Source: Amyelois transitella (taxonomy: Eukaryota; Arthropoda; Insecta; Lepidoptera; Pyralidae). Taken from it: DNA of 64,000 nt. The stretch spans positions 5,669,501-5,733,500 of the forward strand of contig NC_083510.1 of assembly GCF_032362555.1 (NCBI RefSeq). Direction: 5' to 3'. Both the position numbers and the translations under genes were made by a program. The stretch's first letter is position 1. Each line of letters begins with the position of its first letter. The notes beneath the pieces are model-generated. The model had not been told where the DNA came from. It did no database searches and saw only the letters and a program-made list of their open reading frames with translations. Below, piece after piece: positions 1 to 64,000 of the stretch.

Positions 1-203
1 CCAACCCTAAACCAGGTATTCAAGTTTATTCAAAAACTTCAGCATATGCTTATCTTCAACTTAAAAAAAAACAAATTTTAAAGCATATGTACATAGTTGT
101 AATTTAAAAAATATTTTTAGAATTTTGTCCAACTGTTGTGAATTTTTGTTTTTAATGGGATAGGTATATACTTAAATTAACATTTTGAATCGTTGTTTCT
201 TAC

Positions 204-6042
<5,839 letters not shown>

Positions 6043-7594
6043 TGTGATTTAAATAGATTTTTAAACTATTGATACTTTAAACCGATATTTTCATTTTAGT
6101 ATGTCTTACGAACATGAAGTCAATGTTCCTACTGATAGGAGGGGTCAGGCATCTGACGAGTTATCTGTCAGTATTAAATAAACATAATTAAATAATGGAT
6201 AAAGTCGTAACAATTGTTCATTTGCTTGTGTAAATACCGTTTTAAATTTCTTTCAACCTGACTTTGTTAAAAAACCAAGTACCTAAGTATGATAAAGACA
6301 GACGAACCATTCCCATCAAATGCCTATTTACATACATATATAAACACGTCTTTCTCTCTACGAGGTAGACAGAGCCAACAGTCTTGAAGTGACTAAAAGG
6401 TCACATTCAGCTCTATATCACCTAATGCTTAAATTAAGATTAAAATTAATAGGTTGCTAGCCCATCGTCTAAAAAAAGAACACCAAATTGTTTATTTCAG
6501 TTTTTCCTTTGACTTTTTTACAGTAACTTTGAGTTTCATTTTGCAGGAAGAGAAGCAGCAGCATTTACGGAAATATGGACGTAAATTAATACAATTCATA
6601 ACTCATTCATACTATCATAGCTCCATAATATTACATTAACACCATCTGTGCATTCTTTCTGTGCTTTTAAACCAATTTAAATGATTCATTTAATCAAACA
6701 TTCACCAGATGGAGTTAGTCGATGAACTGTATTTTACCGAAATTCGGTTGATATGTAATTCATTAGATATTCGTTGTTGAAACTTCATTTTTCAAACTTG
6801 ATTGTTTTAAAACTTTAATTTGTGTTGATTATAATATAAGAACTCACTGTTTCTGTTGTTTATTTTAAATTAAAAAATTTATTGATATAATTTATATGGC
6901 GTTTATTACGACATTAATTGAAAAATTAGGAAAAAAATTATTAATATAATAAAATCGATTATTTTCTTGCGAAAAATCGATTATTTATTAATCGATTTTT
7001 ATACTTAAGAAATGAACCGATTAAATAAAAATCGATTTTTTATCAGCAATGTCACATCCCTAGACTTAGGTATTTGATGTCCTTGACGGAGATTGACCGA
7101 AACAGAACATCACATGGCAAGCAAGTCACCTCTTCCTCCTCCAACCGTCGTCGTCTTAGCGGCCGAACCAAGGCTGAACCGAAGCTTAATCTTGAGTCGT
7201 ACTAGTAAAATCGCGTATTAGGTCTACTAGGTACGATGGCATAAACATTTTACTTTTGTATTTTATTTGATAGCTTGTTTTATAAACCAAAGATTCAACA
7301 ATTATATTTTGTTGTGGAATAAATATTTTGAATAATCTTTGTTTTCTCTGCCCGTATGTTACCATTTTTGGTTAGCCTTGCTGCTTTTATGTTGGCATTA
7401 CTTCACTTCACGTCATTTTTTTTTTTCATTTTATTTGACAGTCTTCCTTGATCCTTGACAGTCTTGTTGGTTGGCAGGAGGTTTTCCCTGTTTTTAATTT
7501 CTTGGTTTTCCTGTCACTTAGTTTTTATTTTGTTTTGTTTATCAAATCAGTTTTAATTTCTTGGTGGATCTGCCAACATTCTAAATTTGATACA
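6043..7594. other. Divergent intergenic region between GLDC and FADD
   Basis: About 1.55 kb separates the two start codons, so both promoters must lie here. I see no clear TATA/initiator pair. It holds a family A SINE fragment at 6336-6475 and an AT-rich stretch at about 6950-7065. That stretch has several copies of ATCGATT in both orientations and resembles the end of a small inverted-repeat element. An upstream in-frame stretch, 7448-7594, precedes the chosen FADD ATG. It is hydrophobic and lacks an ATG, so I treat it as 5' UTR. Confidence 0.5.
6336..6475 (-). repeat. SINE-like family A, degraded 3' part
   Basis: Contains the family blocks GAGGTAGACAGAGCCAACAG, GACTAAAAGGTCAC and AATAGGTTGCTAGCCCATCG. 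It is more diverged than the full copies. Confidence 0.6.
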
Positions 7595-8626
7595 ATGACC
7601 GTGTCCGAATATTTTCATATAAAGCAACAAGTAATGCTATCCGTGAGTTCCAGCGATAGATTAAACCAGACAATAAATGAACTAAAGGAGTACTTTAAAG
7701 AAAAAATAAATTCCCCTAGGAGATGTGAACAAATCAAGACTATTGGACAATTATTACATGTATTAGAAATAAGAGACTTGTTATCTGAAAATAATGTGCA
7801 GGCCTTGAAATATATTGCTCTCTATTTAAGTGATCAAGGACTTGTAGACAAGTTAAATGATTATGAAAGATGTCACACTCCAAAATATTGTAATAATTAT
7901 TACAGTAAGATACTTTTTGCTATCAAATCACTTTTCACATGATAGTTACAGTTAAGGGTTTTCATTGTATGTAAGGTTGATTGGTTCCAAGTAGGTATTG
8001 GTAGCCTCTTATGATTCTACTAACATAACCCTACCATGAGAGTAAGCAGTTCACCTAGTGCAACAGCAGTAATCCAATCTAAGCATTTTAAGATTTCCCT
8101 GTTAAAACAACTGTCGTAAAAAGAATTTGCTTTATGTAATTTCCTGATTTACCCAGACTTTGATTGCAATCATAGGAAACCCTAGGCCCTTCCTCAGAGA
8201 GAACAAGAACTATGTCAGGAGAATGATTACTTTTTACAGTTAATGTAAGTGATTTATTTTGTTTCAGATCTTGAGAACTCATATAGTGTATCACAAAAAG
8301 AAACTTTCAAAAATGTCTCCAACAAAAATCCTTATAGTGACATGAGCAACAGAAAAATCCAAAGGATACACAAAACTGTTATTGAACAGATTGGTACATT
8401 CTGGCGTGATTTGGCTAGAAATCTTAAAATCAGAGAGTGTGATATTGATTACATTGATAAAAATTATCATTCACTTCCAGCTAAAGCAGAAAGGATGTTC
8501 CAAATATATATTGACAACAATGCAGATAGCCAGAAGTGGTTATTGGAACTTTGTGAAGCTTTGGAAAAATCACGTAGGAAGGATTTAGCAAAAACACTGA
8601 ATCATATTTTAACTATGAATATTTGA
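7595..8626 (+). CDS. Fadd: FADD-like adaptor: death effector domain plus death domain
   Basis: Two exons, 7595-7904 and 8268-8626, are joined in phase 1 (ACA|GTAAGA ... TTTCAG|AT) and give 222 aa, close to the 239 aa of Drosophila FADD. The N-terminal half (about residues 1-85) reads as a death effector domain, with LEIRDLLSENNVQALKYIA matching the usual hydrophobic helix pattern. The C-terminal half (about 130-220) is a death domain with FWRDLARNLKIRECDIDYI. In flies FADD bridges IMD, through its death domain, to the caspase Dredd, through its DED, in antibacterial signalling; that role here is inferred from family membership. The start is the first ATG of the open frame, preceded by T-rich sequence without another ATG. 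The order DED then DD and the absence of a caspase domain argue against a caspase. Confidence 0.87.
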
Positions 8627-8747
8627 TGAGTTGTTATTGTACCTACTTAACATTTAAGTTATATTTTTATACTGTGTACAATATATCTATCAGTTTACTT
8701 GCAGGAAATTTTTTATTTATATATTTTATATTTTATATATTCAATAT

Positions 8748-8753
8748 AATAAA
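8748..8753 (+). promoter_or_regulatory. Poly(A) signal for FADD
   Basis: AATAAA about 120 nt after the FADD stop codon, followed by a second overlapping AATAAA. Confidence 0.6.
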
Positions 8754-9067
8754 TAAATACATTCATTTCAGTTAGTATCCCTTTGCAAAATTTTGGGGCT
8801 AGCTAGTGTACTCATGGGACTACATAAACATAATCTAGAATAGTGGGACAAATGGATTTGTCTAGTATAAATTATAGAAAGTCATTATTGTATTTGAAAC
8901 AACCGGAATTTTTAAGCTGTCTAATAGAGTAGTAGAAGAATGGACAAATAATTCTAAGTTTGAAATGATTTTATGATATTTATATGGTCTATCGAATCAC
9001 TAGCCACCATCCTGCCATCACTGGTATTCATACACATGTAATCAAAAAATTTCAAGATTTTCCTGTT
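8754..9067. other. Intergenic spacer, nothing recognised
   Basis: AT-rich sequence between the FADD 3' end and the terminal inverted repeat at 9068. No supported gene or repeat was seen. Confidence 0.5.
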
Positions 9068-9369
9068 CCCATTAATAGGCTATTTGACAAAGTTCTAAAA
9101 ACTATCTTAGGGTATTTATTTGTTTATAAGGAGCCCTACAAAAATACTTTTCTGCCTTTATTACAGCTATTTTATTAAAAAATCGAAAAAGAAAATGAAA
9201 TATTCAAATATGCCGCCAAAACGCGACTTTTAGCAATATGGCGGCCATGGCATGCAGTGACGTAAATTTCGTGTAAATATCATACAAAGCTTGTTGGTGT
9301 TTCGAAAAGTTTTGATTTTCTCGTGTTTTATTTAACTTGTGCCACGTCATATCTGTGAAAATTATTAAA

Positions 9370-9498
9370 ATGAGTTCCTATAAATGTTGTGCAGGGCCTC
9401 AATGCACTAATACAACAATAAAATCTCCTACGAAACTGTTTTTTTCTATGCCGATGGATTTGAATATTCGCAAGAAGTGGTTTCAGATCATGATCTAA
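9370..9498 (+). pseudogene. THAP-domain N-terminus, truncated by a stop
   Basis: A 42-codon frame begins ATGAGTTCC and encodes MSSYKCCAGPQCTNTT followed by KLFFSMP and RKKWFQIM. This is the start of a C2CH THAP zinc finger: two early cysteines, then the aromatic-proline and lysine-tryptophan block. The later Cys-His pair is missing because a TAA stops the frame. It lies inside the TIR-bounded element, so it is probably a remnant of a transposase or a THAP gene captured by a transposon. Confidence 0.55.
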
Positions 9499-9560
9499 GA
9501 TCAGTGGTTACCAAGATATACTTACATTGATGTTTTCACATTCCTCAGTTCGGCAGCATA

Positions 9561-9599
9561 GAAATCTGGATTGTCTTTGAAGAAGACAATCCAGATTTC
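9561..9599. repeat. Perfect 17-bp hairpin
   Basis: Arms 9561-9577 and 9583-9599 are perfect reverse complements (GAAATCTGGATTGTCTT and its complement) around a 5-nt loop. Confidence 0.85.
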
Positions 9600-9972
9600 T
9601 TCTTCCAACCATTATTGCGTCCACTTTTGTCAGCTTTCGCGGAATTGGTTAAATACCTACCTACGTTATCTGAGTAATCCTGAGCGATCAAACACTTATA
9701 AAATCTTGAAAAATAATAGCGAACACTAAGGAACGGTACGATCCACAGTCTGTTTATGGATAATTGACGTCATAATAGAAATAGCCAATCACGTTCGTTT
9801 TTAGTCACGTGACAGCTGCATATAAAAACCTAATTTTCTGAGACGGATTTTGTTTAAATAATGCAATATTTTTATCTCGCGTTATTACAAATCGCTCCAA
9901 AAAAATAATATTAGGACTGATGACATAAAAGAAAAGTATATTTTTAATACAGTCAAATAGCCTATTATTGGG

Positions 9973-10495
9973 CTTCATTTCAGTAGTAAAACAAAGTTTA
10001 TTTTCTTGAAAAATATATTAACAAAAACTTAAAATATACCTAGAGATATAAAATAGCACTGTGGAGTGTTGGAGTTAGGAATGTTATGGAAGACTCTTTA
10101 ACAAGAAAAAATCACTGGTAATGCTTTATACAACTTTTAATACCAAATGGGTACCAGATCTTATATAAATTCAACTGATTCCTATCCTAAAACTTAAAAC
10201 TATTATAAAAGTTTAAAAATAATACAATTGATGGATGTATATAAAAGTGTTGTATAACTAGACTAAATGAGATTAAAATAAAATCCATATTATATGCAAG
10301 TTCCTCCTCTATCCGTGCAAATTCTTGAAGTCAATAGTGAGTAAGGATTATAAAATTGGGATTCTTATATTAGGCTATGGGCTGACAACCTGGATTTGTT
10401 TAATTTACAGAGTGAGGAATAAAGACATTGTATATATAGGGAAGTCTTAAAAATCATCATAACAGTTGGCAGCTCTAGCAGTTTCGATAGAAAAA
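9973..10495. other. Spacer downstream of PFAS, nothing recognised
   Basis: AT-rich DNA between the TIR element and the PFAS stop codon. It must contain the PFAS 3' UTR (minus strand), but I could not pick a convincing canonical AATAAA on that strand close to the stop. Confidence 0.4.
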
Positions 10496-13400
10496 TCACG
10501 CTCGCGAGGACCACAGGTACGCGTTTTGGAACAATCTGAGCCACGGAGACGCCGTGGTGTCAGCCACCGGCTGCGGGCACTGCCAGCGGAGCACGCAGCG
10601 TTCCGGGTGCGGCATCATGGCCACGTGGCGCCCGTCCGGGGACCGCACGCCCGCAATACCCACTGGAAATAAATCATTTGATCATTCATTCAATGTACGA
10701 CACATTGCTTCCTTCAGATCTCTCACAATGTTATCCCTGATCGCAAATCGTTGCGTATTTATAAAGTAGATTGTGGAGAAAAAAATATTATGAAAAACAC
10801 GGTGGGCTATGGGCAAGCAACCAGTCACTATTTGAATCTCAATTCCATCATTAAGTCCTAAGCTAAACAAAGCTTCACAGTATTTTCAAGACCGTTGGCT
10901 CTATCTATCCCGCAAGAGACTTGATTATGTACATATTAAAAACACCCTTGTTACCACAATGCACAAGTTAAAATTATACAAATTGTATCATTGATATATT
11001 CGGGGTCCCTAGAATCTCATCAAAACTGCCATAACATTAATACTCACATGGGCTTCCATTAGGGTTCATCGGGTACACCTGTGTAATCTTTCCATCGTCG
11101 TCCACATACTGCATTGCTATCTGCCCATTCCGTTGCACTTTATCCAACAAATGCGGTTCGGATACGCTGAATCTTCCTTCACCGTGCGCCACCCATACAC
11201 CAAGAACACTACCGCCCATGCCTTTGAACCAGACGTCGTCTTGACCCGTGTTTTCTGTGATTTTTACGGCACTCCAGCGGCATTCAAACCTGTGCAAAAT
11301 GGTAATTGAATTATTTTTTAAATATACCACAGCTCAGTACATTTCTTGGTGCAAGTGCCACCTATTTGCTTGTACTTAACTGAAGATCACGATAACTCAA
11401 CCTTATGTAAAAGTAAATAAGGTCTATTTCAATAGCACCACATTATTTAAAAAAAAACATACCTTTCTGAGAGATTGTGGTCCAAGAATATTTGTGTTTT
11501 ATTGGCATTACTGTCCGATTCCGGGTCTATCCAGCCAAGAAGGGCCATGAGCTGACATCCATTGCACACGCCGAGTGAGAAAGTGTCACTTCTGTTCTTG
11601 AAGTGCGTGAACTGGGAACTGAGACTTTCAGAAAATAATATACCCGCGGCCCAGCCTTTAGCAGATCCTAATGTGTCTGTAATAAATTAATTATATTAAC
11701 CTTTAAGCAATATTATTAGCTTGGTTTCTCTAATTAAAATTTTTCAATCTCAACTAAGTAGTTATTTTTCCTTGAATAAAAATTATATATACCTGCGTAA
11801 CTGAATCCTCCCGGGAACACCAAGCCCTGGAAGGCGTCAAGCGTGATCTTATTGTCCTGCAGGTCGCTCATGGTCACGTCAAACACGTCAAAGTTAGCCA
11901 TCACTAAAGACGCTATCATTTCGCGGTCTCCGTTTGTTCCTGCCAATCGTTATCACATTAATAATTTATGAGCACGAATTTATAGTTACATTCGAAATTC
12001 AAAAGTTGATTTAAACCAATAATTTTTACGACTGACCTGCCTGGGCCAATAGTCAAAACTCTGCCCAAATATTTTTGCATTAGAAAAATTTGAGTCGATC
12101 TTTGAGGCGCACCGGTAGTGTTCATGCCTCCATGTTTGTCTATTAGGTAGGTATGTGGGTTAATGTATAATACTGTAACTGGATGTTTGAAGTGGATTTC
12201 GAGTATCAGAGATAGTAGAACGAAACTAATGACCATAGACGTGATGCAATCGTGAAGGTGCTCTCCTGACAAGGCCAAAATAATATTAGGTTTACCTTCT
12301 TCACGTAGCACAGCTACTCTTATCGGCTTAGTTTTGATAACCGCCGCTGCAGGGTCAAACGTAACGTTATATGTTACGCCCTTACGGTTTTCTAAACCTG
12401 CAAAAAAAATTTAATATTTTCAAGCACTTTATTTCTTAAAAAATACATTTCACTGGCTACAATTGCACCCACAAATAGTAAGTATTATGTTCACAAGAAT
12501 GTTTTTGGTTAAATTAAAATAGAACAAACCTTTCCATTCCTGATTTATACACTCCTTATTAGCTTGAAGACATTCCAGTTGATAGCTAGTTTCTTCCCAC
12601 ATTTTATATACGTCTTTCAGTTTCAAATCCAACACTTTCGCCCCGTTTATATTTATTACAACCTGTGAAAAGTAAAAAGAAGTGAAATATAGTACATGGA
12701 TAGTGAGAGAACAAATTAGCTCTTTTAGTTGTTTACCACATTTACAAAAATGGATGGTATGGTAACAGTTGTGGATAACCTTTATTTGAATTGACAGGTT
12801 GCTAGCCCATCTCCACAAGATTATTCTAATAGCTATTTCTTTGACAGACTTAAAAAATACGCGTGCTAAGAGATATAAATTTACCCTACTACTAAGTAAT
12901 TCACTTCTACTAACTACTGAAATACTTACATCTGAATTCATTCCATATTTTCCTACTTTTCCAATGCACTTAGCGCTCACTCCATTTTTCTTATAATCAT
13001 GTAACACGTATCCCAAATCGCTTTGCGCCACTTCTACTATGATTCCTAGCTCTTCATTGAACAGTGCTTCGATTGCTGAGACGTTCTTCTCAACTTCAAG
13101 GTCCAGGTTCAATCCCCTTAGTCCTCCAATGGCTAGCTCTAAGACTGTCGTGATGAAACCTCCTTCGCTTATGTCATGGCCAGATAAAAGTTTCTTTTCT
13201 GAAATTAATAATTTAAAAAAAAGTTAATAATTCATCTAACAATAAAAAAATTAAAGAATAAGATGCACTTTTCATAGACAACATGTCATCGAAATTCGTT
13301 ATTCTTAGATTATTACTATAAACAGTAAAATTTTTTTGCCCTAACTTTCAGTTTAAAATTGTTGTCATCAGTCTTCACGAACCATTGTGGTGGTGCAACT

Positions 13401-16400
13401 GGAAACACGCAAATAACATGGGTATGCACAATATAAATTTCTATATTATTTAATTGATCTTTACCTTTCAATAGCTTCTGCGTAGTTTTGAACAACGCCT
13501 TGAGAACTGTGGGCTCGTCTAGATCCGGCGGGTTGTTGCCGAGTTGCTTGTAGCACTGCGCGAGAGCTGAACCGCCGAGTCTGAATGTTTTTAATTAAAT
13601 TATGCTTTAATTACCACGAAACCTCTGAATAATTTCATAATTATGTTGTCAAACGAACACAAAATGTCAATACTATTTTACTAAGACTATGCCTCTGGTA
13701 CATTCACTTTTTTCAGTCTCCTGTCGTAAATGGGGGTTACATCATCACCTCCCTGGAAAAAAGCCCGAAGTGCGCCTTTCACCTTGATTCTTGATTGGAT
13801 TGGGTAGATCCGGTTATTACACGAAGCAACTCCCGGCGGCCAAACCCATATTGTATCATGGTAAAGCTGTTGCACTAGATGAATGCACCTATTCCCTTAG
13901 TAACCTTTCACAACATCCATAAGAAAGAGATGAGAGTGGTCTGATTCCAAAGTGCCAGGAACCGGCACGAATTATATTTTTTTTAACATACTTGACCCTA
14001 AAACATACACGATACCAACCTATACTTTCCAGTAGTGACTGGAACGTGAACAAGGGCCGACCCTTCCTTCTGCAACACCGGTTCTACTTTCACAGTTACA
14101 TCGGGGCAAGGCGCGTATGTGGATACAACTAGTGTACCAGGAGATTTTACTAAAATAGAAAGACAATTGTTGGAATTTATACGACTATTTGAAAATACTG
14201 TAAAAATTTTTATTTACAGAATAAGAACCGACTAAACGATTTTATGTCAAGTGACATATGATGTTAAATATTTAAAAAGAGACGAGGTATATTCAGATGT
14301 GTAAAAGTATTTAGTACTGTAATTCAGGAGCATTCCTTGAAAAATATTTCTTAAAGGCAATAGATAGGGGTATTTGGAAGTATAGAGGGAAGCCTTACTA
14401 ACCGCGAGACAACTTTACACACAACTACTAGAGCCCTCGATCTAGTTGCCAGAGCATTAAAAAAATATAAGTTACCTTTCTCCTTAGCCACATTAGCGCA
14501 CATAGACAAAGAGTCTTTGCCGCCGTCTATGGCTACTCCTAACTTAGCCATTGCGGCACATAGCGCTTGACACGCCACCACTAAAGTTCCACCTTCGACT
14601 CCTGTTTTTCCAGGCCACATCCAGTTTCCAGAGCATTTCACATCTTCTAATTCTGATATTCCGGCAAATACCTACAGAAATAACAACTGCTACATATTTT
14701 TTTATCAAATTAAAATCTTTGCATTATCCGTCATGCGTAAAACAGCGCCGTTCAGACACGCACACGCGCTAATATTGTACAGTGTACACATTCTATAGTT
14801 AACGCAATTTTAAGGCGCGGTGCATTGCAAGGAAACAAAGAAGTTTTAAAACTCTCAAATAAAAAGCTAAAAATCAGCCATTTTCAGCTTTTGGCTTCAA
14901 AGATTATGGTCCATTGAAAGGAATTTATTTAAAGTTTTGTTGCCTGCCTAGATTCAGTAATTTGATTATTTGTGAAAAATTTATGACGAGACATTCAAAT
15001 TTAACGGATTTAAACGGAACTGCTCACTACTTATACGACTACTTATTACCTACGATTTAATTTCGCACTTCCACAAAAATACTTACCAAGTTAGTCAAAG
15101 CTTCTCCCAAAGACAATCTCGCTCCAGCTGCGGGATCCAAGAGGCCTTTGATGTTCTGAGTGCCGATGGAAGTGGCCGAACCCACTGTGTGGAAATGAGA
15201 GAGTGCTATGATTGCACAGTCCGCGAGTGGCGCGTGTAAAGGTCCAACGCACTGTTGCTGGGCGACCAGTCCTGTGACGCAGCGGTCTACCTGTTAAGAG
15301 GATTATATTCTAATGGTACAAAGTTTTTATTTATCGCAAAAATGTCCGCGATGCTCTTTATTGCATCAAATCACTGCAGCTACTTCAAAATTATACAAAA
15401 TTTATGACTTTATTTTGGGTAAGTCATAAATATTCATATGCGTTTAGTCAAAAGCTGCTAAAACTATTCTTTCGAAAAACTACGCATAACCACAAACAAT
15501 AAAATACTTGTATTTAGATAAACTAAAATCAAATTACCTTATTAGTCAAATATCGTTTACTGGCAACATTCACAAGCCTCAACACTCGGTCTAAAGCACT
15601 TTTCACAGTTATATCTTTTGGTAAAGATAACGGCTTCTTGGTTCTCTGGTCCCTCTTCAAATCGAATGTTTTGCGCGGCATATTTCCTGAAATTAAAGCA
15701 ATTTATAAAAGAATCTATTACCTATGATCTTGGTTAGTGTATACTAAAAAGACGTGTTTATGCACTTAGGTGCCTCTTTTGACACTCATGGGAAAGAATT
15801 GGTGTGGTACTATTCCGGAAACCACACGATACACTAAGATGTTCTATGTATCGATTTAATTTATCACGCTCTTTTCTTGTCGACAAGAAACTAGAGAATA
15901 GACCAAGCCAACTTCAAAACGAATGTCAGTATCTTTGTTACCGAATATTAATATTTATGACCCTATGCTTTATGTTCACGATTCCATAACGTTAAAATAT
16001 GGTAACGTTTTGATGTACATACCTAATACAGCTTCCAAGTGAAGATCATAAGGCATCTTAGGTTTAACTGTAGGGTTCAATCTGTCTGATCTACTTAGAT
16101 ATTTGTCTGTGAAAGAATCTTCGATGAGGCTCATGTATCCATCGCCAGTTACTTCTCCCACAAACGATACAGGACACCGCTCACGTCGACATATTTCTAA
16201 AATGAAGAACAAAAATAATGGTCGGTTAAATAGGATAAATTGAATATTGAAATCGATTGCAAAAATAAATAGCGCGTTTGATGGACTTAAAATAACAGAC
16301 AAAGTCGGCAATGGTTGTCTTAGTGAGGGAAGTGGAATGGTTAGACAAAAGTTGACGCAGCACTCAACGCTAAGGCCTCGATAAAACAGTCTATAGGAAT

Positions 16401-19400
16401 CTAGTCGTGGTTCATATATAACCTTTAACGCCCACAGACGAATGTGCAATTTTAAGAGTGAAAAAAATTTCATCATCATCTGTTCTGCATCTCTGAAGAT
16501 TAACCCTTACAAACAAACAAATTTACGTCTTTATAATAAAAGTGTATAGATAATACAATAAATACCTAACTTACCTTCTAAAATAACTCTATTCTTCTTG
16601 CTGCAAAGTAACGCATCATTCTCCTGATATTCTGCTCCCCAAAGCTCCAGTGTGGTAATGGTGGGGTCTCCCAACTGGAACTCTTTGGTGAATACCACGG
16701 CTCCTTCCGGTTCCACCAGTTCTTTGAGCACGTTTCCATTACCGCCCGCACCTTGGTCGTGTATTGCTAGAAATTAAACAACTTATAGGTATTTTTTCAT
16801 CTTTGCAATTTTCCTAAATAGACAGGTCATATATATAAAAATATATAAGTTCAGCAGTGTTTTATTTTACATTTTTACCCTTACCACTGTAATGTTTATA
16901 GTCCGTTTTCTTGAGTGTCTAAACTCTTTCTTAAGCAATAAAAACTTACATTCAACCGGATTGATGTCAGCCTCCAAACAGCCTCTCACGACGCGATTCA
17001 GGCGATTGCCCATTTCAGCATCACCTTAAACATTGAACAAGATATAAAAGTTTTAAGAAATTATAACTTATATATTTAAGGATCAGAATATTTGTAATTT
17101 AAAAATGGTAGAGTTTTGTATAGAGTTGTAGTTTGAACATATTTTAAAAGCAAATCATTATGATATGTATTATTTTTATGATTGGGATCGAAGACAACAC
17201 ACAATGGGTGCCGGTTTTTTTACCGCAGAAATTGTAAAAGTCAATTAAAGAAAAGATTTATAAGATAAGGATGCTTCTTTTAGGCAATAATCCACCTCAA
17301 TCTTTTTACTCAACAAATTGAATCTAATGACTTTTATTTTGACTCTGATTACACCAAAAGACACAGATTTAATTACCTCTTTGCACAGCTCCAAAGTCCA
17401 AAGCATGGTCCCTACCGTCGCCTCCTTGGACCGCGACGGACGAAGCAGCCCCTCCCCCCACCCCGATACGGTACACCGGTCCCCCGATCTTCACCAGTAG
17501 CATACCTTCAATATACATAATAACATATTTAAAAAATCGATCAAGTGCGAGTCTTCGTGGACTAGAGATTCCATACAATCTTAGAATAATAACTGTAAGC
17601 TATAGACTAGATTTGATATAAATTTCAACTATGACCAATGAACTGAACATCATATAAAAGTTAACAAACTTATATTTGCGAGCGTATGCATAAATATTGT
17701 TTTATTTTTTTTATTTTCTATGTTCTATTGTATCTAACAATAAATCCCAAAATATAACTTTTTCCCTTTATTTGTACTATATGTCCTCACTTTGTGCCAA
17801 ATTTCATGATTGTAGGTAACAGGAGTACCCAATAGTTTTGACAGACAGACAGACAGACAACCAACTGATGCAATACAGTTTCCGCTATTTCCTTTCAGCT
17901 GGTAGACTGGCAGAGAATGCCAAACGGCATTAAGTCAGTCTTTTGTACATTTTTTGTGCAATAAAGTTTTAAATTAATAAATAGAAAAAAAGAGATGATA
18001 AGACAGACAGACTGTTGAGCTAGGAACCAGGGGTGCGTTTAAGGTCACGATCCTGCATTGAATAAATCAGGTTTTAACACATAGCGACTTCCTTTCTCTC
18101 TATAATCTTGGCATGTTATCAGTTACATCCACTTTTCGCTTTGTCTGGTCTATAGTGTATATTCAATTCTTAGACTATTGACTACTCCTGTCTCTACCTC
18201 TCTACCAAAATATTTATTTGAATGGACTAACATTTTATCAAACCATTATAACATTATCAGTTAATGTATTGAATTAGTGTGCAAAGTTTTATGTATATTA
18301 TGATGTAATTGTTTTATGATCGTCATAATTTATTTATATTTAGGTAGTTACATTTGTTATATTAATACTACATTACATTATGACAATGAACTTAATTGAC
18401 CTATTAACACATGGAATAATTTACGAATGTACCAATTAAATTGCTTAATAATACCTAGTTATTTAATGTAGAACATTTGTAATTTTCGTCTTTAAGATAA
18501 AATTATTTATTCCAAATAAGGGCAGCACTGCACCACTGAAAATATGAAATGGCTCTTAATAGCAGCAGACCTAGGCGATATGGTTAAAAATGTTTACCTT
18601 TGTCTGGTTTGTTCTTCTTGATCATATCATGGGGCATGTATCCAATGCCACCACTAAACATTATCGGCTTTATGAATTCCTCTCTCACATTGTCGTCATT
18701 TTTCAACCCATAAGATTGAACAAAACCTGCAAATATAAAAATGTTAGTAAGTTAAGTATAGCAATAATGATTTTAGATTGCTGTACAATTTTTAAAAATA
18801 AATTATTCTTTTTGGTACACAGCTAAATAATTCAGCGCTAAAATAAAAAAGGTGTGGTACCTACTTTAAAAGACTTTAAACCAAACCATGCTTCATGATA
18901 TAAGTTTAATTTTTATATAAATACAAAGATTAACGATACCTGATACTACTGGTTCTCCGAATTTGTTGCCATAATCGGAAGCACCATTACTGGCATCGAT
19001 GATAATTTGTAAGGGACTTGCGAAGTTGTTTGGGTATTCCCATCCTTTTTCTTCCCAGGGCAAATCGTAACCTGTAAAAGATTTAACATTGATTATGACA
19101 CTATTTAATTAGAAAAACCACTGAAAAAACTAAAATTACCAGTTAATTCTAGTTTATTAATAGCTACATGTATCCAAGCTGCTATATCAGAATTATTTTG
19201 TCGTCAGCACGATACCATGGCGGTACACGTGACCCATTGGTTACGTATACCTCCATGGTAAAATTTTACCAACCTAGGACTAAACAATGCTGATTAATGA
19301 ATGTATCTATAATGATATGTTTCCAATATATCTCCCGCGACACTATCTCTAAATATAATGTATATTGCCGTCTACTAGGATATCACAAAGAGGTGGCCAA

Positions 19401-22210
19401 TACATTTACCAAATGAGGACATGGAAAAAAACGGAAATGATGAATAATAAGTTTGTATATCGCCGTTCCAGCCACTGTATGTATTCTGCAACAAACTCTC
19501 TGCACATCACTTAGCCTGCCGCTAGCCGTTAAAATTATCTCCGGTTCTGTTCGTTCAGGTTCCCAACGGTTGACTGGTTGTTATAGAAAGTGAAGTAGCA
19601 GTAGAAGAAAGTGCTTATATCAGCCGAAACTAAGGGCAAAGACAGCACAAAATAGCATAGCTACCTGGAATATTGAGGTTCCCAACGCTATATCCCGCCG
19701 TTCCAGCCACCGTATGTCCCCCACGACCGACTCCCTGCACATCCCTAATTCTCCCGCCAGTGCCCGTTGTGGCTCCACTGAAAGGCGCCACTGCTGTCGG
19801 CATGTTGTGAGTTTCGGCAGTAAATATTATGTCCGATTCCGTAATTTCCTGGACAACTTGCGATGGTTCCCGTACATTTTTCGGACGCAGTTTGGTGTGC
19901 TTGTAGCCAATGATAGCACTGGATAGAAAAAAAGTATTTAGTTGACTACTTCAAATATTATTATTAGGTATTATAAGAGTATGTTATGTAGGGTATGTTA
20001 AGATGGTTCGGTCATGTGGAGAGGATGAATGAAAGCAGGTTGACTAAGCAGATATACAAGGAGAGTATGGAGGGAAAGGTCGGAGTGGGAAGACCTAGAC
20101 GAACGTATCTTGATCAAATTAAGGACGTCCTGGTAAAGGGTCAGGTCAAAACTACCCGAAACCGCCGAGCTTGTATGAAGAGAGTTATGAATGTGGATGA
20201 AGCGAAGGAAGTATGCAGAGATCGTGGCAAGTGGAAAGAGGCGTGATTTTATGTATGTATGTATGTAAGAGTTGTTTTGATTGGGATTGTATTAAACAAG
20301 TAATAAAGTAGCATTTTGAAGAATAAAATGCTACTTTTATATTTAATGTATGTAGTATAAGTTTTTGAACTTTAAAGAAACTCACCTGCTGTTATCTCCA
20401 AATTTAATAACATTGTTATTGTTTGAAGTCTTTTGAGTTGAAGCTACCATGTCAATAAGTGATTCATTGATCTCCTTGCCATCTAATATTATTTTTCCCT
20501 GCAAATAAACAATTTTCCAAATAAGATAAATTGAAAGTTTAACTACCTATTAACATGGATTAATTTTTTTTTCATAATAAATTTTAACTTTATTTCTGTA
20601 AGGTTCAATTTCGGCTGCACCGCCCCGGTCACCGTTGTATGCTTCGGTCGTGTGGGGTAAGGTCTATAGAAACACTATACGAAAATCACTTACCTTAAAG
20701 AACCAATGGCGTGAATGCTCACTGTTACTCTGAGCAAGGTCAAATAATTCAACACTTGTTGGGTCTCGCTTCAATTTGTTTACAAATAGGTCCAAATAGA
20801 ACTCCATATCCCAAGCATCAAATGCTAAACCTAAAAAACAATATTCTTGTGAGATGTGCTTTTAAAAGCACCTTAGAATTATAATTCTGAGGTGCGTTCT
20901 TCCTGAAGCATACTTTAGGTATATTATGCAGTAAAAACATTGGCAATATTTGTCGAGTTCAAAGGCAAGTAACATAAAGTAAAACACATTTACCTAATTT
21001 TTGATTTACTCTCTTCATAGCGGCTATGCCTTCTTTTTGTAAAGGCACCACAAACCATGGCTCCAAATCATTTGGTAGGCCTTCATTAAAACTTTTGCGT
21101 GGAAGGTTGTCTTTCGTATAGATACACTGTGTCATCCTATCATGCAAGGGAGCTGCAAGTTGTTCAAATAAAGCAGAAGAAACATTTTTGGCTTTTCTGA
21201 ATGTAATGAGATACCTAGTAGATACTTCGACGCGTATAACATCTCGCAGGCCAACACTTTCACAGATCTGTACAGAATTACTTGACTCTGCTGTGGAGAA
21301 ATTGAATCTGAAATTCATAAAACAGTTTTGTACCAATCTATTCATTCTATCACTATCTTGTGTGACGAGGTGCCGCTGCGGTTTACCCGCGCCCCTCTAC
21401 ACAGCCCGGGAGCCCTATAAGTGCGCCCGCGCTCCCCGTGCCATCACGTTTGGACAACTACACCATTCACTAAGTAGCTCTCGCTGCTACATACTTGCCG
21501 AATCTCGTGTCTATAGCTAAACCCACACCATTTTTTAATTTGTAAAAATAGTTCTAATAAAGGTTGATGTAGTTATTTTATGGATCTTTGAATTATCTTA
21601 TCTCTATTACCTGCGACTTTTTACCTTAAACACATGACTTGGCAAAGAGAAATCAAATCATATTTAATTAAAAAAAAAACATCATATAAGTAATATTCAA
21701 AATATACTTGGATTTTGGATTGGGAAAAATGCAGATATAATTGGCATTTATTTTAATGCTTATTTGGTTAATCCACTTCTTCTCAGAAACTCCTGAAATT
21801 TTGCAGTCTAGGATCTGGTTACAACCAATTAAAATTTTGTGTATTTCTCTGCACTCTGGTTAGTAAATAGGTGGTGCAAAGTGGAATAATTTTCTTATAC
21901 ACTTAAAAAAAAGAAATAAGTATTTTCTTTACCTAGGCCCAATTTCAATAATGGTCTGAGTTCCTTGAACTTGCTTGTAAATAGTTTCATTCTTTAATGC
22001 CTGAGGTTGCAAAGGTGAGCTTAACAACCATTTCAAGATTTTTATCTGGTTGATGTTGAGGTAGTCACATCCTTCAGCCAATTCCACATGGTAACAAAGT
22101 TCAGTGGACAAATCTGATACATCAGAATCCACCAATTTAAGTTTTTGAAGTATTTCTTTTGTTTTATAGGCACTAAATGCCTCAGATGAAAAAAATCTTA
22201 TGATACACAT
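10496..22210 (-). CDS. PFAS: Phosphoribosylformylglycinamidine synthase (FGAM synthase), complete
   Basis: Catalyses the fourth step of de novo purine synthesis: FGAR plus glutamine and ATP to FGAM, in the cytosol. Twenty-three exons: 21933-22210, 20994-21307, 20694-20830, 20386-20498, 19665-19918, 18940-19071, 18598-18726, 17377-17505, 16950-17024, 16575-16766, 16023-16196, 15538-15686, 15087-15290, 14476-14671, 14020-14149, 13465-13580, 12930-13198, 12530-12662, 12296-12397, 11793-11939, 11463-11676, 11048-11289, 10496-10662. They total 1331 aa, and about 1340 is usual. The order is the N-terminal PurS-like part ([11 protein letters not shown]), linker and PurL halves ([58 protein letters not shown]-type block), then a class I glutaminase. 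The glutaminase has GVCNGCQL with the nucleophilic Cys near residue 1162, and MMPHPER supplying His/Glu near 1295-1297. All borders are GT-AG and phases agree. No stop or frameshift. Drosophila orthologue: ade2. Confidence 0.97.
10805..10930 (+). repeat. SINE-like family A fragment in PFAS intron 22
   Basis: Contains GATGGGCTAG-like, GTCACTATTTGAATCTCAATTC and GACCGTTGGCTCTATCTA blocks in the same order as the tail half of the full copy at 49690-49960. Confidence 0.55.
13690..13990. repeat. Degraded dispersed repeats in PFAS intron 15
   Basis: Positions 13775-13865 match family B (block GATTGGATTGGGTAGATC, then ACACGAAGCAACTCCC). Positions 13870-13975 match the head of family A on the opposite strand (CATCCATAAGAAAGAGATG, GTGCCAGGAACCGGCAC). 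Together these are remnants of two insertions inside the intron between exons 15 and 16. Confidence 0.5.
17790..17960. repeat. Dispersed retroelement fragment with (GACA)n in PFAS intron 7
   Basis: A short GACA microsatellite is followed by AGAATGCCAAACGGCATTAAGTC and a terminal TGCAATAAAGTTTTAAATTAAT. The last stretch looks like the 3' end and poly(A) region of a retroelement. The family is not identified. Confidence 0.45.
19985..20262 (+). mobile_element. 3' end of a non-LTR retrotransposon (LINE)
   Basis: Lies in PFAS intron 4, antisense to the gene. An open frame (19995-20246) encodes [18 protein letters not shown], then [15 protein letters not shown] and the end of ORF2. It is followed by the 3' tail GAAAGAGGCGTGATTTTATG and (TATG)n. 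The same C-terminal sequence is encoded at 22900-23325 on the other strand. It is strongly 5' truncated, so it is not active. Confidence 0.8.
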
Positions 22211-22779
22211 ATTTCAAACTAACAATATGACCAATGTGGCCAATGTCTCACACTAGACTGAGAAATATTCCCAATTATAGACCATGTACAGATAACTTAC
22301 ATCAATGTCAAAGATCAATTTGTATCATTGAGAGTATCTGAAAAGACAAACAACTTATGCAATAAAAACAACAATGAATAAGTATGTGAATAAACCACTT
22401 GTTTTATCAATTAATATTTCAGCAAATACTTCAAGTGACAAGGTTATCAGATGATGAAAAGAGATATCCTAGTTTTATAATAACAAGCAATTTATTTAGG
22501 ATAAAGTGACATACAAGTATCTTCTTTACAGATGTATATGCATGGAGCATGCTCCACCCAGTTAATAAAATATTTATTTAATCCATTATTCTGTCAACAA
22601 TGAGTTCAATTTACCTACTGGTGAAGCAAAACAATAATTTAAATATTATTCTTTCAGCAACTGAAACCAGTCATATAGAAATCTTTTGTTCAATAATACA
22701 ATCTAATTTGCATTTATTTTTAGAAAAATGTCAGTTGATAAATACTTGTAATAAAAGTGCTTTCAACAATTTTATACAT
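22211..22779. other. PFAS upstream region
   Basis: AT-rich DNA immediately 5' of the PFAS start and therefore expected to hold its promoter. I see no clear TATA box or other motif and no other gene. Confidence 0.4.
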
Positions 22780-23325
22780 ACATACATAAAATCACGCCTC
22801 TTTCCCGGAGGGGTAGGCAGAGACTACCTCTTTCCACTTGCCACGATCTCTGCATACTTCCTTCGCTTCATCCACATTCATAACTCTCTTCATACAAGCT
22901 CAGCAGTTTCGGGTACTTTTGACCTGACCCTTTCCCAGGACATCCTTAATTTGATCAAGATATGTTCGTCTAGGTCTTCTCACTCCGACCTTTCCCTTCA
23001 CACTCTCCTTGTATGTCTGCTTAGTCAACCTGCTTTCATTCATCCTCTCCACATGACCGAACCATCTTAACATACCCTTTTCTATTCCTGTAACAACATC
23101 TTCTTTCACATCACAACATTCCCTTATCATGCTGTTCCTTATCCTGTCACTCAATTTCACACCCATCATACTCTTTAACGCTCTCATTTCCACTGCATTT
23201 ATTCTGCTTTCATGCTTCTTTTGCCATACCCAACGTTCACTCCCATACATTAATGTCGGGTCCAACATGCCCCTGTGCACAGCAAGTCGAGCCAGTCGAG
23301 TCGAGCCAAGCTGTGGGAATGCCAC
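22780..23325 (-). mobile_element. 3' end of a non-LTR retrotransposon (LINE), longer copy
   Basis: Minus-strand frame 22900-23325 encodes the end of a reverse-transcriptase ORF: LDPTLMYGSERWVWQKK, INAVEMRALKSMMGV, then the WFGHVERM and [12 protein letters not shown] blocks shared with the copy at 19985. Downstream (22780-22899) are the rest of the 3' part and the tail, which on the plus strand reads CATACATACATAAAATCACG. The frame is disrupted near 22905. The clade is not assigned with certainty; an RTE/Proto2-like origin is my guess. Confidence 0.8.
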
Positions 23326-23400
23326 AGGAATTCTAGGAAATTCTCTCTTAGTGCACCCTTAGACAACATAAGACAAGATGTAATAAGTAAAATAATAAAT

Positions 23401-23914
23401 AAATATATATATATACGAGACAAATTACACTGATTGAGTTAGCCTTGAAGTAAGTTCAAAACTTTTGTTACATGATACTAACTCAACGATACACATACAC
23501 ACATACACACAATCACGTCTATATCCCTTGCGGGGTAGACAGAGCCTACAGTCTTGTAAAGACTGATAGGCCACGTTCAGCTATTTGGCTTTAAGATAGG
23601 ATTGAGATTCAAATAGTGACAGGTTGCTAGCCCATCGCCCAAAAGAAGAATCCCAAGTTTATAAGCCTACTCCTTAGTCGGCTTTTACGACATCCATGGG
23701 AAAGAGATGGAGTGGTCCTATTCTTTTTTGTATTGGTGCCGGAAACCACACGGCAACGATACTTTATTTTATAATAAATACTTATATAGATAAACATCCA
23801 AAACCTAGACCAATCAGAAAAAGATTTTTACTCATCATGCCCTAGCGGGGATTCGAACCCGGGACCTCTGGTGTCACAGACAAGCGTACTACCGCTGTGC
23901 CACAGAGGCCGTCA
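23401..23914 (-). mobile_element. tRNA-derived SINE, split by a second SINE
   Basis: On the minus strand the head at 23914 reads GACGGCCTCTGTGGCACAGCG (box A), and box B GGGTTCGAATCCCCGC lies at about 23836-23850. The body continues to about 23763. The tail (ACTCAATCAGTGTAATTTGTC) resumes at 23401-23484. The gap between is exactly the family A SINE at 23493-23753 plus its target duplication. The sister copy at 59253-59520 is uninterrupted, which confirms the join. Confidence 0.85.
23493..23753 (-). mobile_element. Full-length SINE family A inserted in the tRNA-derived SINE
   Basis: Flanked by the 9-bp direct repeat CAACGATAC at 23484-23492 and 23754-23762. On the minus strand it starts with CCGTGTGGTTTCCGGCACC and ends in an alternating GTGT/TATG tail, as does the copy at 49690-49960. 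Its tail contains ATCACGTCTATATCCC and GGGGTAGACAGAGCC, related to the LINE 3' tail. Confidence 0.85.
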
Positions 23915-24139
23915 AAAGTGTACTGCATTGATATGTCAGCCAATCAGTCAGTTAATGCCCCTTATAGATAGATACAGATTTATGAACAGTTTCATGCAGC
24001 TAAAGAGACAATATAATAAAAATTAATTGAACTAAAACTGTGGTCAATTCAAGTTGTGATTCTAGTTGTTAAAACCGTTAATCTACCTTACCTTACTTAT
24101 TTTATATTACTCTAACTTGGTGCCAAGGTAGGTACTTAC

Positions 24140-24980
24140 AACTGTGTCAATGGTAAACAACAGAAACTTAGAAATATGATAGTCAAGCATACATACATAC
24201 ATACATAAAATCACGCCTCTTTCCCGGAGGGGTAGGCAGAGACTACCTCTTTCCACTTGCAATTATCTCTTTATAAATAGATATAATACGGCTTTTCACC
24301 TTCGCTAGCAAGCATGTTAACTTCTACTAGATGAATGTGCCTAATTCCTTAGTTGCCTTTCACGAAATTCACGGATGAAATAGACCTATTCTCTAATGCC
24401 AGGAACCACAAGACACAATTTAATTCATACTACATATTTTAAAGATAAAAGATTTTGGTAATATTTGGCAAAGGGAACAGATAAACCTTTAGAAGTTACA
24501 TAGTCTAATTTTACTTTTTATGAAAATTCCCACATATAGTCAAGTTTTTAAGTTTATATATATGTATGTATGTATGCTTGACTATCATATTTCTAAGTTT
24601 CTGTTGTTTACCATTGACACAGTTGATAGTCAAGCATGTTTCATACATTAGCACCCATGATGGTAAAATCATTTAAATATAAGACTTTTATCTAAAGCTT
24701 TACGCCTGTGGGAATTTTCATAAAAAGTAAAATTAGACTATGTAACTTCTAAAGGTTTATCTGTTCCCTTTGCCAAATATTACCAAAATCTTTTATCTTT
24801 AAAATATGTAGTATGAATTAAATTGTGTCTTGTGGTTCCTGGCATTAGAGAATAGGTCTATTTCATCCGTGAATTTCGTGAAAGGCAACTAAGGAATTAG
24901 GCACATTCATCTAGTAGAAGTTAACATGCTTGCTAGCGAAGGTGAAAAGCCGTATTATATGTATTTATAAAGAGATAATT
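24140..24980. repeat. Interleaved long inverted repeats
   Basis: Two inverted pairs alternate. X at 24140-24203 is the exact reverse complement of X' at 24561-24624 (64 bp). A at 24261-24533 is the reverse complement of A' at 24708-24980 (273 bp), with a single difference noticed near one end. A LINE 3' tail (24190-24260) lies between X and A. The order X-A-X'-A' cannot fold as one simple hairpin. Confidence 0.85.
24190..24260 (-). mobile_element. LINE 3' tail fragment
   Basis: CATACATACATACATAAAATCACG followed by the CTCTTTCCCGGAGGGGTAGG block, matching the tail of the LINE at 22780. Only the last 70 bases are present. Confidence 0.7.
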
Positions 24981-26993
24981 ATTTAATACAATGATTTTCA
25001 CTTACATAGGTGTTTAATTATCTAATTAATTTATCTCATCCTATTCAAAATAAACAGTTCAAAACGAGTGAAATATCCTCCCTCAGCATTTTGAAAAGTT
25101 TCAAATCCACAAACACGAGGAGAGAACGAAGACAAACAAGTCATTGATTGAATTGACAGTGACAATTGGTCAATCACTGTCAATGACCGACTTGTTTGTC
25201 TTTGTTTCTCTTATGGCAATCTAACTTCTTCACGAGCTTATTTTTGCCGGTGTCAAGTTTTACTTCGTTTTTGCTATAGCATTTTCCAATTTCAGCGTAA
25301 TAGCTGTGGGTGCTTTTCTCCGACTTTTTGATTTATCAAAAGTCACTAAATCCGTTATTGTAACAACTTTCCAACACTCATGCTTATATACGAACACTTT
25401 AAATTAATAAACACACTTATAGATCATGAATAGTTGATCAAACAGTCAAACACATATTTTGGAAAAAATATTACAGGACAAACAATATGACGTTCAGGTT
25501 CCCGGCAAAAGTCGGACTGCCCTTTGCATATTTAAAAATAATAAATATTCCATCAAATGAATACGGTATTTAATTCCAATGAATTCTTTAATACCTATAA
25601 AAACAAAAAGAGGCGGTAATTAACGATGGCCGAACTGTCGATAATTGTCGATCGAGAAATCATAGTCTCTCATTATTTGCATGATAAGCGGACGACGGTC
25701 GCTGTGCTGACTTTTTTTATGCTACCCTCTTGATGGCACGTTACCCAACGCTTCACCGTAACCCACTAAAACAAATAAGTATGAAATACAGATATACCTA
25801 TATTTTTATAATTAAAATATTCAAAAACAAAGTACATATTATCATAACGATTGAGTAATATAATTAACATTTTATTATATTATATTAAATTTAATAATTT
25901 TGTAATATAAACAACTAGGTTGTTTATTGTGTTAATGAATGAGTGACATCGGTGACCGCAAGCTACACAGCTTTTAACTTCTTTTAAAAGCATTCAACGC
26001 TCCCATAACACTCTTGTTTAAATATCACTATCACACTTTTCATCTAAAGTAAACTTTGAGCCTGAAAATATACCTAAACTCTTTAACTTGCTCAAATTTT
26101 TCTTCAATCAAAATATTCAATTCTGTCATTTCTTTTTATCTCAAAAACCAATGAATTTGTTTTATTTACATTCCTTGATTCTTTTTTATAAAGCTTCACG
26201 CACACACTGTTCACCATCTCCTGTCTTCTATAACTTCTCAGAGAATGACGTCGGTATAACCTGCTGATTGTTCGCCTAGTAGAAGACATTTGATGAGTAA
26301 CTTAATCATCCTTAATCTACTTGAAGACAATTTCAAGTTCAAGAAACTATAAGTTTATAAGCCACGTTGAAGTCACAAGAAGTTTTTTTCTGTTTAAGCT
26401 ACTGCCTAAATTTTATTGACAAGGTAAATCATTGAGGCACTCTTCAGAGTAATATTCATGGGCGTTTAGGACGTATCTCTATTTCTGGGGCCACACTACC
26501 GGGAAATGCCATTAATTATCGCGTTAAGGGACGTTAACCGTAGATGTAGCCACGACTTAACGCAATAATTTGACAACGGCATTTACATTGTCGTTGTCAA
26601 ATTATTGCGTTGACATTCTGCCAAAATGGGGATTATTGGGAAACAATTTGTTTAATGTTGGAAACCCTTTACCGACCGCATCGCAGCATTTTGTTTCCTT
26701 TTCCAAATTTCCATTCCAACATGGCGTCGCTTTGCTAGTTTGTCGAACGGTTAGATTGTCGTTGGGTTTTATTTTACATTCTTTCGTGCATTAACGTGCT
26801 TTGTTCTAGTAGCATGTGGAATTCATGTAGCTACGACATAGTAGAAAGAAATTAATGTTTTATTTTGTTGTTTGAAAATTCTATTGATACTGAAGACAAG
26901 GTTTGCGGCGTTTGACGCTTTGGTGGGCTCTTCGAGCCACACCATTTTTATCCTTTCAAGTATTGATTTTTTTGTTCCCGATTACCTTCCGAG
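24981..26993. other. Intergenic region upstream of SRRM1
   Basis: Contains an imperfect palindrome at 25131-25200 (GACAAACAAGTC pairs with GACTTGTTTGTC, and ATTGACAGTGA with TCACTGTCAAT), a perfect hairpin at 26559-26611 and otherwise AT-rich DNA. The SRRM1 promoter and 5' UTR must lie toward the right end. No further gene was recognised. Confidence 0.5.
26559..26611. repeat. Perfect 20-bp hairpin
   Basis: AACGCAATAATTTGACAACG at 26559-26578 is the exact reverse complement of 26592-26611, with a 13-nt loop. The upstream GCGTTAAG near 26521 and CTTAACGC near 26555 form a further inverted pair, which suggests a small palindromic element. Confidence 0.8.
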
Positions 26994-29900
26994 ATGATGA
27001 TGTATACGGTACGTTTTAGAAATTGTATTTTATTAATGATTCCCTAACTAGGTATATATTTTAATTACCTACTTTAAAATGAAGTTATCGTAATAGGTTA
27101 CTTTTACACTTTGTTTGCACTACGATATTAGCATTTCTTAAATGTTGGTTTGGTTGGTTGGTTGTCAATATGGCTATTAAACCTTGTTTAACAGCAATAT
27201 AATATACCTATCACAATATTGATTAGGTCTAGAAAAATACAACTAGATGAAAAGAAAAGATACAACAGCAGGATGCTTTGTTAGTAATTAAGTACTCTTT
27301 TCATTCCTCATAATGTATAAATGCATTGACTTAACTAATTAGTATATAAAGAACCATAATTTGGTACAGTTGGCCCAGGTTACTAGGCCTACTGTACTAA
27401 TACCTACCTACCTACTACCTATGTAAAATTAAGAAATCAATGGTTGATTAATAAAACTGTACTAACCTGTGTGATTCTTACAATTCCTATGTGTATACAG
27501 GGCACCAGTACGGATCAAGATACCCGCTTCAGTGACAAGGAGAAGAAGTTGATGAAGCAAATGAAGTTTGGCGACTGCTTGACCCAACAGGTTTACATTT
27601 TCATTATTTTTAAAAATATCTCTTGAATATAGAGGTTTATATAGAAGAAAGAGAACTCAGTTCAGCGGTGCTATGTTATTGTGACACTTTAGAATGTCCA
27701 CTTCACATCTCACCTATTGATGTCATAAAAGCCAACTAAGGGAATAGGCACAGTCATCAAGTGCAATTTTTACCAAGATTCAATATGGGATAGGTTCCTC
27801 TGCAATGGTTGCTCAGCTCAAATGTCAGTTGCTTCAAAATCTCCAAATGCTCCAAAATCAAAATCTGACTTACCTAATCTCTATACTAATATTATAAAGC
27901 TGATGAGTTTGTTTTGTTTGTAACTACTGGTTTGAATTGAAAAATAGTTTTTGTGTTGAATTGGCCATTTATGGAGGAAGACTTTAGGCTATATAACATC
28001 ACGTTGCAACTTTTAGGAGCAAAGAAATAATGGAAAATGTGAAAAAAAAGGGGAAAATTATTTATATTTGAGGGCTTCAATGATGCCTAAAATAATTATT
28101 CCACACAGACACAAATAGTACTTATAATGTGGATTAAAGTTTGATCAATGACTAAGTAGAAATACAAAAGTATTTTTTGTATTAGGTGGACATGTCCAAA
28201 GTGAAGTTGGATGTGCTGAAGCCATGGATCACCCAGAAGATCACAGAGATTTTGAAGATGGAAGATGATGTAGTCATTGACTATGTCAACAATCAGTTGG
28301 AGGAGAAGGTGGATATTACATATATTTTTTCTTTTTTAAATTTAATAATAACTTGTAATCATTGCAGTTTCTTTACTGTGTCAAATATTACAGTTATTCC
28401 TTTTTCACATAATAATAGTGTAAAATAACTTGTATTGTTTGCATAAAGAAACTGCAATTGAAAGATAATGTCATATGTATATTGATTGCGTATGGATATT
28501 TTTATGGTCTTCACCGGTTAGCGCGCCGCCCGCCCCGCCCGCCGCAGCCAGCCCATCGCAGCCGCCCGAGCGCTTCACTCTTTCGGAGGCCCTTAGCATA
28601 CTAAATCGGTATTTACGGGGAAATTAAATACTTACAATGCTAACTCAGTATAAGAGAATATGCGCTGTGGAGTTCCCTAATTTGAACAAAGAACAAATTA
28701 TTTTCTATGAAAGCCGTTAAGAGTCGATCTGACTTGAGGTAGGGAAGTTACAGTAGGCTATGCGTTCAGCATAATGGTTGTGTCCGCAAAACCCTTACAG
28801 ATGCAAGAACTAGAAGAGAGAAGAAAGAAAAGAGGAATTGAAGCCTTCCTAACCGTCGGTTGGCGGTAGCAGAGTAAGCAGAGATTGCAGTGCAGCCAAC
28901 AGTCTTCGAGCGCCAAGCACCGCAACGAGCGACGCGCCGCAGTCTCCGGTGCGAGCGACGCGATCTACACAACATGAAAATTAATCATCAATCTATGTGT
29001 ACATAGTTTTGCTTCCCTACCCGAGTCATATCGGAGCTGTTATGTTTCCATTCGACCATCGACTTCATTTTAATTACCATTTTCGACAGGAAAGTAGCTC
29101 TCTTAACGGCTTTCCAAAGATTTATTTTTATTTTGAACTCTTTCAATATAGTAAATGAATAAAAATAAATATTGGCCAGCCACAAGGGAAAATCTGATAG
29201 GGTGTGGATAGTTGAGTTTAACTATGAGGTGACTAATGTTATAATGTTTTTTTTCCCGATCCTGTTTCCTCAACTCCTAGTTCCCATGTCCAAAGAAAAT
29301 GCAGATCAACTTGACTGGATTTCTAAACGGGAAGAACGCTCGCTTGTTCATGGGCGAGCTTTGGGAGCTGCTGTTGAGCGCGCAAGCGAGTGAGAACGGG
29401 ATTCCGGAGTCGTTCACCCAGCAGAAGAAAGAAGAGATTAAGAAGAGAATGGTATGTTAACATTTAAAATTTAGTGCACATTAACTTTAAAGTATTTTTA
29501 CCTCGTGTCCTGTCACTTTGGGGGTCATCCTTGGAATATTTGTCTCATCTCTTGGATCATCATTAATGTATACATAAATATGTATGGGGAATACCGAACA
29601 AATTGTTTTAAAAAGACCTTTATGGATTTGGGATGGAATTGAGGTTCAGCTAGACAACTTCTTAATCGCCGTAAATGAGAATCTCAGGTACGTAAGCAAG
29701 CATTTCTCCCGATTGACTTTCAATTCGCGCGGGAAGAGAAGCAGTTGACACACTATGTTTTTTCCTCACTACCAGCATGGAACGCTTAGATATCCTATAG
29801 ATGTAGCTACAGTATTACCATTTTTGCCACGCTTATGTCTTCTAAAGCTGTAAACATTAAAATGTTTTGTAAACAGGAAGAACAAAAGGACAAAGAGAAG

Positions 29901-32900
29901 GATCGCCGGCGGTCGCGGTCACGGTCCCGCTCACGACGTCGTTCCCGTGAGCGGCGCCGCTCGCGGTCACGATCGCGTGATCGCTCCAACGAAAGGAAGT
30001 GAGTTGAGGGAAATTTGTTTTGTTTACCTACTTTTGATAGTAACTATTGTGGTACTAACAGCCTCACCACGAACACTGTACAACCTGTTAGGTGTAGAAA
30101 AACTAAATTTGGGTCTTCTTCCTCCTGGTGTTACACCCGGTTCCACCCTCACCTCTATAGAAGAACCCGGATTCAGCCTGTGACCATCGTCCTGGATTGG
30201 GTGAGTCAGGTTTTTTCCCAAAGCGACTCCTATCTGACCTCCACGACCTATGTCAGGGAACGCAACGCATGTTATATCCTGGTTACTTATTCAGTTGCTT
30301 AAATGTGCAGGTTTTCTCACGATGTTTTCCCTCTTTTCCCTCTCCATCCGTAGCACTCAATGTAATGTTTATAACCCAAAAGAGTTTTTGTACATAGCTG
30401 AGGTACCATTTGCACCTAGCACTCTAGGAAATTACGCTTTTTATTCAGTAACCTTCACGGTTCGATCACCGACACTTAAAGTAATATGATTTCACTATTA
30501 TATCTGATTATATTTACTATTGGAGGCATCGCAACGGTGGCAGCCCGCGGCGTTCGCGCCGCCGCAGCCGGGACAAGAGCAGTCCGGCCAAGCCGCACGT
30601 CGACGAAATCAAGCTACCTGAACCTAAAGGTAATCTTATTTATTCAGTTTCATTTAATGTTAGCATAGTATCAATAACATACTGTTTTTTAACATTGTGC
30701 GGGAAGTAGAAGGAATTAAGATGTTGTTTTGTGATACATTTTATCAAACAGTATTATATATTATTGGTTGAATGTTGATCTAATAAAGAACAGTTCCAAT
30801 AGATTTATATTAAAGCTAAACTTTTAACTGGACGGTGTATTAAACAGAAAACGGCAAGTCTCCTGAGAAAAATGAAGTTGAAGAGGTGAAAGAAGAAGTG
30901 AACCACAACACCACGACTGAGTCCAACAAGGAGGAAGAAAAAGTGGAGGAGAAAACCGAAAATGAGGGGCAAAAGTCTAGATCTGCGTCCCCTGAAAAGT
31001 AAGACTTAGTTTATATGTATTTATAATTTTTTTATATCAGTTTAATGTGCCTATGGTCATATTACAAGGAACTAATCCCTGCCGTACATTGGCATCAACA
31101 ATTGACAAAATTTTGCTTCAAATTTATTCAGTGGGATCATCTTGGTCTGGGGAATTAGAATGGAGTTCTTATCTTTTATTTTACTTACTTAAATTAATTT
31201 ACTTAGTTAATAAAAGTGTTCAAAAAGTTATATTTTAACAAAGTTGTATCAACAGGTTGGATAACGAGAAACCTGCAGAGGAGAAGGCGGTGGAGAAGAG
31301 GCGTTCGTCCAGCGAGCGTCGCTCATCTTCTGCTTCATCACGTAAGTTTGGATTTTTGTTGATTTCCAGAAATTTTTTAGAGCTTGCCACAGTTTTCGGG
31401 TTTTGCTGACAGGATTCAGGATTAATATCGCGCAAGATAATGTGTGTTCCAATGGTGAAAAAACTGAAGACGTTACATAACAGACTAAGGTGGCAAGAGT
31501 GATTTCGGAAAGTGGTTCCCAGGCCCCAAAACATAGTTGCAGAGGGAGCAATTAAAAATATGCAAGGGATGAGAGAAATTGCTACCGAATTGCTAAATCG
31601 CGCAAACGAGAAATTATACATAATTTTACAATAGATGAGACCAGATTTTCCTCCATAATCGGATCACAGGATAATGCTTTTCTCTAAGTTTTTTACAAAC
31701 AACACTTGTGAAGTCAGATCCAATAAGCAGTTTTATTCATTCATTTAAGTTGTCAAATGTTTGGCGCTATGCTAATGTTTTTTTTTACACTGGCAGGTGG
31801 GAGTGCTAAGAAAAGGACGTCATCACACAAGAAGCGCCAGTATCGTTCCAATCGAGATTCGTCCACTAGTGTCAGTCCTAGGCGCAGCTCTCGCAGAGAA
31901 AGGTAACTTCTTATATTATCGTTGATAACTAAGGAGTCTCATTTAACACTTAGTGGCACATTGTACAAATTGAGTAGGTGTCTATAAAGTACAGATGCTT
32001 TTATGATTACCGATCTTTATAAGAGAAAGGAAACGTATGAAGAAACATTAAGCAATAATCAGATACTCTAAGCGTTAGTCCCGTTTTTGTTCTCCTTGAG
32101 GCGTCTACGGTTCGCCTGGTGTCGTGATCCAGTTCGCGTAGTACGCGCGAAAAACTATTATCGGTGTCTCGTTTCACGTCATAATAAAAATAGAAACAGC
32201 GATGGTTTTTCGCGCGATTAAAACGGCGTCGCGCGTTCTTCGCTATGGGGGCTTAGTGGCTAAGTCAGATAATTCAATTACACAAGATTCGCGTTTGATC
32301 TCTCCAGTTCTGATAGGTAATTTTATTCAGTGGAGTATATTATAGAATGAAACAATTAAACAAGTGCATAAGGTCGACTTATCCTAATAGAGTCGAAAAC
32401 AATTTATTTTTCATTTTAAATGTGTAGGATTCCTCTAAATGTTTTCTCCCAATAAAAGGTAGAGCATAAGTAAATGTTGTATTTATTGATTACCCAGGAG
32501 TAAGTCTCGTCGTCGTAGCAGCCGTCGTCGGTCTTTGGATCGCCGTGAGCGAGAAAGGGAGAGGGAGCGGGAACGCGAGCGAGAGCGAGATAGGGAGAGG
32601 GAACGGCGACGAAGGGAAAGGGAGCGCCGCGAGAGGTAATTGTTGTTACATCCTTCTTTCTCTTGGCCATAGTTCTGGTTGCATCCTTACCCCCCTCTAG
32701 CAGAGCCCGGGGTACGCCCTTGACCATGGATCCTAGATTGGGTGAGTCAGGTTTTTACATGAAGTGACCCCCTTTCCTCTGCAATCTTTGCAGGGGAACC
32801 TAATTCGGTATTGGATCATGGTTACACATCCTTGCATATTGTAGTCTATTGTGCTGAATTTTATATACTAATTTTATCTACTCTTCTTCATTTATATACG

Positions 32901-35768
32901 CAGTGTTTATATATCAAATGATAATATTTGTAGATCGCGCGAACGTCGCCGATCGCTGGAAAGGCGCAGGAGATCGCGGTCTCGCTCTCGACGACGTTCG
33001 AGGTAATTATTTTGATTTTTGTTAGATTTTATTTCGACCATATAACCTGTTTATATATGAAAGGAAAAAGTGCCTCACTTATTTGTCAAACAATAGCCAG
33101 TTAGATGGCTCTTAAATAGTATATATAAAGATAAAAGCCAGTAACATACATGACGGTGTCACGCCAACTACGAAATGTAATAACCAACTACTTGGAAAAA
33201 ACTTCTGCTTTTCCTTATTAAATTTCCAATGAGACTGAAAAAAAAAACGTCAAGATCTCTAGCTGATCAATTTTGAATAATTACTTTTTTTTCTTAGGTG
33301 ATTGGCTACCAATCTGACAATATTTGAATCACAATGCCATCCAGTTGTATATGGGTTCAGTCTTTTTTAAATGATTGATTCTGTCTATCCTTGAAGAGAT
33401 GAAGAAGTGATATATGTATATCTTACAATGATGTATAATTTATGTAGAATTGTATTGGTTTAGATCTCGCGAGCGCATCCGCCGATCCCGCTCTCGGCGT
33501 CGCTCGCGTTCGCGTCGCCGCTCGGGGCGCCTCTCGCGCGACCGCCGCCTCTCACGCGATCGCCGCTCCAGGGATAGACGATCAAGGGATAGGTCCAGGT
33601 AAAGATCGGTTTAGTTTTCTACACTCAAATTGTTCTTTTTTTTATTGACCATGAACGGGCCGGAAGGTTGACAGAGAGACGTGTGGTGGTGTGGTGGTGC
33701 TCCCATTTTCTTCCAAGATTCTTCAACCAACCAACTTTTTCAAAAGTCAATTTTTCAATAATGTCTTTAATGTAGATATAATCATCTATATAGGCAAAGG
33801 AAGTTAAAATTGAAGGAGTAAATCAAGACAAAGATACCCTTATAAAATCTGGGATGTTATGATGAAATCAGGTCATGAGTACCTATAAACCCACAAACTT
33901 GCATAAAAATAAGTATGCAGGAATTGGGGCAAGTGAGAATATGTAGTTTCTGCCTTCCCCTCCGGAAAAGAGGCTCGATGAATGTATGTATGTAATAATT
34001 GTAAAATTGTTTCTTATTTGACAGGGATAGGAAGTCCAAAGACAGAGTTACAAAGGATACACGGTCGCGCGATAGGAAATCACGCGACAAGAGGTCCAGC
34101 GACATCATCAAGGAACGTTTGGAGAAGTCTGTGTCCATACCTAGGAAAGGTTTGTACCATTTATCATAAAAATAATAAAGTTCAAGTTATACCTAGTAAC
34201 ACAAGTCTCGAACTTGCTTCGAAACTAACTCAATCTGCGTCATTTGTCCCATGTATATTTATATTTATTTATTATTTAATGCCTCCACAAATAAATAGAT
34301 TAATTGCAGTTCTTCCATGTGCATAAATTTTTTGATTTGGATATTGGTCAATAATAGTCATATTTAATTGAAATGAATTTCTCTGCTCACAGAAATGGAG
34401 AAACTAAAGAAAAAATCGTTGGATCGTGAACGCGTTTCAATATCAAGGGAAATTTCGAAAGATAGAGTTATTTCCAGCTCAAGCAGAGAATCTTCTGTAA
34501 CACGCGACAAATCAGCATCACAAAACGAAAGCAAGGTGAAGGCGTCTCATTCGTCTGACGAAGATGAAAAGGAAGATTTTATAACTATTCCTACTTTACG
34601 CGAATATTCGAAGAGTCTTTCTCGTACCCCATCGCCATTCCTAAGGAAACATGAGATTGAAAATAATAAAAAAGCGGATAGGTCTGGTGATGATGCTTCT
34701 GGAAAAGATGGACATGTTGAAGAAAATAAAACTAGAGAAAAAGATCCCAAAAAAGGAAAACGTAAACATCAGACCGAATCAGAAAGCGAAAGTAGTGAGG
34801 AAGTTGCTAAATCCAAGAGTAAAGCTAAGCTTAAGCGTAAAGAGAAAGCAACTTCGAAAAGAAGTAAGAAGACCAAAAAAGAGAGTTCTTCCAGTGATAG
34901 CGAATCTGAGGAATCTTCATCAAGCGATTCTGAGGAAGATAGAAAAAAGAAGAGCAAAAAGACATCTAAGAAAAAATTGGCAAAGAAATCCAGGAAAAAG
35001 AGGGCTCGTTCCTCTAGCTCAGATTCTAGCTCAGAGGAGGATGTTAAACATAAAAGTTCAAAGTCTAAACAAAAGAACATTCCAGAGGAATCTGACAACG
35101 ATAAAAAGTCTAAAAAACGTAAAGATGTTAGCGTGGAGCGCTCTAGATCAGAAAAATCGGAAGCAAAGCAGGCCAAATCCAAAAAAGTTGAATCTGAAGA
35201 TTCTCATGATGAAAGTTCAGAAAGTGATGAAAAATCTAATAAAAAGAAATCTGTCAAACGGGATTCTTCTAGTTCTGAAAAGGATGTCAAACGTAGTAAG
35301 AAACTGGACGCTACTAAAGAAAAATTGATTTCACCTGAAACAGGAAAGTCAAAGAAAGGGGATGAAAAAACGGTAAAAGCCAAACACACCGAAGAAGTTA
35401 AAACAAAGTCTAAAGATGAAAGTGAGAAGAGGGGGAAAAAACGCGAAAAAGACGAGTCATCCTCTGAGAGTGATCAAGTTTCTAAAAAGAAACCAAGAAA
35501 AAAGGTTTCAGAGTCGGAGTCTGAATCCGACAGTGATGAGCCTAAAAAATCTAAAAAGAACAAGAAGCACAAGAAACACTCCAAGAAGCATAAGAAACAC
35601 AAAAAACATAAGAAGGCTTCAAAAAAGAAGGACGATTCATCCGACAGTGATGAAGCTGAGGAAGAAGAGGAAGAGGGTAAAGTAAACAATGAGGATTTGG
35701 AGAAAAAATTGCGTGAAAGAGCATTGAAGTCAATGAAGAAACAGACCAGTGCCTCTGGTTCAGATTAG
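26994..35768 (+). CDS. SRRM1: SRRM1 / SRm160 splicing coactivator (PWI and RS domains), complete
   Basis: Nuclear matrix splicing coactivator that bridges SR proteins and snRNPs through its RS region. Fourteen exons: 26994-27008, 27501-27590, 28186-28308, 29281-29451, 29877-29998, 30526-30629, 30848-30998, 31256-31341, 31797-31902, 32498-32635, 32934-33002, 33464-33598, 34025-34149, 34393-35768. Together they encode 936 aa. The first exon is only five codons (MMMYT), followed by GTSTDQDTRFSDKEKKLMKQ as in insect SRm160. The PWI domain spans about residues 28-130: KPWITQKITEILKMEDDVV and INLTGFLNGKNARLFMGEL. Residues from about 135 are Arg/Ser-rich (RSRSRSRSRRRSRE, long ERER runs). The last exon is a Lys/Ser/Glu-rich acidic-basic tail of about 458 codons ending SASGSD. 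All splice phases agree. Most RS exons end in a split AG|G or AG|A arginine codon (phase 2), a likely sign of exon duplication. Confidence 0.96.
27885..28110 (-). repeat. Dispersed repeat family C in SRRM1 intron 2
   Basis: Reverse complement of the family at 44817-45080: shares TATAAAGCTGA, the AATTGGCCATTTATGGAGGAAG-like block and the GGCTATATAACATCACG block. This family begins CTGTGCCCGCGACTTCGTCC in the other copies. Confidence 0.65.
28709..29114. repeat. Inverted-repeat-bounded segment in SRRM1 intron 3
   Basis: GAAAGCCGTTAAGAG at 28709-28723 is the exact reverse complement of 29100-29114. A second inverted pair, GTAGGGAAG and CTTCCCTAC, lies inside. The interior is GC-rich relative to the intron and has no coding frame I can support. 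It may be a MITE-like element. Confidence 0.5.
30105..30352 (+). repeat. Dispersed repeat family B in SRRM1 intron 5
   Basis: Shares the blocks GGATTGGGTGAGTCAGG, CGACTCCTATCTGACCTCC and TGCAGGTTTTCTCACGATG with 45835-46068 and, reversed, 47620-47850. This family recurs at least five times in the window. Confidence 0.65.
32144..32216. repeat. Inverted repeat in SRRM1 intron 9
   Basis: CGCGCGAAAAAC at 32144-32155 is the reverse complement of 32205-32216. The segment is richer in CpG than the surrounding intron. Confidence 0.5.
32650..32840 (+). repeat. Dispersed repeat family B in SRRM1 intron 10
   Basis: Contains GATTGGGTGAGTCAGG, the ACATGAAGTGACCCC block and the TGCAGGGGAACC block, in the order seen in the other family B copies. 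Confidence 0.6.
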
Positions 35769-35900
35769 CATTAAGATTTTGTTTGGTAGCACCCTGAATT
35801 CCTATGGTTTGGACTAAAACATAGGTTTTAATTTTTTTAAATATTTTCAATTACCATAAGAATGTATGAATTAAGATAACGTGTATGTCACCATGTTAGA

Positions 35901-35906
35901 AATAAA
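35901..35906 (+). promoter_or_regulatory. Poly(A) signal for SRRM1
   Basis: AATAAA 133 nt after the SRRM1 stop codon. The minus-strand AATAAA of the next gene lies only about 23 nt further on, so the two transcripts end tail-to-tail. Confidence 0.75.
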
Positions 35907-35928
35907 GTTTTAAAAAGGAATAATATTT

Positions 35929-35934
35929 TTTATT
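35929..35934 (-). promoter_or_regulatory. Poly(A) signal for the Gly/Tyr-rich protein gene
   Basis: TTTATT on the plus strand is AATAAA on the minus strand, 127 nt after the stop codon at 36061. Confidence 0.7.
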
Positions 35935-36060
35935 GATAAACAAAAGTTAACATTTGTAACAAAGTTTTAAAATATATTAAGTTACCTAACTTTGGGAAAT
36001 TACTTTGGTTATCTTACACAGTAAAGCAGTAAAAAATAATTATTATTGACAATGTGTTCC

Positions 36061-36838
36061 TTATCTTCTTGAGTAACCTCTATATCCTGTGACTAAACTA
36101 GGAGTAACACCACTGTTATAGATATTACCGGTTCTTTTGTTATAATATCCATAGCCCAGATGATATGCGCCTTGGTTATATGGGCTATTGTATCCATAAT
36201 AAGACACTAGTCCACCGTTTCCTCCATAGCCACCATATCCGCCATTTCCGGCAACATTACTTAGGCCATAGCCGCCGTATCTTTTGTAACCGTTGTAGTC
36301 ATTGTAGCCGCCGTTGATCCCAGAATATCCGCCTGAGATCCCGGCGTATCCACCTTGGTTCCCGGCGTATCCGCCGTAGCCAGAGTTTCCAGCGTATCCG
36401 CCATAGCCAGAGTTCCCGGCGTAACCGCCATATCCAGAGTTCCCGGCGTATCCGTTGTAGCCGTACGCGTTGTCATATCCACCGTACCCCCCATAGTATG
36501 AATTGTAGTTGTTATATTTGTCATCTAAAGTGCCGTAGCCCGTAACTCCGTAACCACTATAGCTGCTTGCACTAGGGTAACCGCCCCAATCCGAATAACC
36601 GCGAACATCTGAAGTAAGAAAATGACAAACATCAGAACAAGATTCAATTGAGAAACTAAGATTATGATTCTACATAACTAAAATACTTACACGAGCTACT
36701 AGCGTCAGTAACTAAATCATCTTTTTGTTGATCTACTTGTTTAGGAATCAAGGCCTTTTCTAGATCCGAGGTTTCACTTGGAGCTGCACAGGCATAGCCA
36801 GCTGCTGCCACCAAAACAGTAAATATTCTTAAAGCCAT
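36061..36838 (-). CDS. Secreted Gly/Tyr-rich (GYG) cuticle-like protein
   Basis: Two coding exons, 36691-36838 and 36061-36608, are joined in phase 1 and give 231 aa. The start MALRIFTVLVAAAGYACAAP is a signal peptide with a hydrophobic core. It is followed by an acidic/basic linker (about residues 20-50) and then a Gly/Tyr-rich body. The body contains four near-perfect YAGNSGYGG-type repeats (the last ends GNQ) and later GGYGGYGGNGG. Such GYG-rich secreted proteins are usually structural components of cuticle, eggshell or silk; I do not recognise a specific family and no chitin-binding domain is present. The ATG sits two bases after a good acceptor (TTGTTGACAG), so a non-coding first exon probably lies upstream (right). 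It is convergent with SRRM1. Confidence 0.85.
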
Positions 36839-38123
36839 TGCTGTCAACAAAAATATATATCTATTATAAACCTATATCAAAGTTTTCACACGTTAAATGG
36901 TCAACATCACGAAACATCCCGTCTATCCCCTTCTAGTCGCATTCTATGAAAAAGGGTGAATAATATTTTGAAAACTATCCCAAGTATGGGTAAATGCAAG
37001 TTGGTTTGTTTGTTACCTCTTCATAGATAAACCGCTGAACCGATCTCCATGAACAAGTAATATAAGAAAAAGAGAGAGAATATTAAAAATCAGTCAAGAC
37101 TCCGCGTAAGAATAAAAATGTTTTTTTGTTTGTATTATGTTTGCGCGAATAAAGCGCCACCTTCATGCGTGAATTTAGCGCCAGCTGCAAAAGAATGCAG
37201 GTTTTTAATTATGTCCATATTGGGGTAGCCCAGTTGGGGCAGAGTCGAATAATCAAAGTAGAAATTTATTGTTTTAATATGGAAATATATAAAGGAGGAA
37301 TATAAGCAAGGGCAAACCACATTTCCGAATTGATACCTAATTATCTTTTAGTAATATTAATAGTAAGTAGATGGGAACTTTTAACATAAACTTTGAATTT
37401 TTTGTTATGCAAATGGAGGAGCGATTCAGTCAGTTTACTATTGTAGTATAACTTATTGAGTTATCTAATTAAAATTTAATCTGGAGGGCCGTGGCTTGTG
37501 TGGTCTAATGAAATTCTTGGAACACGTTCATAATTAATTTAGTAATTTACGCGAAGGTAAATTGTACTACTAACTTTGGAGTAGGTTCACACTTCCCAGA
37601 CTTGCGTGACCCTCAAATGAATAAATGGTAGTTTGTAAGACCATTCTCACGCTTAGGTTTTGACCCATGAACGTTGTGTGCTTAGCAAATCATTATCATA
37701 GTTCAAGTACAGACTACCATAGAAGTGGCATTACGTCCCGCCTTCGTGAATCCCTTATTAGTTTTAGTTAATAGCATTTCAGACTTAATTATGACGAGGA
37801 AAATGTTAATGTAAGGTTTCCAGATTCCAGAAGAAGAAAAATAATTCAATAAAAATGAAATCGTTTATAAATTTAATTTATGCAAAACTAATGCCATCTT
37901 TATCTTTTTTGTTAAATTGGTTTTCCTGCGTATTAATTATTGCGTGACACTAATTTTGTTAAAACTAAACAAAAATACACTCATTATTTGTTTAGTGTTC
38001 CAGCTTGAAAATTTCTACATAGATACATAGGTATATACATTTTTAAAATAGCAGTATAGATCTGCTGGCGCAAGAGGCGTCCAAAATGGCATAGTGAGTG
38101 GTTGCTGAAATTATAGGATTTTG
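36839..38123. other. Upstream region of the GYG gene, no gene seen
   Basis: AT-rich DNA that should contain the non-coding first exon and promoter of the minus-strand GYG gene. I could not place them. Short frames here have no recognisable content. Confidence 0.4.
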
Positions 38124-38368
38124 TTAGGGCCCTTACGCACTAGCGGCTAACCGCGGGGGCGGCTAACCGCGCGGCTAGCCGCTTTTCCAGTTTAATATGC
38201 AACCGCTTATGATCGTACGCACTAAACCGCCACAAAATTTCAACCGCGGCGGTTGAATGGAGGGCCGCGGCCCGCTTCGCGGCTAGCCGCCATCTTGTGT
38301 ATACGCACTGGCGGTTAGTTTGCGGCGAGCCGCCGGTGAAGTATGCACGTGTTTTGAGTTGCGCAGCC

Positions 38369-40351
38369 ATGAACTTCGACACAGAGAAATTCATTGTTGA
38401 AATTCAACAACGAGAAGCTATTTGGAATTGTGAAGGAGCAGTTTATAAGAATAGAGATTTAAAACGGAAACAGTGGGAAGAATTAGTAGATATTTTTGGA
38501 AAAGAAGAGATGACAACAGAGGCAAAAAAAAGTCTTGGTAAGTATTTATTATTATTGTTACATATTTTTAAACGAAACTAAACATACTTTAAACATCTTA
38601 GAACATAATAAATAGGTCTATTTTCAGTTAAATCATATTTCTTTGCCATTCTAATTTCCCATCAGTCATAAAATATTCGGCAAACAATTCTCTGTATCTC
38701 AACGCAGTTTTATTGTTCCTTCTTAACCCTTCCTGTGTTACATTTTCTGGCAAAGGGCAACTGAGTGAGTCGTCGAAACAATAGCCATCTCGATCTCTTA
38801 CAAAATTATGTAAGACACAAGTAGCTTTTATGATATCTTTTGCTAGAGTGAATTGAACATTTAGAGGTCTATGAAATATACGCCACTTGTTTGCATAAAT
38901 TCCAAAACTGCATTCTACATATCTTCTTGCTCTAGAAAGCCTGTAATTGAACGTTCTTTTGGTTTCATCCAAATCTTTTTTTGCGTATGGGCGCATTAAA
39001 TTCGTAGATAACGCAAATGCCTCGTCGCCTACAAATACGTATGGGATACATGTCTCGCTGCTTTGTGAAATCGGTTGTGGCTCTGGAATATCCAATTGGT
39101 TTTTTTGCATTTTTTCATAGAAAACCGAATTTTGAAATATTGACGAGTCACTGAATTTACCAAAAGCTCCAATATCAACCATAACAAATTTATAATTACT
39201 GTCGCATATTGCTAATAAAACCAAAGAGAAAAAACTTTTATAAGTAATTAAAACACATCGAGCCACTGTTATTAGGTGCAATGCATCGTATGTGCTTGCC
39301 GTCAACAGCACCTAAGCAGTTAGGAAAATTTGCTCTTTGAAAAAAATCATTGGCAATTTTTTTCCAAGCGTCTTTGTTTGGTTCAGGCAAACAAATATCT
39401 TTCAGACAAAACCAAATTGCAAAACAAACTTCTCGTACGATTTCTGCTACAGTGCTTACTCCAATTTTGAATGTATAATGTAGTTCCGTGAATGTACAAC
39501 CTGTTGCAAAATATCTGAAACAAACATTTTATTATTATTACATGTTTTATTGAATTCAATGACCTATGTATATTCTTTATTGCACATGTCACACGAATTA
39601 CAACAAATCTATTACTTTATGACTAAATCATTAACTTGTTTGTTGTATTGTTCTAGGAAAAGAATTACAAAAGAAATGGAAGAACATTAGGGATAATTTC
39701 GTGAAAGCTCTAAAGGACAATGTTACCAGGAGTGGGTCAGCGGCTAAGAAAAAGACTCAATACATATTTTACAATAATTTAATGTTTTTGAAGGACACAG
39801 TATCTATCAATGAAACTGATTCAAGCATGCAAAGGCAAGAAAATGAAAGAAATGAAACAGAAAACGTAGCTGACCCAGTCGTAGTACCACCGCCAAAACG
39901 AAAAAAAAAGAAAAATAAAGAAGATGATATAGGAGTTGAATTGATTAACGTCTTAAATAAGAATGTAGAGTTGAAAAAGGCGGAAGAAGATGAAGATAGA
40001 CTTTTCTTTTTGTCGTTGGTTAGTGAAATAAAAAAAGTGCCTGAACATATACGCCTACGTACAAAATCTCAAATAATGCAAGTCATTACTGAAGCCCAAA
40101 CGTCTGGATACAACTACTGTAACTCTACTTGGGATTACGTACGACCATTCTACAACCAAGGGCCATCCCAAGGATATCAGACACCATCATTTGCTAGAAA
40201 TAATAACCCACCACCACCGCCCTCAGTTCCACCTACACACCGTGGAACATGTAATCAAGAACAATCTGTAATGTCTCCTGAATCAACATATTCACAGATA
40301 TCTCAAGAATCTGATTATCTAGATCTTTTTAATGATAATAATTCTCAGTAA
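38369..40351 (+). CDS. Harbinger accessory protein with MADF and BESS-like domains
   Basis: Exons 38369-38537 and 39657-40351 are joined in phase 1 (CTTG|GTAAGT ... TTCTAG|GA) and give 287 aa. Residues about 5-90 form a MADF domain: FIVEIQQREAIWNCEGAVYK, then KRKQWEELVDIF and, after the junction, LQKKWKNIRDNFVKALK. A basic stretch PPKRKKKKNK is a probable nuclear signal. Residues about 200-230 (DRLFFLSLVSEIKKVP) resemble a BESS motif. The C-terminus is Pro-rich. In this superfamily the second protein helps carry the transposase to the nucleus and to the ends. The frame is intact, unlike the transposase on the other strand. Confidence 0.87.
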
Positions 40352-40747
40352 TAGTTATAGTTTACTACTTTTTTTATTCAATTATAAACCCACATTGCGA
40401 TTAAAATTAAAACATAATAACTACTAAAACTTTTTTTATTTTTATCATACTTACCTTAATGTTATTACTAATTTCTCTTCGGGTTGGATACAATCACGAA
40501 ATTTAGTATCTTGTCCTTTGATGGTGTCATATAAAACTGTTAGTAGTTCTTCAAATGACGAAACACTCATTCTAACATAGCCGAAAAATTTATCTTGGTG
40601 CTTCTTCAGTTCTTGAAAACAACTTGCGAACTGGCCGAATTCGTTGCGTGTTTCTAGTAAAGGATGAATCCAGTATCTTTTTTTATATTTCTTTCGTTGT
40701 TTTCGGGAGTAAAAATAAATAACACAAGCTATCTCGACGGCGTCCAT
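38628..40747 (-). pseudogene. Harbinger DDE transposase, disrupted by a small frameshift
   Basis: Exon 1 is 40455-40747 (MDAVEIACVIYFYSRKQRKK...) and exon 2 is 38628-39514, with a GT-AG intron. The first catalytic Asp is in GAVDGKHIRC, the second in GKFSDSSIF and the third residue Glu in FVGDEAFAL, so the triad is complete (DDE_Tnp_4/HARBI1 type). Near 39238-39250, between the FNY and KSFFSLVLLA blocks, four extra bases, probably a duplication of a TTA-rich stretch, shift the frame and bring a TAA. Without them the product would be about 390 aa, a normal size. A sequence error at this spot would make it active, so pseudogene status rests on four bases. Confidence 0.85.
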
Positions 40748-40907
40748 TTTATTTATGGGCCACGCGCCTTCGAGCGGTCCAACCGCTTAACGCGGTTTCA
40801 TCGCGGCTGACCGCTATGGCGGCCAACCGCGAAGAAACCGCGTTAAGCGGTTGGACCGCTCGAGTCTAACCGCCTAGCGGCCAACCGCTAGTGCGTTAGG
40901 GCCCTTA

Positions 40908-42071
40908 GGTTGAGAAAGTTGCATTTTAAAATTAAGAACGATTTTGAAATGGAACTCGACAGGTATTGGTTTTGGGGCCACTGTGTTATTCTCTTTAATA
41001 TTATTCTTCGATTCGAAGTAATGATCATGAGGTTGATGCAGCGTGTTATTGTTTATTATTTTTTTTACTTTATCTCAAATTTACTTCAATGATATATTTC
41101 AAAATTAAAAAGATGTTGTTGGTCCGTAAATAATTTCATGATTCTGTATAGAGTTTCCACTTAATTCATATTTTACATTAATTAGAATATTGCGGAGTGT
41201 TGATTTCATTAGTTTGTTTTTAATCGACTTAAAAAGCAGGGGATTATCAGTTTAAATTTATCTTTATTTTCCACGATGTTGTTTTTTTTTTTTAGTTTGA
41301 TACGTATTAACACGATCACTATTGTTTAATTTAGATTTTTAACATAAATTTTCATCTGGAAGTCATCATCGTATGTGGAATGGAAAATTCAAACAAGTAG
41401 ATTTGGATATTTTTTTTTAATCTTGATGTCATTCTATGAGTAAGTAGTAAGTACTTTATGCAGATGACTGCATTTTTTTAATTTCTTTCGTTGTTTTTAC
41501 ACGTATATCATAATAAAAAGTAATTATTTTAAATGGCTAGTGACAATTTTAATGATGAAAAATATTTATAAAGTTTTTTTTAATTATTTATATTTTGTTT
41601 GAAAAACTTTTTTGTCAAAATTAATTTTTTATTTGTTTGTTCTTTCGTTAAATTTGATAATCTATTTTTATAACTTAAACAGTGCAATAATTAAAAAAAG
41701 AATAACTTACTATAAATATGTCCGACGTACAACAATGACTTACAGGCAGTAACGCACGCGCACTTATGTGCCGAGCGGAGATGCGCTCTGCGTGCGCACG
41801 CGTGCGTCCAAACCTTATAAACCGTGGGAGTTTTTGTCTTGTAATTGACAATGGTCACCAGGGAGGTAATGAGTCAGTTTGTAGGCAATGCGTCCTTCTG
41901 ATGAGGCGCTATGACGCAGGATTTCTGTCACAATTGTCTTACAAACATACATGCAACGAGAGACGAGTTTCGGAGTAAGTTACACTCATGTGAAGGACGG
42001 GGCAATGCAAAAATAATTATTGTTCCGGACACTTATGCAGTCGTCTATAATACCTAATTAAATCTGTTGCG
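40908..42071. other. Intergenic DNA, no gene seen
   Basis: AT-rich sequence with a GC-richer patch at about 41745-41820 (alternating CGCACG motifs). No frame shows recognisable protein content. Confidence 0.4.
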
Positions 42072-42345
42072 ATTTTTTAGGCGATCGGCTAGCAACCTGT
42101 CACTATTTACATCACAATTCTATCATCAAATCATAAGACGGTTGGCTTTGTCTATCCCGCATGAGATATAGACGTGACTATATCTATGTATGTTGTGTAC
42201 ATAAGTTTAGTACACATTATGTAAGTATGTTGTTTAGGAACACTTATGATTACGTTATATCCCTTGTGGGGTAGACAGAGCCAACAGTCTTGAAATGATT
42301 GATCAGCCACGTTCAGCTATGTGGCTTAATATAATTATGAAATAC
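42072..42345. repeat. Two SINE family A fragments in opposite orientation
   Basis: 42072-42190 is in plus orientation (GGCGATCGGCTAGCAACCTG, then the TTGGCTTTGTCTATCCCGC block). 42248-42345 is in minus orientation (TTGTGGGGTAGACAGAGCCA, then CCACGTTCAGCTATGTGGCT). Confidence 0.65.
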
Positions 42346-42545
42346 TAGCTGTGCCTGCGACTTCGTCCGCGTGGAATAGTTATTTTGGGCATCATTGAAG
42401 CCCTCAAGGATGCTCCTTCCCCGATTTTTTTCACATTTTCCATTATTTCTTCGCTCCCAATAGTTGCAGCTAGACGTTATATAGCCTAAAGTCTTCCTCG
42501 ATAAATGGTCTATTCAACACAAAAATAATTTTTCAATTCGAACTA
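42346..42545 (+). repeat. Dispersed repeat family C, 5' part
   Basis: Begins CTAGCTGTGCCTGCGACTTCG and continues with TGGAATAGTTATTTTGGGCA and the GCCCTCAAGGATG block, as at 44817. It breaks off where the jockey-like fragment starts at about 42546. Confidence 0.65.
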
Positions 42546-43190
42546 TGTTGCCGTCGTCGGGTCTTCCCATACTCCCTTAGGGGAGTCGGAGTAGGTCAGG
42601 GCTTTTGGCCCTCTTCAATGGCATCATCGCTGCCTACGACTGTAGGCAGGTCGATGGGGCGGCTGTTGCGTACTGAGTCTTCACGTCTTCATACACTGGG
42701 AGTTCCCATCGGCGGCGGCGTCGTCACTGGTCAACGACGTCTGCCGCAAGGCGAGGGGAGGGTTTCACCCAACGATCCGGAGGGCGGGTGTGGAGCGGCG
42801 CGATACCGCGCGCCTGCAGGTGGCCGTGCGATGACGCGTCCGCCCTCTCGAACGTCTAGGTTCTCCCACTTCAGGTCCCTGAGGATCGTCGAGTTCTTCA
42901 CGTAGCGCGAGGCTCCGGAACTGCTCTGAGACTTTGGTTCTCTTGGGCTCTGAGTCTTGTGTTGGTCTCAGAGCAGTATGCGTACCACGCCGGGGCCGCG
43001 TACGTGAGGCGGGATCTGACGTACGTTTGGAAGATCCCGAGCTTCGTCCTCAGGGGGAGGCTGGAGGAGAGAACTGCGTGAACTCTCCCCCTGGCTGTCT
43101 TGGTCATGATGCTTGATCTCGTCTTCTACCCCTTTTATAGCCTGCCGCCTCGAGCCGCGTCGAGCGCGGCAACCGTTACGCAAAATTATA
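42546..43190 (-). mobile_element. Jockey/R1-type non-LTR retrotransposon, 3' fragment
   Basis: Minus-strand frame 42898-43107 encodes LPLRTKLGIFQTYVRSRLTY and AAPAWYAYCSET, the thumb region after the reverse transcriptase in jockey-clade ORF2. The frame then breaks, and the sequence runs through GC-rich DNA to an end near 42546. The GC content differs sharply from the AT-rich flanks, consistent with insertion. Confidence 0.75.
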
Positions 43191-43534
43191 GCATGATTCA
43201 GTATTTACGCGCGATGGCTTCTTAGGGTATTTCATTTCATGTATAAGTTTGGTGTTTCTATACCGATTTCGATGATTCTTTGAGTGATGATGATTGAATA
43301 TGTACTTATATTAATTTTTAAGAATTACGAATGAGTGTGAGTGTTATTGGTATTATCTATAAACGTCAGACTAAAGAAATATAATCAGAAATCTCCGAAC
43401 TGCTAAGCTATTAGGAATTACACGTGTTATTGTAAGTGAACCATAAAAGACAGACTTATGCTGTCTTGGGATATTTTTTTAATAATTTAATGTAAAATAT
43501 TTCCGTTATACATGGTTTCGCTGTATCTTTAACC

Positions 43535-43731
43535 ATTAAGGCTGCACACGCGACGGAAGCTTAAAAATTCAAGTAACTTCTCCCGTTTTCCCAACATTTC
43601 CTTTTACTGCTCTGCTCCTTCTGATTGTAGCGTCATGAAAAGTATACTATAACCTGCTCAGGAGTATGAAGAATAACTGTACCAAGTTTCGTTAAAATCC
43701 GTCAAGTGGTTTTTGTTTCTATAAAGAACAT

Positions 43732-43764
<33 letters not shown>

Positions 43765-43890
43765 AAATTTACTGATTGCATTTTTGGCATCAGTATCGAT
43801 CACTAATCACCCCCTGATAGTTATTTTGAAAATATATTCCATGTACAGAATTGACCTCTCTACAGATTTATTATAAGTATAGATATAGAT
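43535..43890 (+). repeat. Dispersed retroelement 3' end with (CAGA)n
   Basis: Contains GTTTCGTTAAAATCCGTCAAG, then a run of CAGACAGA repeats, the GATTGCATTTTTGGCATCAG block and TATAGATATAGATATAGATA at the end. Probably the 3' end of another retroelement. Confidence 0.55.
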
Positions 43891-44816
43891 ATAGATAGAT
43901 GTAGGCGTACTTTCGTAGGTACTTGAACTAAAATTCGGTCCTCACCGTCAATGGTGTCAACTGAATATCAGCTGTCAAAATTTAAATAAAAACAAGGTTC
44001 ACTATAATATATGTAATATGGCTGTTGTAGGTGTAGGCTAGAATTGTAACTGTTATCTTCCTTTAGTGACAAGGAATCATTTCAATTAAGTAGGAAACAT
44101 TTTTGAAAAATTAAACCATTAGTTCAGGTACACTCAAAATACAAAATAAAGTTCAAAGTATTATGAATGTTTTAGGAATGGCACCGGTAATTTTTTTTGT
44201 TTAATTTAAAGAATTTTTACAATATTTGCGGAAGCGATCAGAATACTCTATGTGATTTTTTGCCAAATTTACATTACACATTAATTGTCTAAAAGACATT
44301 GAATTGTACACTTATAGATATTTTTTACGTTTGAGGTAATGTGTTGAATACGGAAGCGTGTGAGCTATGACAAATTATCGGTGAAATGATTACGATGACG
44401 TTGAAATTACTCTCATGCTCGGCTGGCTCGAGGTCGACGAAGAAGGTCATCTGTCATTCTAAGATTTTGGGAGTGAGTGAGGGTTCTAGGTTTACGACGT
44501 AAATTTTTGTCTGGTTTAAAGTAGATTTTAGGATACAAAAGCTATCGCTACTCCTATCAAATTTATTCGTAACCTCTAACCTTAATGATACTATTATGTA
44601 TTTAAAATACTTACTGTACTACCCAATAGTTTTTTCTTTCCATATTTATTAAAAACAATGTTTAGAATTCTTTCGGCGTTGAATGTCATTGGAAATGTAG
44701 CTGTAGTAGATGATTAGATCATTTCATTTTCAGTAGGATGCCAGTGATGCTACTAAATTATCTTGATACATATTTAAGTCGATAAATACTTACATTTTAA
44801 ACTAATTTATATTATA

Positions 44817-45080
44817 CTAGCTGTGCTCGCGACTTCGTCCGCGTGGAATAGTTATTTTGGGCACCATTGGAGCCCTCAAGGATGATTAATTTTCCCCGTC
44901 TTTTTCATATTTTACCTACATTACTTCTTTGCTCCTAATAGTTAAAGCGCGATGTTATATAGCCTAAAGCCTTCCTCAATAAATGGTCTGTTCAACCCAA
45001 AAATAATTTTTCAATTCTAACCAGTAGATCCTGAGATTAGCGCGTTCAATAAAAAAACAAACAAACTCTTCAGCTTAATA
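44817..45080 (+). repeat. Dispersed repeat family C, near full copy
   Basis: Starts CTAGCTGTGCTCGCGACTTCG and ends GCGCGTTCAATAAAAAAACAA, then ACTCTTCAGCTTAATAAT. It shares its middle with 42346-42545 and, reversed, 27885-28110. This type of repeat is common in lepidopteran introns and spacers. Confidence 0.65.
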
Positions 45081-45834
45081 ATTTTTTATTTATATTTAGA
45101 AGAAAAAGCAAAATTAATAAACAAATATGAAAAGATGAATGTAAATACCTATAGAAGATATAAATGACGTTTGCTATAGCCTTACTTTATTTTAGAAATT
45201 AATTAATAATATAAGAATTTCAATATTGTTTTATTTCAGTAGGTAGGTACATAAAAATTGACTTTACACTTATTAATGTTGGTAAATTTTCTATGTAGTC
45301 CATTGTAAATGTTGCGGCATTGTCGTCCTAAAACTCATTATCTAACTGAGGTGACAAACCCACCACTTAGTTCTTGTCTAATCCTACCAAGACACTTAAG
45401 TTTTTTGTTGGTAGAGAAAAAACCTGGGTTTGGCTTTTCTGAAGCAAAATAAAAAATAGAATCTGAATAAATGTAAATATTAAATAATACCTATATTATT
45501 CAGACTTCTATGATATTAAACAGAAACCCATAGACGTTGAAACCTGACAGATTGTCTGAAAATCTTCCCTTCAGACTTAATAACCTAATCTTGCTAATTC
45601 TCAATATTTATTACATTTTCAGAATAACAAACATAATACATAATTTTATAATATCTATCATTATTTGATTCATGAAGCGTTGTTCATGATCCTAATTTTA
45701 GGCTCAAGCTCATCTTGGTTATTAAATTACGCGTGAAACTGACCCTTGCGGAAAATTGTCTTTTTTATCTTCGTTCTCATAACGACATAAATACGGGGAT
45801 ACTTATTATAAAGGTTGAGTAAAATCATCATCTA

Positions 45835-46068
45835 TCGTCCTCCTGGCGGTAATCAGTCCCGGTTCTTATCCTCACCGATGAGGAGTCCGAGGTATATAAC
45901 CACTAGCCTGGATTGAGTAAGTCAAGTTTTTACACGAAGCAACTCCCTTCTGACTTCCGCATTCTTTGCAGGGAAACCTTACCCTCTTAGATCATGCTTA
46001 CACATCTAGCTGCTCAAATGTCCAGGTTTTCTCACAGTGTTTTCCTTCACCGTTAGATTATAAGTTAG
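45835..46068 (+). repeat. Dispersed repeat family B
   Basis: Blocks GGATTGAGTAAGTCAAG, ACACGAAGCAACTCCC and CCAGGTTTTCTCACAGTG are shared with 30105-30352 and, reversed, with 47620-47850. Confidence 0.65.
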
Positions 46069-47619
46069 GAATATAATTGTTCATAACTCAGAAAAGAGTC
46101 GCTATTATACATATATTTTTTATTGGGATACTTTTTAACCATTCGACCACAGATGTGTTAAGCAAGGTTAGGCTGTTTTCGTAACCAAACAAAATCTTAT
46201 TTTTTAAATACTTAGCCTATTTTTATATATTAGGCTATAAAACCCGTTTGGCCCACTACTTATGTCCTCGACTCTGAACGATATTAGTGATGAAAAATAT
46301 TGTTTTTCTTTTTGACCTGGGTTTTGATGTTCATCGTTTATATATATTTATATGTTCTAAACGGAGTAGTTCGTTGATTTAATCTGGGTGATTTTCCCCT
46401 TATACATCGTCGAATAAAAAAATTGCAGCAGTCTGTATCACTTAAATCAAGCTTAAATAACATCATCGCACTATCTGAGAATAACATAACAGGGCAAGGT
46501 TATGGCTCGTTAAATGGTCTAATGTATCATGGTCATGGCTTATATGGATTCTGAAGATATTCCTTGTCATGCAAATAGCGTCATTATCTGATGACTAGGA
46601 AAAGAGCAGATCGTTATTAAAATTTGTATTGACAATAACTGCAATTAAACTGATGATTGTTTTTATATTTGTCTAGACCCAGAGGATTGTTTTATATATC
46701 TACCTAATTTCTATTTATAAGTCCATAACTAGACTTATAAATTGAAATTAGGTAGACATACTCTATATTTTTCGTTCGTCTGGTTTTTGAAGAAAAAGTT
46801 AAATTTGAAAAAAACCAAAAGACTTTTTGCTTCCTATTTATATGTAATATAAAGTACTTGTACTATTATAAATTAATTTTGTGTTTATCCTGAAGCTGAA
46901 AAAATTTGTACATTTTCTCAACTCACAACTCAATCAAATGGCTGGCAAAATGTTCTGTTCGGCAAGTTTATTATCTACAAACGAAGCGGTAAAATGTACG
47001 TCCTAAGTGGCCAAGTAAAAAATGCCGGTACTATAAAATGTCTAAGAGGATTTTGGAACGTGCTATAGGCGCGGCATCGGCATTTTATAAAATACTGATC
47101 ATCTATAGATGCTTGGCAGATTACAATGTTGTAGAGTTTAGTAAAACTACAACACCAAAAATATAGTTAAAAAGTAATATTAAAACAATACGGTAACGAC
47201 GCCTTATATCTGAAAATTTTAAATACATATAATAGAATAGTACTTCATTCAAAACCTTGGAAGGTATTACTGTAACATCATTGTAGCCTTAGTATTATAG
47301 ACACTTGTGTAAATCGCCCCAAGTAAGAGGTTTATGCCGTATACGAGGACCGCACTGACCCGTGACGCCGCATTTGAGTCACGGTCGCATGCATGAGACA
47401 TGTATAGTAGATACTCTACCTGAGACCAGAAATGGCCAGGGTAAAAAGACATACCTAACTTTTGCACGTAGGTGAATTGTAGCTACATATAAATAATCAC
47501 GTCCATATCCCTTGTGGGGTAGACAGAGCTAACAGTTTCAAATCCCACCTCGGTCATGTACCTACCTATGATTATTTTTAAAGTTATGTACATTAGTTTC
47601 AATACTAACCGAAACTTTT

Positions 47620-47850
47620 ACGGTGAGGGAAAACATCGTGAGGAAACCTGCACATTTCAGGCAACTGGATGTGTAACCATGGATCCAATACGGGTCAGGT
47701 TTACCTGCAAAGGTTGCGGAGGTCAGATAAGAGTCGCTTCGTGTAAAAACGTGACTCACCCAATCCAGGATCCATGGTCAGAGGTATACCCCGGGCTCCT
47801 CTCCAGAGAGGTAAGGATGCAACCTGGACTAAAGCCAGGAGGAAGAATTA
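47620..47850 (-). repeat. Dispersed repeat family B, minus copy
   Basis: GTGAGGAAACCTGCACATTTC, then GGATCCAATACGGGTCAGG, CGTGACTCACCCAATCCAGG and GGATGCAACCTGGACTAAAG. This is the reverse orientation of the copies at 30105 and 45835. Confidence 0.7.
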
Positions 47851-48352
47851 GGTATATATTATTATGTATAATTATATATTAATTGTTGTGATGTAACTAA
47901 AAATTCTAAAATGTCATCATAATATATTATTGTAATAAAAAACCACCAACAACCTACTTCTACCTATAAGTTGTTATTTTTGCCTGAACGTATGTCGTTG
48001 TCTAGTTACTGTAGATAATATTGCGACGGTATACTCTTAGTTCTATTCCTAAATACGGCGATTGGTAAAAGGTTCAATAAATGGGCCACACGACAGTAAA
48101 AAAAATCCGTCAATAATTTCTTTGATTTTTATTTTAATGGAAACACAATTCTTTTTCACATAGCAAGATCTAGTTCAGAAATATTCTTTCGTATACACGT
48201 TTAATCTCCTATCATATTTTTGTAAATATTACATACTGTTGTGTTTTTGCTCATTACATACAATAAACTAAAATATCACTAACTAATTCAAAAACAATAA
48301 ATAAGTACGACACAAATATCTAGATCGATCGATTTTGGGACCGTCCAAGAAG

Positions 48353-48358
48353 TTTATT
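48353..48358 (-). promoter_or_regulatory. Probable poly(A) signal for the large collagen-like gene
   Basis: TTTATT on the plus strand (AATAAA on the minus strand), about 43 nt downstream of the stop codon at 48401-48403. Confidence 0.5.
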
Positions 48359-48400
48359 TTTATCAGTCAATCCCAAAATCAGCAATCTACCGACCTGACT

Positions 48401-51400
48401 TTATTTCTGCGACTTGATCATCGCTTTATCGTTCGTTTTGTCGTCCAAAATTCTAGGGTGAACCGCTATTCTGCGTAAGCTTTTCTTCATCGGTTTAATT
48501 TGATTTTTCAGGAGATCTTCTAGCTCGGACAGTGAGCTGATTTCTTTCAAATTATTGAAACTAGCACTGCGCGCTCCATTCCATCTGTTTAGGTAACGGT
48601 ATACATCTCTGTTGTTTGCTTGACACTGAGCACAATTGTATGGTACAGGGACGGCGCTGGGGAAGTTCTGTTGTGCCATGTTCATGCCGGATCCATTTCC
48701 TGGACAGTATGGTACGAAAACTACTGGCACAAAACCGATAATACCATACGGAGCATACGTTGGCCCTGCATTGGCTGGGCTTTGACCTCCCTGTACTTGA
48801 GTCGTGGTGTCATTATTTCCAGGATTCACGAGATAGCATGGACAAGAGCCAGGGCTTGGGACGATAGGAAGTGGGTAGGGTATGACGTAGATGGGGAAAG
48901 GAGGCATTTGACTAGAAGGAGGAACGTAATTTGGCGGCTGTACTCCAGTGCCTGAAGGAGCGCCGACTGAATCCCCACCACCTGGAAGAAATCAAACCAC
49001 TTTGTCAGTCTTTCTTTCGATATAAACCAGTCAACATAAGAAATATTTGTAAAATTTGCGCATTAACATTATGAGAATACTCGTTCGTAGAGTATTTAGG
49101 AATCTCTTTCGGACATGTACCAAAATATTTTTACATTAATTCTTGCGTATACTTCGTTATTAGCAATTTTTTTTAAAGCTATAATGAAATGTTACCTGGT
49201 TGTCCGGGTTGACCTGGTTGTCCGGGTTGCCCAGGTTGACCTGGCTGACCTGGTTGATTCGGACCACCTGGTTGTCCTGGCTGGCTTGGGTATCCAGGTT
49301 GAGAAGGTTGACCACCACCTTAAAGCAAAGATTATATGATAATGATTTGTTTTTGTTAAGGGTCACGCATATTTTGACCCTTGACGAATGTGAATGAAGC
49401 AAACGAAGTATGAAGGGATTGTAAAAAGGGGAACTAGGTATGAATATGATTTCTTAAAAGGTCATGTCCTCTAGGATTTTGTATACACGGCTTTATGGAA
49501 AGGAAAAGTCGCAACGAGGACATACCAGAACTATGATGGCGATTATTTGTAAAAGGTAATTTTTAATAGCATTTGATTACAGTCTTCGATGACTGAGACT
49601 ATAATAATCAGACGGCTAAGGCCAAATTAATTTGTCCTTGCATTCAACAGAAAACATTTACGTATATAAGAATAAGACAGAATGTTAATGTAAGTGCCGT
49701 GTGGTTCCCGGCACCAATAAAAAAAAGAATAGGTCCACTCCATCTCGTTCCCATGGATGTCGTAAAAGGCGACTAAGGGATAGGCTTATAAACTTGGGAT
49801 TCTTCTTTTAGGCGATGGGCTAGCAACCCGTCACTATTTGAATCTCAATTCTATCATTAAGCCAAACAGCTGAGCGTGGCCTATCAGTCTTTTGAAGACT
49901 GTTGGCTCTGTCTACCCCGTAAGGGATAGAGACGTGATCATGTGTGTGTGTGTGTGTGTGCAGAATGTTAATTTCTTGAAAGACAATAATATCTAGATAA
50001 GCTAAGCTACATAAGTCACAATATCGTTCATAATTATATATTTTTTATCCTTATCCAATCTTAGATTAATATAAATAAGTACCTGGGTATCCGGGTTGCC
50101 CTGGGTAACCGGGTTGTCCGGGGCCTCCTTGTTGGCCAGGCTGGCCAGGCTGACCTGGATATCCAGGTTGACCGGGGCCTCCTTGTTGTCCGGGCTGTCC
50201 AGGTTGTCCGGGTTGTCCTGGGTAACCAGGCTGTCCTGGTTGACCAGGTTGCCCTGGGTAACCGGGTTGACCGGGGCCTCCTTGTTGTCCGGGCTGTCCA
50301 GGTTGTCCGGGTTGTCCTGGGTAACCAGGCTGTCCTGGTTGACCAGGTTGCCCTGGGTAACCGGGTTGACCGGGGCCTCCTTGTTGTCCGGGCTGTCCAG
50401 GTTGTCCGGGTTGTCCTGGGTAACCTGGCTGTCCTGGTTGACCAGGTTGCCCTGGGTAACCGGGTTGACCGGGGCCTCCTTGTTGTCCGGGCTGTCCAGG
50501 TTGTCCGGGTTGTCCTGGGTAACCAGGTTGTCCTGGTTGACCAGGTTGCCCTGGGTAACCGGGTTGACCGGGGCCTCCTTGTTGTCCAGGCTGTCCAGGT
50601 TGTCCGGGTTGACCGGGTTGTCCTGGGTAACCAGGCTGTCCTGGTTTGCCAGACTGGCCTGGTTGTCCGGTTTGACTAGGGCCACCTATGAAGCAACATA
50701 ATCCTTAATATACAAGCCTGACCTTAGCATTAACATTAAATAAAGAAAAAAATGACCGGCGAAATACTCTTTTATTATTTTGGCTGTGAACCCAAGTATT
50801 TAAACGATTTTTTCCTTCTAGTGAATAATATGTTCAGACAACAAGACACCTTAGTCTTTCTGTAAAACTATGGCCACTCTGGCTGGTGGCGTTGGTTTAT
50901 TTTGGGTGAATGTCCAGATTCGGAAACAAACTGAAGTAAAGAAAAAGTAAAAACTTACCTGGCTGGCCTGGTTTGCTAGGCTGTCCTGGTTGTCCTGGGT
51001 AGCCGGGTTGTCCAGGCTGTCCGGGCTGTCCTGGTTGTCCTGGGTAGCCGGGTTGTCCAGGCTGTCCGGGCTGTCCTGGTTGTCCTGGGTAGCCGGGTTG
51101 TCCAGGCTGTCCGGGCTGTCCTGGTTGTCCTGGGTAGCCGGGTTGTCCAGGCTGTCCGGGCTGTCCTGGTTGTCCTGGGTAGCCGGGTTGTCCAGGCTGT
51201 CCGGGCTGTCCTGGTTGTCCTGGGTAGCCGGGTTGTCCAGGCTGTCCGGGCTGTCCTGGTTGTCCTGGGTAGCCGGGTTGTCCAGGCTGTCCGGGCTGTC
51301 CTGGTTGTCCTGGGTAACCGGGTTGTCCAGGCTGTCCGGGCTGTCCTGGTTGTCCTGGGTAACCGGGTTGTCCGGGGCCACCTTGCTGTCCAGGTTGACC

Positions 51401-54400
51401 AGGTTGGCCGGGTTGTCCTGGATATCCTGGTTGAGCAGGTTGACCGGGTTGTCCTGGGTATCCTGGTTGACCGGGCTGGCCGGGTTGTCCTGGGTATCCT
51501 GGTTGTCCGGGCTGGCCGGGTTGACCAGTTTGTCCTGGGTAACCTGGTTTTCCTGGAGTACCTGGCTGTCCAGGTTGATTAGGGCCACCTTGTTGTCCAG
51601 GTTGACCAGGCTGGCCGGGTTGTCCTGGGTATCCTGGTTGACCAGGCTGGCCGGGTTGTCCTGGGTATCCTGGTTGACCAGGCTGGCCGGGTTGTCCTGG
51701 GTATCCTGGTTGTCCGGGCTGGCCGGGTTGACCAGGTTGTCCTGGGTATCCTGGTTTTCCTGGAGTACCTGGCTGTCCTGGTTGACTAGGGCCACCTTGT
51801 TGTCCAGGTTGACCAGGCTGGCCGGGTTGTCCTGGGTATCCTGGTTGACCAGGCTGGCCGGGTTGTCCAGGTTGTCCTGGGTATCCTGGTTTTCCTGGAG
51901 TACCTGGCTGTCCTGGTTGACTAGGGCCACCTTGTTGTCCAGGTTGACCAGGCTGGCCAGGTTGTCCTGGGTGCCCTGGTTGACCGGGCTGGCCGGGTTG
52001 TCCTGGGTGCCCTGGTTGACCAGGGTGGCCGGGTTGTCCTTGTTGCCCTGGCTGTCCGGGTTGACCGGATTGCCCTGGTTTGACTGGAGTACCCTGCTGT
52101 CCTGGTTGGCTAGGGCCACCTTAAAAGAACACAATGTAAATTTTAAACAATACATAAGTATATATTGTATAAATTATGTTAATTTTAATAAACTAAAAAT
52201 AATTTTAAAATAATATATTTACCTGGCTGTCCTGGGTAGCCGGGTTGCCCAGGTTGTCCTGGGTGGCCTGGTTGACCGGGTTGTCCTGGCTGTCCTGGAT
52301 ATCCGGGTTGACCGGGTTGGCCGGGTTGTCCTGGATGGCCTGGTTGGCCGGGTTGTCCTGGCTGGCCTGGGTGGGCGGGTTGTCCTGGCTGGCCTGGTTG
52401 ACCGGGTTGTCCTGGTTGTCCTGGCTGTCCTGGGTAGCCGGGTTGTCCTGGTTGTCCTGGGTAGCCGGGTTGTCCTGGTTGTCCAGGCTGGCCAGGTTGT
52501 CCTGGTTGACTAGGTCCACCTTAAAACGAAGAGACATATGGTTTTATACTTCGTGTTGTTTGACAGATAGACCTATCCTTTATTTTCAGTTGTTCGTTCT
52601 CTACATAATTGACTTGTTGCTATTTTATAAATGAAATAGAGTACCCCGTGGCTAAGCACGCTTAGAATAAAAACAACTTTTTCTTCTCACGGGAAATCCT
52701 TTCAATACACCCGGGGAAAATGGCAAAAAATACATACTATGTTTAAATTTTGCAAGTTTGACATAAATTATGGAGAAACTATTTCATCATCTTTATCAGC
52801 CGAAGAGAGGATGATACTCTTGTAAATTTCGTAATTGTTCATCCTCATTTAGGTTCTACGAGGTGGTGAGTGCTACATTCTACCGAAATCGATAGAGAAT
52901 GTGCGCTTAATGACTACCAATGATCACGATCCTCAGCACTGAGTGAGCGACTAAAGAGAAAGATTTTAACATAAAAAGTTTATAAGTATATGTTCTAGGA
53001 ATGACGGAAACTTAAATATTATTACCTGGCTGTCCGGGCTGCCCTGGGTAGCCAGGTTGACCGGGTTGTCCTGGTCCTCCCTGTTGACCGGGTTGTCCTG
53101 GGTGACCGGGCTGTCCGGGTTGTTCGGGATATCCGGGCTGTCCTGGTTGTCCTGGGGTGCCGGGTTGTCCTGGGTGAACGGGCTGTCCGGGTTGTCCTGG
53201 ATATCCAGGCTGTCCTGGTTGTCCTGGGGTACCGGGTTGTCCTGGGTGACCGGGCTGTCCGGGTTGTCCTGGATATCCGGGCTGTCCTGGTTGTCCTGGG
53301 GTACCGGGTTGTCCTGGGTGACCGGGCTGTCCGGGTTGTTCGGGATATCCGGGCTGTCCTGGTTGTCCTGGGGTGCCGGGTTGTCCTGGGTGAACGGGCT
53401 GTCCGGGTTGTCCTGGATATCCAGGCTGTCCTGGTTGTCCTGGGGTACCGGGTTGTCCTGGGTGACCGGGCTGTCCGGGTTGTCCTGGATATCCGGGCTG
53501 TCCTGGTTGTCCTGGGGTACCGGGTTGTCCTGGGTGACCGGGCTGTCCGGGTTGTCCGGGATATCCGGGCTGTCCTGGTTGTCCTGGGGTACCGGGTTGT
53601 CCTGGGTGACCGGGCTGTCCGGGTTGTCCTGGATATCCGGGCTGTCCTGGTTGTCCTGGGGTGCCGGGTTGTCCTGGGTGACCGGGCTGTCCGGGTTGTC
53701 CTGGTCCTCCTTGTTGTCCAGGTTGTCCTGGTTGTCCCGGGTGACCAGGTTGTCCGGGTTGTCCTGGGTGACCGGGCTGCCCGGGTTGTCCTGGGTGACC
53801 GGGCTGTCCGGGTTGTCCTGGATATTCGGGCTGTCCTGGTTGTCCTGGATATCCGGGTTGTCCTGGTTGTCCAGGCTGGCTAGGTTGTCCTGGTTGACTA
53901 GGTCCACCTTAAAACAAAGAGACAATTAGTTTTATACTTCGTGTTGTTTGACAGATAGACCTATCCTTTATTTTCAGTTGTTCGTTCTCTACATCATTGA
54001 CTTGTTGCTATTTTATAAATGAAATAGAATACCCCGTGGCTACGCCCGCTTAAAATAAGAACAACTTTTTCTTCTCACGGGAAATCCTTTTATTATGAAC
54101 ACCCGGGAAAAATAGCAAAAATAAATACTATGTTTACATTTTGAAAGTTTTCCACATAAATTATGGAGAAACTATTTCATCATCTTTATCAGCCGAAGAG
54201 AGGATGATGCTCTTGAAAATATGGTAATTGCTACAACCTCATTTAGGTTCTACGAGTTGGTGAGTGCTACGTTCTACCGAAATCGATAGAGAATGTGCGC
54301 TTAATGACTACCACTGATCACGATCCTCAGCAATGAGTGAGCGACTAATTTTTTTTAAAGAGAGAGATTTTGACATAAAAAGTATACTTATATGTATTTG

Positions 54401-57400
54401 ATCTAGGAACGACGGAAACTTCTTTAGATTTTTTTTTACAGGAGCAAAGCTCCGGGTATATGTTAGTTTGTCAGCATTAATATTATTACCTGGCTGTCCG
54501 GGCTGCCCTGGGTAGCCAGGTTGACCGGGCTGTCCGGGTTGTCCTGGATATCCGGGCTGTCCTGGTTGTCCTGGGGTGCCGGGTTGTCCTGGGTGATCGG
54601 GCTGTCCGGGTTGCCCTGGGTATCCGGGCTGTCCTGGTTGTCCTGGGGTGCCGGGTTGTCCTGGGTGATCGGGCTGTCCGGGTTGTCCTGGATATCCGGG
54701 CTGTCCTGGTTGTCCTTGGGTGCCGGGTTGCCCTGGGTGACCGGGCTGACTGGGTTGTCCTGGTCCTCCTTGTTGTCCAGGTTGTCCTGGTTGTCCCGGG
54801 TGACCAGGTTGTCCGGGTTGTCCTGGATATCCGGGCTGTCCTGGTTGTCCTTGGGTGCCGGGTTGCCCTGGGTGACCGGGCTGACTGGGTTGTCCTGGTC
54901 CTCCTTGTTGTCCAGGTTGTCCTGGTTGTCCCGGGTGACCAGGTTGTCCGGGTTGTCCTGGATATCCGGGCTGTCCTGGTTGTCCTGGGGTGCCGGGTTG
55001 TCCTGGGTGACCGGGCTGTCCGGGTTGTCCTGGATATCCGGGCTGTCCTGGTTGTCCTGGGGTACCGGGTTGTCCTGGGTGACCGGGCTGTCCGGGTTGT
55101 CCTGGATATCCGGGCTGTCCTGGTTGTCCTGGGGTGCCGGGTTGTCCTGGGTGACCGGGCTGTCCGGGTTGTCCTGGATATCCGGGCTGGCCTGGTTGTC
55201 CTGGGGTGCCGGGTTGTCCTGGGTGACCGGGCTGTCCGGGTTGTCCTGGATATCCGGGCTGTCCTGGTTGTCCTGGGGTACCGGGTTGTCCTGGGTGACC
55301 GGGCTGTCCGGGTTGTCCTGGATATCCGGGCTGTCCGGGTTGTCCTGGATATCCGGGCTGTCCTGGTTGTCCTGGGGTGCCGGGTTGTCCTGGGTGACCG
55401 GGCTGTCCGGGTTGTCCTGGATATCCGGGCTGTCCGGGTTGTCCTGGATATCCGGGCTGTCCTGGTTGTCCTGGGGTGCCGGGTTGTCCTGGGTGACCGG
55501 GCTGTCCGGGTTGTCCTGGATATCCGGGCTGTCCTGGTTGTCCTGGGGTGCCGGGTTGTCCTGGGTGACCGGGCTGACCGGGTTGTCCTGGGTGACCGGG
55601 TTGTCCTGGTCCTCCTTGTTGTCCAGGTTGTCCTGGTTGTCCCGGGTGACCAGGTTGTCCGGGTTGTCCTGGATATCCGGGCTGTCCTGGTTGTCCTGGG
55701 GTACCGGGTTGTCCTGGGTGACCGGGCTGTCCGGGTTGTCCTGGATATCCGGGCTGACCGGGTTGTCCTGGGTGACCGGGCTGTCCGGGATGTCCTGGAT
55801 ATCCGGGCTGTCCTGGTTGTCCTGGGGTGCCGGGTTGTCCTGGGTGACCGGGCTGTCCGGGTTGTCCTGGATATCCGGGCTGTCCGGGTTGTCCTGGATA
55901 TCCGGGCTGTCCTGGTTGTCCTGGGGTGCCGGGTTGTCCTGGGTGACCGGGCTGTCCGGGTTGTCCTGGATATCCGGGCTGTCCTGGTTGTCCTGGGGTG
56001 CCGGGTTGTCCTGGGTGACCGGGCTGTCCGGGTTGTCCTGGATATCCGGGCTGTCCTGGTTGTCCTGGGGTGCCGGGTTGTCCTGGGTGACCGGGCTGTC
56101 CGGGTTGTCCTGGATATCCGGGCTGTCCTGGTTGTCCTGGGGTGCCGGGTTGTCCTGGGTGACCGGGCTGTCCGGGTTGTCCTGGATATCCGGGCTGTCC
56201 TGGTTGTCCTGGGGTGCCGGGTTGTCCTGGGTGACCGGGCTGTCCGGGTTGTCCTGGATATCCGGGCTGTCCTGGTTGTCCTGAGGTGCCGGGTTGTCCT
56301 GGGTGACCGGGCTGTCCGGGTTGTCCTGGATATCCGGGCTGTCCTGGTTGTCCTGGGGTGCCGGGTTGTCCTGGGTGACCGGGCTGTCCGGGTTGTCCTG
56401 GATATCCGGGCTGTCCTGGTTGTCCTGGGGTGCCGGGTTGTCCTGGGTGACCGGGCTGTCCGGGTTGTCCTGGATATCCGGGCTGTCCTGGTTGTCCTGG
56501 GGTGCCGGGTTGTCCTGGGTGACCGGGCTGTCCGGGTTGTCCTGGATATCCGGGCTGTCCTGGTTGTCCTGGGGTGCCGGGTTGTCCTGGGGTGCCGGGT
56601 TGTCCTGGGGTGCCGGGTTGTCCGGGTTGTCCGGGGTATCCGGGCTGTCCAGGATGTGCTGGGGCGCCAGGTTTTCCAGGCTGGCCTGTAGTTATAATTG
56701 CAATTGTTATTGGTATGTTGTTAGTTGTAACATAATATTTATTTGTGTAAAAGTAAAAAGCATTATGTAGGTAAAATAAAAGTTTATTATGTAGGAAGTA
56801 AAATGGTGTTTTCAAAAAGGTTCCCTCTGATATAATGCTGGATTTGGAAGAGCACTTTCATAAAAGGATAGGAAGTACAATTTTCTAGTCGTATTGTCAT
56901 CAAAATCTATGTTCTATACGAAAAATTTAGTATGTAGTCTTGATTATTGTGATATTTATCTGGATCACTCTCAATTGAGAACTACTGTACTACTGAGCCC
57001 TAGCCAGACGTAGCCAAATTAAGAAGTGGCCTTCATGAGAAGTAGTCTATTAGCGAGTCGTTGCCATAACGAGAATTAGCCCTAATGCACCTGAACGAAA
57101 ATAACAGGTTACAAGTAATAACTTTATTTCGTAATAAGTGTTTCGTTGACATATAGAAAGGAAGGACTGAAATATATGTTAAGAAATATATATTCTGAAA
57201 TATATATCTATGTGTATAGATAGATGTTGCTTTACCTGTGCCTGGTTGACCGGGGTAGTAAGACCCTGGTGGACCGCCGGGCCCACCTGGGCCACCGGGG
57301 CCACCGGGTCCTCCAGGGCCACCGGGGCCTCCTGTTAAAATACAAAAAAATATTAATACTTTTCACCATTTTGAATGAATTTCTTAAAGTAAATATGTAA

Positions 57401-60400
57401 CGGAGTTTAAATATTTTGCAAAAATTTATAATTAAATGGCCCAGGTTCAAATCCCACCTCGGCCACGTACCATTAACTCTCTGTGTTATGAACAGTCGAT
57501 TGCAACTGGATGTGTTCCTATGATATGGAGCCTTATTGGTATTCATTTTTCTAAACGGAACATATACATAAAATCACACTCCTATTCCGGAGTGGTAGGC
57601 AGAGATTACATCTTTCCACTTGCCATTGTATTATTTCGCTTCATTTACATTCATAACTCTATTCATGCAAGCTTGCCGAATATTGACTGTTCAATATAAC
57701 TAACTAACTAACCTGGGCCACCGGGTGATCCGGGCGTGCCCGGGGATCCTGGTGAGCCGGGTTGTCCGGGGTAGTGACTGCCGGAGCCGGGCGGGCCTGC
57801 TGGTCCTCCTAAACAATAGATATTGATTAAATGAATTTTCAATGTGGTAAAGAGCAACCTTTATTTACCTGAATCATATTGCACTTAAAAATTAATTACA
57901 ATTTTATATTTGGTTCAGTGTTTTTTTTTCTTTATTAAAATGTTTAGGATTCCTGCTATTCATAGAAAATGGCATCAGGAAGGCGGCACGACATGTTTCC
58001 AGCACTTTACATGTTTTAAAGGACCACTTCATCTGTTTTCCATGGTTATGTGTGTAACTTTAACCACGATCCTGAAAAGGTCGCGAAAATCAGACGGGAG
58101 TCACTTCATAAACAACCTTACTTATCTAGGATCATGCGCAAAAAGCGCACCTCGCGATCATTTCCAGAGAGGAGAGTTTAATAGGGTTTACGCCTGGAGG
58201 GAAGAATTGAAGATTGAAAACGAAAATGGTAATACATTACTATAAATACTGTAATTTTAGTGAAAGTTACCTGGACCTCCAGGGTAGTATCCCGGTTGGC
58301 CTGGAGTGCCAGGGGAACCTGGCGTGCCGGGCGAGCCTGGACTGCCTGGTGTCCCAGGCGAGCCTGGGCTGGCTCCTGAGCCGGGGTAATAACCTGGGTA
58401 TCCTCCGCTGCCAGGACCGCCTGGGCCACCGGGACCCCCTTAAACAAGAATAATATTGCTTTAAGCATTATACAAGACCCTACACAGATTTCGCCTTTTG
58501 ATTTTATTAAGAACTTTTCGTCCTTTTCAATCTGATACATATTTTCGTTCCAGAAATAACTAATAAGGAGCCTGTCGATTCCTAATGTCTAAATTATATT
58601 CGTACCAAGATTCATTACAATCGGTCCAGTAGTTGAATGGAATGCGGTTTAAGCATGAATTTTGTGCCATGCAGATTATTATCTTACATTATAAATGTTG
58701 TACAAAAAAAACATGTCTATAATTGTACTGTTGCTAACTGCAACTGCATTGAAATTTAAATTGAATTTTCAATTCGAATTTATGAATTATACCAGTAAAC
58801 AGACAGCTTATTTACAATGATTCGCATTTAATGTTGAATATATTGATATAGGTTTCTATGGTAGAAACAGATCATAACCCTTGTGCAGAAGGTGGTGTTT
58901 GAAATATTAATTTAAGTAAACTTAAAATGTAGTAGCTTTTGATAAATAACAGATTACAATTGTTTTATTCGAATTGCTTCATATATTATTTAAAATACAA
59001 AGCAAGCTTTTAGGGCCCTTAATCTATTATCTTATTATTAGAATTTAGGTATCAATAAATGTGAGTTGTGAATCTATAAATAAAAAAAAAGAATGTAACC
59101 TGGGCCTCCTGGTGAACCTGGACTGCCCGGGGAGCCAGGACTGCCTGGTGAACCTGGGTAGTAGCCGCCTTGAGCTGAAATTAAATATTTTTCATTCATG
59201 TATTCAAAAAGATTCGTTTGTTTTGAAAGATAAAATTCATGATCATTTTTTGACGGCCTCTGTGGCGCAGCGGTAGTACGCTTGTCTGTGACACCGGAGG
59301 TCCCGGGTTAGAATCCCGGTCCCGGACATGATGAAAAAAGAACTTTTTCTGATTGGCCTGGGTCTTGGATGTTTATCTATGTATGTATTTATTATAAAAT
59401 ATTGTATCCTTGAGTTAGTATTTCGTAATAAAATATTGTATCCTTGAGTTAGTATTTCGTAACACAAGTCTCGAACTTACTTCGAGGCTAACTCAATTAG
59501 TGTAATTTGTCCCGTAAAAAAAAATGATGTGAATAATAATACTGGTTTAGATAAATTTAATATGTTATGAGAAACAGGCTTTTGCCGATCGGACACATGG
59601 CGACTTTAAACATGTTAACTCATGTTCAGTCAATGTCTAAACTATATGACTGCAAAGTTTCATGAAAATTCGTTCAATACTTAGTTAATTTTTTTTATTG
59701 ATGAAAAATTAACAATTAAAACATTCAAACACCCTTACAAAGTCGCATTTATGATATATGTAGAAAGAATTATTATTGTATTTATTCTAGTATTATTCTG
59801 AGGATGCAATAATGGTTTTATATGTCTATTTATGTTTATTTGCTTACATGGTCCATTAGGTCCATTAGGGCCACCTGGTCCTCCAGGGCTACCGGGTCCG
59901 CCGGGTCCACCTGGGCCACCTAGTGAAAAAAAAAATCCAAATAATTGTGAGGTTTAATATGATAAAAAGACATATAAACCGTAGACCTAGCGAACACATT
60001 TGAGAATAGTGGGACTACGGGTAAAAAAAAAGTCCCCTTGGTTTCCTTGGCGCGACAACGTAGTACCAAGGGTAAAAGTCGAGAAGACATTGGGCTTTCA
60101 GAACGACATTACGCGGTTTAATTTTATATCGATTACACGTGCGATTAAGTAAATAATCTGACAACATATTTACAGAAAATGACTTCTGTAAATATGTTAA
60201 CAGATGTAATTTATCCATTTTAATTTTTTTTGTACTTATATGTATAAGTTCTAAAGTAATGAGTTGATAAATAATTAATAATTCTACATTATATTATAAG
60301 CGATCATACCTGGGCTGCCTGGTGATCCAGGACTACCTGGAGATCCAGGTGTGCCTGGTGTACCGGGATAGTAACCTCCTTGCCCTGAAATATATACAAA

Positions 60401-63135
60401 CAATTTATAAAGTCTGTACATATACAAAATATGTAAAGAATCAAATTGTTTGTTTAAAAATTATAGATCGCCAGTGTTTATAATATAGCGATATGTTCGA
60501 AATTAGACTAGTAAAAAGTTCATCAATAATTTGAAAGTGATAAATATTGTCAGTTTTTTAAAATAAATTTAGTTAGTAGGCATATTATAAAATTATGCGG
60601 GAATCTACATACATGGTCCATTCGGTCCACCGGGTCCATTCGGTCCTCCAGGTCCATTTGGCCCACCTGGGCCTCCAGGTCCGTTAGGGCCATTTGGTCC
60701 ACCTGGTCCGCCAGGTCCGTAAGGGCCATTTGGTCCACCTGGTCCATTAGGGCCATTCGGGCCGCCTGGGCCTCCTGGTCCACCACCAGCTCCTCCAGCA
60801 CCACCTGTGTTAAAAGTGAAGTTTAACCGTGTCTTTAGGTTTTATAAAAATACTGTCAGAAAACAGTGAAATAAGTATTTGACAGTATTTTCATATATAT
60901 CAGAGAATAAGTTACAATTAACTAAAATTTATCGTTTAGCAAACGCTTAAGAGAGGCGACAGGTTAATACAAATTTGGATTATTAAATTCATCTTACATT
61001 ATAAGATGAATTTGATAGTTTAATTTTGTATTTATTTAATTTGTATCTTTGCTATATATACAAAAATTATTCATCATATCTTCTCTTGTGCCTATGAAGT
61101 AAGTAAAAAAATACCTTGACCAGGTGCAACGACTCCAGGGCTGGGGTTCGTGTTCTGACCGCTGCTGTCAGTCGGTGGGCGCGGTGGCCGCGTGGGTCTC
61201 GGCGGCGGCTTGGGAGGGACGCCGCCAGGGGTGCGACCGCAACCCTTGGGGAAATATAGCTTCTCCCAGGGTATTATCTGCCCTGGAACCTTTTCAGTCG
61301 GCTGGTTTGATGTTCTGGATATGAAAGAAGAGAATTTTGATTACGCAAAGATTGTTGGTTTCACTTGTAGTCCATATAATAGATTGAAGAGTTCATCTAA
61401 AGAAAACATCGTCAGAAAAGTAATTGAGAAATATATTGAGGCTTGGTAAGATTTACCTTCATCCAATAATAAATACCTTGTGTATTAGGTACATCATTAG
61501 TTTATTCTGTGCAGGTGGTCACCGATACTCATGGACTTTTCTTAATCAAATTAAAAAGAAAGGAGAATATTTTGTACTTATTTATTTTATCTTACATTTG
61601 AAGGGCTCAGGATCCGTCACGATGCACAATTGGGAATCAAGCGGACATGCTGTTTGCCCTCCTTCACCTGAGTGGGACTTGATCCAATTGGGATCAATGT
61701 TACACATACTGATTTGTTACAGTTGCCTGATCACACTTACGTTTCGTCGTACTCGTATTTTTCATCCGGGTACACTTCGACGGGTTTGTTTGGCTCGACG
61801 ACCCGGTAACCGTGGCTGTCGGCTACATAGTGTGTAGCTCGGAGGTATCCGTCAGGGTCTACGTAACCGTAGCAACCGTATGTCACGCCGTCGGGCCCGC
61901 GGGTCTCATGATGGAACTGGCCGTTGGGACCCACGTCATAACCGAAACCATATGCGTCTGAAATTAAGTCATTTATGGTCAAAATGTAGAGGTCAAAGTG
62001 TAGTCGTCTAGTGACTGGTAAGAATTAGTTACCGTTTAGGTAGCTTATTAAAAAGTGCACGATATAAAATGAATTTTATCTTTTGGTTTACACCTTGTAT
62101 ATTTTATAAAGATGTATAATTAAGTGAGAATCCCATAACAAAAGTCTTGAAATAATTTTTGGGCTTGGGGCATGCTCAAACTGGAGTATTTTGTTCCTTA
62201 AATATTTGTATAATAGATGTTATTGTTAAAACCAGAATAGACGCTTCATAGTAGAAATTATGGAGGTGGGTCATCAAATAATTAACGAAGTTTATAAGTG
62301 TTACTGGAAACACGTAAGCACAAAATTTATTCCCTCGCGTCGAGGATAAGAATAATATGCTTAATATTAGCAGTCGTAACACCACGCAAACATGTTTTTA
62401 TATTGTATTTAGATCGTCTTATTAGGAAAGAAATAAGATTTTACTAATTTTGCGCAAATAGCTCGTTGTAGTCCAATAAAGCGATTTTTTTGTAAGAAAC
62501 CCGAAATAGTAACATATATAAGATTTAGGAGATTTATTACACGTCTGGAATTCCTTGGAATGTCCCACTAAGACCTTGCTCAGTCAGATAGCCTGTTTGT
62601 CGGGTTGCGGTGGATAACAAATTCGCCAACTGCCTCCAGTGGACAGGATGATAAACAAAGGTACAGAAACCAACAAAACGCATTGTTTGGAATCTGAGAC
62701 GAGCAAGTTACAATTTACCTACATATGTTATCGATGATTCATATGTGTGTAGCAGAATGACGGCAAAACTAAACAAAAAAGAAAGAGACCTGCCACCGAA
62801 AATCTAATCTAATTGCTTTATTTCTGCAGTGAAAATTGAAAACTAAACTTCTATCAATGGAAACATCATAAAGATATTTATTTCTTTTTGTTCTAATATG
62901 TTGGTGAATAAATGTACTGCTTACTTGTGTCATAATTGGTTTCATAGTATTGGTTCTTCTCGTCATCTTGAATGTCGATGACGATATCCTTTGCGTCGCC
63001 GTAGCCGAATTGTCTTCCAGCCCGTGCCGAAGATTCTGCCGGCTGTGTCTCCTTTTCTGAGTTGCCTTCATTGGCTATTTGGGTATTATTCTTCGTTGGC
63101 GGCGCTTCACTAGCTATGGCTAGCACTAGCGATGC
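48401..63135 (-). CDS. Giant cuticular protein: R&R chitin-binding domain plus about 2000 aa collagen-like GXY repeat (5' exon unresolved)
   Basis: Seventeen exons: 62925-63135, 61741-61957, 61115-61314, 60613-60804, 60310-60384, 59848-59919, 59100-59174, 58271-58438, 57713-57808, 57236-57331, 54490-56685, 53026-53907, 52223-52519, 50959-52119, 50083-50685, 49196-49318, 48401-48981. They give 2414 aa without the first exon. Order: rest of a signal peptide ([13 protein letters not shown]); an acidic spacer; an R&R chitin-binding domain ([19 protein letters not shown], then [18 protein letters not shown]); a Cys/Pro linker ([25 protein letters not shown]); GPN/GGP and GSP/GTP triplets; a huge [12 protein letters not shown] rod; and a non-repetitive tail with Cys pairs ending AMIKSQK. 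From the linker exon on, all junctions are phase 1 and frame is kept throughout. The R&R family binds chitin; the collagen-like rod suggests an extracellular cuticle fibre, which is inference. I know no named gene for this combination. Confidence 0.85.
49690..49960 (+). mobile_element. Full-length SINE family A with target-site duplication
   Basis: Lies in the intron between the exons ending 50083 and starting 49318. Flanked by the 12-bp direct repeat CAGAATGTTAAT at 49678-49689 and 49961-49972. The head is GTAAGTGCCGTGTGGTTCCC, and the tail is GTAAGGGATAGAGACGTGAT followed by (TG)n. This is the best reference copy of the family in the window. Confidence 0.87.
50083..50685 (-). repeat. 99-bp coding minisatellite exon
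   Basis: This exon of the collagen-like gene is about four to five tandem copies of a 99-bp (33-codon, 11-triplet) unit. The unit contains CCTCCTTGTTGTCCGGGCTG on the plus strand (PGQQGGP on the coding strand). The copies differ at few positions, for example GGTTACC versus GGTAACC. Confidence 0.85.
50980..51375 (-). repeat. 45-bp coding minisatellite
   Basis: Eight or more nearly identical tandem copies of a 45-bp (15-codon, 5-triplet) unit, [15 protein letters not shown] on the coding strand, in the 3' third of the exon 50959-52119. The rest of that exon has longer, more diverged units containing GTPGKPG. Confidence 0.85.
52223..54489. repeat. Tandem duplication of an exon with its upstream intron
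   Basis: The intron right of the exon 52223-52519 (52520-53025) and the intron right of the exon 53026-53907 (53908-54489) are near-identical over long stretches. Examples are GTTGTTTGACAGATAGACCT, GAAACTATTTCATCATCTTT and ACCGAAATCGATAGAGAATG. The second copy carries an extra block of about 60 bases near 54420-54478. The two exons also start alike (GGPSQPGQP). Confidence 0.88.
53026..53907 (-). repeat. 72-bp coding minisatellite exon
   Basis: Tandem 72-bp (24-codon, 8-triplet) units: coding-strand order [20 protein letters not shown] with variations (GEP-like changes, Thr or Val at some sites). It is the same unit as in the exon 54490-56685. Confidence 0.8.
54490..56685 (-). repeat. 72-bp coding minisatellite exon, largest array
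   Basis: A single 2196-bp exon (732 codons, 244 triplets) built mostly from 72-bp units encoding [20 protein letters not shown] and GQPG. The right (5') half is almost perfectly homogenised. The left half has variant units with [10 protein letters not shown] inserts. The coding frame stays open throughout. Exact copy number should be treated with care because arrays like this collapse in assemblies. Confidence 0.88.
57555..57690 (-). mobile_element. LINE 3' tail fragment in an intron of the large gene
   Basis: CATATACATAAAATCACACTCC, then GTGGTAGGCAGAGATTACATC and CATTCATAACTCTATTCATG. This is a diverged match to the LINE end at 22780-22900. Confidence 0.65.
57975..58205 (-). repeat. Dispersed repeat family B, diverged copy
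   Basis: Shares the AGGCGGCACGACATGTTTCC-like start, the TCAGACGGGAGTCACTTC block and a terminal GCCTGGAGGGAAGAATTGA with 47620-47850. Weaker than the other copies. Confidence 0.45.
59253..59520 (+). mobile_element. tRNA-derived SINE
   Basis: The head GACGGCCTCTGTGGCGCAGCG holds an A box (TGGCGCAGCGG at 59263-59273) and a B box (GGTTAGAATCC at 59306-59316, one change from the consensus GGTTCGAATCC). The body (TTTTTCTGATTGGCCTGGGT) and tail (CTCAATTAGTGTAATTTGTC) match the interrupted copy at 23401-23914. A 34-bp stretch in the body is tandemly duplicated at about 59396-59463. It lies in an intron of the large gene. Confidence 0.87.
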
Positions 63136-63405
63136 CTGCAAAGTAACGAGAATGTCATTTATTATAAAGCCTTCATCGCTGAAGAAGTAGAATTACTTGT
63201 TCTCTTTTAAAACAAATATTTTATGAAATCACTTCACGGACACAGTTCTGATTAATGTGACTCTGTCATCTCTGCATACGTGTTTTTATACAATGAAGCA
63301 GTGAGTTTTACACCGGACAGCAGAAATAAAGAAGAAAAAATACTTGTTTATATTTTGGGAAATAATTTCAAAGATCGCACCTTCCGCTTATATAAAGGTA
63401 CTTAC

Positions 63406-63438
63406 AATAAAGGTGAATAAAGCAGCTTTTTTTACAAT
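63406..63438 (-). other. Candidate first coding exon (signal peptide start), no ATG
   Basis: The first certain exon of the large gene starts at 63135 in phase 0 with [10 protein letters not shown], half of a signal peptide. On the minus strand 63406-63438 encodes IVKKAALFTFI and ends at a good donor (ATT|GTAAGT). Spliced, this gives a textbook signal peptide, [20 protein letters not shown]. However, the codon where Met is expected is ATT, and no in-frame ATG lies between the preceding stop and the donor. Either the start Met is in a further upstream exon, or the base is an error or variant. Confidence 0.4.
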
Positions 63439-64000
63439 AAGAGTTATTTTATATAAAATACTTAATATACCACAGAACCTTTTGTATTATTTGTTTCTCA
63501 AAAAGTATCTAGGTGATATTTTATTTGTCTGAATCTCGTTATGTCGGAAAGGTTTCGGATTATTGATGTGGAGAGATGATTCTTTGTTCGATATTGTTAG
63601 CACTTACTTATTTGATTTTTCGGAATGATATAAAAATAACAATAGCGTGGGTTGTTTCAAATGACTGCTGATCTATTTTTCTAAAAAAAATTGTTGTTAG
63701 TCCATTGGGTTCGTTGGACTCAAGAAAGCTGGCAGTACTAAAATCGTAATATATTGCATCGGCTACAAATCAAAAGTTATAGATTTTTAATTTTAATCAT
63801 AAAGCTACTCGTATATTAAATCAACATAATTTATTTTCTATATAGTCGCTTATAAACAAGTAAACTTGTTCACATTATAAATGTTAATTTGTTATTAGTG
63901 AATCATCAATTTACATATTAAACTCTCAGGCTTAACGTAAATATTTTGTGTACATAGTAATAATACCAGTAGTATATTACCTTCCTAGTATTAACAAAGT
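63439..64000. other. Upstream region of the large gene, nothing recognised
   Basis: AT-rich sequence at the right edge. The minus strand has no ATG followed by a phase-0 donor that would supply the missing start. No other gene or repeat was recognised. Confidence 0.4.

Follow-up and report, generated by a model that had tools for sequence, protein, structure and literature searches.

The locus examined here raises the question of whether a chitin-binding domain and a collagen-like rod of some 2000 residues belong to one insect protein, and what kind of material such a protein would form. The usual picture of insect cuticle is one of chitin together with short CPR proteins, with collagen confined to basement membranes. 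The locus is found in Amyelois transitella, on the minus strand at positions 63135-48401 of the window (the whole stretch of 64,000 nucleotides that was analyzed). Unless a contig is named, coordinates below refer to this window.

Gene model and neighboring features

The gene model was derived from the genomic sequence only, by splice sites and reading frame. Exons 2-18 join through AG acceptors and GT donors into a single frame of 2414 residues without a stop codon. The initial annotation had spliced the same 17 exons and 2414 residues in one frame, and the 13 rod exons for which it gave about 2012 residues come to 2013 residues in the rebuilt model. A candidate exon 1 brings the total to 2424 residues. 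The mature mass would be approximately 231 kDa if the chain is cleaved before EAPPTK, a cut site chosen by eye.

Exon 2 (62925..63135) encodes the remainder of the predicted signal peptide (ASLVLAIAS) and an acidic N-terminal linker. The R&R consensus (Chitin_bind_4) is in exon 3 (61741..61957), with the aromatic triad YGFGY and one Cys residue. Exon 4 (61115..61314) is a Pro/Arg-rich linker with one Cys residue. The rod begins in exon 5 (60613..60804) with GGP and GNP triplets, and exon 7 (59848..59919) resembles this exon. Exon 6 (60310..60384) combines YYPG with GSP and GTP triplets and is resembled by exon 8 (59100..59174). The junction of exon 8, with its weak donor GTTACA, is the least certain of the gene model. 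Exon 9 (58271..58438) is a mixture of GSP, GTP, and YYPG, exon 10 (57713..57808) contributes 96 bases and 32 residues, and exon 11 (57236..57331) contains GGP. Exon 12 (54490..56685) has 2196 bases and encodes 732 residues of a Gln-rich Gly-X-Pro rod, which continues through exons 13 (53026..53907; 882 bases), 14 (52223..52519; 297 bases), 15 (50959..52119; 1161 bases), and 16 (50083..50685; 603 bases). The rod ends in exon 17 (49196..49318). Exon 18 (48401..48981) encodes a 192-residue tail that contains five Cys residues, and then the stop codon (48403-48401); an AATAAA begins 43 bases past this stop.

The introns leading into exons 2, 3, and 4 are in phases 0, 1, and 2. All 14 introns after exon 4 are in phase 1 and interrupt a codon, in most cases a Gly codon, after the first base. 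Skipping or duplication of rod exons therefore keeps the frame.

Exon 2 starts in phase 0 within a hydrophobic stretch. A scan of the 20.2 kb upstream gave 21 candidate ATG exons. One of these, encoding MGPGIAFYIL (contig C6:5745001-5744972, minus strand, outside the window), lies 12.3 kb upstream of exon 2, has the donor GTAAGT, and ranks second of the 21 in hydrophobicity; MTIDLISLC (C6:5740709, donor GTGAGT) ranks first. The promoter script, which was run for the MGPGIAFYIL candidate only, found a TATA-like box with an initiator-like TTAGTT 33 bases on, and a 132-base leader free of upstream ATG codons. This candidate is the likely exon 1 and would supply the start of the signal peptide. 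A signal peptide is thus likely, contingent on this exon. Another ATG exon, at position 3202 of L009, has TATA- and initiator-like sites by eye; it ends in phase 1, is incompatible with exon 2, and was rejected.

Several other features were observed in the window. An open frame of 202 residues at 36061-36669, on the same strand as the giant gene, is rich in Gly and Tyr with GYAGNSGYGGY repeats. It has no Pfam match and may be a glycine-rich cuticular protein. Two adjacent open frames at 7439-8626 (plus strand) resemble an insect FADD gene: one domain match is to a death effector domain, at 30.7 bits and thus below its cut-off of 35.9, and the other is to a Death domain, at 43.8 bits and above its cut-off of 22.6. 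A DDE_Tnp_4 transposase (99.5 bits) at 38628-39311 on the minus strand, with an open frame on the opposite strand at 39635-40351, is perhaps part of a Harbinger-like element. Exon-like open frames on the minus strand at 600-6100 and 11000-22200, three of which were run against Pfam without a match, resemble pieces of the genes for glycine decarboxylase and formylglycinamidine synthase. At 34377-35768 (plus strand) there is a Ser/Lys/Glu-rich open frame of 463 residues, also without a Pfam match.

The chitin-binding head and the tail

The initial annotation had recognized an R&R domain and proposed the Pfam PF00379 profile as a check. In the head this profile, Chitin_bind_4, is the only Pfam match; it covers residues 79-140 and scores 51.8 bits (cut-off 25, E 1e-13). 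In the genome profile search the domain scores 57 bits. The R&R consensus is defined by an aromatic triad at its start and G-F/Y near its end (PMC2259329). Both marks are present, as the triad YGFGY and as HGYRV near the end. By profile and by consensus, the predicted protein belongs with the CPR cuticular proteins. The top-scoring other R&R domain in the genome is 48% identical and belongs to a 416-residue open frame that has no Gly-X-Y rod. A PDB search with the R&R stretch returned three weak matches, the best being a designed protein (E 0.084); another was 9l0p, annotated 'Chitin binding protein' (E 0.24).

Like members of the CPR family, the protein has its R&R domain close to the N-terminus, complete with the triad and terminal G-Y, and a low-complexity flank; a likely signal peptide would be a further resemblance if the candidate exon 1 is right. 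It differs in size. Mature CPRs of Anopheles gambiae have 87-837 residues, with a mean of 169 (PMC2259329), so that at 2424 residues this protein is nearly three times as long as the longest of them. The unusual length pointed out in the initial annotation is borne out against this range, which is that of one insect. It also differs in its Gly-X-Pro flank and in having seven Cys residues; mature Anopheles CPRs are nearly devoid of Cys (0.03%; PMC2259329).

Five of the seven Cys residues are in the tail, in line with the Cys-bearing end described earlier. The tail also has hydrophobic, Pro-rich segments. It matched nothing in Pfam or the PDB, where no recognized trimerization or collagen end domain was found, and it is single-copy: the genome search returned only the tail itself. 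A scan of viral_contigs with the tail gave one match of 31 residues, which was judged to be chance. A role for the tail in trimerization is a guess.

The collagen-like rod

The 2013 residues of the rod in its 13 exons include 698 Gly, 637 Pro, 417 Gln, 90 Tyr, and 49 His. In the first 258 residues (the early rod), GGP, GNP, GSP, and GTP triplets are interrupted by YYPG. The register changes five times in the early rod and once more near exon 17, as counted in a model without exon 10. From residue 478 onwards, 572 successive triplets keep a single register, with Gly in 550 of them and Pro at Y in 547; the earlier statement that nearly every Y is Pro in this Gln-rich part is thereby substantiated. 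The X position is mostly occupied by Gln (382), Tyr (76), His (48), and Thr (38), so that Tyr and His together account for 124 of the 572. Gly is replaced 22 times, by Ser (10), Ala (3), Glu (3), Val (3), Asp (2), and Asn (1). The main rod has Pro at 94% of Y positions and at 2% of X positions, 24% Gln, and 0.7% charged residues. At a rise of about 0.29 nm per residue, this 1716-residue stretch would be approximately 0.5 micrometers long if fully extended.

The Pfam Collagen profile (PF01391), also proposed in the initial annotation, was above its cut-off in all four of the large Gln-rich exons run, of five in total, at 108-413 bits (exon 12, 413; exon 13, 158.9; exon 15, 211.4; exon 16, 108.2). 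A 220-residue piece of the early rod gave no match. The longest perfect Gly-X-Y run has 196 triplets, whereas no run exceeds 11 triplets when the rod is shuffled 200 times (model without exon 10), and the pattern is therefore not due to chance. All five large Gln-rich exons (2196, 882, 297, 1161, and 603 bases) are multiples of nine in length, as is one of the eight remaining rod exons (6 of 13 overall). The Gln-rich part contains 125 Tyr and His residues, spaced by 9 or 15 residues in 84 of 124 intervals. Such spacing would suit dityrosine or quinone cross-linking. His and Lys are mentioned in connection with sclerotization in PMC2259329.

Could the rod be merely a DNA minisatellite? We compared 51 repeat units of 24 codons, each with at most three differences from the unit. 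Between these units, pS is 0.41, pN is 0.07, and pN/pS is 0.17, a ratio to be read as a guide because the selection of units somewhat lowers pN. Column by column, the third bases of the Gly and Pro codons vary and the first two bases vary little. The Gln-rich part has 412 Gln codons, each one transition away from a stop codon, and no stop. The difference between pS and pN and the stop-free Gln codons argue that the rod is not merely a minisatellite. The opposite strand also has long open frames, some stretches of which match Pfam Collagen with TGA stops inside. These frames are a side effect of the composition, GGN-CAR-CCN.

The introns before exons 13 and 14 (54489-53908 and 53025-52520) are 89% identical over 515 aligned bases. 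Exon 14 probably arose by duplication together with its intron, and the array has grown through duplication. The two introns may also serve as a clock for the duplication of rod exons. The repeat unit is a multiple of nine bases, and slippage alone therefore keeps the register, which makes the register weaker evidence for a helix.

The genome profile search covered 327 Mb in 33 contigs and gave at least 150 R&R matches and at least 129 collagen matches. It also gave 16 matches to Chorion_1, the family of silkmoth eggshells, in keeping with a lepidopteran genome. Among the R&R and collagen matches listed, compared by eye, only this locus has both; the next nearest pair among them, on C18, is separated by about 370 kb. 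Eight stretches at other collagen loci were read, a set that leaves out the clusters at C10:7334560, C10:7711564, and C9:11883847. In six of these the triplets are mixed, Pro takes 26-36% of Y positions, and 18-33% of residues are charged, compared with the 94% and 0.7% given above. The other two are simple repeats of GPP or GGP; at one simple-repeat stretch, C29:1139000, the strand that the script scored is not the one with the Pfam match. Two collagen loci with charged triplets, C1:6904719-6910983 (minus strand) and C1:6929893-6938042 (plus strand), are arranged head to head on opposite strands, as are the paired collagen IV genes in other animals.

In the open-access literature, we found no R&R protein with a collagen rod of such a build; annotated lepidopteran orthologues may exist. 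Of the four open-access papers that contain the rod motifs, including GQPGYP, none is a cuticle paper by title. Stick insects have a small number of cuticular-protein genes with a collagen domain (PMC13301680, in a passage that does not state whether an R&R domain is in the same protein). Because of this report, we do not claim that the combination of R&R and collagen is unheard of.

Assembly, alternatives, and meaning

We favor, with moderate confidence, a secreted CPR-type protein of the cuticle whose collagen-like rod would be anchored to chitin and open to cross-linking. The R&R head would fix one end of the protein to chitin, which R&R domains bind. A prolyl 4-hydroxylase of the secretory pathway would hydroxylate the prolines at Y. 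Three chains would then assemble into a triple helix largely like that of collagen, with disulfides between the tails perhaps holding it together. On the Gln-rich part, Tyr and His at X would be exposed on the surface of the rod and become cross-linked through dityrosine or quinone chemistry. The outcome would be a long, hydrated, Gln-rich tether between chitin layers in flexible cuticle or another chitinous matrix. The R&R head, the long rod, and the Cys-bearing end described in the initial annotation are supported, whereas the new class of cuticle fiber that it suggested stays a proposal. The parts of our reading differ in strength. A cross-linkable rod anchored to chitin is probable. That it is a triple helix with hydroxyproline has, in our estimate, slightly less than an even chance. 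The full claim of a true triple-helical, prolyl-4-hydroxylated collagen, recruited to the lepidopteran exoskeleton, bound to chitin by its R&R domain and a substrate of an epidermal prolyl 4-hydroxylase, is doubtful.

The enzyme C-P4H modifies prolines at Y (PMC12433258). A gene set from the molting epidermis of Bombyx includes prolyl 4-hydroxylase among its modifying enzymes, and cuticular proteins were proposed as its substrate (PMC2542385). In the A. transitella genome, two pieces at C13:7109350-7110190 match the prolyl 4-hydroxylase alpha N-domain (P4Ha_N), with 47.6 and 45.8 bits against a cut-off of 25.3. Both pieces have in-frame stops inside the scored stretch, and they may be exon pieces running into introns or a decayed copy. 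The catalytic family 2OG-FeII_Oxy_3 has two matches of ambiguous identity on other contigs, C17 and C15. An intact prolyl 4-hydroxylase gene is therefore not demonstrated. Pro is almost absent at X (2%), so the stability of a helix would depend wholly on hydroxylation. To our knowledge, fibrillar collagens do not tolerate replacement of Gly by Glu, Asp, or Val. The 22 replacements in 572 triplets, which include all three, appear to count against a triple helix, as do the register changes of the early rod and the early-rod piece without a Pfam Collagen match.

The same replacements would be tolerated in an elastomer, that is, a hydrated single chain in polyproline-II or beta-turn form, anchored to chitin through its R&R domain, cross-linked through Tyr and resilin-like in function. 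The scarcity of Pro at X and the failure to find a trimerization domain in Pfam or the PDB also agree with such a chain, and an R&R domain with Pro/Gly-rich, Tyr-bearing repeats is the plan of resilin (PMC12426002), which we regard as the closest functional analogue. However, the resilin motifs given in that source (EPPVxxxYLPP, GYSGGRPGGQDLG, and YGAP) each occur zero times in the model without exon 10, and none is seen by eye in the 32 residues of exon 10. The triplets here are strict and the repeats of resilin longer, and an elastomer has no obvious need for Gly at each third residue across 572 triplets. We consider the elastomer possible but not probable. The same molecular plan might instead serve a chitinous matrix other than body cuticle, for example in the trachea, the peritrophic membrane, the egg, or the cocoon. 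The sequence does not point to any one tissue, and seven Cys residues stand against 0.03% Cys in mature Anopheles CPRs (PMC2259329). Such a location is unlikely from the family itself. R&R proteins are chiefly cuticular.

Alternatively, the locus may comprise two genes or more that were joined on paper only: exons 1-4 would be a short CPR gene, and the collagen-like part a gene of its own. The model comes from genomic sequence, exon 1 is a candidate, the donor of exon 8 is weak, and the introns contain zero to four AATAAA each. However, exon 4 ends in phase 1, precisely as the rod exons require, and no stop codon closes the head ahead of the rod. The stop is in the last exon, followed by its AATAAA, and by eye the tail has no obvious signal peptide of its own. 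Separate genes are thus very improbable, and we regard one secreted protein that contains both the R&R domain and the rod as highly probable.

The favored chitin-anchored rod can be set beside known systems. With collagens, such as insect collagen IV and sawfly collagen silk, it shares the Gly-X-Y register, Pro at Y, large exons in multiples of nine, and split Gly codons. It differs from them in being almost uncharged, in its 24% Gln, and in its chitin-binding head, and no known collagen end domain was found in it. Because no end domain was found, we class the rod as collagen-like and not as collagen. The rod of mussel byssal preCols is likewise collagen-like and fused to unrelated functional ends; those ends are elastin-, silk-, or His-rich, whereas one end here is chitin-binding. 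Sawfly silk collagens are small Gly-Pro-Pro chains, with hydroxyproline and a triple helix according to the review PMC12976744.

As a natural polymer design, the rod is rich in Gln, built on Gly-X-Pro, almost free of charge, and set with Tyr and His at regular intervals. It would give the prolyl 4-hydroxylase of the molting epidermis (PMC2542385) a concrete candidate substrate. A 231-kDa protein that binds chitin at one end and is mostly collagen-like would unite the themes of cuticle and collagen. If the rod is indeed triple-helical and hydroxylated, the exoskeleton would contain a chitin-collagen composite.
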